Shown here: piece after piece, positions 1 through 62,015 of the stretch | Layout: the number at the start of each line of letters is the position of its first letter | Position numbering within the stretch: the stretch's first letter is position 1 | Assembly: GCA_008933675.1 (NCBI GenBank) | Contig: WBUO01000002.1 | Coordinates: 1 to 62,015, forward strand | Length of the DNA stretch: 62,015 nucleotides | Source: Dechloromonas sp. | Lineage (GTDB): Bacteria > Pseudomonadota > Gammaproteobacteria > Burkholderiales > Rhodocyclaceae | Direction of reading: 5' to 3' | Notes under the pieces: model-generated | The model's database searches: none | Seen by the model: only the letters and a program-made list of their open reading frames with translations | What the model was told of the DNA's origin: nothing | Translations under genes and position numbers: made by a program

Positions 1-514
1 CGATGCCCTTGGCGACCAGGTATTCCTTGACGGCAGCGGCGCGCTTCTCGGACAGCTTCTGGTTGTAGGCGTCACCACCGATACGGTCGGTGTGGCCAAC
101 GGCCAGGATCACTTCCAGCTTGATGGCGGCAGCCTTGGCAACCAGCTCGTCGAGCTTGGCCTTGCCTTCCGGACGCAGGACAGCCTTGTTGAAGTCGAAC
201 AGGGCGTCGGCAGCGACGGTGACCTTCTCACCGGTCGGCTTCGGGCCGGCGACCGGCGCACCGGCAGCGCCGGCAGCGGTCTTCGGTTCGCAGGTTTCCT
301 TCGGCAGCAGATCCTTGTCGCACTCGCAACCGGCCTTGTCGGCAGCGGCAGCGGCCGGGGTCCAGTAGCCGGTGCGCCAGCACAGGCCGGTGCCGCTCTT
401 GGCGACGACGTCGCGGGCATCGATGACATAGACGCGTTCCTGAGCGGTGGCAGCAAAACCGATACCGGCCAGCAGAGCTACGGCCACGGATTTCTGAATG
501 ATGTTCTTGATCAT
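1..514 (-). CDS. OmpA-family outer membrane protein (C-terminus cut by window edge)
   Basis: Read on the minus strand from ATG at 514, 171 residues are visible before the window edge. Residues 1-24 are a typical signal peptide (MIKNIIQK, then a hydrophobic stretch to ATA). Residues 25-95 are a short region with cysteines at 45, 63, 65 and 75 and an Ala/Pro-rich linker, not a beta-barrel. From about residue 97 an OmpA-type peptidoglycan-binding domain begins, with LFDFNK, LRPEGKAKLDEL and GHTDRIG. This layout resembles Neisseria RmpM rather than full OmpA. The expected role is to tether the outer membrane to peptidoglycan. The gene lies downstream of the deaminase on the same strand, 55 bases from its stop. 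Confidence 0.9.
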   Translation of the reverse strand, partial: MIKNIIQKSVAVALLAGIGFAATAQERVYVIDARDVVAKSGTGLCWRTGYWTPAAAAADKAGCECDKDLLPKETCEPKTAAGAAGAPVAGPKPTGEKVTVAADALFDFNKAVLRPEGKAKLDELVAKAAAIKLEVILAVGHTDRIGGDAYNQKLSEKRAAAVKEYLVAKGI

Positions 515-569
515 TGTTTTCCCTCATTGAAGAAAATTTGGAAGCTGTAGTCTGCGTTTATCGTGAGCA

Positions 570-1904
570 TCAAATATTCCGGCAGACTTCCAGCTTATTT
601 TGCCATAGCGCAATGACAGAATCCAAGTTGTTTGCTAGGTCATTGCTTGATGTTTTGTTCTCAATGCAACATTTTCCGTTTACCCAGACATGGGTAACCG
701 ATTCTCGTCCGGCGACATGAATCAGGTGGGCAACGGGGTCGAAGCAAGGGCGGTTTTCCAGGCTGCCGAGATCGATCGCACACAGGTCAGCGGCTTTGCC
801 CGGGATGAGCGAGCCGACTTCATGGCCCAGTCCGAGGGCATTGGCGCCGTTGAGCGTAGCCATGCGAAGTACTTCATGCGCTGGCAAGGCACTGGCGTCG
901 CCACTCGTGCCCTTGGCAAGCAGTGAGGCGAGGCGCATTTCGCCAAGCAGATCGAGTCGGTTGTTGCTCGCCGCGCCATCTGTACCCAGTCCGACATTGA
1001 TCCCCAGTCGCGACATTTCGGCGACAGGCGCGAAGCCGCTGGCCAGTTTGAGGTTTGAGGTCGGACAGTGGGCAATGTGGCTACCGGTAGTGGCGAGAAG
1101 TTCAAGCTCGTGCCGGGAGAGGTGAACTCCATGTACGCCGATGAAGCTCGGGCCGAGGAGGCCGAGCCGGTGGAGTCGGGTTAGCGGGGCGTGACCGTCT
1201 CGGGCGATTGCCTCGTCGACTTCCTGACGCGTTTCGTGGATATGGCAGTGTATGGGGCCGTTGATCTGTTCCGAAAGCATCAGCACGCGTTCGAATGTGG
1301 CGTCGGTGACTGTATAGGGGGCGTGAGGAGCCAGGCAGAACGAGATCAGGCGGTTGTCTCGCCAGCGTTCCCGGACCGCGAGCCCTTTGTTCAGGTAGTC
1401 GTCGGCATCGCTGGCGTAGGGGGTGGGAAACTCCAGGGTCGTGATGCCGAGCACTGCGCGCATGCCGAATTCGCTGGCGGCAGTGGCGGCGGCCTCCGGG
1501 TAGAAATACATGTCGTTGAAGCAGGTGATGCCGCCACGCAGCATTTCGGCACAAGCCAGGCGTGTGCCATCAAGCACGAACTGGGCTGAGACATGGGCCG
1601 CTTCGGTCGGCCAGATGTGTTTCTGCAACCAGTCCATCAAGGGCAGGTCGTCGGCCAGTCCGCGCATCAGCGTCATCGCGGCGTGTGTATGGAGATTGAT
1701 CAGGCCGGGGATCAGTATGTGTCGGTCGAGTGTCTTGCGCTGTGTTGGAGAGAAACGTTTGCGCGCTTCGCCAATCGGCAGGATGGCGGTGATGCGGCCA
1801 TCCCTGATCGCCAGCGCGTGGTTATCGAGCACGCAGTCGGGCTCGACCGGGGCGATCCAGCGGGCCTCGATCAGCAGGTCGATCGCTTCGGGTTCGTGTG
1901 TCAT
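570..1904 (-). CDS. mtaD: TRZ/ATZ-family amidohydrolase, S-adenosylhomocysteine / methylthioadenosine deaminase type
   Basis: This 444-residue amidohydrolase would deaminate S-adenosylhomocysteine or 5'-methylthioadenosine to the inosyl form in the cytoplasm, feeding methyl-cycle salvage. Metal-site motifs are LHTHAAM (His72, His74), then HCHIHET, HGVHLS and GTDGAASNN, in the usual order for the family. I chose ATG 1904 (MTHEPEAI), because the longer frame to 2018 would run into gyrA on the other strand and adds an unlike sequence. It is divergent from gyrA across about 97 bases. Family membership is clear. The exact substrate (SAH, MTA or a related compound) is inferred from the subfamily. 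Confidence 0.88.
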   Translation of the reverse strand: MTHEPEAIDLLIEARWIAPVEPDCVLDNHALAIRDGRITAILPIGEARKRFSPTQRKTLDRHILIPGLINLHTHAAMTLMRGLADDLPLMDWLQKHIWPTEAAHVSAQFVLDGTRLACAEMLRGGITCFNDMYFYPEAAATAASEFGMRAVLGITTLEFPTPYASDADDYLNKGLAVRERWRDNRLISFCLAPHAPYTVTDATFERVLMLSEQINGPIHCHIHETRQEVDEAIARDGHAPLTRLHRLGLLGPSFIGVHGVHLSRHELELLATTGSHIAHCPTSNLKLASGFAPVAEMSRLGINVGLGTDGAASNNRLDLLGEMRLASLLAKGTSGDASALPAHEVLRMATLNGANALGLGHEVGSLIPGKAADLCAIDLGSLENRPCFDPVAHLIHVAGRESVTHVWVNGKCCIENKTSSNDLANNLDSVIALWQNKLEVCRNI

Positions 1905-1936
1905 GAAACGGCGTCTGTCCGGTGGTGGTGGCGTGG

Positions 1937-1942
1937 TAAAAT
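1937..1942 (+). promoter_or_regulatory. Possible -10 box of the gyrA promoter
   Basis: TAAAAT lies in the 97-base gap between the divergent deaminase and gyrA starts, about 60 bases before the gyrA ATG. No convincing -35 hexamer is seen at 16-18 bases upstream. A short GC hairpin (1973-1978 pairing with 1985-1990) follows in the presumed leader. Confidence 0.3.
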
Positions 1943-2001
1943 AGCAAATTACGCTCAACACAACCAATAAAGGCGCCGTTTCCGCGGCGCGATTGTGAGA
2001 C

Positions 2002-4634
<2,633 letters not shown>

Positions 4635-4635
<1 letters not shown>

Positions 4636-5720
4636 TGACACGTTTGTGGAACTTCAGCGCCGGACCGGCTGCGCTTCCCGAAGAAGTCCTGCGCCAGGCG
4701 CAGGCCGAACTGCTCGACTGGCACGGCGCCGGCTGCAGCGTCATGGAGATGAGCCACCGCGGCAAGGAATTCATGTCCATCCTCGAACAGGCCGAAAGCG
4801 ACCTGCGCGAATTGCTGGGCATCCCTGAACAGTACAAGGTGCTGTTCCTGCAGGGCGGCGCGACGCAGCAGTTCGCGCAGATTCCGATGAACTTGCTGGC
4901 AGGCCGTTCGGCCGACTACATCGTCACCGGTTCGTGGTCGAAGAAGGCGCTCAAGGAAGCACAGCGCATCGGCAACGTCCGTATCGCTGCGACGACCGAG
5001 GAGAGCGGCTTCACCCGCCTGCCGACGGCCGAGGAGATCAGGCTCGACCCGTTCGCCGCCTACCTGCACGTCTGTACCAACGAGACCATCCACGGCGTCG
5101 AGATTCCCGCCGAGCGCATCGCCGATACCGGCGTGCCGCTGATCGCCGACATGTCGTCGCACATCCTGTCGCGGCCGGTCAATGTCGAGAAGTTCGGCAT
5201 GATCTACGCCGGCGCCCAGAAGAACATCGGTCCGTCTGGCGTGACGCTGGTGATCATCCACCGCGACCTGCTCGGCATGGCGCCGCTGACCATCCCGACG
5301 GTAATGGACTACGCGGTGATGGCCGAGCATGGCTCGATGCTGAATACGCCGCCGACCTTCGGCATCTACTTCGCCGGCCTGGTCTTCCAGTGGCTGCAGC
5401 GCCAGGGCGGGCTGGCCGGCATGGCCGCCATCAACGCCGCCAAGGCCGAGGCGCTGTATGCCTGCATCGACGGCTCCGGCGGTTTCTACACGAACCCGGT
5501 CGATATGGACTGCCGCTCGCGGATGAACGTGCCGTTCACGCTGGCCGATCCGCAGCTCGATGCGGTTTTCCTTGCCGAAGCCAAGGCCGCCGGCCTGCTC
5601 GGGCTGAAGGGGCACAAGTCGGTCGGCGGCATGCGTGCCTCGATCTACAACGCCGTGTCCGCCGAGGCCGTCGGCGTGCTGGTGGATTTCATGAACGACT
5701 TCGCCAAACGCAACGGGTAA
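4635..5720 (+). CDS. serC: Phosphoserine aminotransferase
   Basis: The 361-residue class-V PLP enzyme converts 3-phosphohydroxypyruvate plus glutamate to phosphoserine, and also acts in pyridoxal-phosphate synthesis. The family signature is clear: N-terminal WNFSAGPAALP, QGGATQQF, and the PLP lysine Lys196 in YAGAQKNIGPSG. Length matches the family. It starts in the overlapping TGATG with gyrA and is followed 6 bases later by pheA. The gyrA-serC-pheA-hisC-tyrA order is a conserved betaproteobacterial operon. Confidence 0.97.
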
Positions 5721-5726
5721 GCACCG

Positions 5727-6818
5727 ATGAGCGACGACCTGCAGAAAGCCCTGGCCGGCGTGCGCGCCGATATCGACCACATCGACGGCGAGCTGCTGAA
5801 ACTGCTGAACGAGCGCGCCCGCTGCGCGCAGAAGGTCGGCGAGATCAAGGCCGAACACGGCGAGGCCGGTCACATCTACCGGCCGGAACGCGAGGCGCAG
5901 GTGCTGCGCCGGCTGCAGGAGGCCAATCCCGGGCCGCTGCCGGGCGAGAACATCACCTTCTTCTTCCGCGAAGTGATGTCGGCCTGCCTGTCGCTGGAAC
6001 AGCCGCTCGGCATCGCCTTCCTCGGGCCGCTCGGCACCTTTTCGGAATCGGCGGCGACCAAGCATTTCGGCCATGCCGCCCGGCTGCTGCCGCAAACTTC
6101 CATCGACGACGTCTTCCGCGAAGTCGAGTCCGGCCATGCCCATTACGCCGTGGTGCCGGTCGAGAACTCGACCGAGGGCGCCGTCGGCCGCACCATGGAC
6201 CTGCTGCTCGGCACGCCATTGAAAATCTGCGGCGAGGTGGTGCTGCGCATCCACCAGAACCTGCTGTCCAACGAAACCGACCTGGCCGCCATCGGCCGCG
6301 TCTATTCGCATGCCCAGTCGCTGGCGCAGTGTCACGAATGGCTCAACCGCATGCTGCCCAACGCCCAGCGGGTTTCCGTCGGCAGCAATGCCCAGGCAGC
6401 GCAGCTGGCGGCCGGTGAGGCCGGCGCGGCAGCGATTGCTGGCGAAGCCGCGGCTGCCCGCTACAATCTGCCCAAGCTGGCCGAGAACATCGAGGACGAA
6501 CCGAACAACACCACGCGCTTCCTCGTCCTCGGCCGCCACGACGCGGGTCCTTCGGGGCGCGACAAGACCTCGCTGATCATGTCGGCACCCAACCGCACCG
6601 GCGCCCTGCACGAACTGCTGCTGCCCTTCTCCCATGCCGGCGTCTCGATGTCGCGGCTGGAGTCGCGGCCGGCGCGCAATGCGTTGTGGGAATACGTCTT
6701 CTACGTCGATGTCGATGGCCACCATGACGAGCCGGCGGTCAAGCGCGCCATTGACGAGCTGGCCGGGCGTGCCGCCTACCTGAAAATCCTCGGCTCCTAC
6801 CCGGTTGCCGTTTATTGA
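5727..6818 (+). CDS. pheA: Bifunctional chorismate mutase / prephenate dehydratase (P-protein)
   Basis: The 363-residue fusion catalyses chorismate to prephenate to phenylpyruvate. Residues 1 to about 90 are an AroQ chorismate mutase helix bundle (IDHIDGELLKLLNERARCAQ). The prephenate dehydratase domain follows with FLGPLGTFSE and VVPVENSTEGAVG. A C-terminal ACT domain carries the ESRP phenylalanine-binding motif (SRLESRPA) and should mediate feedback inhibition. It is 6 bases after serC, and its stop falls 8 bases before the hisC ATG. Confidence 0.97.
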   Translation: MSDDLQKALAGVRADIDHIDGELLKLLNERARCAQKVGEIKAEHGEAGHIYRPEREAQVLRRLQEANPGPLPGENITFFFREVMSACLSLEQPLGIAFLGPLGTFSESAATKHFGHAARLLPQTSIDDVFREVESGHAHYAVVPVENSTEGAVGRTMDLLLGTPLKICGEVVLRIHQNLLSNETDLAAIGRVYSHAQSLAQCHEWLNRMLPNAQRVSVGSNAQAAQLAAGEAGAAAIAGEAAAARYNLPKLAENIEDEPNNTTRFLVLGRHDAGPSGRDKTSLIMSAPNRTGALHELLLPFSHAGVSMSRLESRPARNALWEYVFYVDVDGHHDEPAVKRAIDELAGRAAYLKILGSYPVAVY

Positions 6819-6826
6819 GAAAGTCC

Positions 6827-7915
6827 ATGAGCCTGTCCGAGCAAGCCCTCTCTTACGTCCGCGCCATCTCGCCCTACCAGCCGGGCAAGCCGATCACCGA
6901 ACTGGCCCGCGAGATGGGCATTCCGGTCGATCGCATCGTCAAGCTGGCCTCCAACGAGAACCCGCTGGGCATGAGCCCGAAGGCGCGGCAGGCGGTCGAG
7001 GCGGCGATTGCCGGCATCGAGCGCTACCCGGACCAGTTCGAGCTGATTGCCAAGGTTGCCGAACGCTGCGGCGTCGCGGCCGGGCAGGTGGTGCTCGGCA
7101 ACGGCTCCAACGACGTGCTCGACCTGATCGCCCGCGTCTTCCTGGCCCCCGGCCGCTCGGCGGTGTTCGCCCAGCATGCCTTTGCCGTCTATCCGCTGGC
7201 CACGCTGTCGACCGGTGCCGAGCTGATCGCCACGCCGGCCAAGAACTATGGTCATGATCTGGATGCGATGCGCGCTGCCATCCGCCTGGATACCCGTATC
7301 GTCTGGATCGCCAACCCGAACAACCCGACCGGCAACTTCCTGCCCTATCCGGAAGTGCGCGCCTTCCTGGAAACGGTGCCGAAGGATGTCGTGGTGGTCC
7401 TCGACGAGGCGTACAACGAATACCTGCCGCCGGCCGACCGCGCCGACACGGCCACCTGGCTGGGTGAATTCCCCAATCTGGTCATCTGCCGCACCTTTTC
7501 GAAGATCTTCGGCCTGGCCGGCCTGCGCGTCGGTTATGCGCTGGCCTCGCCCGGGATCGCCGACCTGATGAACCGCGTGCGTCAGCCGTTCAACGTGAAC
7601 AACCTGGCGCTGGCGGCGGCGGTTGCAGCCCTCGACGATCACGAGTTCATCGCGGCGAGCTACGAGCTGAACCAGCGTGGCATGGCGCAGATCCTGGCTG
7701 GCCTGGAACGTCTGGGGCTGGAGGTCATAAAGCCGCACGGCAATTTCGTCACCTTCCGCGTCGGCAATGGCGCGGCGGTCAACCAGAAGCTGCTGCAGCA
7801 GGGGGTCATCGTCCGCCCGATCGGCGGCTACGGTCTGCCGGAATGGTTGCGCGTGACCATCGGCACCGAAGCGGAGAATGCCCGCTTCCTCGAGGCCCTG
7901 GCCAAGGCGCTGTAA
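6827..7915 (+). CDS. hisC: Histidinol-phosphate aminotransferase, probably also aromatic aminotransferase
   Basis: The 362-residue fold-type I aminotransferase has KLASNENPLG, the NPNNPTGN loop and the PLP lysine in RTFSKIFGLAGLRVGY. Its place between pheA and tyrA suggests it transaminates prephenate-derived keto acids (phenylpyruvate, hydroxyphenylpyruvate) as well as, or instead of, imidazole-acetol phosphate. I chose ATG 6827, with GAGAAAG as ribosome site. A TTG four codons earlier (6815) overlaps the pheA stop and is less likely. The tyrA ATG follows its stop with no gap. Confidence 0.93.
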   Translation: MSLSEQALSYVRAISPYQPGKPITELAREMGIPVDRIVKLASNENPLGMSPKARQAVEAAIAGIERYPDQFELIAKVAERCGVAAGQVVLGNGSNDVLDLIARVFLAPGRSAVFAQHAFAVYPLATLSTGAELIATPAKNYGHDLDAMRAAIRLDTRIVWIANPNNPTGNFLPYPEVRAFLETVPKDVVVVLDEAYNEYLPPADRADTATWLGEFPNLVICRTFSKIFGLAGLRVGYALASPGIADLMNRVRQPFNVNNLALAAAVAALDDHEFIAASYELNQRGMAQILAGLERLGLEVIKPHGNFVTFRVGNGAAVNQKLLQQGVIVRPIGGYGLPEWLRVTIGTEAENARFLEALAKAL

Positions 7916-8797
7916 ATGGAAGCCGGCCTGCCCGAGTTCGGCAAGATCGTCGTGTTCGGCACCGGCCTGATCGGTGGCTCCTTCGCGCTGGCGCTGAAGG
8001 AGGCCGGGGCGGTCGAAGAGGTCGTCGGTTTCGGGCGTACGCCGTCCACGCTGCGCGTCGCCCAGCAGCTCGGTGTCATCGACCGGGCCGGCATCAATCC
8101 GGCGCACGAGATCGGCGACGCCGACATCGTGCTGGTGGCGACGCCAGTCGCCCAGATGCCGGAAATCTTCGAGCGCATCGCCCCGTATCTCGGGCCGAAC
8201 ACCATCGTCACCGACGGCGGCTCGACCAAGGGCGATGTCGTTGCCGCCGCCCGGGCCGCGTTCAAGGGGCATATCGGCAAGTTCGTGCCGGCGCATCCGA
8301 TCGCCGGCGCCGAGAACAGCGGCCCGTCGGCGGCACGCTGGGATCTGTACCAGGGCAAGAAGGTCGTCGTCACACCGCTCCCCGAGAACAACGACGATCG
8401 CCTCGACCGCGTCAAGCGTGCCTGGTCGCTGTGCGGCGCCGACATCTACGAACTGACGGCGGAGCAGCATGACCGCGTCTTCGCCGCCGTCAGTCACCTG
8501 CCGCACCTGTTGTCCTTTGCCCTGGTGCACGACCTCGCCGTGCGCGAGGACGCCGACCTGTTCTTCACCTTTGCCGCCTCCGGCTTCCGCGACTTCACGC
8601 GCATTGCCGCCAGTCATCCGGAAATGTGGCGCGACATCTGCCTCGCCAACCGGGCCGCGCTGCTTGGCGAACTCGACAGTTACCGCGCCCAGCTCGACGA
8701 ATTGCGCACGGCGTTGGCCGCCGCCGACGGCGAACGGCTCGAGGAAATCTTCGGCATTGCCCGCCAGGCGCGGCGCAACTGGGCCGGCGAGAACTGA
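7916..8797 (+). CDS. tyrA: Prephenate dehydrogenase
   Basis: The 293-residue NAD(P)-dependent enzyme oxidises prephenate (or arogenate) to 4-hydroxyphenylpyruvate in tyrosine synthesis. It has a Rossmann glycine motif GTGLIGGSFALAL at the N-terminus and the catalytic-histidine segment PAHPIAGAENSGP. Length and order match monofunctional TyrA. Its ATG abuts the hisC stop codon. In most betaproteobacteria aroA follows directly. Here a DNA ligase gene starts 3 bases later, and aroA is 33 kb away. Confidence 0.96.
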   Translation: MEAGLPEFGKIVVFGTGLIGGSFALALKEAGAVEEVVGFGRTPSTLRVAQQLGVIDRAGINPAHEIGDADIVLVATPVAQMPEIFERIAPYLGPNTIVTDGGSTKGDVVAAARAAFKGHIGKFVPAHPIAGAENSGPSAARWDLYQGKKVVVTPLPENNDDRLDRVKRAWSLCGADIYELTAEQHDRVFAAVSHLPHLLSFALVHDLAVREDADLFFTFAASGFRDFTRIAASHPEMWRDICLANRAALLGELDSYRAQLDELRTALAAADGERLEEIFGIARQARRNWAGEN

Positions 8798-8800
8798 GCC

Positions 8801-9637
8801 ATGCACCGGCTGCGCGCGCTGCTCCTCGGACTGGCGTTGGCGCTCACGGTACTGCCGCTGCGCGCCGGGCCGCCCGAGATCCTGCTGGCCAATGTCTATC
8901 GTGATGGCATCGATGTCAGCCAGTATCTGGTCAGCGAAAAGTTGGACGGCGTGCGGGCGATCTGGGACGGCCGGCAACTAGTCTTTCGCAGCGGCAAGCC
9001 GATTCAGGCGCCCCGGTGGTTTCTCGATGGTTTGCCGGCGCAACCGCTGGACGGCGAATTGTGGCTGGGGCGCGGTCAGTTCGAGCGCCTCTCCGGCATC
9101 GTCCGGCGTGAGCTGCCGGTGGACGACGAGTGGCGTCAATTGCGCTACATGATTTTCGAGTTGCCGGGTGGCGAGGGCAGTTTTCGCGAGCGGGCAGGGC
9201 GCATCGAGCAGCTCGTCGCGCAGGCCGGTGTGCCGTGGCTGGCCACCGTGCGCCAGGATCTGGTCATTGACCGGGAAAGTCTGCAGGCGAAGCTCGACGC
9301 TGTGCTCAAGGCAGGTGGTGAAGGCTTGATGCTGCACCGTGCCGATGCGCCTTACGAATCCGGGCGCAGCGACACGCTGCTCAAGCTGAAGCCGTGGCTC
9401 GATGCCGAGGCGGTCGTCGTCGCTCATCTGCCGGGCAAGGGTAAATACGCCGGCCAGCTGGGGGCCTTGCGTTTGCGTCTGCCGGACGGTCGCCAGTTCA
9501 GCCTCGGTACCGGCTTCACCGATGTTCAGCGGCGTGACCCGCCGCCGATCGGGAGCACGGTCACCTACCGTTATCGCGAACTGACGGCCAGCGGCCTGCC
9601 GCGATTCGCCAGTTTTCTGCGGCGCCGAGACGAATGA
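8801..9637 (+). CDS. Periplasmic (LigE-type) ATP-dependent DNA ligase
   Basis: The 278-residue protein begins with a signal peptide (MHRLRALLLGLALALTVLPLRA), so the ligase should act in the periplasm. The nucleotidyltransferase lysine lies in motif I, SEKLDGVRAIWDG. Further ligase motifs are LDGELW, EGLMLHR and LLKLKPW, followed by a small OB-fold segment ending in RFASFLRR. This is the minimal Lig E architecture known from Neisseria and Haemophilus, proposed to work on extracellular or incoming DNA. It is 3 bases after tyrA and ends at an inverted repeat. Function in uptake or eDNA repair is inferred from the family. Confidence 0.9.
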   Translation: MHRLRALLLGLALALTVLPLRAGPPEILLANVYRDGIDVSQYLVSEKLDGVRAIWDGRQLVFRSGKPIQAPRWFLDGLPAQPLDGELWLGRGQFERLSGIVRRELPVDDEWRQLRYMIFELPGGEGSFRERAGRIEQLVAQAGVPWLATVRQDLVIDRESLQAKLDAVLKAGGEGLMLHRADAPYESGRSDTLLKLKPWLDAEAVVVAHLPGKGKYAGQLGALRLRLPDGRQFSLGTGFTDVQRRDPPPIGSTVTYRYRELTASGLPRFASFLRRRDE

Positions 9638-9642
9638 TGGCC

Positions 9643-9669
9643 GGCTGCGATAAAATCGCAGCCTTTGTT
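9643..9669 (+). terminator. Inverted repeat with T-rich tail after the ligase gene; may overlap an rfbB promoter
   Basis: A perfect 8-base stem (GGCTGCGA at 9643-9650 with TCGCAGCC at 9656-9663) encloses a TAAAA loop and is followed by TTTGTTT. This resembles a weak intrinsic terminator. The loop also creates TAAAAT (9651-9656), which could be a -10 box for rfbB 30 bases downstream. Confidence 0.45.
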
Positions 9670-9685
9670 TCGTCAGCGGACACCC

Positions 9686-10750
9686 ATGATCCTCGTTACC
9701 GGCGGCGCCGGCTTCATCGGCAGCAATTTCGTCCTCGACTGGCTGGCGCAATCGGATGAGCCGGTCGTCAATCTCGATGCACTGACCTACGCCGGCAACC
9801 TGGAAAACCTGGCCAGCCTGCAGGGCGACCAGCGCCACGTTTTCGTCCAGGGCGACATCGGCGATTTCGCTCTGGTTGCCGGTCTGCTGGCCAAGCACCG
9901 GCCGCGCGCCATCGTCAACTTCGCCGCCGAGTCGCACGTCGATCGCAGCATCCACGGCCCGGAAGACTTCGTCCAGACCAACATCGTCGGCAGCTTCCGG
10001 CTGCTCGAAGCAACGCGTGCCTACTGGGGCTGCCTCGATGCAACTGAGAAGGCCGCCTTCCGTTTCCTGCACGTGTCGACCGATGAGGTCTACGGCTCGC
10101 TCGCCAAGGACGATCCACCGTTCAGCGAAACCAACCGCTACGAGCCGAACAGCCCCTATTCGGCCAGCAAGGCGGCCAGCGACCATCTGGTGCGGGCCTA
10201 CCACCACACCTACGGTCTGCCGGTGCTGACCACCAACTGCTCCAACAACTACGGCCCCTACCACTTCCCGGAAAAGCTGATTCCACTGGTCATCCACAAC
10301 GCATTGGCCGGCAAGCCGCTGCCGATCTACGGCGACGGCCAGCAGGTGCGCGACTGGCTGTACGTCAAGGACCACTGCAGCGCCATCCGCCGCGTGCTGG
10401 CGGCCGGCCGGCCCGGCGAGACCTACAACGTCGGCGGCTGGAACGAGAAGCCGAACCTGGACGTCGTGCACACGCTGTGTGCCATCCTCGACGAGCTCAG
10501 TCCACGCCCAGACGGCAAGCCCTATCGCGAACAGATCACCTACGTGACCGATCGCCCGGGGCACGACCGGCGCTATGCCATCGATGCCGGCAAGATCGAG
10601 CGCGAACTCGGCTGGAAGCCGGCGGAGACCTTCGAGACCGGCATCCGCAAGACGGTGCGCTGGTATCTCGACAACCAGGCCTGGGTCGCCAATGTGACCA
10701 GCGGCGCCTATCGCGACTGGGTCGGCAAACAATACGGAGCGCAGTCATGA
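9686..10750 (+). CDS. rfbB: dTDP-glucose 4,6-dehydratase
   Basis: The 354-residue extended SDR converts dTDP-glucose to dTDP-4-keto-6-deoxyglucose. It shows [10 protein letters not shown] for NAD binding, the substrate signature STDEVYGSL, and the catalytic YxxxK in [13 protein letters not shown] 9686 (MILVTGG) is preferred over a TTG 7 codons upstream. Its last bases overlap rfbA in ATGA, so rfbB-rfbA-rfbC form one coupled unit. It supplies the rhamnose branch, but the last reductase of that branch is not in the window. Confidence 0.97.
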
Positions 10751-11631
10751 CGCAACGCAAGGGCATCATCCTCGCCGGCGGTTCCGGCACGCGGCTCTAT
10801 CCGGTGACGCTGGCCGTCTCCAAGCAGCTGCTGCCGATCCACGACAAACCGATGATCTACTACCCGCTGAGCACGCTGATGCTGGCCGGTATCCGCGACA
10901 TCCTGATCATCTCGACGCCACAGGACACGCCACGCTTCGAACAGTTGCTGGGCGACGGCAGCCAGTGGGGTATCAACCTGCAGTATGCCGTGCAGCCCAG
11001 CCCGGACGGTCTGGCCCAGGCCTTCATCATCGGCGCCGATTTCGTCGGCGGCGGCGACAGCGCGCTGGTCCTCGGCGACAACATTTTCTATGGCCATGAG
11101 TTTGCGCATGATCTGGCAGTTGCCGGGCAGCAAACAACTGGAGCCACCGTCTTCGCCTATCACGTGCATGACCCCGAGCGTTATGGCGTCGTCGAGTTCG
11201 ATGCGGCCGGCCAGGCGGTCAGCCTGGAGGAAAAGCCGAAACAGCCGAAATCCAACTACGCGGTTACCGGCCTTTACTTCTACGACAATCAGGTCATCGA
11301 CATCGCCCGCAATCTCAAGCCTTCGGCACGCGGGGAACTGGAAATCACCGACGTCAACCGCATCTACCTCGAGCGCCAGCAGCTGAACGTCCAGGTCATG
11401 GGCCGCGGCCATGCCTGGCTCGATACCGGCACCCACGAAAGCCTGCTCGATGCCAGCCAGTTCATCGCCACCATCGAGAAGCGTCAGGGCCTGAAGGTCG
11501 CCTGTCCGGAGGAAATCGCCTACCGCAAGGGCTGGATCGATGCTCCCCAGCTGGAACGCCTGGCGCAGCCGATGCTGAAGAATCCGTACGGCCAGTACCT
11601 GGCCAGCGTGCTCAGGGAGCGGGTGTTCTGA
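10747..11631 (+). CDS. rfbA: Glucose-1-phosphate thymidylyltransferase
   Basis: The 294-residue nucleotidyltransferase makes dTDP-glucose from glucose-1-phosphate and dTTP, the first step of dTDP-rhamnose synthesis. The signature [14 protein letters not shown] is near the N-terminus, followed by [13 protein letters not shown] and [10 protein letters not shown]. The start is ATG 10747, which overlaps the rfbB stop by 4 bases. The much longer open frame upstream is only a shadow of rfbB. Its stop overlaps rfbC by one base. Confidence 0.97.
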
Positions 11632-12176
11632 TGAAGGTTACGGCAACGGCCATTCCCGACGTGCTGATCATCGAACCCCGGGTCTTTGGTGACGAACGCG
11701 GGTTCTTCTTCGAGAGTTTCAACCAGCGGCTTTTCAATGAAGCGGTTGGTCAAGACGTGGCATTCGTGCAGGACAACCATTCCAGAAGCAGCAAGAACGT
11801 TCTTCGCGGCTTGCATTACCAGTTGCCGCCCAAAGCCCAGGGCAAACTGGTTCGCGTCGTTCAAGGAGCGGTTTTCGATGTGGCCGTCGATATCCGCAAA
11901 GGCTCGAAGACCTACGGGCAGTGGGTTGGCGAGGTGCTGTCGGCGGAAAACAAGAAGCAACTCTGGATTCCCGCCGGATTGGCGCATGGTTTCCTGACCA
12001 TCAGCGAAACGGCCGAGTTCCTGTACAAGACGACTGATTACTACGCGCCCGAACTGGAACGGGCCATTCGCTGGGACGATCCGGATCTGGCGATTGAATG
12101 GCCACTGGAGGGGACTCCCCAGCTTTCGGGGAAGGATGTTTCGGGTAGTGCGTTTGCCAGCATCGGGAACCCCTGA
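11631..12176 (+). CDS. rfbC: dTDP-4-dehydrorhamnose 3,5-epimerase
   Basis: The 181-residue cupin epimerase inverts C3 and C5 of dTDP-4-keto-6-deoxyglucose. Motifs are PRVFGDERGFFFESF, the catalytic-histidine segment VLRGLHYQ, and WIPAGLAHGF. Length is normal. It is the last gene of the rfbBAC unit. The expected fourth gene rfbD (dTDP-4-dehydrorhamnose reductase) is missing here and was not found elsewhere in the window. Confidence 0.96.
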   Translation: MKVTATAIPDVLIIEPRVFGDERGFFFESFNQRLFNEAVGQDVAFVQDNHSRSSKNVLRGLHYQLPPKAQGKLVRVVQGAVFDVAVDIRKGSKTYGQWVGEVLSAENKKQLWIPAGLAHGFLTISETAEFLYKTTDYYAPELERAIRWDDPDLAIEWPLEGTPQLSGKDVSGSAFASIGNP

Positions 12177-12244
12177 TGCTCGCTGGCTTGTTCAGTTGAT
12201 GTGAGCCTTGTTTGCCACCACGGACGGATTATCCAGAAGCGACC

Positions 12245-14086
12245 ATGTTTGCCGTATTTAGAAAAATAAGCGCGTTGTTGGACCCCGCGGAGCGCCGGCG
12301 TGCTCGTCTGCTATTCATGCTGATGTTGCTTGTCGCCTTGGTCGAGGTTTTCGGCGTTGCCTCGATAATGCCGTTTGTCGCCTTGCTGTCCAATCCGGAA
12401 GTCGTCGAGACCAACAAGTATCTGGCGGCAATTTATGCCTATTTCGCATTTGAGAGCACGACGCAATTCCTGACGCTTCTTGGCGGGCTGGTCTTTACGT
12501 TATTCCTTTCCAGTCTGGCACTGAAGGCGCTGAGTACTTACGCCATTCTCACTTTTTCCAGCATGCGCTCGCATGCCTTCTCCTACCGCTTGCTCGAAGG
12601 CTATCTCAGCAGCCCCTATCAGTTTTTTCTCGGGCGGAACACGGCCGAGTTGAGCAAGACCTTGTTCTCCGAAGTTTCCGAGGTGGTCAGCGGTATCCTG
12701 ATGCCGGCGCTTCGGCTTTGTTCCGGCGGCATTGTTGCTCTGCTGATGATCATCTTGCTGCTGGTGGTGGAACCGGTTCTGACACCGGTCGTAGGTCTCG
12801 TGGTCGGCGGCGGATTTGCCGCGTTGTATCTGTTTACGCGGCGCTATCTGCAGCGCATCGGTGAATTGTGCGTCAGTGAAAACCGGGCTCGCTTCATTGC
12901 TGCCAACGAGGCCTTGGGTGGAATCAAGGAACTGCGCCTGATGGGGCGAGAGCCCGCCTATCTCAAGCGCTTCGGCGCCGCTTCCGAGCTGTATGCACGG
13001 CATCAGGCAATCAGCAAGGCAACCGGAGACTTGCCGCAGTTTGCCATTCAGGCGATTGTTTTCGGGGGTGCCCTGAGCCTGCTTATTTACTTGTCGATGG
13101 CGGGAAACAAGCTTCAGGAAGCATTGCCGTTGATTGCCCTGTTCGCTTTTGCCGGATATCGCTTGCTGCCGGCATTTCAGGAAATATTCCGGAACAGCAC
13201 GCAACTGAAGTTCTATGGCGCAGCGTTGGCCAATCTTCACCGTGACTTGACCTTGACCTCGGGCTACGTTGCCGCCCAAGGTGCTCGGCCAAGCCCCGAT
13301 GTTGTCAGATTGAATGGTGATATCGAGGTCCGGGATCTCAGCTTCTCTTTTCCGGGGAGTGAGTCAAATACCCTGGAAGGGGTCAATATGTGCATTCCGC
13401 AGGGGAGTTGCGTCGGCTTCGTCGGTACTACGGGCGCCGGGAAGAGCACGATGGTTGATCTCATCCTTGGGCTGCTGGAGCCCGCATCCGGGAGCGTTTC
13501 CATTGCCGGTGTGCGGCTGACCGGCGAAAACCTCCCGCGCTGGCAACGCAACATTGGCTATGTACCGCAGAGCATCTATCTTTCCGACGCCTCTGTGGCG
13601 GAAAATATCGCATTCGGTATCGAACCGGCCGAAATCGACTACGCCGCGGTCGAAAAGGCAGCAAAGGCAGCGCATATCCATGAGTTCATCGTTGACCAGC
13701 TGCCGGATGGTTATCTTACGGCGGTCGGCGAGCGGGGCATCAGGCTGTCAGGGGGGCAGCGTCAGCGTCTGGGGATTGCCCGGGCGCTTTATCATGACCC
13801 TGATGTGATCGTTTTTGATGAGGCGACCAGTGCCCTGGACAATACGACCGAAGCGGCAGTCATGGAGGCGGTAAATGAACTGGCCGGCGGGAAGACGATC
13901 ATCATGATTGCGCATCGTCTGAGTACAGTGCAGCGGTGCAGCCGGATTTTCCTGTTCAACCGGGGCAAGCTGACGGCCCAGGGCGATTATCGGGAACTTC
14001 TGGCCTCATCGAGCGAATTTGCCGAGATGGTCAGGTCAAGCACGGCAGCGAACGGTCAGGAACAGGCTCAAACCGAAACCAGCTGA
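12245..14086 (+). CDS. ABC transporter with fused membrane and ATPase domains, PglK-like glycolipid flippase candidate
   Basis: The 613-residue half-transporter has about six membrane helices in residues 20-330, followed by a nucleotide-binding domain. That domain has Walker A GTTGAGKST (394-402), signature LSGGQRQRLGIARAL, Walker B VIVFDEATSALD and the switch histidine in MIAHRLST. Size and layout match PglK/WlaB, which flips lipid-linked oligosaccharides, and the location in a glycan island supports that role. ATG 12245 is chosen over an upstream in-frame ATG at 12212. Lipid A or peptide export is the alternative. Homodimer function at the inner membrane is expected. Confidence 0.85.
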   Translation: MFAVFRKISALLDPAERRRARLLFMLMLLVALVEVFGVASIMPFVALLSNPEVVETNKYLAAIYAYFAFESTTQFLTLLGGLVFTLFLSSLALKALSTYAILTFSSMRSHAFSYRLLEGYLSSPYQFFLGRNTAELSKTLFSEVSEVVSGILMPALRLCSGGIVALLMIILLLVVEPVLTPVVGLVVGGGFAALYLFTRRYLQRIGELCVSENRARFIAANEALGGIKELRLMGREPAYLKRFGAASELYARHQAISKATGDLPQFAIQAIVFGGALSLLIYLSMAGNKLQEALPLIALFAFAGYRLLPAFQEIFRNSTQLKFYGAALANLHRDLTLTSGYVAAQGARPSPDVVRLNGDIEVRDLSFSFPGSESNTLEGVNMCIPQGSCVGFVGTTGAGKSTMVDLILGLLEPASGSVSIAGVRLTGENLPRWQRNIGYVPQSIYLSDASVAENIAFGIEPAEIDYAAVEKAAKAAHIHEFIVDQLPDGYLTAVGERGIRLSGGQRQRLGIARALYHDPDVIVFDEATSALDNTTEAAVMEAVNELAGGKTIIMIAHRLSTVQRCSRIFLFNRGKLTAQGDYRELLASSSEFAEMVRSSTAANGQEQAQTETS

Positions 14087-14772
14087 AACAGGAGGCCCTT
14101 GGGTAAAAGGGTAAAAACGGATGACTAGCATCCGCGGAGTTCTGTATCAATCTGGGCTTCCCGAGGACTCAGGCAGGCAGACAAAATCGGAGCTGTCGCT
14201 CCGGAGGAGGTTGGGGGCCAAACTAGGGACAAGTGATCAAGGAGTTCGCCAGGAAGAGGCGAAGGGTAGGGGGAAGGTGGTAGCCGTGATTGGCGCCAGC
14301 GGCCGCGTGATCCAATCGGGGGGCGTACGGATCTGATCAATCGTTGACTGCGTTGCGCGGTGCGGGACATCCCGCAGGGCGGACACCCTTGGGAAGTCGA
14401 AATCGAATACGCGGAGGTGTTCGTGTCACCGTCGAGTGTGCGACAGGAAGCGCTATCGTTTGTGGAACCCGCGGCGCATGGGCGACGCCGCGTTGCCCAT
14501 CAGTCTTCCGGAAGTTGTATCGCCACACGCCGATCAATGTCGTGACACGGATACCGGGTTGTCCCCGGCATTCGGTCAAGGAGCTCGAGGAGGCATTCTT
14601 GGTCGCGATGATGGCAGACCCGTCGCCCCCTAGTTTGCTGCCAGGAATTCGTTCTCTAGCTGATCGCCATGGGGACGGGTTTTATTGCTGTTGCGCGGAA
14701 TGGACTGCCGACCCCCTCCATCGTCTTTGTCCGTTTCCATATCGCGCAGATGTTGAGGATTCTAAGGATTCT
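14087..14772. other. 686-base intergenic stretch without a recognisable gene
   Basis: This lies between the convergent ends of the ABC transporter gene and the legionaminic operon. Short open frames exist in several frames on both strands, the longest about 144 codons at 14344-14778. None shows a ribosome site, a domain or a protein-like composition I recognise. Base composition is like neighbouring DNA. It may be decayed coding sequence left by island assembly. I see no intact intrinsic terminator; a weak CCCTT/AAGGG pair sits at 14096-14111. Confidence 0.4.
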
Positions 14773-15540
14773 CTATAACGAAAACCCGTCATCCACCACC
14801 AGATTCTGCCCGTTGATTGCTTCAGACGACGCGGAGAGCAGGAAAACAAGCGCCCCACAAATGTCCGTGGCACGGAGCATGCCCTTGCTTCCGGCATGCC
14901 GGTTGTAGTTCTCCAGAAATTGGCTCGGTTGCCCATCTTCTATACCGCCTGGCGACAGCGCATTGCATCGTAACCCGGCTTTTTTATAGTACTGGGCAAA
15001 ATACTTCGTCAGATGCACTACAGCTGACTTGATTGCTGCGTACTCGATTGGCATGGTCATCGGTGAGCCCTCGTATACCTCGAATCGAGGAGCCATGACC
15101 CCGTATATTGACGACATATTGACGATATTTCCGCCCCCGGCTTTCACGAAGTGGGCTGCGAACTGTTGGGCAACGAGGAAATAGCCGCCGAGGTGGAGGG
15201 AAACGTTTTCACAAAAGTCCTCAAACTGAACCTCCTCCAACTTGCGACCGTAGTTGCGGTTGCGTGGGTAGGCGTTATTCACAACCGCATCAATCCGTCC
15301 ATGGTGCGCCAAGACTTCCGCAATCAGCCGCTGCACCGATTCTTGTCGGGTAATGTCGAGCTCGACGAAGTCGGCCGCCAGTCCCTCGCCATGCAACGTC
15401 TCTGCCGCTTTTGTGCCCGCCTCACGCGAAATGTCGGCGATCACGGTGACACCGCCTTCTCTGCCAATGGCGCGACAAAACGATTGGCCGAGCAACCCGG
15501 CCCCGCCAGTAACAACGACAACTTTCCCCTTCAGCAGCAT
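14773..15540 (-). CDS. Short-chain dehydrogenase/reductase, PtmA-like, nonulosonate cluster
   Basis: The 255-residue classical SDR has TGGAGLLGQSF for cofactor binding, NNAYPRN in place of the usual NNAG, Ser in MSSIYG and the catalytic pair YAAIK. It ends with the family's NGQNLVVDDGFSL. It resembles PtmA dehydrogenases of Campylobacter-type legionaminic acid clusters, which are proposed to act early in GDP-GlcNAc supply, though their reaction is not settled. It is the last gene of the minus-strand operon, 20 bases after the aminotransferase and behind a strong GGAGGGAGGGG ribosome site. An alternative role is oxidation or reduction of a nonulosonate side chain. Confidence 0.82.
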   Translation of the reverse strand: MLLKGKVVVVTGGAGLLGQSFCRAIGREGGVTVIADISREAGTKAAETLHGEGLAADFVELDITRQESVQRLIAEVLAHHGRIDAVVNNAYPRNRNYGRKLEEVQFEDFCENVSLHLGGYFLVAQQFAAHFVKAGGGNIVNMSSIYGVMAPRFEVYEGSPMTMPIEYAAIKSAVVHLTKYFAQYYKKAGLRCNALSPGGIEDGQPSQFLENYNRHAGSKGMLRATDICGALVFLLSASSEAINGQNLVVDDGFSL

Positions 15541-15560
15541 GATGCCCCTCCCTCCGGGAC

Positions 15561-16913
15561 TTAATTGAATTGCCGGAAGACCGGACGGATCGCCGGCCCC
15601 TCGAGGTAAGAACCGACGCCATCCTCAAGCGCACGTCGGTAAACAGAAAGTGCCGCCCTGGCTGCTTTTCGGGTAAGGTCCAGCTCTTGTTCCCCATGCG
15701 AAAAACTGACCGCCATCCATGGCATGAGCACGCCGTGACGCACCATCTCTTGGCAGAAGAGGGTTCTCATATCCATCGACGGGACGCCCTGCGCATCGTG
15801 GGTAACGAAAGCAAGCGAGATATCCGGTCCTTCGATCCTGAACTGTTCTCCAACCCCGGCCTCAGCCGCCGCCTCCACCAACACCTGTCGTAGCTTTCGG
15901 CCATAGCTCCAGAGGTGATCGCAGACCGAAAGCTCCCGATAAAGTCGCACGGTCTCGATGAATGCGGCCAGCCCGCACATCTCGCCACCGTGCGTGGTTG
16001 ACAGGAGAAAGGTTCTTTCCTGGCCCTGACGGTCGATGGCGCCAACCGACATCACCTCGCGTCGTCCGGAAACTGCTGCCACCGAAAAGCCGTTGGCCAT
16101 CCCCTTGCCGAATGTGCATAAATCCGGCGTTACGCCGAAATATGCTTGGGCGCCTTGCAGATGCCAACGGAAGCCGGTAATCATTTCATCAAGGATGAAC
16201 AGCGCTCCCTCAGCTCGGCACAGCTCCTGAACCTGAACTAGGAAGTTGCCGGCGCGTTGCGGGCAACCTCCGCATTTTGGCTCGGCCGTAAGCGTCTCGG
16301 GACAGTTGCCGCAGGGCACCAGCGTCGTGGCCGGCTCAAGCATCACGCCTGCAATCTGCCCGGGGAATTCGTCAAACAGGCGCTTCAGTGACACGATATC
16401 GCCGTAGTCGAAGACTAGTGTCGCAGCCGCATGTCCGTCAGGAATACCACGCGTGATCGCCGTCGTACCGATGAACCAGTCGTCGAACGAGAAAAACGGA
16501 TGTTGCCGCGGAATGCAAACGTAACGGCGCCCGGTGTACGCGCGCGCTATCTTTACCGCAGCAGTGGTCGCGTTTGAACCGTTCTTCGCAAATTTCACCA
16601 TTTCCACCGACGGGATCAGGTCGACGAGAAGCTCTGCTGCCGCAAGCTCGACCGTCGACGCCCGGGTCAGGTTGTTTCCCTTTTCGATCGCCGCAAATGC
16701 CGCTGCGTTGACCTCAGGATTTGCGTAGCCCAACGTAACCGCGCGAAGCGCCATGCCATAGTCTAGGTAGCGCTTGCCATCGGGATCCCAAACATAAGCT
16801 CCTTTGCCCCCCTCAAGGATTGTTGGAGCATTGGCGGGAAACTGGTCCATGCCGCGCGAGTAGGTGTGCGCTCCTCCCGGAATTACGGCATTCAGGCGTT
16901 CCTGATAATTCAT
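15561..16913 (-). CDS. Class-III PLP aminotransferase with four-cysteine insert, glutamate-1-semialdehyde aminomutase-like
   Basis: The 450-residue enzyme looks like a glutamate-1-semialdehyde aminomutase (IPGGAHTYSRGMD, FAKNGSNATTAAVK, LDEMITGFRW). The PLP lysine is Lys270 in FGKGMANGF. An unusual insertion holds CxxC-x9-CxxC (Cys201, 204, 214, 217), likely a zinc knuckle. A hemL housekeeping role is unlikely, because it sits between LegF and the PtmA-like SDR and overlaps legF by 4 bases (ATGA). A transamination step on a sugar-nucleotide or nonulosonate precursor is inferred. The substrate is unknown. Confidence 0.82.
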   Translation of the reverse strand: MNYQERLNAVIPGGAHTYSRGMDQFPANAPTILEGGKGAYVWDPDGKRYLDYGMALRAVTLGYANPEVNAAAFAAIEKGNNLTRASTVELAAAELLVDLIPSVEMVKFAKNGSNATTAAVKIARAYTGRRYVCIPRQHPFFSFDDWFIGTTAITRGIPDGHAAATLVFDYGDIVSLKRLFDEFPGQIAGVMLEPATTLVPCGNCPETLTAEPKCGGCPQRAGNFLVQVQELCRAEGALFILDEMITGFRWHLQGAQAYFGVTPDLCTFGKGMANGFSVAAVSGRREVMSVGAIDRQGQERTFLLSTTHGGEMCGLAAFIETVRLYRELSVCDHLWSYGRKLRQVLVEAAAEAGVGEQFRIEGPDISLAFVTHDAQGVPSMDMRTLFCQEMVRHGVLMPWMAVSFSHGEQELDLTRKAARAALSVYRRALEDGVGSYLEGPAIRPVFRQFN

Positions 16914-17629
16914 AGATCCATTCCTTCATGTTTGGCCCGTAGCAACGCTTCCGCAGCAACGAAGTCCGAAAGTTCATCAATCTCGACAGCTTTGTAGCGA
17001 GGCACTTGCCAGCCAGTGGTGCGCGCGTGGTAGAAGCTTTTTTCGCGCAAGAAATCCTCGACATAGGATGCGTAGACCGATCCCTCGATAAACACCAAGG
17101 GCTCCAGCGTTTGCCTTCGCACGCCTGTCGGTTGCACCCCGAGATAAGGCTCAAGCAAACCATCCCCGTTGCGAAAGAGAAATGCTGGATGCATTGCCTC
17201 AACGGCACAAACACCGACGATGCTCCTCGCACCTTCGGTTGCAAACAGTTTCTCAAGCGCCCCGTCAATATCGGACGGCTCACGCAATGGCGAGGTCGGT
17301 TCAAGGAGAACGATGATGTCGAACGGCGTTCCCTGCGTCTCCGCATAGCGGATGGCGTGAATCACGACATCCGAGGACGAGGCCGTATCGGAGGCCAGTT
17401 CCGGTGGTCGCGTGAACGGCACATCGCCGCCGCACGCCTGCGCGGCCTCAGCAATATCATCACTATCGGTAGACACCCAGACGGCATCAACATAGCGCGA
17501 GGCGCGCCCGGCGGCGATGCTCCACCCAATCAGCGGCTTGCCGCAAAACTGCCGTGTATTTTTCCCCGGTAGCCCCTTGCTGCCGCTGCGCGCAGGCACA
17601 AGCGCGAGAACACTCTTGCCGTTAATCAT
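16910..17629 (-). CDS. legF: CMP-legionaminic acid synthase (acylneuraminate cytidylyltransferase family)
   Basis: The 239-residue enzyme activates a nonulosonic acid with CTP to give the CMP-sugar donor. The nucleotide-binding signature is LALVPARSGSKGLPGKN, followed by WVSTDSDDIAEAA and LLEPTSPLR. I start at ATG 17629 (MINGKSV). The open frame continues 62 codons upstream but only as a shadow of the preceding gene. It overlaps that gene by 8 bases and the next by 4. Specificity for legionaminic rather than neuraminic or pseudaminic acid is inferred from LegB/LegC/PtmE in the same operon. Confidence 0.9.
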   Translation of the reverse strand: MINGKSVLALVPARSGSKGLPGKNTRQFCGKPLIGWSIAAGRASRYVDAVWVSTDSDDIAEAAQACGGDVPFTRPPELASDTASSSDVVIHAIRYAETQGTPFDIIVLLEPTSPLREPSDIDGALEKLFATEGARSIVGVCAVEAMHPAFLFRNGDGLLEPYLGVQPTGVRRQTLEPLVFIEGSVYASYVEDFLREKSFYHARTTGWQVPRYKAVEIDELSDFVAAEALLRAKHEGMDL

Positions 17630-18671
17630 CTCGCGCCCCCTCTGTTGTTGCATTTGCGGCTGCGAGGTCAGCCGGACGTCCGACATCAAGCCAAGGTTCG
17701 TGCATCGGGAAGGCGATGGTGCGATGACCTTCGTGACGCAGGCGATCGAACAGCATCGGCATGTCGCAATATTCGTTCTTGACCAGAAGACCGATGGCTT
17801 GCGGCTCAAGCGCATAGATGCCGGCGTTGACGTAGCTACGGGAAACCGGCTTTTCCTCGAAACCGACGAGGTCTACACCGTTGAGCGTGACGACGCCGAA
17901 AGGATTCTGCCATTCGTGCATGCGGACAGCCATGGTCGCCGTGGCGTCATGGCGCAAATGGAAATCAAGCAGTTCCGAGTAGCGGATATCGGTCATCACA
18001 TCGCCATTGGTGACCACGATCGGCATATCGGGTGGCGGAATCAGTGAAAGAGCGCCGGCAGTGCCGATCGGCTCGTTTTCGTAGACGTACTGGATGTCGA
18101 CTCCCCAGCGGCTGCCGTCACCAAAGTATTCCTGAATCATTTCACCGAGATAATGGATGGAGAAGAGAAACCGGCTGAATCCATCTTCCTTCGCCCGCAG
18201 CACGATATGTTCCAGAATCGGCTTGCCGTTCACTGGCAGCAGCGGCTTTGGACAACTTTCCGTGTAAGGACGCAGCCGTGTGCCCTTGCCGCCGGCCATG
18301 ATTACCATCAGGTTTGAACGTGCCTCCCGCTCAAGCAGGTCGTCGAGTGTGTGCAGACCGACCACCGTCCGCCGTGCATCAACTACCGGAAGATGGTGCA
18401 CGCGGTTGGCCGCCAGCAATTTTCCGATGCTCTCTCTGGGCATCTCTGGTGGGACGACCAGCGGGTCGCGATGCATGATGGATTCGACCTGACTATCAAG
18501 CCCCAGCCCCCGGAGCAGACCGCGGCGAATGTCACCATCGGTTACCGTGCCGAGGAGACATCGCGCGTCGTCGACCACCATCACGAACTGCGACCGCACT
18601 TCATTGAGTACGCTGAGTGCATGCCGGATCGAACCGCCGGGCGACATCAACACTTTTTCCCACTGTTTCAT
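17622..18671 (-). CDS. ptmE: CBS-domain nucleotidyltransferase, glucosamine-1-phosphate guanylyltransferase type
   Basis: The 349-residue protein has two CBS motifs (residues about 8-115, with GTVTDGDIRRGLL and LPVVDARRTVVGL). A sugar-phosphate nucleotidyltransferase domain follows, starting at VIMAGGKGTRLRPYT, with TNGDVMTD and FEEKPV. This matches PtmE of Campylobacter, which makes GDP-glucosamine and so commits GDP-linked rather than UDP-linked sugars to legionaminic acid. CBS domains suggest regulation by an adenine nucleotide. It overlaps legH by 4 bases and legF by 8. Confidence 0.88.
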   Translation of the reverse strand: MKQWEKVLMSPGGSIRHALSVLNEVRSQFVMVVDDARCLLGTVTDGDIRRGLLRGLGLDSQVESIMHRDPLVVPPEMPRESIGKLLAANRVHHLPVVDARRTVVGLHTLDDLLEREARSNLMVIMAGGKGTRLRPYTESCPKPLLPVNGKPILEHIVLRAKEDGFSRFLFSIHYLGEMIQEYFGDGSRWGVDIQYVYENEPIGTAGALSLIPPPDMPIVVTNGDVMTDIRYSELLDFHLRHDATATMAVRMHEWQNPFGVVTLNGVDLVGFEEKPVSRSYVNAGIYALEPQAIGLLVKNEYCDMPMLFDRLRHEGHRTIAFPMHEPWLDVGRPADLAAANATTEGARDD

Positions 18672-19309
18672 TTTTTCACCATATGGCGTGCCGGGACACC
18701 GGCCACATTCGCTCCGGCCGGCACGTTGGCCACCACCACAGCGCCAGCCGCAACCAGCGCCTTATCCCCGACCCGGAGACGTTGTACGACACAGGCACCG
18801 ACACCGACGTGCGCAAGCGCACCAACCTCGACTTCTCCGCAAAGAACCGCACGCGGCGCGATGTGCGAATGAGCACCGATAACGCAGTCGTGCTCGATGA
18901 TGGCGCCAGTATTGACGATCACATCCTCGTTAAGGCGCGCACCGGACTGGACCACTGCACCGGCCATTACCTGCACCCCCGCCGCCAGACGCGCTGAAAC
19001 TGCAACCGTGGCACGCGGGTGACAGAGCGTTGCAAAGACAAACCCCAGTTCCTTCAGCCGCGCATGGACGCGAGCACGCAATAACGGCACGCCAACTGAA
19101 CCAATACCGTTGACGAGTTCGACGGCCGACGGCGTTATACGCTCAAGCACGTCGTCACCACCGAGAATGGGGATTCCGCCGCAGTCCTTTGCCCAAAGCG
19201 CCGGGTTACTGTCGACAAAGCCCAGCACTTCTCGTCCCTGCTCACGCACAAAATCAAGCAGCACTCGGCCGTGGCCGCCTGCGCCGACGATAATCAATGG
19301 CAAGGTCAT
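18668..19309 (-). CDS. legH: Sugar O/N-acetyltransferase, LegH / NeuD / PglD family
   Basis: The 213-residue protein has an N-terminal Rossmann-like substrate domain (LIIVGAGGHGRVLLDF) and a left-handed beta-helix of hexapeptide repeats ending in GVPARHMVKK. The presumed catalytic histidine is in IIEHDC. It should acetylate the 4-amino group of the LegC product to give the 2,4-diacetamido-trideoxy sugar. ATG 19309 is used, since the extra 20 codons upstream lie in legI. It overlaps legI and ptmE by 4 bases each. Confidence 0.88.
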   Translation of the reverse strand: MTLPLIIVGAGGHGRVLLDFVREQGREVLGFVDSNPALWAKDCGGIPILGGDDVLERITPSAVELVNGIGSVGVPLLRARVHARLKELGFVFATLCHPRATVAVSARLAAGVQVMAGAVVQSGARLNEDVIVNTGAIIEHDCVIGAHSHIAPRAVLCGEVEVGALAHVGVGACVVQRLRVGDKALVAAGAVVVANVPAGANVAGVPARHMVKK

Positions 19310-20382
19310 GGATCGATCTGCTCCTCGGCAACATAGTTTCGCGTTGCGGGTTTGCCCAGTCGATCCCAATAGAGCATCGGCGACACGCCGCTACCCGGAC
19401 GCTTGCAGACCAGATTGGCCTCGGTTAGCAACTCACCGGCACGCAAATCGGTAGACACTGTGAGGCTGCGTCGAGCCACGGCACGGTTCGGCATCTCGGA
19501 TGGAGAGGGGATCTTGATGCCGCTGCCGAGCGCTAATTCAATATCGCGCACTGCGCCGATCATTGCCGCCAGTTCGTCTGGCTCGAGCGAGGCGCGGTGA
19601 TCAGGTCCCGGGAGCTCACGATCAAGCGTAAAGTGCTTTTCCAGCACGACCGCACCGCGTGCCACCGCCGCGACCGGCACGTGGATGCCGGCGGTGTGAT
19701 CGGAATAGCCGACTGGCAATCCAAACGCGGCATGCAAGGTGTCCATCGCGCGAAGATTGATCTCTCCAATCGGCGCCGGGTATTCGGTTGTGCAATGAAG
19801 CAATGTCACTTGCTTAGATAACAGTGCCTGGGCAGCCGGGGAGGCGAAAGCAGCGGCAAAACTGTCTGCCCCGCGCGGAACCGATTTTGCTTCAAGCATG
19901 CCAAAAGCCAGCACGCCGAGCGCAGCTTCAACATCGGCCAGCGTCGCCATTCCGGTTGACAGGATGATGCGGCAACCGGTGCGTGCAATTCTTAGCAGGA
20001 AGGGGGCATTGGTTATTTCTCCCGATGGGATTTTGACCGTTTGCATGTCTAGTTCGCGCACCAGAAAATCAAGGCTCACGGCATCAAAGGGGGTCGACAG
20101 AAACTCAATGCCGCAGTCTGATGCATGCTGCTTCAGTTTTACGTGGTCAACAACCGAGAGTTCCAGCCGCTTGAGCATCTCAAACTGGGACTCCGAGGCG
20201 CCGGTAGTCTGTTGCTGGTAGGCCGCCTTCGCCGCGTCACGGCTAACGATCTCCGTCGCACGGAAGGTCTGGAACTTGACCGCATCCGCGCCTGCAGCCT
20301 GCGCCGCATCGATCAATGCCTTGGCCCTCTCCAGCGAACCATTGTGATTGACTCCGGCCTCCGCGATCACATAAATCGTCAT
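19306..20382 (-). CDS. legI: Legionaminic acid synthase (NeuB family)
   Basis: The 358-residue enzyme condenses a 2,4-diacetamido-trideoxymannose with phosphoenolpyruvate to give the nine-carbon acid. The NeuB barrel covers residues 1 to about 280 (VIAEAGVNHNG, KFQTF, KIPSGEITN, LLHCTTEYPAP, GYSDHTAG, EKHFTLD). A C-terminal SAF antifreeze-like domain follows (ARRSLTVSTDLRAGE). A run of ten G residues (C10 at 20386-20395 on the plus strand) ends 3 bases before its ATG, exactly where the ribosome site should be. Slippage there could alter translation. Confidence 0.93.
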   Translation of the reverse strand: MTIYVIAEAGVNHNGSLERAKALIDAAQAAGADAVKFQTFRATEIVSRDAAKAAYQQQTTGASESQFEMLKRLELSVVDHVKLKQHASDCGIEFLSTPFDAVSLDFLVRELDMQTVKIPSGEITNAPFLLRIARTGCRIILSTGMATLADVEAALGVLAFGMLEAKSVPRGADSFAAAFASPAAQALLSKQVTLLHCTTEYPAPIGEINLRAMDTLHAAFGLPVGYSDHTAGIHVPVAAVARGAVVLEKHFTLDRELPGPDHRASLEPDELAAMIGAVRDIELALGSGIKIPSPSEMPNRAVARRSLTVSTDLRAGELLTEANLVCKRPGSGVSPMLYWDRLGKPATRNYVAEEQIDP

Positions 20383-20385
20383 ACT

Positions 20386-20395
20386 CCCCCCCCCC
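20386..20395 (-). repeat. G10 homopolymer in the legI ribosome-binding region
   Basis: Ten consecutive C on the plus strand (G10 on the coding strand) lie in the 36-base gap between the legG stop and the legI ATG, followed on the plus strand by GGGG. The G run supplies the only purine-rich ribosome site. It is the longest G/C mononucleotide run I noticed in the window. Confidence 0.85.
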
Positions 20396-20418
20396 GGGGC
20401 CGCTCAGTGGCAGTTTGC

Positions 20419-21630
20419 CTACAGCACGCCATCGTGATGCCCTAGATCGAAAAAGCACTTTCGTACGAGCGGCTGAAAATCGGTAGCTGCAAGCACATCA
20501 GCAATTCGGGCGGCGGTATCGCCCCCGTCGAATGGAATGACCGCCTCACGGCATGCCTGCCGGAATTCGGCAGAAAGTGCCCGATGGATACCCCCAATGA
20601 TTGCACTTCGGCTATCCATCACATCGATCACGGTTGATGCCCGCACTCTGCCTCCCTGGCGCGTACCGATATTTACCGTCGGCACCGCAAGGGCAGGAAC
20701 CTCGATCAGACCGCTAGAAGAGTTCCCGACGACAGCTTCCGCGTGACTCACTGCGCTGAGGTAACGTTGCTGTCCAAGTGACTGCCATAGCGCCGCGCGC
20801 CCCTGGTTTCTGGCGACATAGCCGCGGATAAGGCCGTCGATCGATTGACCACCGGCGTCAGCGTTGACGCCGGTAAATACGATCCGATGGCCGGGAAATG
20901 CATCCAGCGCATTTAGCAATTCCTTAGCAGCCGTCTCTGGCGCCAAGCTACCTAGGGTCTCCGGGTGGTAGGTCACCAGAAGATATGGCGGCGCGAGATC
21001 AAAACCAATCGAACGAGAAAGCTCATCGCGCGACAAAAGGGAACTACGGCGGATTGCTTCAACACCGAGTGCACCAACGTTGAACACGCATTCCGGCTGC
21101 TCGCCAAGCTGGATTACTCGCCTGCGGTATGGCTCTGCAGCCACGAAGTGCAGGTGTGCCATTTTGCTGATGGCGTGGCGGATGGCGTCGTCAACCGCGC
21201 CTTCGGTTAATTCTCCGCCATGGATATGCGCAATCGGGATGCTCGCAAACATGGCCGCCTGAACCGCTGCGAATATCTCGAACCGATCGCCGAGCACAAG
21301 TAATAGGTCCGGACGCAGCCGATCGAGGGTATCGGCAAAACCTGCGATCCCCAATGCAACCGATTTCGAGATAGCGGCAGCGGAATCGGACGCCAGCAAC
21401 ATCTCGACACGGGCATCGACCGCAAAGCCGTCGCGCTCTATCTGCTCGACCGTCGCTCCGAATTGCAGTGACAGATGCATGCCTGTCGCAACCAGCTGCA
21501 ACTGGAACTCGTCACGTCGCCGCAGCTCGTGCAGCAGCCAGCTGAGCAGACCGTAGTCGGCACGCGAACCGGTGACAACGCAGATCTTTCTAGTATCTGC
21601 ACATGTCGGTTTTCCGGAACCGGAACTCAT
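20419..21630 (-). CDS. legG: NDP-sugar hydrolysing 2-epimerase (LegG / NeuC family)
   Basis: The 403-residue GT-B-fold enzyme should release the nucleotide from, and epimerise at C2, the NDP-2,4-diacetamido-2,4,6-trideoxyglucose, giving the manno sugar used by LegI. Motifs are VVTGSRADYG, LVLGDRFEIFAA, HIHGGELTEGAVDDAIRH and VGNSSSGLIEVP, typical of hydrolysing UDP-GlcNAc 2-epimerases. It starts in a 4-base overlap with legC. The gap to legI holds the G10 tract. Confidence 0.91.
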   Translation of the reverse strand: MSSGSGKPTCADTRKICVVTGSRADYGLLSWLLHELRRRDEFQLQLVATGMHLSLQFGATVEQIERDGFAVDARVEMLLASDSAAAISKSVALGIAGFADTLDRLRPDLLLVLGDRFEIFAAVQAAMFASIPIAHIHGGELTEGAVDDAIRHAISKMAHLHFVAAEPYRRRVIQLGEQPECVFNVGALGVEAIRRSSLLSRDELSRSIGFDLAPPYLLVTYHPETLGSLAPETAAKELLNALDAFPGHRIVFTGVNADAGGQSIDGLIRGYVARNQGRAALWQSLGQQRYLSAVSHAEAVVGNSSSGLIEVPALAVPTVNIGTRQGGRVRASTVIDVMDSRSAIIGGIHRALSAEFRQACREAVIPFDGGDTAARIADVLAATDFQPLVRKCFFDLGHHDGVL

Positions 21631-22820
21631 CCCTTCAGCCTCTCGGCAAGAGCAGGCGTGCTCGGTAGGTTGATCAGTTCAAGTTCAAGCCGCTCAGCCA
21701 CAGGCAACTCGGCTCGTGGGCAGTCGTCGTACATCGGCAGGCGATGCATAAGCGTCCAGGCCGGACGACACCAATAGCCCGCTTCGTTCGCGGCGGTCAG
21801 TAGCGCGTCACGCTGCGCGCGGTCCGCACCTCGCACACGGATCGCATTGAGCCAGTAGTTGCTTGAGCACCCCGTCGGCTCCACGACGAACTTGAAGCTG
21901 CCATCACCTGAAAATGTGCTGCTGTAAGCCGCCGCCAGACGACGTTTTTTCTCCAGAAAACCCGGCAGGCTTTCCAGTTGGGCGCAGCCAATCGCAGCAT
22001 TCAGATTCGGCATTCGGTAGTTGTACGCGACGTCAGTGTGGAAAAACTCCCATTTGTGCTGCTGTTTTCCCGTTGTCGTCAGATGCTTGAGGCGAGCGGC
22101 CAGAACCGGATCGTCTGTCAGGATCGCGCCCCCACCGCCGGTGGTCAGGATCTTGTTGCCATTGAAGCTGAGCACCCCCATCGCACCGAAACTGCCGGTA
22201 TGCCTGCTGCCAATTTGCGAACCCAGCGACTCAGCCGCATCTTCGATGACGGCAAGACCGAATTTCTCTGCAATCCCATTGAGGGCTGGCATGTCAGCCG
22301 GGTGACCGAAGGTATGCATCGGCACCAGTGCAGCCAGTCTCCGGCCGGTAATGCGGTTGCGGAATCCCTCCGGTGTCCGCTCGGCAATTCGTTCGAGATA
22401 CGCTGAAAGGGCCAGCGGATCGACACCGAGCGTCTGCTCGCAGCTATCGACAAAATGGGGGACTGCGCCACAGTACGAAACTGCGTTGGCCGTTGCCACG
22501 AAGGTCAATGCCGGCAGCAACACCTCGTCACCGGCTCGAACCCCCGCCACCAGCAAGGCGACATGGAGCGCGGCGGTACCGTTAACTGCGGCGATGGCGT
22601 GAGTAACGCCGGTGTATGCGGCGAGGCGCCGCTCGAACTCATCGACGTACTTGCCGACAGAAGAGACCCAACCGGTGTCGAGGCACTCCTTGACGTATTC
22701 CAACTCATTTCCCTGGAACGAGGGCTCGTGCAGTGGAATGCCATCACCCGCGGCCCCCAGCACGTCGCTGAGCAACGCCACGAGGCGTTCGCCGGAAGAA
22801 TCGGGAAGCACTGGGTTCAT
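21627..22820 (-). CDS. legC: DegT/DnrJ/EryC1 aminotransferase (LegC type)
   Basis: The 397-residue PLP aminotransferase adds an amino group at C4 of the keto sugar made by LegB. Family motifs are GTAALHVALLVAG, DAAESLGS and the PLP lysine in FNGNKILTTGGGGA. The N-terminal section (PLHEPSFQGNELEYVKECLDTGWVSS) is typical of the LegC subgroup that acts on bacillosamine/legionaminate precursors. It lies 12 bases after legB and overlaps legG by 4. Confidence 0.92.
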   Translation of the reverse strand: MNPVLPDSSGERLVALLSDVLGAAGDGIPLHEPSFQGNELEYVKECLDTGWVSSVGKYVDEFERRLAAYTGVTHAIAAVNGTAALHVALLVAGVRAGDEVLLPALTFVATANAVSYCGAVPHFVDSCEQTLGVDPLALSAYLERIAERTPEGFRNRITGRRLAALVPMHTFGHPADMPALNGIAEKFGLAVIEDAAESLGSQIGSRHTGSFGAMGVLSFNGNKILTTGGGGAILTDDPVLAARLKHLTTTGKQQHKWEFFHTDVAYNYRMPNLNAAIGCAQLESLPGFLEKKRRLAAAYSSTFSGDGSFKFVVEPTGCSSNYWLNAIRVRGADRAQRDALLTAANEAGYWCRPAWTLMHRLPMYDDCPRAELPVAERLELELINLPSTPALAERLKG

Positions 22821-22832
22821 CCTTCTCGGCCT

Positions 22833-23828
22833 TCAGATATTGTAGCGATCGGTCTTGTAGCGCAGGAGGTTATCCGGGTTGGAAAACCAGGCGGCCGTCT
22901 CGGACAAACCGCGCCGGAACCCTTCGCGTCCGGCATATTGAGGCGTCCAGCCGAGCAGTTCGCGAGCCTTAGCGTTATCCGCCCAGAGCCGCTCCACTTC
23001 GCTCAGGTCGGGGCGCAGGCGCTGTTCGTCCGTGGTGACCTCAATGTCGGCACCCATCACGTCCGCAATCAGGGCGACGGTATCGCCTATCGATATTTCG
23101 AAGTTGGAACCGAAGTTGATAACCTCTCCAAGTCCGCGTTCGCTTTCCAGCGCTGCCACGAAGCCGCGCACCGTATCCGAAACATGATTGAAGTCACGCG
23201 TCGGTCGCAGAGCACCGAGCTTGATCGAGCGCTTGCCTGCCGCGACCTGCCCGATGATTGTCGGGATCACCGCCCGAGCGGACTGGCGCGGTCCGTAAGT
23301 ATTGAACGGGCGGGCAATAACGACCGGCAGGCCGAACGAGGCATAGAATGAATAGGCCAGTTGGTCGGCGCCGATTTTCGAGGCGGAGTAAGGGGACTGT
23401 CCTTGCAATGGATGTTCCTCGGTAATCGGCACAAAGCGCGCGGTGCCGTAAACCTCGCTGGTAGATGTATGCACAACCCGGGACACGCCAAGATCACGGG
23501 CAGCCTGCAATACGTTTAAAGTTCCTTTTACGTTGGTATCAACATAGGTGTCGGGCGAGTGGTACGAGTACGGGATGGCAATCAGTGCTGCCAGGTGAAG
23601 CACTGCATCGCAACCTTTTATTGCCTCACGTACGCCATTCGGGTCACGAATGTCCCCGGCAAAAACATCCAGGTTCTTCTTTGCTTCGTTCGGCAGCGTG
23701 TCAAGCCATCCCCAGCTACCAAAGGAGTTGTAGAGAACGAAAGCGCGTACATCGTGCCCCTTGGCCAGCAACGCTTCCACTAGGTGGGAACCGATGAAGC
23801 CATCTGCGCCCGTAACCAGTACTTTCAT
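22833..23828 (-). CDS. legB: NDP-N-acetylglucosamine 4,6-dehydratase (LegB type)
   Basis: The 331-residue extended SDR shows TGADGFIGSHL, STSEVYGTA and YSASKIGAD, and belongs to the LegB group that dehydrates GDP- or UDP-GlcNAc at C4/C6. With PtmE in the operon, the GDP-sugar is the likely substrate, as in Campylobacter. It opens the core legB-C-G-I-H-ptmE-F series, 3 bases after the FemAB-like gene. Confidence 0.92.
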   Translation of the reverse strand: MKVLVTGADGFIGSHLVEALLAKGHDVRAFVLYNSFGSWGWLDTLPNEAKKNLDVFAGDIRDPNGVREAIKGCDAVLHLAALIAIPYSYHSPDTYVDTNVKGTLNVLQAARDLGVSRVVHTSTSEVYGTARFVPITEEHPLQGQSPYSASKIGADQLAYSFYASFGLPVVIARPFNTYGPRQSARAVIPTIIGQVAAGKRSIKLGALRPTRDFNHVSDTVRGFVAALESERGLGEVINFGSNFEISIGDTVALIADVMGADIEVTTDEQRLRPDLSEVERLWADNAKARELLGWTPQYAGREGFRRGLSETAAWFSNPDNLLRYKTDRYNI

Positions 23829-23831
23829 GAA

Positions 23832-24857
23832 TTAATGCTCCTCAGCTCGCTCACGCATGAGTTCGAGGTCGATGACGGGTTTTAGTTGGCCGCCGAATCC
23901 CATTTTGAAATCGCTGATCGACATCAGCTTTTCGTCTTCGCACGCAACGACGGGATTGTTGAAAAAGTATTTTTCGTTTACGTCAAACCAACGGCAACCA
24001 AGTGCTTTTGCGCGCAGCATGGCGTGCCACATCAAGGTGTGGAACATCGGTTTTTCAAACAGGTCTCGACGTGAAGCAGACGAGAAATAGGTGCACATTG
24101 AGGACGTAAAGGTAAACATCCCCGCAGTCACAAGCTCCTCGTCCATCCATCCGAGCAGCAGAAACGCATTACCTTCAGTTACCCAGCGATACTGGCTGCG
24201 CCAACTCTCGATTGAGCGCGTCTCGCGACCGGCGACTCGGATATGGAGCTCGCGGAAGGCATCCATTTTGGCCCAATCCTCTGATAATGCCTCTACAAAC
24301 TCGAGGCGCAGATTCTTTCGGCCGCCGTTGATCAAGCTTCGGTAACTCCGGCGCACATCCCGCCAAAGCTCTGAGTCGTCGCGGCGAAGGTCAATCAGCT
24401 GGAAGGTATGAGTCTTGAGTTTTGCCCCTTCACGCAGCATGTGCTGAACCATGGGTGAAAACAGTCCAAACTGAAGAAAATCTCGCAGCAGCACCGCGCC
24501 ATTGATTTGAGCCATTAAACGCTCAAACTCCGAGATGAACAGATCAAAAGCGGGAGACGGTGTTGCCTCAGCCTGATCAGCAAGGCACAACCCCGGAATT
24601 TCATATGCTTTGAGGTCGGCGCGTTTGCCATCACTGACAATGGCGCCGAGATAGGCAAAACGCGGCTCGCCACGGCTCGCTACAACGAAGGAGACATCAA
24701 CAACGGAGAGGCCAGAGTCCTGCGGTCGTTGCGAGTAATAGTCAAGCGCGCTACGCGTATAGGAGTGTGGTTGCCACTCCTGCTGCACCCAGAGTGCCAT
24801 GACGTACCCGGCAAAACGAGGGTCGTCGTGCCTTACGAGTTCGATTGCGGGATTCAT
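23832..24857 (-). CDS. FemAB-like / GNAT-fold protein at the head of the legionaminic operon
   Basis: The 341-residue protein has the C-terminal half of FemAB-like acyltransferases: VRRSYRSLINGG, ESWRSQYRWVTEGNAFLLLG, YFSSASRRDLFEKPMFH, GCRWFDVNEKYF and a closing ISDFKMGFGG. No signal peptide or membrane segment is seen. It is the first gene of the minus-strand operon. A related protein is encoded at 27325-28200. Aminoacyl or acyl transfer to an amino-sugar or nonulosonate is plausible, but the substrate is not shown by the sequence. Confidence 0.8.
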   Translation of the reverse strand: MNPAIELVRHDDPRFAGYVMALWVQQEWQPHSYTRSALDYYSQRPQDSGLSVVDVSFVVASRGEPRFAYLGAIVSDGKRADLKAYEIPGLCLADQAEATPSPAFDLFISEFERLMAQINGAVLLRDFLQFGLFSPMVQHMLREGAKLKTHTFQLIDLRRDDSELWRDVRRSYRSLINGGRKNLRLEFVEALSEDWAKMDAFRELHIRVAGRETRSIESWRSQYRWVTEGNAFLLLGWMDEELVTAGMFTFTSSMCTYFSSASRRDLFEKPMFHTLMWHAMLRAKALGCRWFDVNEKYFFNNPVVACEDEKLMSISDFKMGFGGQLKPVIDLELMRERAEEH

Positions 24858-25129
24858 TGCTTAGTGAAATCAGAGGCGCCAGGACGCCAAGTTCTTCGAA
24901 GCGGCAGCTCGCAGCGAGTCTTCGTAGAGTCCGGATCAGCCGTAAGACTCTTCAATTCTTGTGCCGTACTTCGTCGCTCAACATCGTTACCAACCACCTC
25001 GTGCTGCCCGCCACATTCAATCAATGGTCGCAAGTATAACCGATGCTGGAACCAGCATCCCTCGGTTTTTTGTCTGCCAAAGGGTGGGGGTCATGCTACT
25101 TGTTTTCAGTCGTGTCGCTCGCTAGATAC
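24858..25129. other. Divergent spacer upstream of the legionaminic operon
   Basis: No gene is supported between the FemAB-like start and the repeat that begins at 25130. The promoter of the minus-strand operon should lie here. TATACT on the minus strand (25038-25033) is a possible -10 box, but I see no good -35. The spacer also holds a plus-strand terminator-like hairpin. Confidence 0.45.
25042..25071 (+). terminator. Intrinsic terminator-like hairpin without an obvious upstream gene
   Basis: An 8-base perfect stem (GATGCTGG 25042-25049, CCAGCATC 25052-25059) has a 2-base apex; outer AACC/GGTT bases can extend it with a bulge. It runs into T6 (25066-25071). Nothing on the plus strand to its left is a convincing gene, so it may belong to a gene lost during rearrangement. 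Confidence 0.5.
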
Positions 25130-25519
25130 GGAGCCATCGCTGAGCCTGTTGGCTGCTGTTCTGGATGCACGACAAGCGAGCGCAAGCCGCCTTCGTTGAC
25201 CTCCAAGGTACAATGTCGCTCCGCAGCATTTCGCCTGTCCCGGCATTGATTCCGTCGCAATATCCATATGAAGCTGGCCTACCTATCTGCCTCGACCATT
25301 CCCTCGCGTTTGGCCAACAGCGTTCAAGTCATGAAGATGTGTCAGGCCTTCAGTCAACTCGGGATGATGACTTGCCTGTATGTGCCGGACATGCCGGCCG
25401 ATGCGCTGACGGTCGGTGAGAGTTGCCATTCGCGCTATGGCGCGGCGCGGGTCTTCGAAATCGAGTGCGTCTGGTGGTCGAAGCTGTTCGGACGTCTGTA
25501 CGTCTCGGGCTTCCTCGCT
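25130..25519 (+). repeat. Direct repeat copy R1 (partner at 33889-34277)
   Basis: About 390 bases match 33889-34277 at roughly nine in ten positions by eye. The match covers the last codons of a ParB-like gene, a 125-base leader with a shared TACAAT box, and the first 84 codons of a GT4 glycosyltransferase. Identity stops abruptly where transposase sequence begins. Confidence 0.88.
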
Positions 25520-25564
25520 CCGCTGTTGCGGCGGTTGCCGGGATGGATGCCTTCGAGGAAGTGA
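25268..25564 (+). pseudogene. Truncated GT4 glycosyltransferase, 5' fragment
   Basis: The frame starts MKLAYLSASTIPSR and follows the first 84 residues of the intact GT4 at 34026 with scattered substitutions. It then switches at about 25520 into 14 unrelated codons and stops. Only the beginning of the N-terminal Rossmann domain is present, so it cannot be an active transferase. It is interpreted as the remains of a second copy, cut by the IS5-type element. Confidence 0.88.
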
Positions 25565-26176
25565 TGCCGGACGAAAATGCCATCCTGCGCTTCCGGCATC
25601 TGCTGGAGAAGCCTGACCAGGAGGAGGCGATCTTCGCCGAGGTCAATGCCGTGCTGTCTGAGAAACTTCTACCGAAGAAGCGTGCTAGGGTCGTTGATGC
25701 GACGCTGATTGCGGCGCCCTGTTCGATGAAGAATGAAGACGAGAAACGCAATCCCGAACGTGGCCTAGTGCATACCGTTGAATGCACGACAGCCAAGGTC
25801 GCCGACATCGCGATGCTGGAATCCTGCCTGCATGGCGAGGAAACCCTGGTCTTGGGTGGCCGTGGCTATCACAGGAAGAACCGGACGATTGATACCTTTG
25901 AGAAGGAAGGCCGTCTGATGGTGCTGAAGCCGACCAAGAAGCCTGCCGGTGGCACGCTGAGCAAGGAGCAGAAAGCGTTCAACCGCTTGTCGTCGGTCAT
26001 CCGGGCAGTGGTGGAGCACCCGTTCCCGGGCGGTCAAGCGGCAATTCGGCTATGCCAAGGTTCGCTATCGCGGCCTCGCCAAGAATATCGGGCAGATCGT
26101 GACGCTGTTCGCCCTGACCAACCTTTGGCTGGCACGCAAACGATTGTTGCCTTTGATGGGCGAGGTGCGCCTGTGA
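25520..26176 (+). pseudogene. IS5-family DDE transposase remnant, inactivated
   Basis: Recognisable blocks are ILRFRHLLEK, VVDATLIAAPCSMKN, GLVHTVE, LHGEE and RAVVEHPF. The N-terminal part is missing. The block that normally separates the RDPE-like motif from GLVHTVE (KGNQWYFGMKAHIGVD-type) is deleted. The second catalytic Asp of the FGDAGY-like motif reads LGGRGY. A one-base frameshift near 26030 moves the tail (KRQFGYAKVRYRG ... LMGEVRL) into another frame that stops at 26176. No terminal inverted repeats were identified. Confidence 0.87.
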
Positions 26177-26308
26177 AGCGGGAAGTACAGGGGGAAACCA
26201 CAAAATTTCATGCTCGCCAGTCGAGAATTGTTTGCTTTTTATCGTGTATATGACATTTTGAGCAATATTTTGGGGTTGCTCAGAGAATATTGGAGGATAT
26301 ATAAGATT

Positions 26309-27247
26309 ATGAGAAAGATTGCTGATTTGGTTAGGTATTCAATAAGGAATTTTATTATTTTTCCAGTTGTGGCAAGGGCAAAATTCATAAGAATCCAGGG
26401 GCACAAATATCGTTCTTTGAGAGTTGTTCTGCTTAAAAGTTGGGCCAAAAAACTTCATGATGTAATGAAGAGGTGTGAATTCAGGCAAGATATCCTTGTG
26501 AAGGGCGACGGTGATATCTGTATCATCTCTGACGGTGTGATCTTGGATTGTGACGGCTCCAATCGTTATTTCAAAGTTTCGGGCAAGTCATCAGGAAACG
26601 AAGGGGTGGACATGCTGAGCTTCCTGAAGGCGAAAGGAATGACCGAAATAAAATCCATGATCGATATCGGCACTAATGTTGGAGAGATAAGCCTTTATTT
26701 CAGCAAGGAGTTCCCATCGGCAAGGATTGTCTCGATAGAACCGTCCCCTAGAAATCTTCATTTTCTGAGGAAGAATATTGCCGCGCAGTATTTTAATACG
26801 AAGAATATTGCCATTTTTGAGTGCGCCTTGTCTGACAAGGACGGTGAGGCATTTCTTTCCGATAGCAAAGCCCAGTCCAGTATTGTCGTTACAAATAACA
26901 GCAAGAATGGCTATGAGGTACGGACGATCAGGCTTTCAACGCTTTGGGCGGAGGCTGGGCTTGGTGATGTGGATTTTGTAAAAATAGATATCGAGGGTGC
27001 TGAGCCATTGCTTCTTCGTGATCTCGAAGAGTATGCGAGTCGCGCTGGGGCTTGGTTGATCGAGTTTGGCGGGAAAAATTCGCCGGATGCCTATGTTGCT
27101 TTCTTCTCTCTATTCGAAAGAAAGGGTTATCGGATTTACAGTCGTGCAGGAGAAATGTTTGCAAGCGCCAAAGACGCAGAGAGCTATTTCCGTCAGCATA
27201 AAGAAGGTGATGATTTCTGGTTTGTTAGTCCGCAGTATTTGAATTAG
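26309..27247 (+). CDS. FkbM-family SAM-dependent methyltransferase
   Basis: The 312-residue protein has the SAM-binding motif SMIDIGTNVGEISLYF, the acidic segment IVSIEPSP, and the FkbM signature DFVKIDIEGAEPLLLRDL. Such enzymes O-methylate sugars of surface glycans. I prefer ATG 26309, which has GGAGG 12 bases upstream; an in-frame ATG at 26210 would use the end of the dead IS. The gene is visibly A+T-rich with codon use unlike its neighbours, a sign of separate acquisition. Confidence 0.85.
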   Translation: MRKIADLVRYSIRNFIIFPVVARAKFIRIQGHKYRSLRVVLLKSWAKKLHDVMKRCEFRQDILVKGDGDICIISDGVILDCDGSNRYFKVSGKSSGNEGVDMLSFLKAKGMTEIKSMIDIGTNVGEISLYFSKEFPSARIVSIEPSPRNLHFLRKNIAAQYFNTKNIAIFECALSDKDGEAFLSDSKAQSSIVVTNNSKNGYEVRTIRLSTLWAEAGLGDVDFVKIDIEGAEPLLLRDLEEYASRAGAWLIEFGGKNSPDAYVAFFSLFERKGYRIYSRAGEMFASAKDAESYFRQHKEGDDFWFVSPQYLN

Positions 27248-27324
27248 TTTTTGCATTGGAAGCCTCAGCAAAAGAGGATCCTGACACCTCACTTCGCTGT
27301 TCATGAGCTACCTCGGTACACGCA

Positions 27325-28200
27325 ATGATCCCCACTACAGCAACGCCTTCGGAATCGTTCAGTGACGCTTCCGCCAATGCGACCGTTATCCAGGCTGTGC
27401 TACCGCACACTGGTAAGCTCTGTCGCTCTTCCATCTGTTTCGGGGAAAGCAGTTTCAATACGCTGTTCCCGCGTGACGCATCGGCCAAGACCATCAAGTC
27501 GATCGTTACCCGTTGCCATGCGCTGGCGGCAGCGTTTACGGGAGGTGCGTATGCCTGCCTGGAACTTTTTTTCGCCACCCTAGGGTTGAGCGAATGGTAT
27601 CTAAAGGCCGTTCGCGCCAGTGCAGTCGCCACAATCGTCCGTGAAATTTTCATCGATCTCGGCATGTACGTGCCGAAAATCCGTACCGCTTTCCTCAGAA
27701 GATACAAGCCGCTGATCTTGATGGGGGAGTGGCTAAGCTCAGTGACGGTCTGTCGGAATACACCGGCGGAGGTTAGGGACGAATTCCGCAGCCTGCATCG
27801 AGAGGCCGCCGGTCGCGGCACGCGCTCACCCGAGAGCTGGCTGCGGCAGCACGAGGCGATCATCGCCGGCAGTGCTTTCTTTGTATATCTGCGCGATGCC
27901 GATGGACGCATGGTCGGCGGCGGACTCTTCCATGTCAGCCGCGATGAAGGGCTGTATGCCGTCGGCGCCTACGATCGGGCGCTTTTCGACAAGCCCCTGG
28001 GGCATCTGGTGCAGTCGCATGCGGTCAACGAAATGAAGCGCCGTGGCCTCAAGTGGTACAAGATCGGCGCCTCCGCCTATCCAGGGGATAGTCCCCGCCC
28101 TTCCGACAAGGAAATCGCCATCTCGCACTTCAAGCAGGGCTTTGCCACCCACCACTTTGCTGCGTTGCGCTTCGAGTTTGCCGGCGGTGCCGAGCGATGA
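27325..28200 (+). CDS. FemAB-like / GNAT-fold protein, second copy, possibly N-terminally shortened
   Basis: The 291-residue frame ends like the gene at 23832-24857: FRSLHREAAGRGTRSPESWLRQ, SAFFVYLRD, LYAVGAYDRALFDKPLGH, GLKWYKIG and a final ISHFKQGFATHHFAA. The N-terminal half is shorter than in the paralogue, an in-frame stop lies just upstream, and no ribosome site is clear at ATG 27325, so truncation is possible. It overlaps the next gene by 4 bases (ATGA), which ties it to the plus-strand glycan module. Acyl or aminoacyl transfer is inferred from the family. Confidence 0.75.
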   Translation: MIPTTATPSESFSDASANATVIQAVLPHTGKLCRSSICFGESSFNTLFPRDASAKTIKSIVTRCHALAAAFTGGAYACLELFFATLGLSEWYLKAVRASAVATIVREIFIDLGMYVPKIRTAFLRRYKPLILMGEWLSSVTVCRNTPAEVRDEFRSLHREAAGRGTRSPESWLRQHEAIIAGSAFFVYLRDADGRMVGGGLFHVSRDEGLYAVGAYDRALFDKPLGHLVQSHAVNEMKRRGLKWYKIGASAYPGDSPRPSDKEIAISHFKQGFATHHFAALRFEFAGGAER

Positions 28201-29321
28201 AATCGCGTTTGCCATTGATCAGTGCCTGGGTCGGTCGCGGCAATTTCGGCGACGAGTTGCTGGGTTACGGCCTGCGTCTTGAACTCTACCGGATGGCGGC
28301 CATCGAGCGCCTTTGTTATCACGAAGCGGGCGACCAGCCGATCTATCGCGCGCTTGACGATGTGGCCATCGATGTCATGCAGCATGTGCGGGACGGCCGC
28401 TTGCGGCGATGGCTGGCGAGTTTCCGCCTGCAGCGCGCTGCTCACGACACGATTTTCTTCGGTGGGGGTTCGGTTCTGCACTCCGAACACAGCATTCGCT
28501 GGAAACACGCCCTGCTGAAGCGCTTCAGGAATAGTGCCGGGGCCGGAAAGGGCCTGGCCGCCGGTGTTGGCCTGTCGCTCGGTCCCTTTGCCAATAGGGC
28601 GGCCGAGCAGCGGGTCCGTGACTTCATCGCCGACCTCGATCTGCTGATCTGCCGGGATGCCTCATCGGCGGCATTCGCTCGATCACTGGCGACGCCAACG
28701 GCTATCGTCGATGGACGGGATCTTGCCTATGGTGTCCGTTGCCATCATCCTGAAATTTTCCGGCCCTCCTTACCGCGCACGCGCGTCGGTGTTTCGTTCA
28801 TCCTGAATCCATCGCTCGATGGCGGGCGGCAAGCCGCCCATCTGTCACGCATGCAGGCCATCGTCGACCTGTTGACGGATGGCGGGCATGAGGTGCTCCT
28901 GATCGCGCTCTATACAGCCGGGAAATACTTCGATGACCGCCTTGCCGACCGTCTGCAGGCTTCGGCGCGGCATCCGGAGCGGGTTGCCGTGCATCATTAT
29001 CGCGGTGATGTCGTGCAGACGAGCGGCTGCATCGCCTCCTGTACCCATCTGATCTCGATGCGTCTGCATGGCGCTGTTACCGCTTATCTCGCCGGAGTGC
29101 CGGTACTGACCCTCAACCGGCATCCGAAGGTTGTCGAGTTTGCCCGGGAGAGTGGCGTTGCCCGCCAGGAAGATGCCGTAGACATTGACAGCCCGATGGA
29201 AGATATCCGGGGAAGGATCGACGCATTGCTGGCGTTGCCGCCGCAAGGGCCTGTCTGCGTCCCGGCGGATGACATGCGCTACGGAAATTCCATTGAACAA
29301 CTCAGGACCCTGATCGAATGA
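28197..29321 (+). CDS. Polysaccharide pyruvyltransferase-family protein
   Basis: The 374-residue protein fits the PS_pyruv_trans family: N-terminal WVGRGNFGDELLG, IFFGGGSVL, a central LLICRDASSAAFA, and C-terminal SMRLHGAVTAYLAGVPVLTL. These proteins add pyruvate ketals to surface sugars or act as related GT-B-like enzymes (WcaK, CsaB). It overlaps both neighbours by 4 bases. The sugar acceptor is not predictable from sequence. Confidence 0.85.
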   Translation: MKSRLPLISAWVGRGNFGDELLGYGLRLELYRMAAIERLCYHEAGDQPIYRALDDVAIDVMQHVRDGRLRRWLASFRLQRAAHDTIFFGGGSVLHSEHSIRWKHALLKRFRNSAGAGKGLAAGVGLSLGPFANRAAEQRVRDFIADLDLLICRDASSAAFARSLATPTAIVDGRDLAYGVRCHHPEIFRPSLPRTRVGVSFILNPSLDGGRQAAHLSRMQAIVDLLTDGGHEVLLIALYTAGKYFDDRLADRLQASARHPERVAVHHYRGDVVQTSGCIASCTHLISMRLHGAVTAYLAGVPVLTLNRHPKVVEFARESGVARQEDAVDIDSPMEDIRGRIDALLALPPQGPVCVPADDMRYGNSIEQLRTLIE

Positions 29322-30715
29322 TCCAGAATTACATCGCAGCCAAGGCCGACTGCAAACCCACCATCTATCTGCCGGTCGAGATCAAGGCGAGAGAACTCAA
29401 GGCAAAGATACTGATTGCCCTGGTTGCGGCGCGCCATGGTTTCCGTATCTATCTTGGGAGCAAGCAGGCCATCGACCAGTTGATCGAGTGCAAACCGGGC
29501 AAAGGTGGCATCTACTTCTACAAGGGGGGCAAGCCGGCCGCGATCCTTGCGGGAATCAAGGATCGGGTCGACCGGTTCGTCGTTCTTGACGAAGAAATGG
29601 GGCCGGCGGTTCAGGATCTGGATAGTTACTATCAGGGGCGGATATATCCTGGAACCGAGGCCTGGGTGGACAGGATGTTCCTGCTCGGGCAAACGCACCT
29701 CGACTCGCTGTGCCGGGTGCGCCCCGAACTGGCCCCAAAGGCTGTGGTGACTGGTTGGCCGCGCGTCGACCTGTGGCGGCCAGAGCTCAAGCATCAATTT
29801 GTCGGGGATGTCAGTGCATTGCAGCAGCAGCACGGGGCGTACCTACTTTTTTCATCGGATTTTGGTGTCATCTCGCAGGAGGCGCTGGGTCGTGAGCTCA
29901 GGCGTCTCGGTGAAAGTCACTTTAACGAAGCTGAGCGTCACCGACAAACGAAACGACTCCACGATGCCTACGCAGATTTTGACCGGTTCGTGGCCCTCGC
30001 CAGAAAACTGGATGCTGATCCGGAGTGCCCCCCGATCATCATCCGCCCGCATCCTTCGGAGACCATTTCCGTCTGGAAGGAGAGGCTTGGGGCGTTGCAG
30101 AAGACAAGGATAATCTTTGAAGGCGAGATTAGCCCTTGGCTCTATGCATCATCCGGCTTGCTGCATCGTGGCTGCACGACGGCCGTACAGGCATATTTCA
30201 GCGATATCCCGTCCATCTACATTCTCGATGCGCATGCAAGTCCGAAGACGGCAACCCTCCCATTCCAGATGTCGCATGCAGCGGCAAACTATGACGAATT
30301 GGTCACCCTGTCCAGAGCTGCCATGGAGGGTTCCCTGCACAGACAGGATGATGTCCATGCTCAGGAGCATGTGTTCACCGAGCCGGCACTGGCAACTGAG
30401 CGCATCGTCACCGAGTTGGAGCATTTGCAGGCAGCTGGTGAACCACCCTATCGGCCAAGCAAACTGGGGGCAATTGCGCAACTGCTTCAGGGGCGTTTTG
30501 TCGAGTGGCGGGCGGCAACCGGTATCGGCCTGTCCAAGCGCCGCGTGGCGAGAATGAATCGCAAGCTGCCCGGGGGCATCCATGCGCCGGAAATCAGCCG
30601 GATTGCTGCTGGCCTGGATGTCGTCGAAGGCGTCTCGATTCGCGAAATCGCCTTCAACGCAATCGAGATTGACATGCCCGTCAGCAAGGTCGTTTCAGTG
30701 GGATCAAATACATGA
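29318..30715 (+). CDS. Surface carbohydrate biosynthesis protein, GT-B-like
   Basis: The 465-residue protein resembles the group annotated as surface carbohydrate biosynthesis proteins: YLPVEIKARELKAKILIALVAA near the start, VTGWPRVDLW, IIRPHPSE, and SGLLHRGCTTAVQAYFSDIPSIY. The RPHP and HRGCTT blocks recall CDP-glycerol and Kdo-type transferases with a GT-B fold. No membrane segments. It overlaps the GT2 gene by 4 bases. A glycosyl- or glycerophosphotransferase role is inferred. Confidence 0.75.
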   Translation: MIQNYIAAKADCKPTIYLPVEIKARELKAKILIALVAARHGFRIYLGSKQAIDQLIECKPGKGGIYFYKGGKPAAILAGIKDRVDRFVVLDEEMGPAVQDLDSYYQGRIYPGTEAWVDRMFLLGQTHLDSLCRVRPELAPKAVVTGWPRVDLWRPELKHQFVGDVSALQQQHGAYLLFSSDFGVISQEALGRELRRLGESHFNEAERHRQTKRLHDAYADFDRFVALARKLDADPECPPIIIRPHPSETISVWKERLGALQKTRIIFEGEISPWLYASSGLLHRGCTTAVQAYFSDIPSIYILDAHASPKTATLPFQMSHAAANYDELVTLSRAAMEGSLHRQDDVHAQEHVFTEPALATERIVTELEHLQAAGEPPYRPSKLGAIAQLLQGRFVEWRAATGIGLSKRRVARMNRKLPGGIHAPEISRIAAGLDVVEGVSIREIAFNAIEIDMPVSKVVSVGSNT

Positions 30716-31491
30716 GCACCGCAGCAGAGCAAGCGGAATTGCGATCAGGTCAGCTTCGCTTTTCAGTTGTCATCCCGACAGCCGACCGCGGTCCCTTGCT
30801 GCGTCGTTCGCTTGATTGCGTACTTGGCCAGACTTTGCCGCCTCTAGAAGTCCTGCTTGTCGACAATGGTCGTGAAGCGGTCGATCCGCTGGGCTTTCCC
30901 GCCGGTGTCCGGGTAATCCGCACCGCCCCGCGCATTGGTCCAAGCCGGGCGCGCAATACGGGGGCTCAGGCAGCACAGGGCGACTACGTTGCCTTCCTGG
31001 ACGATGACGACCTGTGGCAGCCGGATTATCTGCAGGCTGTAGCGGAACGTCTGCGTGAAACCGGAGCCGATGCTGCGCTGGGTCAGTTGATGCGACTCGA
31101 TGCCAGCGGCCAGCCAAAGCCCTACAAGCTGCTGCCCGAGACAGCGGAGGGGCAGCGCCGGGTATTTCATTCGAATCCGGGTTTCGGTGGACAGAATCTG
31201 ACGATACGGCGCGATGTCTTCCTGGCTTTCGGTGGTTTCGACGAAACGATGCCTGCTTCCGAGGACCGCGATCTGGCGGCTCGCCTGTTGCTTGCCGGCA
31301 AGCGGCTGGTGCCGGTGCCGCGGGCGGTCGCCGTTCTTTGCGACCATGGTGGCGTGCGTGCGCGACACAACCAGATTCGCGGCAACTGGATGTTCATCGG
31401 CAAGCACTGGCGTAAGATGCGCGCCGGCGAGCTGTACCAGGCGTGCAAGGTGCTCCTCTACAGGCGCCTCCAGGTCTGGATCAATCGTTGA
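30712..31491 (+). CDS. Family 2 glycosyltransferase
   Basis: The 259-residue GT-A enzyme shows FSVVIPTADRG, LLVDNG, GPSRARNTGAQAAQGDYVAFLDDDD (nucleotide-sugar and metal binding) and the acceptor-side FDETMPASEDRDLAARLL. It lacks membrane helices, so it should work at the inner face of the inner membrane on the growing lipid-linked glycan. Donor and acceptor unknown. Confidence 0.87.
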   Translation: MSTAAEQAELRSGQLRFSVVIPTADRGPLLRRSLDCVLGQTLPPLEVLLVDNGREAVDPLGFPAGVRVIRTAPRIGPSRARNTGAQAAQGDYVAFLDDDDLWQPDYLQAVAERLRETGADAALGQLMRLDASGQPKPYKLLPETAEGQRRVFHSNPGFGGQNLTIRRDVFLAFGGFDETMPASEDRDLAARLLLAGKRLVPVPRAVAVLCDHGGVRARHNQIRGNWMFIGKHWRKMRAGELYQACKVLLYRRLQVWINR

Positions 31492-31510
31492 AGCGGAGCA
31501 GGGTGGCAGC

Positions 31511-32377
31511 GTGGCGGATTTGATGACGCGTGTTCTCGAGCGGGGCAGCAGGGTGTTGCTGCGGGCGGCCCGTTCCCGTCGGCTGGCGGATTTCCCCGGT
31601 AGCCTCGTGGTTGGCGGTCAGCGCGTGAGCGAGCTGCATCCGCTGGGCGGTTTTCATCGGCCGGGGATCACCAAGGCCGGTCGTCTGTCCTTCCGCGGCT
31701 TGTGTGCTGGCCGGATGGTCAAGGTCTACAGCGTGCATTCGCCGGCCCAGGCGGCGTTGCGGCTGGCCGTGCGCGAGCTGACGATCGGCGGCTGCGCATT
31801 TCCGGAAGTGATTGCCGCCGATGAACATTTGATCGCCGAGACGTGGATTGATGGAGAGCCTGCCGAATCCCTGTCCGGCGAAGCGCGCGCCGCCGCTTTG
31901 GCGGCCGTCGACAGATTTCTCGCCGCCCGCACGAGCGAGCCGTCGCTGCTCGACCTCGCAGCCCGCCATGCGGACGCGTTCTGCTACATCGAACACTATC
32001 TGTTCGCCCGCCTCGGTCCCTGGCAGCACTGGGATCCCGTGCGCAGCTTCATCGCCGACTGGCATGCCGCACGTGAGCGACTAGCTGCACCACTTCCCGC
32101 TTATCTCAGCCATCCGGATGTCTCAGGTTCCAACCTGCTACGCGAGCGCTCCTCGGGGCGTCTGCTGATCATCGACAATGAACTTCTCGGCGTCGGCCCC
32201 GGCTGGATTCTCGATGGGCGTAATGCGTGGCAGGGCGGGACGCGCCCCCTGCCAGCAGCGGACGGCGTACCGGTGAGTTTCATTGAAATGACCTGGCGTT
32301 TGCGTCTTCTCGGTTCGGCTCTGGATGCCGGCAACTTCAGGCTGGCGGCGGCGATTGCCAGCGGTACCCAGGGGTAG
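31511..32377 (+). CDS. APH/choline-kinase-like protein in a glycan cluster
   Basis: The 288-residue protein has the core of a protein-kinase-like fold: Lys71 in MVKVYS, the catalytic loop LSHPDVSGSNLL (His201, Asp203, Asn208) and a metal-binding Asp222 in LLIIDNELLG. This is the pattern of aminoglycoside phosphotransferases and LPS sugar kinases. No signal peptide or membrane segment. I start at GTG 31511; ATG 31523 is an alternative. The longer upstream frame shadows the GT2 gene. Phosphorylation of a sugar or nucleotide-sugar intermediate is inferred. Its neighbours are two ParB/sulfiredoxin-like genes. Confidence 0.75.
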   Translation: MADLMTRVLERGSRVLLRAARSRRLADFPGSLVVGGQRVSELHPLGGFHRPGITKAGRLSFRGLCAGRMVKVYSVHSPAQAALRLAVRELTIGGCAFPEVIAADEHLIAETWIDGEPAESLSGEARAAALAAVDRFLAARTSEPSLLDLAARHADAFCYIEHYLFARLGPWQHWDPVRSFIADWHAARERLAAPLPAYLSHPDVSGSNLLRERSSGRLLIIDNELLGVGPGWILDGRNAWQGGTRPLPAADGVPVSFIEMTWRLRLLGSALDAGNFRLAAAIASGTQG

Positions 32378-32380
32378 GGC

Positions 32381-33142
32381 GTGCACACCGAATCCTCCGC
32401 GCCAATGCTCGCCCTGAAGCGGCGGGTGCGCCGCTTTCGTGCTTGGCGCCTGGCCGCCGGCCATGCCCTGGGCAGTTTGCGTCGTCTCGGCAATGGTCCG
32501 GCGCTGCTGGCGGACCTGCGTTTTCCCAACCTGCTGCTGCCGCCGGTGATCCATGTCGCACCGCAGCGTATCGATTACATCTGCAGCGTTTCCGCCAAGC
32601 CTGCATGCGGCTGTCCGCTGTTCATCGGCGGCGACTGGGATCAGCGGATGTTGCCGACGCTCGTTGCCGAAGCGGAGAGCCCGAAATTCCTCAGTTGTCG
32701 TGAGCTTCTCGTCGATGGCCTGGCGCCGGAAGAGACCAGCGAGTATCGCTTCATCATGGCGGCGATTGCCCGTCACGGAAGTTACCGCGGTTGCGTCGAT
32801 GCGGACGATGCCCGGGCGCATATCGAGGCGCGGCTGGCGTTCTACAGGCGGGTCGCCGAGGGCGGTTACCGTCGCCAGTCGGCCCTGGGCGAAAGTGGCC
32901 TGATCGGGGAAATCGAGTGCGCCGTCGATCGCGACGGACAGCTGGTCAAGATCAACGCCGGCAACCACCGCCTGGCCGTTGCCCGGCTTCTCGGTCTGCC
33001 CGCGATTCCGGTGCACCTGACCATGATCCACGAAAGCTGGCGTCCAGGATTGACCGTTTCCGGCGGGCTGGCCAGCCTTTCCCGCGTGCGTGCCTTCATC
33101 GCCGACATCGAGGCGGCGCACCGTCTTCCTGCTGCCCGGTGA
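32381..33142 (+). CDS. ParB/sulfiredoxin-like domain protein, first of a tandem pair
   Basis: The 253-residue protein starts at GTG 32381, 3 bases after the kinase-like gene. It has FIGGDWD (81-87), CRELL, ETSEYR (119-123 region), a helical stretch, and a C-terminal ParB/Srx-like motif KINAGNHRLAVARLLG (GNHRLAVAR 194-202) followed by IPVHL. The HRL motif in ParB, sulfiredoxin and ParB-like serine kinase binds nucleotide phosphates. No DNA-binding HTH of partition ParB is present, so plasmid partition is unlikely. A nucleotide-dependent step in glycan synthesis is inferred; function is unknown. Confidence 0.7.
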   Translation: MHTESSAPMLALKRRVRRFRAWRLAAGHALGSLRRLGNGPALLADLRFPNLLLPPVIHVAPQRIDYICSVSAKPACGCPLFIGGDWDQRMLPTLVAEAESPKFLSCRELLVDGLAPEETSEYRFIMAAIARHGSYRGCVDADDARAHIEARLAFYRRVAEGGYRRQSALGESGLIGEIECAVDRDGQLVKINAGNHRLAVARLLGLPAIPVHLTMIHESWRPGLTVSGGLASLSRVRAFIADIEAAHRLPAAR

Positions 33143-33169
33143 GCGAGCGCCAACAACAATGTCCAGACG

Positions 33170-33901
33170 ATGCTTTCTGAACACTTGAAACGTGCGGCAC
33201 GCGTCCGCTTCGACTCGGCTGTCGCCCGGCTCAATGCCTGGTCTTTCCTGTATCTCCAAGGGGATCGCCCGGTAGCTCTGGGCCGCCTGAGAATGCCCAA
33301 TGCCGCTTTGTTGCCGAAAATCTTCATCAATCCCGACAAGCTGGCCTTCAAATGCAACATCCGCGGGGATGACGAAGGGCAGCGCAAGCTGTTTCTGGCG
33401 GGCGACTGGGATCTCAAGCGCAAGGGGTTCGCCGATGTCGATGCCAACGATCCCCGCTATGTGACCTGCCGGCAATTGATCCGTGACGCGGCGCCGCTCG
33501 AGGAAACCGCCGAATACCGGGAGCTGATGCTGCGCCTCAGGAAGCACGGTGTCGCCCGGAGTTTCCGCAGCGAGAAGGAGATCCTCGGCTATCTGGAAAA
33601 GCTGCGCCAGTTCTACTTGCGCGTGCAAGCGGACGGTCGCCTGAAGACACAGGCGGAGCTGGGACTGGCGGCGCACGGCGGCGAGATCAATTGCGCGCTT
33701 GGTCGTGATGGCGTGCTGTTGAAGACGAACGATGGCAACCACCGTCTGGCGATTGCCAGGGTTCTCGGGCTGGCCAGCGTTCCCATCCAGATATCGGTCA
33801 TCCATGCGTCGCTGATTCCGGAGGTGGCGGCACACGACCCGGCGAGCGGCACTGCCGCGATCAATGCTTTCCTCGAGAAGATAGAGCGGAGCCATTGCTG
33901 A
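33170..33901 (+). CDS. ParB/sulfiredoxin-like domain protein, second of the tandem pair
   Basis: The 243-residue protein is a diverged paralogue of the previous one. It shares LAGDWD (76-81), TCRQLI, EETAEYR, and LLKTNDGNHRLAIARVLG (GNHRLAIAR 189-197) followed by VPIQI. The N-terminal 60 residues also align (RMPNAALLPKIFINP with RFPNLLLPPVIHVAP). Both copies keep the same key residues, so both may be active. Its last codons start the direct repeat R2. Not recognised beyond the fold. Confidence 0.7.
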   Translation: MLSEHLKRAARVRFDSAVARLNAWSFLYLQGDRPVALGRLRMPNAALLPKIFINPDKLAFKCNIRGDDEGQRKLFLAGDWDLKRKGFADVDANDPRYVTCRQLIRDAAPLEETAEYRELMLRLRKHGVARSFRSEKEILGYLEKLRQFYLRVQADGRLKTQAELGLAAHGGEINCALGRDGVLLKTNDGNHRLAIARVLGLASVPIQISVIHASLIPEVAAHDPASGTAAINAFLEKIERSHC

Positions 33902-34277
33902 GCCCGTCGGCAGCTGTTCCGGATGCGCGACAAGCGAGCGCGAGCCGCCTAGGTCGACCTCCAAGGTACAATGTCGCCCCGCAGCATTTCGCCTGTCCCG
34001 GCATTGATTCCATCGCAATACCCATATGAAGCTGGCCTACCTTTCCGCCTCAACCATTCCCTCGCGCTCGGCCAACAGCATCCATGTCATGAAGATGTGC
34101 CAGGCCTTTGGCCAGCTCGGGATGATGACTCGCCTGTATGTGCCGGACATGCCGGCCGATGCGCTGGCGGCGGGCGAGAGTTGCCATTCGCGCTATGGCG
34201 TGGCGCGGGTCTTCGAAATCGAGCGCGTCTGGTGGTCGAAGCTGTTCGGGCGCCAGTACGTCTCGGGTTTTCTCGCC
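33889..34277 (+). repeat. Direct repeat copy R2 (partner at 25130-25519)
   Basis: This is the intact-context copy. It runs from the last codons of the second ParB-like gene, through a 124-base leader with TACAAT (33967-33972), into the first 84 codons of the GT4 at 34026. The copies differ by many scattered substitutions and one single-base indel in the leader. Confidence 0.88.
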
Positions 34278-35165
34278 GCGCAAAAGGCTGTGCGGGATGG
34301 CGCACAGTTCGCCCTGGCCCGCTGTATTCCCAGCGCCTGTTTTGCCGCGCGCGCCGGATTGCCGGTCGTCTTCGAGTATCACCAGCCGATTTCCGATTCG
34401 GGGCGGCTGTCACGCCTCAACGAGCTGTTGTTCGACGGCCTGATCACCGCCCCCGGCTTTCGCGGGCTGGTCGTCATCACGCATGCCCTGAAGGCACATT
34501 TTCTCGAACGCTATCCGCAACTGGCGGAGCGCATTTTTGTTGCGCCCGATGGCGCAGATCCTTTCCCGGCCGACGTGCAGCCGGTCGATCTGCAGGCGGC
34601 GGGCGGGCGCCTGCAGGTCGGTTACGTCGGCCATCTGTTCGCCGGCAAGGGCATGGAGGTCGTCGCCCAGTTGTGCCGGCAGGCGCCTTTTGCCGATTTC
34701 CACGTTGTCGGCGGCCTGGAGCGGGATATCGAGCAATGGAAGGCGGAACTCGGCGGCCAGCCGAACATCCGCTTTCACGGCTTCGTGCCGCATGCGCGGA
34801 CGGCCGCATACATTGCTGCCTTCGATGTGGTGCTGTTGCCCAACCAGAAGCGGATCACCTGGCACAAGGCCGGGGGAGACATCGGGCAATGGACCTCGCC
34901 GCTGAAAATGTTCGAATACATGTCGGCCGGCAAGCCGATCGTCAGCTCCGATCTGCCGGTGTTGCGTGAGGTCCTGCAGGACGGGCGCAATGCCTTGCTG
35001 TGTGCGCCCGACGATATTCCGGCCTGGCGGGCGGCGCTGGAGCGGTTGAATGACCAGACCCTGCGCACGGCGCTCGGGGAGCAGGCCCTGATGGATTTCA
35101 CGGCGCAGTATTCCTGGCAGCGCAGGGCCGAGTCCATCCTCAAGCGGTTTTCCGACAATGACTAA
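34026..35165 (+). CDS. Family 4 glycosyltransferase
   Basis: The 379-residue GT-B enzyme has an N-terminal domain (MKLAYLSASTIPSRSANSIHVMKMCQAFG), the donor-domain start RLQVGYVGHLFAGKGMEVV, and a GT4-type WTSPLKMFEYMSAGKPIVSSDLPVLREVL. A soluble or peripheral inner-membrane enzyme is expected. Its first 84 residues are duplicated at 25268. It overlaps the next gene by 8 bases. The long leader with a TACAAT box suggests it may begin its own transcript. Confidence 0.9.
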   Translation: MKLAYLSASTIPSRSANSIHVMKMCQAFGQLGMMTRLYVPDMPADALAAGESCHSRYGVARVFEIERVWWSKLFGRQYVSGFLAAQKAVRDGAQFALARCIPSACFAARAGLPVVFEYHQPISDSGRLSRLNELLFDGLITAPGFRGLVVITHALKAHFLERYPQLAERIFVAPDGADPFPADVQPVDLQAAGGRLQVGYVGHLFAGKGMEVVAQLCRQAPFADFHVVGGLERDIEQWKAELGGQPNIRFHGFVPHARTAAYIAAFDVVLLPNQKRITWHKAGGDIGQWTSPLKMFEYMSAGKPIVSSDLPVLREVLQDGRNALLCAPDDIPAWRAALERLNDQTLRTALGEQALMDFTAQYSWQRRAESILKRFSDND

Positions 35166-36237
35166 GAAAATATTCATCCTGGTGCCTTCCGACAGTGCGA
35201 CGGGGCCGATCAAGGGGGCTTACGCCCTGGCCAACGCTCTGGCCGGCCGGCGCGAGGTGACCCTGGTTTCCCTGAAGAAGGGCACCGGCGCCCATGCCGA
35301 CCTGGATGAGCGGGTCAAGCGCGTTTGCCTGGCCGATAGCGAGGCGGGGTTCGGCGGGCGCCTGCGCCTTTACCGGCGTCTGCTCGCGGCCGCCGGCGGC
35401 CGGCAGGGGGCGGCCTCGATCTCGATGTGCCTGTCGGCGGACGCCTTCAATCTTCTCTGTTCGCGGCAGGCGGTCATCTGCTCGAGCATCCGCGGCAATC
35501 TCGTCGGCGCCTACCGGATGAGCTATGGCCGCATCGGCGTGCTGGTGGCGGCGATCCATCTGGCGGCGCTGCGTTATTTCGACTGCGTCGGGGCGATGAC
35601 CGAGGCGATGGCGAAGCAGATAGCCTCCTTCTCCGGCAAGCAGCCGGCGGTCATCGGCAATTTTGTCGATGAAGCCTTGCTTGCCCCCTTTGTGACGGAC
35701 CGCCAGAAGGAAGGGGCATGGCGCTTTGCCTTCGTCGGTTCGCTGACCGTATTGAAGCAGCCCGGACTGATCGTGGCCGCACTGGCCGAGCTGAAGGCCC
35801 TGGGGCATGAGGTGCGCGGTGATTTTCTCGGTGATGGACCGTTGCGCGAAACCTTGCACGATGAAATCGTTCGTCATGGCTTGTCGGATCTCATCAGCCT
35901 GCACGGTTTTCTGCGTTCGCCCTATGAGCCGCTGGCCCAGGCCGACGTGATGGTCCTGCCCTCCTTGTCCGAAGGGGTACCGCGCGCCGCCCTGGAGGCT
36001 CTCTATCTCGGGGTGCCTTGCGTGTTGCGCGATGCCGACGGCAATGCGGAATTCATCGCCGAGAACGTCAATGGCGCCCTGTTCTCGCGTGACGAAGATC
36101 TGGCCGCGGCCATGCTGCGGGCGGCGCGTATCAGCCGGCAGTCGGCGGGCGCAAGGCCGGCGAACCTGCTGCCCGAAAAGTTCCGGCAGGACAAGGCGGC
36201 CGGCATGTATCTTGACCTGGTGGAGGCGGTGAATTGA
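35158..36237 (+). CDS. Family 4 glycosyltransferase
   Basis: The 359-residue GT-B enzyme shows ILVPSDSATGPIKGAYALANALA at the start, WRFAFVGSLTVLKQPGLIVAAL at the donor domain, DFLGDGPLRETL and LPSLSEGVPRAALEALYLGVPCVL (the E-x7-E-like donor site). It starts inside the preceding glycosyltransferase gene and ends overlapping the TTG start of the methyltransferase, so the module is tightly coupled. Donor unknown. Confidence 0.9.
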   Translation: MTKKIFILVPSDSATGPIKGAYALANALAGRREVTLVSLKKGTGAHADLDERVKRVCLADSEAGFGGRLRLYRRLLAAAGGRQGAASISMCLSADAFNLLCSRQAVICSSIRGNLVGAYRMSYGRIGVLVAAIHLAALRYFDCVGAMTEAMAKQIASFSGKQPAVIGNFVDEALLAPFVTDRQKEGAWRFAFVGSLTVLKQPGLIVAALAELKALGHEVRGDFLGDGPLRETLHDEIVRHGLSDLISLHGFLRSPYEPLAQADVMVLPSLSEGVPRAALEALYLGVPCVLRDADGNAEFIAENVNGALFSRDEDLAAAMLRAARISRQSAGARPANLLPEKFRQDKAAGMYLDLVEAVN

Positions 36238-36800
36238 CAACGGGAAACAGTGCCTATTTCGCGTATCTCAAGCAGCGCAGCATCGCCGGCTATCTGTATC
36301 GCCGTTTCTGGCTCTATCCGGCCCTCAAGCGTTGCCTGCGCGGGCGGGCCCTGGATATCGGCTGCGGTATCGGCGACATGCTGCGTTCGCGTGCCGATAC
36401 CGTCGGTGTCGACATCAATCCGGAGACGGTGGCTTATTGTCAGAGCCTGGGGCTCGATGCCCGCCTGATGACACCGGATGTCCTGCCATTCGCCGACGGC
36501 GAGTTCGACAGCGTCGTGCTCGACAACGTGCTCGAACATCTGGAACAGCCGGCGCCGCTGCTCGCCGAGATTCATCGGGTCCTGCGCCCCGGCGGGGTCG
36601 TCGTCGTCGGCGTGCCCGGGCAGCGGGGTTATGCCAGCGATCCCGATCACAAGGTTTTCTACGGTGAGGCGGCGCTGGTCGAAGTCATGGCTGCCGCGCG
36701 CCTGATCAAGCAGCGGCTGCTGCACATGCCGCTGCGCTCCACGTGGCTGGAGCAGCGTATTTCACAGTACTGCGTATATGGCGTCTTCCATCGTGATTGA
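36234..36800 (+). CDS. Class-I SAM-dependent methyltransferase (type 11)
   Basis: The 188-residue protein begins at TTG 36234, overlapping the previous stop as TTGA. Motifs are ALDIGCGIGDML (SAM), VGVDINPETV, FDSVVLDNVLEHLEQP and IHRVLRPGGVVVVGVPG. This is the compact methyltransferase often found in O-antigen clusters. Its end overlaps the following GT2 gene by 23 bases. Confidence 0.87.
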   Translation: MTTGNSAYFAYLKQRSIAGYLYRRFWLYPALKRCLRGRALDIGCGIGDMLRSRADTVGVDINPETVAYCQSLGLDARLMTPDVLPFADGEFDSVVLDNVLEHLEQPAPLLAEIHRVLRPGGVVVVGVPGQRGYASDPDHKVFYGEAALVEVMAAARLIKQRLLHMPLRSTWLEQRISQYCVYGVFHRD

Positions 36801-37556
36801 GCGTCCATTGGCGCAGGTGACGGTGTCCATCGTCAGCCATGGTCATGGCGGTATGGTCGAGGTCTTGCTGCAGGATCTGGTCGCCTGTCCGGAGGCGGTA
36901 CGCATTGTCCTGACGCTCAATGTTCCGGAAGCCGACATCCGCGTGCCTGAAGGCCTTGCCGAACGTGTCGTCGTGCTGCGCAACCCGAGTCCCAAGGGCT
37001 TCGGGGCCAATCACAACGCCGCTTTCCGGCATTGCAGCACGCCGTGTTTCTGCGTCCTGAATCCGGATGTGCGCCTCCAGGGCAATCCTTTCCCCGTGCT
37101 GCTCGCCGCCCTGGACGGCGGGGCGGCGCTGTCCGCCCCGCTCGTGCTCAGCCCGGCCGGCGAGGTCGAGGACAGTGCCCGGAAATTTCCGACCATCCGG
37201 CGCCTGTTCGCCAAGCTGATGGGCTGGAGTGACGGACGTCATGATCAGGCAACGCCCGGCGATGCCTTCCGGCCGGATTGGCTGGCCGGCATGTTCATGG
37301 TTTTTGCCGCGGATGCCTTGTGGCCTTGAAGGGCTTCGACGAGGGCTACTTCCTGTATTACGAGGATGTCGATATCTGCACCCGGCTGTGGCGCTCCGGG
37401 CGTTCGCTGGTGGTCTGTCCGCAGGTTTCGGTGGTGCATGCAGCTCAGCGCGCCAGTCGGCGCAACCTGCGTTTCATGAAATGGCATCTGGCCAGCATGG
37501 CGCGCTATTTCCTCCGCCACTGGGGGCGCTTGCCGAACACCCGGTTGGTGCCGTGA
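36778..37556 (+). pseudogene. Family 2 glycosyltransferase broken by a one-base frameshift
   Basis: The first frame (36778-37329) carries VTVSIVSHGHGG, LRNPSPKGFGANHNAAF, CVLNPDVRLQ and WLAGMFMVFAADALW, then stops. The next frame, one base back, continues with LKGFDEGYFLYYEDVDICTRLWRSG and VVHAAQRASRRN to 37556. Joined, they give a normal rhamnosyltransferase-like GT2 of about 260 residues. Restoring one G in TGGCCTTGAAG near 37321 would yield the consensus WALKGFDE. A recent mutation or a consensus error in the assembly are both possible. Confidence 0.85.
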
Positions 37557-38653
37557 AGGACGTACCCGTGCCATTGCTGGATCAACGCCTGGCGAAGAAC
37601 AACTTCGACCTGTTGCGCTTGTTGTTTGCCGCGATGGTCTGCCTTGTCCATAGCTACGAACTGTCCAGGATTGGCGAATTGAAATGGCTGGCCGAGACCT
37701 TCTCGTCCGATCTGGCGGTAAAGGCCTTCTTCGTCGTCAGCGGCTTCCTGATCTTCATGAGCCATGAACGGTCAAGCAGTCTGGGATCCTATGCCAGCAA
37801 GCGCCTGCGGCGTATCTATCCGGCCTATTTCACGGTCATCATGCTGTCGGCGCTGGGTCTGGTGCTGGTCAGCGATCTGGCGCCGGCCGACTACTTCAGC
37901 ATGGCCTGGGTCAGGTACGTCGCTGCCAATCTGGCTTTCCTGAACTTCCTGCAGCCGACGTTGCCTGGCGTCTTCGAGGCCAACCGCCTGGCGGCGGTCA
38001 ACGGGGCGTTGTGGACGCTCAAAATCGAGGTGATGTTCTACCTGTCGGTGCCGATTCTCGCCTGGCTTTTCAGTCGATTCGCCAGGTTGCCGGCCATGCT
38101 GCTGGTCTATTGCGCGTCGATCGCCTATGCGGCGGCACTGACTGCCTTTGCCGAGCAGACCGGGCGCGAGCTGTTTCACGAACTGGCCAGACAGCTTCCC
38201 GGGCAGTTGTCCTATTTCATTGGCGGTGGGCTCCTCTACTACTACCTGCCCGTTTTCGACCGTTATCGCCTGCGGTTTCTGGTGCTCGCGGCGGCTTGCC
38301 TGGTGGCCGACGGCTTCCTCCCGCTGGGCTGGATCGAGCCTCTGGCGCTGGCCGTCCTCGTCGTTTTCTGCGGGCTCTATGCCTATCTCGGGAATTTCGG
38401 CAAATACGGCGACTTTTCCTATGGCCTGTACATCCTTCACTTTCCGGTCATCCAGCTCTATGCCCAAACCGACTGGCTGCGCGCGAATCCGTACCTGTTC
38501 CTGGCGGCCGTGGTGTTAAGCAGCCTGCTCGGCGCTGTTCTGCTGTGGCACGGCATCGAGAAGCGCTTCCTCTTTCGTAGCAGTCACTATGTTTCTTCGG
38601 CGGCTGCCGACGCCAGTACCGACCCGGCCGGCGTTGCCGCGAAGGGGGTTTGA
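37553..38653 (+). CDS. Membrane acyltransferase, acyltransferase-3 (OafA/YrhL) family
   Basis: The 366-residue protein has about ten hydrophobic segments and starts like the family: NNFDLLRLLFAAMVCLVHSYEL, then KAFFVVSGFLIFMS, KRLRRIYPAYF and WTLKIEVMFYL. The C-terminal FSYGLYILHFPVIQ is also typical. It should O-acetylate (or otherwise acylate) a surface sugar at the inner membrane. GTG 37553 overlaps the GT2 stop; GTG 37568 is an alternative. The long upstream open frame is a shadow of the broken GT2. Confidence 0.88.
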   Translation: MKDVPVPLLDQRLAKNNFDLLRLLFAAMVCLVHSYELSRIGELKWLAETFSSDLAVKAFFVVSGFLIFMSHERSSSLGSYASKRLRRIYPAYFTVIMLSALGLVLVSDLAPADYFSMAWVRYVAANLAFLNFLQPTLPGVFEANRLAAVNGALWTLKIEVMFYLSVPILAWLFSRFARLPAMLLVYCASIAYAAALTAFAEQTGRELFHELARQLPGQLSYFIGGGLLYYYLPVFDRYRLRFLVLAAACLVADGFLPLGWIEPLALAVLVVFCGLYAYLGNFGKYGDFSYGLYILHFPVIQLYAQTDWLRANPYLFLAAVVLSSLLGAVLLWHGIEKRFLFRSSHYVSSAAADASTDPAGVAAKGV

Positions 38654-39591
38654 TGTCGACCTTGGTTACCGGTGCGGGGGGCTTCATCGGGCGCCGGCTG
38701 CTGAGCGGGGGAGCGAGAGCTCTGGTGCGTACCGCAAGCCGGCTTCCCGGCGCCGTGGTTGGCGATCTGCTCGACCGTGATTCGCTGCGGACAGCCTGCG
38801 CCGGCATCGAGACGGTGGTGCATTGTGCCGGCTATGCGCACGCCTTTACCTCCTCGGACCCGGATGCTCACCACCGGATCAATTTCGTCGGTACCTGCAA
38901 TCTGCTCGATGCGGCGGCGGCTGCCGGTGTGCGCCGTTTCATCTTCCTCTCCAGCGTCAAGGCCATGGCCGAACCCGGCGAGGCGTGTGTCGACGAGGAT
39001 TGGCCTGGGCTGCCGGAGACGCCCTACGGTCAGGCGAAGCGCGCCGCAGAAGAGCGTGTCTGCGAAACCGGGGCTCGCCATGGGATGCACGTGGTGAATC
39101 TACGCCTTTCCATGGTGTACGGCCGGGGCGGCCGGGGAAATCTCGAGCGCATGGCGCGCGGTATCCGGGCGGGCTGGTTTCCGCCCCTGCCGGCAACCGG
39201 CAACCGGCGCTCGCTGGTCCATGTGGATGACGTCGTGGCGGCCATTCGCCTGGTTACCGATGCGCCGGCAGCCAACGGGCGGACCTACATCGTGGCGGAT
39301 GCGGCCGCCTACTCGGGCAGCGAGCTCTACGACACGCTGCGTCTGGCGCTGGGAATGCCGCCGACGGCCTGGCGCTTGCCGGCACCGGTTCTGCGCCTGG
39401 CCGGTCGTCTGGGAGATGTCGGCGGCAGCTTGCTGCGCCGTCCGTTGCCGATGAATGGCGAGGTCGTCGAGCGCCTGCTCGGCTCCGCTTGTTACTCCCC
39501 GCTGCGCATCGAGCGTGAACTCGGCTGGCGGGCGAAAATTGCATTGATTGATGGTGTAAAGGAGATGCTCGGCAATGAAGCGTCTGTTTGA
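38653..39591 (+). CDS. NAD-dependent epimerase/dehydratase, UDP-4-keto-sugar 4-reductase type
   Basis: The 312-residue extended SDR has LVTGAGGFIGRRLL, AGYAHAF, FLSSVKAMAE and YGQAKRAAE, and NRRSLVHVDDVV, as in the WbpV/WreQ group. Beside a small phosphoglycosyltransferase and a WbpM-type dehydratase it would reduce UDP-4-keto-6-deoxy-GlcNAc to UDP-QuiNAc or UDP-FucNAc. ATG 38653 overlaps the acyltransferase stop by one base; GAAGGGGG is the ribosome site. It overlaps the next gene by 17 bases. Confidence 0.85.
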   Translation: MSTLVTGAGGFIGRRLLSGGARALVRTASRLPGAVVGDLLDRDSLRTACAGIETVVHCAGYAHAFTSSDPDAHHRINFVGTCNLLDAAAAAGVRRFIFLSSVKAMAEPGEACVDEDWPGLPETPYGQAKRAAEERVCETGARHGMHVVNLRLSMVYGRGGRGNLERMARGIRAGWFPPLPATGNRRSLVHVDDVVAAIRLVTDAPAANGRTYIVADAAAYSGSELYDTLRLALGMPPTAWRLPAPVLRLAGRLGDVGGSLLRRPLPMNGEVVERLLGSACYSPLRIERELGWRAKIALIDGVKEMLGNEASV

Positions 39592-40135
39592 TCTGCTCGT
39601 TACGGTTCCGGCCAGCCTGCTGCTGCTGTTGCCGATACTTGTGGTAGCCCTGCTGGTCAGGCTGACCTCGCCCGGCCCGGTGCTTTACTGGTCCGATCGC
39701 GTCGGTCGTAACAACCGGATTTTCAGGATGCCGAAATTCCGCAGCATGCGCATCGGCACGCCGGCCGTCGCCACCCATCTGCTCGCCGATCCAGCCAGTC
39801 ACCTGACACCGATCGGTTCCTTCCTGCGCAAGAGCAGTCTCGACGAACTGCCCCAGCTGTGGAGCATCCTCAAGGGCGACATGAGTCTCGTCGGACCACG
39901 CCCGGCGCTGTTCAACCAGGATGACCTGATCGCCCTGCGAACCGAGCAGGGTGTTCACATGCTGCCGCCGGGGCTGACCGGCTGGGCGCAGGTGAATGGC
40001 CGGGACGAGTTGCCGATACCGGAGAAGGTGAAGCTGGATGCCGAGTACATGCGCCGGCAGTCACTCTGGTTCGATGTGCGGATTTTGTGGCGCACGGTCC
40101 TGAAGGTTATGCTCAGGGACGGTGTTTCCCACTAA
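39575..40135 (+). CDS. Initiating phosphoglycosyltransferase, small PglC-like sugar transferase
   Basis: The 186-residue monotopic enzyme has one N-terminal hydrophobic re-entrant segment (RLFDLLVTVPASLLLLLPILVVALLV). The conserved bacterial sugar transferase domain follows: PGPVLYWSDRVGRN, MPKFRSMR, LRKSSLDELPQLWSILKGDMSLVGPRP and PGLTGWAQVNGRD. It should transfer a sugar-1-phosphate from the UDP-sugar to undecaprenyl phosphate, starting the glycan. Its partners on either side make that sugar. Size matches PglC/WreU rather than the long WbaP. Confidence 0.93.
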   Translation: MKRLFDLLVTVPASLLLLLPILVVALLVRLTSPGPVLYWSDRVGRNNRIFRMPKFRSMRIGTPAVATHLLADPASHLTPIGSFLRKSSLDELPQLWSILKGDMSLVGPRPALFNQDDLIALRTEQGVHMLPPGLTGWAQVNGRDELPIPEKVKLDAEYMRRQSLWFDVRILWRTVLKVMLRDGVSH

Positions 40136-40151
40136 GCGGCTTGGTACTGAT

Positions 40152-42077
40152 ATGTTCCTGAAACGGCTGGCCCGTCCTGTCCTGGCCATTCCTCGCGTCG
40201 GCAAGCGCCTGCTGGTGCTGTCCATCGACATCAGCTTGTGCGTCTTTACCGTCTGGCTGGCTTTCTACCTGCGTCTGGGTGAATGGGTACGCCTGTTCGA
40301 TGACCGTTTCTGGCAGCCGGAGTGGGCGGCTGCGATTTCGATCGCCATCGCCCTGCCGATCTTCGTCACGCAAGGCTTCTACCGGGCCATCTTCCGCTAT
40401 GCGGGCTGGCCCGTGCTGGTCACCGTGGCCAAGGCGATGATGGTCTATGGGTTGCTCTACGCGACGGTGATCATGGCCTTCGGTATTCCCGGCGTACCGA
40501 GAACCGTCGGCCTGATCCAGCCACTGCTGTTGTTGCTCACCGTCGGCGGCTCCCGCCTGTTTGCCCGCTACTGGCTGGGCGGGCTTTACCAGAGCCAGCT
40601 GAAGCGCGCGGCGTTGCCCAAGGTCCTGATCTACGGTGCCGGTACTGCCGGGCGGCAACTGGCGGCGGCGATGTCCAACAGCCATGAAATGCGCGTCGTC
40701 GGCTTTCTCGACGACGACACGCGTCTGCATGGGCAGATGCTGAACGGTCAGCCGATCTATAGTCCGGACGATCTGCCGGGCCTGGTCGAAACGCTTCAGG
40801 TGAGCGACGTCCTGCTGGCGCTTCCGTCGGCCAGCCGCAAGTTGCGCAACGAGATCCTGCTCAGGATGCGTGCCGTGCACGTCTCGGTGCGGACGCTCCC
40901 CAGCGTCACTGAACTGGCCCAGGGGAAAGTCAGCGTCTCTGACCTCCGTGATCTGGACATCGACGACCTGCTGGGGCGTGAGCCGGTGGTGCCCGACCAG
41001 CAGCTGCTGAGCCAGAATGTCTCCGGCAAGGTGGTGCTGGTCACCGGCGCCGGGGGGTCGATCGGCAGCGAACTGTGTCGGCAGATTCTGAAGGCGGAAC
41101 CGCTCATGCTGTTGCTGATCGAGCAGAGCGAATTTGCCCTCTACAACATCCACCAGGAACTGCAGGCCCAGCTCGACGAATCACCGGTCCGGCTGGTGCC
41201 GCTGCTGGCTTCGGTGCGCGATGCCGAGCGCATGCGCGAGATCATGCTGACCTGGCGGCCGGATACGGTGTATCACGCCGCTGCTTACAAGCATGTGCCG
41301 CTGGTCGAGCACAATCCGGCCGAAGGCATCAAGAACAACGTGCTCGGCACGCTGACGGCGGCGCAGGCGGCAGCCGAGCACGGCGTCGGCAATTTCGTGC
41401 TGATCAGCACCGACAAGGCCGTCCGCCCCACCAACATCATGGGAGCGAGCAAACGACTGGCGGAAATGGTGCTGCAGGCGATGGCCGTCACCATGCCGCA
41501 GACGAAGTTTTCCATGGTGCGTTTCGGCAATGTCCTGGGTTCCTCGGGGTCGGTGGTTCCCAAGTTCCGTCAGCAGATTCGCGATGGCGGGCCGATCACC
41601 CTCACGCATCCCGAAATCACCCGCTATTTCATGACGATTCCGGAGGCCGCGCAGCTGGTGATCCAGGCCAGTGCGATGGCGAAGGGCGGTGACGTATTCG
41701 TGCTGGATATGGGGCAATCGGTCCGCATCATCGATCTGGCGAAACGGATGATCGAGCTATCGGGGTTGTCTGTGCGCGATGAAAGCAACCCCGAAGGTGA
41801 CATCGACATCGAGATCACCGGCCTGCGTCCGGGAGAGAAGTTGTTCGAGGAGCTGCTCATCGGCGACAACCCGGAGCCGACGCTGCATCCGCGGATCATG
41901 AAGGCGCACGAGGATTTTCTGCAATGGCCGTTGTTGCGGGAAAAGCTCACTGCTCTGGAAGCGGCGCTCGATACGCACGATGTGGAGTTCGTCCGCTCCA
42001 TCCTGGAACACATCGTTGCCGGATATTCGCCGAGCGGCGAGATCGTCGACTGGATCTTCCTCGAGCGGGAAGCGTAG
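40152..42077 (+). CDS. WbpM/FlaA1-family UDP-N-acetylglucosamine 4,6-dehydratase with membrane domain
   Basis: The 641-residue protein has four N-terminal membrane helices (about 20-135), a CoA-binding-like Rossmann segment (VLIYGAGTAGRQLA) and a C-terminal SDR domain with TGAGGSIGSE (298-307). The catalytic tyrosine is replaced by methionine in NIMGASKRLAE, the Met-x3-Lys of the WbpM triad, so it is a dehydratase rather than an epimerase. ATG 40152 is used; GTG 40122 is possible. It is the last gene of the island and lies 95 bases before aroA-cmk. Confidence 0.92.
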   Translation: MFLKRLARPVLAIPRVGKRLLVLSIDISLCVFTVWLAFYLRLGEWVRLFDDRFWQPEWAAAISIAIALPIFVTQGFYRAIFRYAGWPVLVTVAKAMMVYGLLYATVIMAFGIPGVPRTVGLIQPLLLLLTVGGSRLFARYWLGGLYQSQLKRAALPKVLIYGAGTAGRQLAAAMSNSHEMRVVGFLDDDTRLHGQMLNGQPIYSPDDLPGLVETLQVSDVLLALPSASRKLRNEILLRMRAVHVSVRTLPSVTELAQGKVSVSDLRDLDIDDLLGREPVVPDQQLLSQNVSGKVVLVTGAGGSIGSELCRQILKAEPLMLLLIEQSEFALYNIHQELQAQLDESPVRLVPLLASVRDAERMREIMLTWRPDTVYHAAAYKHVPLVEHNPAEGIKNNVLGTLTAAQAAAEHGVGNFVLISTDKAVRPTNIMGASKRLAEMVLQAMAVTMPQTKFSMVRFGNVLGSSGSVVPKFRQQIRDGGPITLTHPEITRYFMTIPEAAQLVIQASAMAKGGDVFVLDMGQSVRIIDLAKRMIELSGLSVRDESNPEGDIDIEITGLRPGEKLFEELLIGDNPEPTLHPRIMKAHEDFLQWPLLREKLTALEAALDTHDVEFVRSILEHIVAGYSPSGEIVDWIFLEREA

Positions 42078-42114
42078 GGCGAGATGCTGTCGGCGTCTGC
42101 GGGGTCGGGCGTTC

Positions 42115-42143
42115 TTGACAAACGGGAGGCCTTGACCTAGCTT
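42115..42143 (+). promoter_or_regulatory. Candidate sigma-70 promoter for the aroA-cmk gene
   Basis: A perfect TTGACA (42115-42120) is followed after 17 bases by TAGCTT (42138-42143), a weak -10 with the key T, A and last T. It sits in the 95-base gap between the island and aroA-cmk, 30 bases before the ATG, and would free aroA from the distant tyrA promoter. Confidence 0.4.
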
Positions 42144-42172
42144 CGCTGCCCTTCGCTTCCGCAGGTGTCCTC

Positions 42173-44104
42173 ATGGAATTCCTCGATCTTCCCCAATTGT
42201 TGTCCGCTGCGGGATCGGTCCGCCTGCCGGGCTCGAAAAGCATTTCCAACCGCGTCCTGCTGCTCGCCGCGCTGGCCGAAGGCGAAACCGAGGTTCGCGA
42301 CCTGCTCGCCTCCGACGATACGGAGCGCATGCTGGAAGCGCTCAAGGCGCTCGGCATCGGCGTCGTCCACCTCGGTGGCGAGAATTGGCGGATCAGCGGC
42401 TGTGCCGGGCGCATCCCGGTATGTCAGGCCGAACTGTTCCTCGGCAATGCCGGCACCGCTTTTCGCCCGCTGACCGCGGCGCTGGCGCTGGCCGGCGGCG
42501 ATTACGTCCTGAAGGGCGTGGCGCGCATGCACGAGCGGCCGATCGGCGATCTGGTCGACGGCCTGCGCCAGCTCGGGGCTGATGTTACCTACCTGGGCAA
42601 TGAGGGCTATCCGCCCCTGCACCTGAAGCCGGCGACCATCCGTCCGGGCGGCGTGCTCAAGGTGCGTGGCGATGTTTCCAGCCAGTTCCTGACCGGCCTG
42701 CTGATGGCATTGCCGCTGACTGGCGAGGCGGCTACCGTCGAGGTCATCGGCGAGCTCATTTCCAAACCCTATATCGAGATTACGCTGGCGACCATGGCCC
42801 GTTTCGGCGTCACCGTGCAGCGCGATGGCTGGCAGCGCTTCACCGTGCCGGCCGGCAGCCGCTATCGCTCGCCAGGCATCGTCTATGTCGAGGGCGATGC
42901 CTCGTCGGCCTCTTACTTTCTGGCGCTCGGCGCCATTGGTGGCGGGCCGGTGCGCGTTGAGGGCGTCGGTCACGATTCGATCCAGGGCGACGTAAAGTTC
43001 GCCGAGGCGCTGGCACAGATGGGGGCGCAGATCGAGATGGGGCCGAACTGGATGGCGTCACGGGCGCCGGCCGGCGGCCTGGTCGCCGTCGACCTCGACT
43101 GCAACCACATCCCCGATGCGGCGATGACGCTGGCCACGGCGGCGCTGTTCGCCAAAGGCACGACCACGCTGCGCAACATCGCCAGCTGGCGGGTCAAGGA
43201 AACCGACCGCATTGCGGCGATGGCGGCCGAGTTGCGCAAGCTGGGTGCCGAGGTCGAGGAGGGGGGCGACTATATCCGCGTCACGCCGGCCGGCCTGAAA
43301 CCGGCGGCGATCGATACCTACGACGACCATCGCATGGCGATGTGCTTCTCACTGGCCGCTTTCGGAACGCCGCTGCGCATCAACGATCCGAAATGCGTTG
43401 CCAAGACCTTTCCCGATTACTTCGCCTGCTTCTCAGCGGTGACCAAAGCCGCACCGGTGATCGCCATCGACGGACCGTCGGCCTCCGGCAAGGGCACTGT
43501 CGCTGCCCGCGTCGCCGCTGCGTTGGGCTACGCCTATCTCGATTCCGGGGCGCTCTATCGCCTGACGGCGCTTGGCGCCCGTCGGGCCGGCATTGCCTGG
43601 AACGATGAAGCAGCGGTTGCCGCCATCGCCGCAGGCCTTGACGTCAGTTTCTCGGAGAGCGATATTTTCCTGAACGGCGCAGCGGTCGGCGATGCCATCC
43701 GTACCGAGGAAATATCCGCCGGCGCCTCGCAAGTGGCCGCCCTGCCGGCCGTACGTGAGGCGCTGCTGTTCCGTCAGCGGGCCTTCAACCGGGTGCCTGG
43801 CCTGGTCGGTGATGGGCGCGACATGGGGTCTGTCATTTTTCCGCGGGCCACGTTGAAAATCTTCCTGACTGCAAGTGCCGAGGCGCGTGCCGAACGCCGC
43901 TATAAGCAGTTGATCGGGAAAGGTTTCTCTGCTAACCTCTCCGACCTTCTGCTTGACCTGCAGCAACGTGATGCCCGCGATTCCGGGCGGAGCGTGGCGC
44001 CGCTCAGACAGGAAGCGGATGCCAAGCTGCTCGACACCACGTCGCTGACCATCGAAGAGGCGGTCAATCAGGTGTTGCTGTGGAGCAGAGAAGCGTCGCT
44101 GTAA
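42173..44104 (+). CDS. aroA-cmk: Bifunctional 3-phosphoshikimate 1-carboxyvinyltransferase / cytidylate kinase fusion
   Basis: This is a single 643-residue frame. Residues 1 to about 425 are EPSP synthase: [71 protein letters not shown] and [13 protein letters not shown]. From about 428 comes a complete CMP kinase: [15 protein letters not shown] (P-loop), [13 protein letters not shown] and [12 protein letters not shown]. The two enzymes serve chorismate synthesis and pyrimidine nucleotide recycling. The fusion is known in some betaproteobacteria, while most keep separate adjacent genes. rpsA follows 87 bases downstream, as in the unfused order. Confidence 0.96.
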
Positions 44105-44108
44105 GGCC

Positions 44109-44130
44109 CTGCCGGCCAGCCGGTCGGCAG
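44109..44130 (+). other. GC-rich hairpin in the cmk-rpsA gap
   Basis: CTGCCGGCC (44109-44117) can pair with GGTCGGCAG (44122-44130) around AGCC, with one G-U pair. No T run follows, so it is not a normal intrinsic terminator. It may be an mRNA processing or attenuation structure in front of rpsA. Confidence 0.3.
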
Positions 44131-44191
44131 CATGTTCAACCCTAACCCGCTGTGGATTTCACGATTCGCGGCATGAAAGCTCTCTCCGTCA

Positions 44192-45871
44192 ATGGAATCT
44201 TTTGCTCAACTTTTTGAAGAATCCCTGGCTCGCCAGGAAATGCGTCAAGGCGAAGTCATCACTGCAGAAGTGGTGCTCATCGATCACAATTTCGTTGTGG
44301 TCAATGCCGGCCTGAAATCGGAATCCTATGTTCCGCTCGAAGAATTCCTGAACGATCAGGGCGAAATTGAAGTCAAGGTTGGCGATTTCGTGCAAGTCGC
44401 CATCGAAATGCTGGAAGATGGCTATGGTGCCACCCGCCTTTCCCGCGATCGCGCCAAGCGCATCGCCGCCTGGAACTTCCTGGAACAAGCCCTGAACGAC
44501 AACTCCCTGGTCACCGGCACCATCACCGGCAAGGTCAAGGGTGGTCTGACCGTCATGTCCAACGGCGTCCGTGCCTTCCTGCCGGGCTCGCTGGTCGACA
44601 TGCGTCCGGTCAAGGACACCACGCCGTATGAAGGCAAGACCATGGAGTTCAAGGTCATCAAGCTTGACCGCAAGCGCAACAACGTCGTGATGTCCCGCCG
44701 TGCCGTGCTCGAAGCCACCGCCGACAAGGATCGCGAAAAGCTGCTCGAGAACCTCAAGGAAGGTACCGTCGTCAAGGGTATCGTCAAGAACATCACCGAC
44801 TACGGCGCCTTCGTCGACCTGGGCGGCATCGATGGTCTGCTGCACATCACCGACCTGGCCTGGCGCCGCGTCCGTCACCCGAGCGAAGTGCTCAATGTCG
44901 GTGACGAAGTGACCGCCAAGATCCTCAAGTTCGACGCCGAGAAGAACCGCGTCTCGCTGGGCATGAAGCAACTGGGCGACGACCCGTGGGTTGGCATCGC
45001 CCGCCGCTACCCGGCCGGTACCCGCCTGTTCGGCAAGGTCACCAACCTGACCGACTACGGCTCCTTCGTCGAGATCGAACAAGGCATCGAAGGCCTGGTG
45101 CACGTCTCCGAAATGGACTGGACCAACAAGAACGTCCATCCGTCCAAGGTCGTTTCCCTGGGTGACGAAGTCGAAGTCATGATCCTCGAGATCGACGAAG
45201 AGCGTCGCCGCATCTCGCTGGGCATGAAGCAGTGCAAGCCGAACCCGTGGGACGACTTCGCGATGAACCACAAGAAGGGCGACAAGGTCCGTGGTGCCAT
45301 CAAGTCGATCACCGACTTCGGTATCTTCATCGGCCTGCCCGGCGGCATCGACGGTCTGGTTCATCTGTCCGACCTGTCCTGGTCGGCGACCGGCGAAGAA
45401 GCCATCCGCAACTTCAAGAAGGGCGACGAAGTCGAAGCCCTGGTCCTCGGCATCGACGTCGAGAAGGAGCGTATCTCCCTCGGTATCAAGCAGATGGAAG
45501 GTGATCCGTACACCAACTTCATCGCTACCCACGAGAAGAACAGCATCGTGCGCGCCACCGTCAAGACGGTCGACGCCCGTGGTGCGGTGCTGACCCTGGA
45601 CGGCGAGAACGAAGGTTACCTGCGTGCTTCCGAATTCTCGCGTGATCGTATCGACGACCTGTCGCAACACCTGAAGGTGGGTGACGAAGTCGAAGCCATG
45701 ATCATCAACGTGGATCGCAAGACCCGTGGCATCAACCTGTCGATCAAGGCCAAGGACAACGCCGAGCAGCACGAAGCCATGCAGAAGCTGTCTGCCGAGT
45801 CTTCCGCCGCCGCTTCCGGTACGACCAACCTGGGTGCCCTGCTCAAGGCCAAACTCAACCAGCAAGGCTGA
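44192..45871 (+). CDS. rpsA: 30S ribosomal protein S1
   Basis: The 559-residue protein has six S1 RNA-binding repeats, visible from recurring GxVxxxxxxGxxVxL blocks such as [43 protein letters not shown] and [22 protein letters not shown]. It binds mRNA leaders and delivers them to the 30S subunit. Length is standard for proteobacteria. Codon use is strongly biased toward major codons, as expected for high expression. ihfB follows 12 bases later. Confidence 0.98.
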
Positions 45872-45883
45872 TAAGGCACAAGC

Positions 45884-46168
45884 ATGACCAAATCCGAGCT
45901 CATCGCCCGGCTGGCGGAACGGTTTCCCCAGCTGGTGGCGAAGGATGCTGATTTTGCGGTCAAGATGATTCTCGATGCGATGTCCGAAGCGCTGGTGCGC
46001 GGGGATCGTATCGAGATCCGCGGATTCGGCAGCTTTGCGCTCAACTACCGGCCGCCGCGCACGGGCCGTAACCCCAAGTCGGGGGAAAAGGTCAGTGTGC
46101 CCGCGAAATGGGTTCCGCATTTCAAGGCGGGCAAGGAGTTGCGCGAACGGGTCGATCAGTCGATCTGA
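45884..46168 (+). CDS. ihfB: Integration host factor subunit beta
   Basis: The 94-residue HU/IHF-family protein bends DNA as a heterodimer with IHF-alpha. It starts [15 protein letters not shown], has IEIRGFGSF and the minor-groove arm [10 protein letters not shown] with the intercalating proline, and ends in the alpha-helical [12 protein letters not shown]. It is cotranscribed with rpsA and is followed by a strong terminator. Confidence 0.97.
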
Positions 46169-46197
46169 CGTCGCACAGGCGCATTGTGGTAGATTCA

Positions 46198-46227
46198 GGG
46201 CAGTGAGTGATTTCACTGCCCTTTTTT
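46198..46227 (+). terminator. Intrinsic terminator of the rpsA-ihfB transcript
   Basis: GGGCAGTGA (46198-46206) pairs perfectly with TCACTGCCC (46213-46221) around a 6-base loop, followed by six T. It ends 10 bases before the lapA ATG, so lapAB expression needs read-through or its own promoter. Confidence 0.92.
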
Positions 46228-46237
46228 ATTGAATGTC

Positions 46238-46519
46238 ATGACTGCACTGACCTGGGCCATAAGGCTCGTCATCTTTTCCTTTCTGGTGGTCTTTGCCGTC
46301 CAGAATACCGATCCGGTTTCCCTGCATTTCGTCCTCGACCATGTCTGGCAGGCCCCACTTGTCATCGTCCTGTTGGCATTTTTTGCGGGTGGTGCCGTGC
46401 TCGGCGTGCTGTCCGTACTCGGTGTGATCTATCGCCAGCGCCGCGAAATTTCGCGTCTGCGTCAGCTGGCCGGCAAATTGCCCAACGAATCTTTGCCGGA
46501 TACGCCGCCGGCCCTATGA
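46238..46519 (+). CDS. lapA: LapA-family inner membrane protein (DUF1049)
   Basis: The 93-residue protein has two membrane helices (about 5-25 and 38-62, LVIVLLAFFAGGAVLGVLSVLGV), the FAVQNTDPVSLHF strand typical of LapA/YciS, and a basic cytoplasmic tail (YRQRREISRLRQLAGKL). With LapB it controls LpxC turnover through FtsH and so LPS amount. ATG 46238 is chosen over TTG 46229. It overlaps lapB by 4 bases. Confidence 0.9.
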   Translation: MTALTWAIRLVIFSFLVVFAVQNTDPVSLHFVLDHVWQAPLVIVLLAFFAGGAVLGVLSVLGVIYRQRREISRLRQLAGKLPNESLPDTPPAL

Positions 46520-47688
46520 GCGATCTATTTGAATACTGGCAGTTGCTGCTGATCCCGGTTTTTTTTGCCCTGGGTTGGGCGGCAGCCCGTGTCGATATGC
46601 GGCAGGTGGTGCATGAGTCGCGTGCATTGCCGCGCTCCTATTTTCAGGGCTTGAATTTCCTGCTCAACGAGCAGCCCGACAAGGCTATCGACTCCTTTCT
46701 CGAAGTCGCCAAGGTCGATTCGCAAACAGTGGAACTGCATTTTGCGCTCGGCAACCTGTTCCGCCGCCGTGGCGAGACGGAGCGCGCCATTCGCATGCAT
46801 CAGAACCTGATCGATCTGCCTGATCTCGAAGAAGCTGTTCGCCTGCAGGCGCTGGCCGAACTGGGGCAGGATTTTCTGAAATCCGGTTTGCTCGACCGTG
46901 CCGAGGAGATTTTCAACAAGCTGGTCGGTACGGCTTTCGATGCGGAGGCCAAGCGCAACCTGCTGGAAATCTATCAGGTTGAAAAAGAGTGGCTGAAAGC
47001 CGTGGAACTGGCTCGCGAAGTTCCGGATCTGGCTACGCAGCAGCAGATTGCCGAATTCTACTGCGAGCTGGCGGCTGGCGAGATCATGCGTTCCAGGCCG
47101 GAGCCGGCCAGGGCTTACCTCGACTCGGCCATGCTGCAGAACCGCAAGTGCGTGCGGGCCAGTTTGTTGCAGGGCGATCTGTTTCTGCAGGAAGGAAAGC
47201 CGGAGTCGGCGATTGAGGCATGGCAGCGCATCGAGCAGCAGGATCCAGCCTTTCTCGCTCTGGTGGCTCAGCGACTGCTCGATACCTATCGCAAACTGGA
47301 GCGGCCTGAGGAGGGGATGGCCCTGCTCGGCGCTTATCTTGAGCGCTACCCGTCGCTTGACCTGCTTGACGTCGTCTATCAGCTGGTTCTTGAAGGCGAG
47401 GGTAACGAAGCCGCTTATCGCTTGGTGCGCGCCGAGCTGCAGCGCAACCCGACGCTGCTCGGCCTGGAAAAGCTGATGAGTGCCCGTCTGCCGCTGGCTG
47501 CGCCCGAGGTCAGGCCGGACGTCGAGTTGGCCAAGACCATCGTTCAGGGTTATACCAAACGACTGTCGCGCTATCGGTGCGATAATTGCGGTTTCAAGGC
47601 CCGCCAGTTCTATTGGCGCTGTCCGGCCTGCGGTGGCTGGGAAACCTATCCGCCACGCCGCAGCGAAGAATTCGATCAAACCTTGTAG
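46516..47688 (+). CDS. lapB: LPS assembly protein LapB (TPR protein with rubredoxin-like zinc site)
   Basis: The 390-residue protein has an N-terminal membrane anchor (LLLIPVFFALGWAAARVD), about nine TPR-like helical repeats (GLNFLLNEQPDKAIDSF, LGNLFRRRGETERAI) and a C-terminal zinc ribbon YRCDNCGF ... WRCPACGGW. LapB recruits LpxC to FtsH and coordinates LPS assembly. ATG 46516 overlaps the lapA stop; the open frame upstream is a lapA shadow. ugd follows after 9 bases. Confidence 0.95.
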   Translation: MSDLFEYWQLLLIPVFFALGWAAARVDMRQVVHESRALPRSYFQGLNFLLNEQPDKAIDSFLEVAKVDSQTVELHFALGNLFRRRGETERAIRMHQNLIDLPDLEEAVRLQALAELGQDFLKSGLLDRAEEIFNKLVGTAFDAEAKRNLLEIYQVEKEWLKAVELAREVPDLATQQQIAEFYCELAAGEIMRSRPEPARAYLDSAMLQNRKCVRASLLQGDLFLQEGKPESAIEAWQRIEQQDPAFLALVAQRLLDTYRKLERPEEGMALLGAYLERYPSLDLLDVVYQLVLEGEGNEAAYRLVRAELQRNPTLLGLEKLMSARLPLAAPEVRPDVELAKTIVQGYTKRLSRYRCDNCGFKARQFYWRCPACGGWETYPPRRSEEFDQTL

Positions 47689-47697
47689 GAAACTCCC

Positions 47698-49017
47698 ATG
47701 AAAATCACCGTTGTCGGCAGCGGCTACGTTGGCCTGGTCAGTGGTACCTGTCTGGCCGAAGTAGGCAACGACGTCCTCTGTCTGGATGTCGATCCCGAGA
47801 AGATCCGCATCCTCCAGGAGGGCGGCATTCCGATCTACGAACCGGGCCTGCAGGACATGGTCCGCCGCAACGTGGCCGCCGGCCGCCTGCACTTCACCAC
47901 GGATGTCGAAAAAGCCGTGCAACACGGCACCATCCAGTTCATCGCCGTCGGTACCCCGCCGGACGAGGATGGTTCCGCCGACCTGCAATACGTACTTGCC
48001 GCCGCCCGTAACATCGGCCGCCTGATGACCGACTACAAGGTCGTCGTCGACAAGAGCACGGTTCCGGTCGGCACCGGTGCCAAGGTCAAGGCGGCGATTG
48101 CCGATGAACTGCGCCAGCGTGGCATCGACATCCCCTACAGCGTCGTTTCCAACCCGGAGTTCCTCAAGGAAGGAGCGGCGGTGGACGATTTCATGCGCCC
48201 CGACCGTATCGTCGTCGGTGCCGAGGAAGAACAGGCCATCCACCTGATGCGGGCGCTCTACGCCCCCTTCCAGCGCAACCACGAACGCCTCATCGTCACC
48301 GACGTGAAGAGTGCCGAGCTGATCAAATACGCAGCCAACGCCATGCTGGCGACGCGCATCAGCTTCATGAACGAATTGGCCAACCTGTCCGAAGTCCTGG
48401 GGGCTGACATCGAGATGGTGCGCCAGGGCATCGGTGCCGATCCGCGTATCGGCTACCACTTCCTCTACCCTGGTTGCGGCTACGGTGGCTCCTGCTTCCC
48501 CAAGGACGTCAAGGCGTTGATCCGGACGGCCAAGGATGATGCCAGCATCGAGCTCAAGGTGCTCACTGCCGTCGAGGCAGCCAACGACGCCCAGAAGCAC
48601 GTGCTGACGCAGAAGATCGGCAAGCGCTTCGGCGATCTCAAGGGCAAGCACTTCGCCCTCTGGGGCCTGTCCTTCAAGCCGAACACCGACGACATGCGCG
48701 AAGCGCCGAGTCGCGAGCTGATCGCTGACTTGTTTGCCGCCGGCGCCACGGTGACCGCCTATGACCCGGTGGCCATGCACGAGACGCAGCGCATCTACGG
48801 CGACGAGCCGCGCCTGTCTTACGCCGACAGCCCCATGGCTGCCCTCGAGGGTGCCGACGCACTGGTCATCGCCACCGAATGGAAGGAATTCCGCAGTCCC
48901 GACTTCGACACCATCAAGCAGAAGCTCAAGCAGCCGCTGATCTTCGATGGGCGCAACCTTTATGATCCCAAGTTCGTGCGCAGCCTGGGCATCGAGTATT
49001 TCGCCATCGGACGCTGA
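47698..49017 (+). CDS. ugd: UDP-glucose 6-dehydrogenase
   Basis: The 439-residue enzyme oxidises UDP-glucose to UDP-glucuronate with two NAD. It shows the N-terminal [19 protein letters not shown], the catalytic cysteine in [17 protein letters not shown], and the C-terminal [21 protein letters not shown]-GlcA feeds capsule, LPS or aminoarabinose pathways. It is 4 bases from hldA, linking it to the LPS-core heptose genes. Confidence 0.97.
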
Positions 49018-49021
49018 GCCC

Positions 49022-49948
49022 ATGCTGGAGAAGATTTCCCGGGTCCGCCTGCTGGTTGTCGGCGACGTCATGCTCGATCGTTACTGGTTCGGTGAGGTCA
49101 ATCGCATTTCGCCGGAGGCGCCGGTGCCGGTGGTCAAGGTCGAACGCCAGGAGGAACGCCTCGGCGGGGCGGCCAATGTGGCACGCAACGCCACCTCGCT
49201 GGGCGCAGTGACAGCGTTGTTGTCGGTTGTTGGAGACGACGATGCCGGGCGTACGCTGTGCCGCCTGCTCGAGGAAGGGCAGATTGATGCCGGACTGCAT
49301 GTCGATCCGGAGCTCGATACCATCGTCAAGCTACGGGTCATCGGTCGCCAGCAACAACTCCTGCGCATCGATTTCGAGACGCCTCCGTCGCACGAGATAC
49401 TGCAGGCCAAACTGGCGGACTACGAGAGCCGTGTGGCCGATGCCGATGTGGTGATTCTGTCGGATTACGGCAAGGGGGGGCTGACCCATATCGCCGAAAT
49501 GATCCGTATCGCCCGTGCCGCCGATAAGCCGGTTCTGGTCGACCCGAAGGGCGATGAGTGGGAAAAGTATGCCGGCGCGACCGTAATAACGCCCAACCGC
49601 GGCGAACTGAAGCAGGTCGTCGGCAACTGGAAGACTGAGGCGGAGTTGGCCGCCAAGGCTGACCGCCTGCGCGGTGAACTGGGCCTTGAGGCGTTGCTGG
49701 TCACGCGTAGCGAGGAGGGTATGACCTTGTTTGCCGACGGCGAGACGCACCATCAATCCGCCCAGGCACGAGAGGTCTATGATGTCTCAGGTGCCGGTGA
49801 CACGGTCATCGCCACGCTGGCCGTGATGCTTGCCGCCGGCGCCGAGTGGGGTGAGGCCATCCGTGTCGCCAACATCGCAGCCGGCATCGTTGTCGGCAAG
49901 CTGGGAACCGCCGTTGTCACACGTGACGAGATCGCGCACGCCCTGTAA
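49022..49948 (+). CDS. hldA: D-glycero-beta-D-manno-heptose-7-phosphate kinase (kinase domain only)
   Basis: The 308-residue PfkB-family sugar kinase has [45 protein letters not shown] and the C-terminal catalytic-base motif DVSGAGDTV. It phosphorylates heptose-7-phosphate for LPS inner-core ADP-heptose. The adenylyltransferase half found in HldE is absent, so it is HldA-like and an HldC must lie elsewhere. ATG 49022 is chosen; the upstream frame is a ugd shadow. Confidence 0.95.
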
Positions 49949-49957
49949 GGAACCGTC

Positions 49958-50035
49958 ATGCATTCACTGGTTACCGGCGCAGCCGGCGTCCGCACCGAAG
50001 TAATGCCCGTTTTGGCTGGTCAGGCTCTTCACTGA
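49958..50035 (+). CDS. 25-codon mini-ORF mimicking the hldD start
   Basis: ATG 49958 has a good AAGGA ribosome site and reads [10 protein letters not shown], nearly the N-terminus of hldD ([10 protein letters not shown]), then diverges and stops at 50035, 20 bases before the hldD ATG. It may be a leftover of a partial duplication of an epimerase start or a translated leader controlling hldD. Expression is unproven. Confidence 0.35.
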
Positions 50036-50055
50036 AACCGGCCGGGAGATATCCT

Positions 50056-51054
50056 ATGTACACCGTTGTCACCGGCGCCGCCGGTTTTATTGGTTCCAAT
50101 CTCGTCAAGGCGCTCAACGAGCGCGGCGTGACCAGGATCATCGCAGTCGATAACCTGAGCAAGGCTGACAAGTTCAGGAATCTGGTCGATTGCGAAATTG
50201 TCGACTACATCGACAAGCAGGATTTCATCGAGCGTATCCAGTCCGGTCATTTTGACGGTGACATCGAAGCCATCCTGCATGAAGGCGCCTGCTCCGATAC
50301 CATGGAGACCGATGGTCGCTACATGATGGAGAACAACTTCCGCTACTCCAGCATCCTGCTCGACTGGTGTCAGGATCAGGACGTCCAGCTCCTCTATGCG
50401 TCGAGTGCCGCAACCTATGGTGGTAGCAGCGTGTTCAGGGAAGAGCGCCAGTACGAGGGGCCGCTCAACGTCTATGGCTATTCGAAGTTCCTGTTCGACC
50501 AGATCGTCCGTCAGCGCCTGGCCAAGGATCCGTCGTCGCAGATCGTCGGCTTCCGCTACTTCAATGTCTATGGCCCGCGCGAGACGCACAAGGGGCGCAT
50601 GGCCTCGGTTGCCTTCCATAACTACAACCAGTTCAAGGCCGAGGGCAAGGTCAAGCTGTTCGAAGGCTCGCACGGTTACGAGAATGGCGGCCAGATGCGC
50701 GATTTCGTCTTCGTCGGCGATGTCGCCAAGGTCAACCTGTTCTTCCTCGATCATCCGGAGAAATCCGGCATCTTCAATCTCGGTTCCGGTCGGGCGCAGA
50801 GCTTCAATGACGTTGCCGTCGCGGCAGTCAATGGTTGCCGCAAGGAGAAGGGCGAGTCGGCGCTGACGCTGGCCGAATTGCGGGCACAGGGCTTGCTCGA
50901 ATACATCGCCTTCCCCGAGGCACTGAAGGGCAAGTACCAGGCCTTTACGCAAGCCGATCTGTCCCGCCTGCGCGAAGCCGGCTACGAAGCGCCGATGGCC
51001 ACGGTCGAGGAGGGCGTATCCCAATATATCGAGTGGCTGCACGAGCATGTATAA
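50056..51054 (+). CDS. hldD: ADP-L-glycero-D-manno-heptose-6-epimerase
   Basis: The 332-residue extended SDR epimerises C6 of ADP-heptose for LPS core synthesis. It has [42 protein letters not shown], the catalytic pair in [12 protein letters not shown], and [19 protein letters not shown]. Length is standard. A GGGAG ribosome site precedes ATG 50056. It overlaps cysM by 8 bases. Confidence 0.97.
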
Positions 51055-51946
51055 AACACTGCAGGATTTTGTCGGAAACACGCCGCTGGTTCGTCTGGTG
51101 CGTGTCCCGGGCGCCGACAACGAGCGGCGCGGCAATGTCATCCTGGCCAAGCTGGAAGGCAACAATCCGGCTGGTTCGGTCAAGGACCGCCCGGCGCTGT
51201 CGATGATTGTCCGCGCCGAGGCGCGTGGCGACATCAAGCCGGGCGACACCCTGATCGAGGCGACCTCCGGCAACACCGGCATCGCACTGGCCATGGCAGC
51301 TGCCATCAAGGGCTACCGGATGATCCTGGTGATGCCCGAGAACCAGAGCGTCGAACGCCGCCAGAGCATGCGCGCCTACGGTGCCGAACTGGTGCTGACG
51401 CCGAAGGAAGGCGGCATGGAGCTGGCCCGTGATGTTGCGGAGAAGATGCGCAACGAAGGCCGGGGCATCATCCTCGATCAGTTCGCCAACCCGGACAACC
51501 CGCTGGCGCATTACGAAGGTACCGGCCCGGAAATCTGGCGCGATACCGAGGGACGGATCACCCATTTCGTCTCCAGCATGGGCACCACCGGCACCATCAT
51601 GGGTACCAGCCGTTTTCTGAAGGAAGCCAATCCGGCGATCCAGATCGTCGGTTGCCAGCCGGAAGAGGGCAGCCAGATTCCAGGCATCCGCAAATGGCCG
51701 GAAGCCTATCTGCCGAAAATTTACGACGGTACTAATGTCGACCGCATCGAGTACGTCGGCCAGGCCGAAGCCGAGGCGATGACGCGCCGGCTGGCGGTCG
51801 AGGAAGGCATCTTTGCCGGCATTTCATCCGGTGGCGGCGTCGCTGTTGCCCTGCGTCTGGCGCAGCAGCTGGAAAACGCGGTGATCGTCGCCATCATCTG
51901 CGATCGCGGCGATCGTTATCTGTCGACTGGCGTTTTCCCGGCATGA
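51047..51946 (+). CDS. cysM: Cysteine synthase B
   Basis: The 299-residue fold-type II PLP enzyme makes cysteine (or S-sulfocysteine from thiosulfate) from O-acetylserine. The PLP lysine is in [27 protein letters not shown] is the substrate loop and [13 protein letters not shown] binds the phosphate. The CysM-type sequence without the CysE-binding groove of CysK fits the annotation. It overlaps hldD by 8 bases and the next gene by 4. Confidence 0.95.
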
Positions 51947-52728
51947 AACCGGTTCTCGTCTTCGATATCGAGACCATTCCCGACGTCGCCGGCCTGCGCC
52001 GGCTCAACGACCTGCCGGCCGAACTGTCCGATGCCGAGGTCGCCGAGCTGGCCTTCCAGCAACGCCGGGCGAAGAGCGGCAACGATTTCCTGCAGTTGCA
52101 CCTGCAGCGTGTCGTCAGCATCTCCTGCGCGCTGCGCACCGGCGAAGGCTTCAAGGTCTGGTCGCTGGCCGAGCCGGAGCTCGACGAGGGCGCCATCATC
52201 CAGCGTTTCTTCGACGGCATCGAGAAATTCACGCCGCAGATCGTCTCCTGGAACGGCGGCGGCTTCGACCTGCCGGTGCTGCACTACCGCGGCATGCTGC
52301 ACGGTGTCTCGGCGCCGCGCTACTGGGATCTCGGCGACGGCGACTATGCCGACAGCCGCGATTTCAAGTGGAACAACTATATCAGCCGCTATCACACCCG
52401 CCACCTCGACCTGATGGACCTGCTGGCCCTGTACAACGCCCGCGCCAATGCACCGCTCGACGATCTGGCCAAGCTGTTCGGCTTTCCCGGCAAGCTCGGC
52501 ATGGACGGCAGCAAGGTTTGGGAAGCCTGGCAGGCCGGGCAGGCTGCCGATATCCGTGACTATTGCGAGACCGACGTGGTCAATACCTATCTGGTCTATA
52601 ACCGCTTCCGCCGCCTGCGCGGTGAATTGACGGCGGATGAGGAAACGGCGGAGATCGATTTCATCAAGACCCAACTGGCGCGGATCGACGCTCCGCACTG
52701 GCGGGAGTTTCTCGCCGCCTGGCACTGA
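51943..52728 (+). CDS. Predicted 3'-5' exonuclease, PolB-like (DnaQ superfamily)
   Basis: The 261-residue protein has the exonuclease motifs VFDIETIPD (ExoI), VSWNGGGFDLPVL (ExoII) and RDYCETDVVNTYLVY (ExoIII), as in the proteobacterial DNA_pol_B_exo2 family. It lacks polymerase domains. It is coupled to cysM by a 4-base overlap. Its biological role in DNA or RNA processing is not established. Confidence 0.9.
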   Translation: MKPVLVFDIETIPDVAGLRRLNDLPAELSDAEVAELAFQQRRAKSGNDFLQLHLQRVVSISCALRTGEGFKVWSLAEPELDEGAIIQRFFDGIEKFTPQIVSWNGGGFDLPVLHYRGMLHGVSAPRYWDLGDGDYADSRDFKWNNYISRYHTRHLDLMDLLALYNARANAPLDDLAKLFGFPGKLGMDGSKVWEAWQAGQAADIRDYCETDVVNTYLVYNRFRRLRGELTADEETAEIDFIKTQLARIDAPHWREFLAAWH

Positions 52729-52774
52729 CAGGTCCTGGCCGGCGCTATAATCGCAAGTTCTCAACCCTAACCGC
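52725..52774 (+). promoter_or_regulatory. Candidate ppa promoter and leader motif
   Basis: CTGACA (52725-52730) and a consensus TATAAT (52746-52751) are separated by 15 bases, a short spacer. The motif TCAACCCTAACC follows at 52761-52772 in the presumed leader and also occurs upstream of rpsA at 44136-44147. The ppa ATG is at 52786. Confidence 0.55.
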
Positions 52775-52785
52775 AGAGAGAAAAA

Positions 52786-53334
52786 ATGGCTCTTAACAAC
52801 GTTCCTTCCGGCAAGTCCCTCCCCGACGATTTCAATGTCATCATCGAAATTTCCGCGCATTCGGAACCGGTCAAGTACGAAGTCGACAAGGAAAGCGGCG
52901 CTATCTTCGTCGATCGTTTCATGTCCACCTCCATGCACTACCCCTGCAACTACGGTTACATCCCGCACACCATCGCCGGTGATGGTGATCCGGTCGACGT
53001 GCTGGTGGTCGCGCCGTTCTCGCTGCCGCCGGGCGTCGTCGTCCGCTGCCGCCCGCTCGGCCAGTTGTCGATGACCGACGAAGGCGGCAACGATGCCAAG
53101 CTGCTGGCTGTACCGGTCGACAAGCTGACCCCGCTGTACAAGGACGTCAAGACCATCGAAGACATGCCGGAACTGCTGCGCAAGCAGATCGCCCACTTCT
53201 TCGAGCACTACAAGGATCTCGAGCCGGGCAAGTGGGTCAAGGTCAACGGCTGGGAAGACATCGACGCCGCCCGCCAGGAAGTCATGGAAGGCGTTCAGCG
53301 TTTCAAAGACGCCAAGGACAAGCCGAACTATTAA
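52786..53334 (+). CDS. ppa: Inorganic pyrophosphatase
   Basis: The 182-residue family I enzyme hydrolyses pyrophosphate to phosphate, pulling biosynthetic reactions forward. Active-site segments are [24 protein letters not shown] and the signature [10 protein letters not shown] with metal-binding aspartates, then [12 protein letters not shown] and [16 protein letters not shown]. Length and sequence are typical of proteobacteria. Its own TATAAT promoter is well placed. Confidence 0.97.
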
Positions 53335-53340
53335 GTCCTC

Positions 53341-54948
53341 ATGCTGCGTATTGCCGTTGCCCAGTTCAACGCCACCGTCGGTGACCTGACGGGCAACGTC
53401 GAACGCATCCTGAAGTGTGCCGCGGAGGCAAAGGCCCGCGGCGCACAGGTTCTGCTGACACCGGAACTCGCCCTCTGCGGCTACCCGCCGGAAGACCTGC
53501 TGTTGCGTCCGGATTTCTACCGGGCCTGCAACCGTGCCCTCGACGAGCTCGCTGCCGCGGCCGGCGACATCTCACTGATCGTCGGCCATCCCGATGAGTT
53601 TGACGGTTGTTGCTACAACGCAGCCAGCATCATCGAGCAAGGCCGGCGGCGGGCGGTCTATCGCAAGCGCCGCCTGCCCAATTACGACGTATTCGACGAG
53701 CGGCGCTATTTCGATCCGGGCAGCGAGGTCTGTGTCGTAACGCTCGGCGGCGTCCGTTGCGGCATCAATATTTGTGCCGACATCTGGGAGGCGGGTGCCT
53801 TCGAGGCGACGCATGCCGCCGGGGCCGAGCTGATGCTGGTACTGAATGCCTCTCCCTGCCATCTGGAAAAGCATCAGGAGCGGACACGGGTGCTCGGCGA
53901 ACGAATTGCGGCGACCGGTATTCCGGCCATCTACTGCAATCTGGTCGGTGGGCAGGACGAACTGGTCTTCGACGGCGCCTCCTTTGCCCTCGATGCCCAT
54001 CGCCGGTTGTGCATGCGCCTGCCACAGTTTGTCGAGGCGCTCGGCGTCGTTGATTTCCATGACGGCCGGCTTGCTTCCACCGATCTGGCTAGCGAGCTGT
54101 CGCTGGAGGCCGAGGCTTATGCCGCACTGGTGCTTGGTGTGCGCGACTACATCGGCAAGAGCGGGTTTCCCGGTGCCATCATCGGTCTCTCCGGCGGGAT
54201 CGATTCAGCACTGACGCTGTGCGTGGCCGTCGATGCGCTGGGTGCGGACAAGGTGCGGGCGGTGATGATGCCTTCGCCATACACGGCGCAGATGAGTCTC
54301 GACGATTCGCGCGAGATGATCCGCCTGCTTGGCGTGCGCTATGACGAGATCGCCATCGAGCCGGCCATGCAAACCTATGCACGGATGCTCGATCCGCTGT
54401 TCGCTGGCCTGCCGGCCGATACTACCGAAGAGAACATCCAGGCGCGTATCCGCGGCAACATTCTGATGGCGCTGTCCAACAAGACAGGATCGCTGGTCCT
54501 GACCACCGGCAACAAGTCGGAGATGGCGGTTGGTTACTGCACGCTATACGGCGACATGGCCGGTGGTTTTGCGGTGATCAAGGATGTCTACAAGACCCTG
54601 GTCTATCGCCTGTCGCGCTACCGCAATACCATCTCGCCGGTCATCCCCGAGAACATCATCGTCCGTCCGCCGTCGGCAGAACTGAAACCCGGTCAGGTCG
54701 ACCAGGATTCGCTGCCCGAATACGATGTACTAGATGCCATCGTCCGTGCCTACATGGAAGAAGACCGCAGTCCGCGCGAGATCATCGCTGCCGGCCTGCC
54801 CGAGGCAGCGGTTCGCCGCGTCGTGCGCCTGTTGCGCATCGCCGAGTACAAGCGCCGTCAGGCACCGGTCGGCATCCGCATCACGCCGCGCGGTTTTGGC
54901 AAGGATTGGCGTTATCCTATTACCAATCGCTACAGCGACGAATTTTAA
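53341..54948 (+). CDS. nadE: Glutamine-dependent NAD+ synthase
   Basis: The 535-residue enzyme amidates nicotinate-adenine dinucleotide. Residues 1 to about 255 form a nitrilase-type glutaminase (TPELALCGYPPEDLL with Glu, KRRLPNYDVFDERRYF with Lys, NICADIWE with catalytic Cys). The C-terminal ATP-pyrophosphatase synthase domain has the P-loop GLSGGIDSALTL and TTGNKSEMAVGYCTLYGD. It starts 6 bases after ppa and precedes glnB, an order common in betaproteobacteria. Confidence 0.97.
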   Translation: MLRIAVAQFNATVGDLTGNVERILKCAAEAKARGAQVLLTPELALCGYPPEDLLLRPDFYRACNRALDELAAAAGDISLIVGHPDEFDGCCYNAASIIEQGRRRAVYRKRRLPNYDVFDERRYFDPGSEVCVVTLGGVRCGINICADIWEAGAFEATHAAGAELMLVLNASPCHLEKHQERTRVLGERIAATGIPAIYCNLVGGQDELVFDGASFALDAHRRLCMRLPQFVEALGVVDFHDGRLASTDLASELSLEAEAYAALVLGVRDYIGKSGFPGAIIGLSGGIDSALTLCVAVDALGADKVRAVMMPSPYTAQMSLDDSREMIRLLGVRYDEIAIEPAMQTYARMLDPLFAGLPADTTEENIQARIRGNILMALSNKTGSLVLTTGNKSEMAVGYCTLYGDMAGGFAVIKDVYKTLVYRLSRYRNTISPVIPENIIVRPPSAELKPGQVDQDSLPEYDVLDAIVRAYMEEDRSPREIIAAGLPEAAVRRVVRLLRIAEYKRRQAPVGIRITPRGFGKDWRYPITNRYSDEF

Positions 54949-55311
<363 letters not shown>

Positions 55312-55327
55312 GGCTGGAGCCTCCGCC

Positions 55328-55678
55328 ATGGACCAGCCTCAACCAGCAGAAGTCGCGGCGCTGCACCAGCGCTTCGTCGAGTTGCTCGGCGCCGATGCCA
55401 GGCACTATCCGGCCCGGCTGGAGGCGGCCTTTCCACGCATTCTGGCGAAGGTCGTCATGCTCTGGGGCAGCCCGGCGCTGGATGCCTATCTCAACGAACT
55501 GATGGTTTCCGAACGCCATGATCGCCAGGGCTTTCCTGACGATGTGGCGATGGAGATCTTCCATCTGTCCAACATCCATGCCGGCCTGCATCTTTCCGAT
55601 GCCAGCACTGGAACGGGCTGGGCGGGTATCCAGGATCCCGAGGTTTTCCGCAAGACGCTGCAAAAGGACTCCGGCTAG
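55328..55678 (+). CDS. Small hypothetical protein downstream of glnB
   Basis: The 116-residue protein starts at ATG 55328, 16 bases after glnB. It has ALHQRFVELLGADARHYPARLEAAFPRILAKVVMLWG, then LDAYLNELMVSERHDRQGFPDDVAMEIFHLSNIHAGLHL. It looks like a soluble, mostly helical protein without signal or membrane segments. I do not recognise a named family. The frame is clean and ends at a terminator. Cotranscription with glnB is likely, but no function can be assigned. Confidence 0.75.
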   Translation: MDQPQPAEVAALHQRFVELLGADARHYPARLEAAFPRILAKVVMLWGSPALDAYLNELMVSERHDRQGFPDDVAMEIFHLSNIHAGLHLSDASTGTGWAGIQDPEVFRKTLQKDSG

Positions 55679-55700
55679 CCTGCTGGCGATCCCTCTGATC

Positions 55701-55729
55701 AGGGCGGCTCAGGCCGCCCTTTGCTTTTT
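55701..55729 (+). terminator. Intrinsic terminator after the glnB-hypothetical transcript
   Basis: AGGGCGGC (55701-55708) pairs with GCCGCCCT (55713-55720) around TCAG, followed by TTGCTTTTT. It lies between convergent genes and overlaps the last codons of the Smr gene. Confidence 0.85.
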
Positions 55730-56260
55730 GGCAGCGCGCAACAGTACGATCAGCGCTCCCTCTCCACCATCATGCGGCCGGGCCTGGCAATAGGCGAGAA
55801 CCTCGTCACGCTGGGCGAGCCAGCCGCGCACCAACTGGCGCAGGATCGAGGTCTTCTGTGGTGAGCGCAGCCCCTTGCCATGCACCACGCGCACGCAGCG
55901 TTGTCCATGGTGCAGCGCTTCGGCCAGAAAGCCGGCGAGCAACTGCCGTGCTTCATCGCGATTCAGTCCGTGCAGGTCGATTTCATCCTGTACTACCCAG
56001 CGGCCGCGGCGCAGGTCGCGCAGTACGCTGTTGGCCAGACCGGAGCGCAGGTAGTGAGGTTCGTCGCCGCCTTCCAGCCGGTCCTGCAGGCCGATCCTGC
56101 CGTGCAGGCTTTCGTGCAGCGCGGCGCGCTCGTCTGCCAGATGCTGCAGGGGCTTTGGCGGCGGTGGCGGGGTTTGACGCTGGATGCGCCCCGAGTCGGG
56201 CAGTGGCCTTGCATCGGCCACTGCCGCGCGGAAGGCCGCGAGGTCGTCCGGGTCGATCAC
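55709..56260 (-). CDS. Smr-domain protein (MutS2-like endonuclease domain)
   Basis: The protein is about 183 residues from GTG 56260. The C-terminal Smr domain reads DEIDLHGLNRDEARQLLAGFL, RVVHGKGLRSP, LRQLVRGWLAQ and GEGALIVLLR. The LDLHG-like and HGxG motifs are the nucleic-acid-binding and nicking core. The open frame continues upstream only inside trxB, so the GTG is the first sensible start, and it overlaps no coding sequence. It is convergent with the glnB unit. Nuclease activity is inferred from the domain. Confidence 0.85.
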   Translation of the reverse strand: MIDPDDLAAFRAAVADARPLPDSGRIQRQTPPPPPKPLQHLADERAALHESLHGRIGLQDRLEGGDEPHYLRSGLANSVLRDLRRGRWVVQDEIDLHGLNRDEARQLLAGFLAEALHHGQRCVRVVHGKGLRSPQKTSILRQLVRGWLAQRDEVLAYCQARPHDGGEGALIVLLRAAKKQRAA

Positions 56261-56273
56261 GCCGTCCTGTGCT

Positions 56274-57265
<992 letters not shown>

Positions 57266-57321
57266 GCCTTCTCTCGACGGCGGGTTTTTCCCACGTTCCT
57301 ATGCAATATGCGAAAGCTGTT

Positions 57322-57327
57322 TATAAT
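57322..57327 (+). promoter_or_regulatory. -10 box of the Crp/Fnr-family regulator gene
   Basis: A perfect TATAAT (57322-57327) lies 33 bases before ATG 57360. No consensus -35 is seen at 17 bases. It faces the trxB promoter across about 56 bases. Confidence 0.5.
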
Positions 57328-57359
57328 AGTTGCCTAACCCCATGAGCGGAAAATGATTT

Positions 57360-58018
57360 ATGCCAACTAACCAATACGGACTGAGCTTGGTGGTGCTGCG
57401 CAATGTGCCGCTCTTTTCCGGGCTGAGCGAAGCCGAACTGGAGAAGTTGTCCAAGGTCTGCAGCAGGCGGCGGGTGGAACGCGGCGCCTTCATTGTCCGT
57501 GCCGCGGAGACGACCGATTCGCTGTACATCCTGTTGACCGGGCGTGCCAAGGTGACCAATACGGACGAGGAAGGACGGGAGATCATCCTGGCCTGGCTCG
57601 GACATGGCGAATTCTTCGGCGAAATGGGTCTGATCGACGGCAGTCCGCGTTCGGCCAATGTCGTTGCCAGCGAGGCCTGCGAGCTGCTGCTGCTGAGCAA
57701 GGAAGCCTTCCAGCGTTGCCTGCAGGACAATTTCCTGGTCGCCCAGAAGCTGATGCAGATACTCGTCCGGCGCCTGCGTGAGGCCGACCGCAAGATCGAG
57801 AGCCTGGCCCTGCTCGATGTCTATGGCAGGGTCGCCCGCCTGCTGCTCGACATGTCGGTGGAAGAGGATGGCCGGCGTGTCGTCAAGAAGAAGATATCGA
57901 AGCAGGATATGGCGCGGATGATTGGTGCTTCTCGTGAAATGGTCAGCAAGGTGATGCGCGATCTCGAGTTGAGCGGTTATATATCGACGGAGAACGACCT
58001 GGTGGTCATCCTCGGCGC

Positions 58019-58022
<4 letters not shown>
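57360..58022 (+). CDS. Crp/Fnr-family transcriptional regulator
   Basis: The 220-residue regulator has an N-terminal cyclic-nucleotide-binding-like jelly roll ([43 protein letters not shown]), a dimer helix ([13 protein letters not shown]), and a C-terminal winged helix ([30 protein letters not shown]). It lacks the N-terminal cysteine cluster of Fnr, so it is not an oxygen-sensing Fe-S protein. The SPRSANVVA loop resembles the Crp cAMP site, so cAMP or a related ligand is possible. It overlaps ftsK by 4 bases. Confidence 0.9.
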
Positions 58023-60333
<2,311 letters not shown>

Positions 60334-60337
<4 letters not shown>

Positions 60338-60954
60338 AATCACTGTTGAAAATGGGTGCCGCCTTGCTGTTCACGACGGCGCCGCTACTTGCCCAGGCTG
60401 GCGCGGTCGACCGACTGCATCAGTTCCTGAGCAGCACCAAGACGCTCAAGGCCGAGTTTTCCCAGCTGGTGATCAGCAAGGGGGGGCGCAAGCCGCAGGA
60501 ATCTTCCGGCGTCGTCGCCATTTCGCGGCCCGGCAAGCTGCGCTGGGACATCCGCAAGCCTTATGCCCAGCTCGTCGTCAGCGACGGCGAGAAGGTCTGG
60601 ATTCACGATACCGAGCTGCAGCAGGTCACGGTGCGTCAGGTCGGCAAGGCCATCGGCGGTTCGCCGGCGGCGCTGCTGTCGGGCAGCAACGATCTCGAGC
60701 GCAATTTCACGCTGAGCGAAGCCGGTGAGCGCGAGGACATGCTCTGGGTGGAAGCCGTGCCCAAATCCGGCGACAGCGGCTTCGAGCGCGTGCGCATCGG
60801 TTTCGTCGGCAACGACCTGAAAGCGATGGAGCTGCAGGACAGCTTCGGGCAGACAACGCTGATCCGCTTCTCGGCACTCGAGCGCAACCCGCCCTTGCCG
60901 CCGGCAACCTTCCGCTTCGTGCCGCCAGCCGGTGTCGATGTCGTCGGCGAATAG
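60334..60954 (+). CDS. lolA: Outer-membrane lipoprotein carrier protein LolA
   Basis: The 206-residue periplasmic chaperone carries lipoproteins from LolCDE to LolB. It has a signal peptide of about 22 residues ([22 protein letters not shown]), then the LolA fold: [41 protein letters not shown] and [13 protein letters not shown]. ftsK-lolA adjacency is widely conserved. Length matches the family. Confidence 0.95.
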
Positions 60955-60972
60955 CCGCTGACGGGCTGCCGT

Positions 60973-62015
60973 TCAGCGCGTGCCGGTGGCCTCCCCGGGC
61001 TGACTGTCGACGGCCTGCAGGGCGGCCGTGATGGTGGCCAGCTTGGCCTCGGTCTCGGCCAGTTCGTTTGCCGGATCGGAGCCGGCGACAATGCCGGCAC
61101 CTGCCTGCAGGATTGCCGTCCGGCCGTCGATCAGGGCCGAGCGCAGGGCGACCGAAATCTCGCCGTCGCCGTCCTGATCCATGTAGCCGATCCCGCCGCT
61201 GTACCAGCCGTTGCGTCGTTCTCCGTGCGCCTCCAGCCAGGCCAGCGCGGCGGCACCCGGGTAACCGCCGACGGCGGGTGTCGGATGAAGTGCGGCAATC
61301 AGGTCGAACAGGCTGGTGTCGGGGCGTGCAGTTGCCGTGATGCGGCTGCGCAGATGGCGGAGATGGCCGGCAGCATGCTCAAGGGGCGGACTGCTGGCTG
61401 GCGGTGTGGTGACCAATGGCGCCAGTGCGGCGCAGACGGCCCGAACCACCAGAGACTGTTCGTGGCGATTCTTGGCACCGGCCAGCGCCGCGGAATCGGC
61501 CCAGGCCGTGCCGGCCAGCGCATCGGCGTCAACCTGGCCATGGCGCAGGCGGACCAGCCGTTCCGGTGTGGCCCCGAGAAATACCTGCTGGCCGTTGCCG
61601 AAGGCGTAGCACAGGCTGTCCGATTGCTGCCGCAGCAGCTGACTCATGATGAGCACGGGGGCCAGCTGCTGGCGACTTTCGATACGGCGGCTGCGGGTCA
61701 GCACCAGCTTTTCCGCCCGGCCGTCGGCGATGGCCCGCAGGGCGGCTTGACAGCGGGCGATCCAGGCCTGGTCGGCCAGCATTTCGCCGGCCCCGGGCAG
61801 CAGCGCGGATGGGCGGCAATCCTTGGCAGGCGGCAGCTTGTCGAGCGCCTGCCGCCATTCAGCGATGGCATTCTGCAGACGGCCGGCCGGAATGCTCAAC
61901 GTGGCCGAGCATTGTCCGTCCAGACTTTCGAACAGGATGAGCGGAATGCTCAGCAAGGCATTGGGCAGCGGGCCGTCGGCGGTGGCCGAAAAAGCGAAGC
62001 CGGTAAAGGCCAGGG
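60973..62015 (-). CDS. Isochorismate synthase / chorismate-binding enzyme (N-terminus beyond window)
   Basis: About 346 residues are visible; the frame is still open at the right edge, so the start lies outside. It belongs to the MST chorismate-utilising family: AEKLVLTRSRRIES (family base lysine region), FLGATPERLVRL, LAGTAWADS, LHPTPAVGGYP and AGAGIVAGSDPANELAETEAKL with metal-binding glutamates. HPTPAVGG followed by GWYSGGIGYMD is typical of isochorismate synthases (MenF/EntC/DhbC). The product could feed menaquinone or siderophore synthesis; partner genes are out of view. Confidence 0.88.
   Translation of the reverse strand, partial: LAFTGFAFSATADGPLPNALLSIPLILFESLDGQCSATLSIPAGRLQNAIAEWRQALDKLPPAKDCRPSALLPGAGEMLADQAWIARCQAALRAIADGRAEKLVLTRSRRIESRQQLAPVLIMSQLLRQQSDSLCYAFGNGQQVFLGATPERLVRLRHGQVDADALAGTAWADSAALAGAKNRHEQSLVVRAVCAALAPLVTTPPASSPPLEHAAGHLRHLRSRITATARPDTSLFDLIAALHPTPAVGGYPGAAALAWLEAHGERRNGWYSGGIGYMDQDGDGEISVALRSALIDGRTAILQAGAGIVAGSDPANELAETEAKLATITAALQAVDSQPGEATGTR

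Follow-up and report, generated by a model that had tools for sequence, protein, structure and literature searches.

Two adjacent genes in a glycan cluster, at 32381-33142 and 33170-33901 of the window (the whole stretch of 62,015 nucleotides that was analysed), encode members of an apparently undescribed protein family with a predicted ParB/sulfiredoxin (Srx) fold, which we call the GDWD-GxHR family. We tentatively propose, at somewhat less than even confidence, that these proteins are nucleotide-dependent and probably phosphate-transferring modifiers of glycans. The occurrence of the family near sugar-transfer genes suggests that a ParB fold has been recruited for the modification of cell-surface sugars. 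Across genomes, the recurrent element is this family, often in arrays of divergent copies, rather than the trio that the two genes form in the window with an upstream kinase-motif gene.

The window locus

The trio lies among genes for glycan assembly, as follows (best profile matches with their scores in brackets):

26210..27247, plus strand: FkbM-family methyltransferase (TIGR01444 1.8e-26)
27325..28200, plus strand: FemAB-like protein (TIGR04421 8.9e-52, at 176 bits, below the cut-off of 250)
28197..29321, plus strand: polysaccharide pyruvyl transferase (PF04230 4.4e-22)
29318..30715, plus strand: surface carbohydrate biosynthesis protein (TIGR04396 2.4e-60)
30712..31491, plus strand: GT2 glycosyltransferase, ending 19 nt upstream of the kinase-motif gene (PF00535 1.1e-28)
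31511-32377, plus strand: kinase-motif gene, GTG start, 288 amino acids; Lys71 in VKVYS, HPDVSGSN at 201, IIDNE at 220
32381-33142, plus strand: GDWD-GxHR member 1, GTG start, 253 amino acids; GDWD at 84, EET at 117, GNHR at 194
32630..32641, plus strand: GDWD motif of member 1, in the family-specific insertion (W in 47/47 rows of alignment A7)
32960..32971, plus strand: GNHR box II, or P motif, of member 1
33170-33901, plus strand: GDWD-GxHR member 2, ATG start, 243 amino acids; GDWD at 78, EET at 111, GNHR at 189
33401..33412, plus strand: GDWD motif of member 2 (W in 47/47 rows of A7)
33734..33745, plus strand: GNHR box II, or P motif, of member 2 (R192 in 47/47 rows; paired by hhalign with GERRWRA of ParB)
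34026..35165, plus strand: GT4 glycosyltransferase, starting 124 nt downstream of member 2 (PF13692 7e-20)
35158..36237, plus strand: second GT4 glycosyltransferase (PF00534 7.2e-23)
39575..40135, plus strand: bacterial sugar transferase (PF02397 5.4e-59), probably the initiating enzyme of the glycan cluster

The original prediction described three close plus-strand genes at 31511-33901, a kinase recognisable by Lys71, HPDVSGSN and IIDNE, and two diverged paralogues with GDWD followed by GNHRLA(V/I)AR, and all of this is present. The gaps are 3 nt between the kinase-motif gene and member 1 and 27 nt between members 1 and 2, and the paralogues are 35% identical with the common motif order GDWD, EET and GNHRLA(V/I)AR. 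Codon-position GC fits coding for all three genes; an antisense open reading frame at 32138-34018 is biased too, and thus composition cannot settle coding status. Conservation settles it for the paralogues, and for the kinase-motif gene the motif is the one argument.

The kinase-motif protein carries motifs of the Brenner type, HxD(4)N...[hydrophobic](2)DxE. Shuffling the same protein reproduced this signature in 15 of 200,000 trials, and a chance origin appears unlikely. It has no Pfam match at E<=10 and no NCBIfam match at E<=0.1, and its single-sequence structure model is unusable (pLDDT 35.4). No relative was found at E<=1e-4 among 199 other genomes of the phylum, 368 other genomes of the class gave four chance-level matches only (E 0.006-0.009), and the plasmids and viral contigs scanned yielded no homologue. 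The best outside match, L113, was rejected; it covers the motif stretch and the motif residues are missing. We regard the protein as a putative orphan kinase, recognised by motif only and possibly a glycan kinase that has diverged fast.

Several other features of the window were noted. A DDE transposase remnant at 25423-26253 (PF01609 1.9e-7) separates a left sugar module from the right glycan cluster. Near the FkbM methyltransferase gene, at 26-28 kb, GC falls as low as 0.50, and from this dip the stretch looks as if it had been recently acquired. On the minus strand, 14773-24857 holds genes that together look like a module for nonulosonic-acid synthesis (UDP-GlcNAc 2-epimerase, DegT aminotransferase, dehydratase, cytidylyltransferase, PglD-like, CBS-nucleotidyltransferase and class III aminotransferase genes), and an EPSP synthase-cytidylate kinase fusion is found at 42173-44104 (PF00275 1.3e-124, PF02224 3.3e-68).

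Fold and conserved motifs

The ParB/Srx fold first proposed from motifs gained support from both structure prediction and profile alignment. The AlphaFold2 model of member 2 reached a pLDDT of 82.3 and a pTM of 0.74, and 27 of the 29 structures listed in its comparison with VIA-align were ParB, Noc, KorB, PadC, Srx, SerK or SbnI, with low Z scores (<=5.4). Aligned by hhalign with 24 ParB-N sequences, the family scored 34.7 (E 4e-5, for a single comparison), above the maximum of 200 column shuffles (23.6) and below that of 100 block shuffles (38.2). This alignment spans boxes I and II, and the box I helix precedes the G-x-x-R P motif. These data support a ParB/Srx core fold as the predicted structure of the family, which member 1, as a paralogue of member 2, would share. 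Searching solved structures by sequence alone gave chance matches only, the pentatricopeptide rows among them being summed repeats of one 18-residue helix.

Conservation was assessed in alignment A7, which has 47 rows; 9 of 54 stretches (all of L051, L052, L070 and L078) were excluded. G78, W80, R192 and H212 are kept in 47/47 rows, and thus the motifs common to both paralogues are not chance. Near-invariant positions are P55, T113, G156 and G181 (46/47 each) and D81 (45/47), followed by H191 and R179 (44/47 each); across the GxHR columns, G and H each occur in 44/47 rows and R in 47/47. A family-specific insertion of ~70-80 residues, which contains GDWD and (W)EET, breaks up the core of box I helix and GxHR. 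R192 presumably corresponds to the P-motif arginine required for nucleotide binding elsewhere in the fold, where passages of a recent survey report that mutation of this residue to alanine abolished binding (PMC12704722).

Members 1 and 2 have no credible Pfam or NCBIfam match; member 1 scores 225 bits against the family profile, of which it is itself a row. The ParB model PF02195 matched none of the 20 members of set A3 or the 47 of A7 at E<=0.1, and an NCBIfam scan of the 47 gave one chance-level match. When the window's own genome was searched with PF02195 at E<=10, the matches fell on contigs C422 and C343 only. A third, distant member of the family lies outside the window in the same genome (L047:2051-2755, contig C515), and no glycan-type gene was found in the 5 kb examined around it.

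Distribution, gene neighbourhoods and arrays

The family is rare in the window's phylum and frequent in haloarchaea. An initial genome-contig scan found no relatives, and a search of 60 relatives of the window genome, including 35 congeners, gave a match in the window's own genome only. Three of 399 genomes match in the window's order: its own, one further genome and one whose match (L016) is a true ParB and was excluded from the family count. At the level of the phylum, 12 of 398 genomes match, counting the window's own and the doubtful G725 (11 of 397 excluding its own), and in the haloarchaeal class of Natronococcus amylolyticus (G798) the figure is 47 of 145, G798 included, with <=7 matches per genome. 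Plasmid searches returned haloarchaeal records only (nine in one search; 12, three of them weak, in another). The 37 named loci also include Roseobacteraceae, one Trueperaceae and one Nitriliruptoria MAG. The doubtful locus L045 (E 1.8e-9; 68 bits) was excluded from A3 and from the 57-locus table, and its genome, G725, lies outside the GT4 count.

Recurrence of the family near glycan genes, which had been anticipated from the window, was most marked for GT4. Neither of two outcomes named beforehand as refuting the original prediction, an unrelated fold or a lack of such recurrence, was seen. In 7/7 genomes that belong to the window's class but not to its order, representing five genera, a GT4 gene (PF13692) lies <=2.3 kb from a family gene, against a background of 111 PF13692 matches in 29.3 Mb in the same genomes. 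Including the same-order relative G242, the exception, the count is 7/8 relatives in the class; outside it, no GT4 was close by in G440, G529 or G720. The GT2 count covered 24 genomes, from 25 loci chosen out of the 37 named: seven GT2 genes occur in family loci against 1.18 expected (Poisson 2e-4), with 303 GT2 in 98.9 Mb genome-wide.

More broadly, 28 of 57 loci, many of which are close relatives, carry at least one gene of GT2, GT4 or flippase type within the examined flank, or 26 of 57 without the two Marivita loci (L075, L076) whose GT4 matches may be MurG. The home-made glycan profiles behind this count were seeded from the window and from L009, L035, L037, L040, L048, L055 and L058, which match by construction; a GT2 apparently beside L062 was overlooked, and mechanical gene calls are imperfect in GC-rich loci. 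Five of seven annotated plasmid regions have glycan genes (four largely syntenic Halobaculum regions and one from Natronorubrum) and two have none. In neighbour Pfam tallies over 42 loci, Mur ligases (9) and GT4/GT2 families head the bacterial list (110 proteins), and GT4 and polysaccharide-flippase families head the archaeal one (115 proteins, hand-edited from 136). The data thus support a glycan link that is partial in haloarchaea and strong, for GT4, in the window's class outside its own order.

The nine Rhodobacterales loci (L074-L077, L079-L082, L084) mostly depart from this picture, seven having no glycosyltransferase or flippase. Mur-ligase, FtsW-type and HI0933-like genes were seen around Rhodobacterales members (in the tally, and singly at L076), and a peptidoglycan link is possible for them. 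One further member, at L035:9120-10577 on the minus strand, has a C-terminal class I SAM methyltransferase domain (PF13489 3e-5). It adjoins a sulfotransferase gene near a GT2, in a cluster that is capsule-like by eye.

At several loci, two to four divergent copies are found close together. One such array, in a haloarchaeal MAG (L055:4764-8100), consists of four divergent consecutive members, one of them in the opposite orientation, and lies between GT4-type genes and the gene of a DUF6541-like membrane protein. Natronococcus and a near relative have three copies each, one on the opposite strand (L049-L052), and two-copy groups occur in Marivita (L074-L076) and at L059. In the tree, which lacks L072 and one L075 copy missed by the motif filter, the arrays of Natronococcus, L055 and Marivita have their copies spread over different clades, and these copies thus did not arise by recent duplication; each window paralogue has the other as its closest neighbour, with weak support (93/45). 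Fifteen haloarchaeal genomes have at least three matches, and 12/14 have at least two within 3.5 kb (10/12 without G1190 and G1297, where some matches are fragments of broken genes).

Possible function and known systems

If the preferred reading is right, each protein would bind a nucleotide through GxHR, the box I helix and this P motif forming the nucleotide-binding core and the insertion with GDWD and (W)EET holding the acceptor. Phosphate would be moved to a sugar of a glycan intermediate in the cytoplasm, or to an amino acid attached to such a sugar. This step would be preceded or followed by the work of the glycosyltransferases, methyltransferases and further decorating enzymes encoded nearby, and divergent copies side by side may serve different acceptors. 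Nucleotide binding, catalysis and the acceptor are all inferred, as is any joint action with the kinase-motif gene. Because the P motif is conserved, the insertion carries near-invariant residues and the neighbours are glycan genes, phosphate transfer to a glycan or its substituent would be the most economical account.

Other enzymes of the fold offer precedents for such chemistry. SbnI, which phosphorylates serine as SerK does, and sulfiredoxin move a nucleotide phosphate onto an oxygen acceptor. Transfer of this kind, from nucleotide to oxygen acceptor, is described for SerK in parts of its published account (PMC5120207). A more far-reaching version of our proposal, which we put forward as speculation with a clearly lower chance of being right, is that the family constitutes a new enzymatic branch of the ParB/Srx fold, nucleotide-dependent glycan phosphotransferases of bacteria and haloarchaea, in which arrays of divergent copies write a serotype-like phosphate pattern onto surface glycans and the methyltransferase-fused form caps the phosphate.

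The alternative that survives best, and that we rate as possible if rather improbable, is a non-catalytic switch or adaptor, in which an NTP-bound ParB/Srx core gates or scaffolds a neighbouring glycosyltransferase. GT4 directly abuts the family gene in five loci (L037, L039, L040, L041, L044), most members have a single domain, the divergence between copies could reflect different partner enzymes, and ParB itself is portrayed in sections of the survey as a CTP-dependent switch (PMC12704722). However, near-invariant polar residues in the insertion and in the C-terminal part (D81, T113 and H212, in 45, 46 and 47 of 47 rows) rather suggest a substrate site, and the methyltransferase fusion, seen in one member, suggests sequential chemistry.

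We consider it unlikely that these proteins are free amino-acid kinases like SerK and SbnI, making a phosphorylated precursor for the pathway and not acting on the glycan. Structural matches of member 2 show 21-23% identity to SerK and 17-20% to SbnI over 79-91 residues, GxHR is common to SerK, and a FemAB-like gene lies nearby. The hhalign match to SerK is weak, however (E 0.027): local mode pairs box II only, global mode is untrustworthy and no equivalent of the catalytic Glu30 was recovered in these alignments. The insertion also has no counterpart in the 79 SerK residues compared.

Still less probable is that the family consists of orphan DNA-binding or mobile-element relatives of ParB, present in variable islands such as glycan loci by happenstance. 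Its patchy distribution, its presence on haloarchaeal plasmids, the transposase remnant at 25423-26253 and chance-level matches to DNA-binding models in 2/47 members (MazE 0.022, Myb-like 0.026) could be read in this way. Yet there is no credible Pfam match to a helix-turn-helix among the members scanned (20 of A3, 47 of A7), no member was found in phage records or, with the patterns used, in IMG/VR viral contigs, and GT4 adjacency holds across five genera of the window's class. Since no helix-turn-helix was recognised, the scanned proteins of the window (from part of its open reading frames) include no ParA and the neighbours are glycan genes, the family does not look partition-like.

The original prediction was that the trio may form a nucleotide- or phosphate-transfer step; one dedicated three-protein module for glycan phosphorylation, made of the kinase-motif protein and both paralogues, seems equally improbable. 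The common strand, the 3- and 27-nt gaps and kinase-fold genes near three relatives (L037, L038, L044) favour it, but the kinase has no convincing homologue and the exact trio occurs nowhere else in the genomes searched. Glycosyltransferase neighbours did recur as predicted, whereas the same APH-like kinase did not; the three nearby kinases, two YrbL and one Kdo/WaaP, were chosen by eye and are of other families, and the 25 commonest neighbour families listed in the bacterial and archaeal Pfam tallies include no kinase.

An open-access literature search, covering titles and abstract openings, found no paper in which glycan assembly is tied to the ParB fold or to this family. The 2025 survey, which presents the ParB fold as a versatile NTP module, searched with the PF02195 gathering cut-off, and its main text contains neither 'polysaccharide' nor 'glycan', with a single 'glycosyl' in a reference title (PMC12704722). 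As PF02195 detects none of the members scanned, this survey would probably have missed the GDWD-GxHR family. If our reading is true, a glycan-linked ParB-fold family in two domains of life widens the roles of the fold, and it provides a label for genes now called 'hypothetical' in loci for O-antigen, capsule and archaeal glycosylation. The idea that a ParB/Srx-fold protein acts on sugars could also be put to a concrete test with this family.

Among known systems, SerK (TK0378; PDB 5x0b and 1vk1, the latter identified by sequence as SerK) and SbnI (PDB 5ujd/6nr6) share the ParB/Srx core predicted for the GDWD-GxHR family, and the GHHR P motif of SerK is of the same GxHR type. The sulfiredoxin P motif is GCHR, and its Cys is catalytic. 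In contrast to sulfiredoxin (PDB 6ky4, 3cyi), both window proteins have Asn in place of this Cys, which ranks outside the six commonest residues in that A7 column; they are also much longer, and their gene context differs. The ParB, Noc and KorB CTPase clamps differ in other ways: the compared ParB proteins have GERR where this family has GxHR, and the family is not matched by PF02195, has no recognised helix-turn-helix and is accompanied by no ParA among the window genes scanned. SerK and SbnI likewise are described, in passages of the survey, as being without the helix-turn-helix of ParB (PMC12704722). A parallel in logic only, with no homology claimed, is WbdD of Escherichia coli O9a, which parts of its published description present as an O-antigen kinase-methyltransferase with a eukaryote-like kinase domain (PMC3482155), and whose phosphorylation followed by methylation resembles what the fusion of a ParB/Srx-fold protein with a methyltransferase in L035 would allow.
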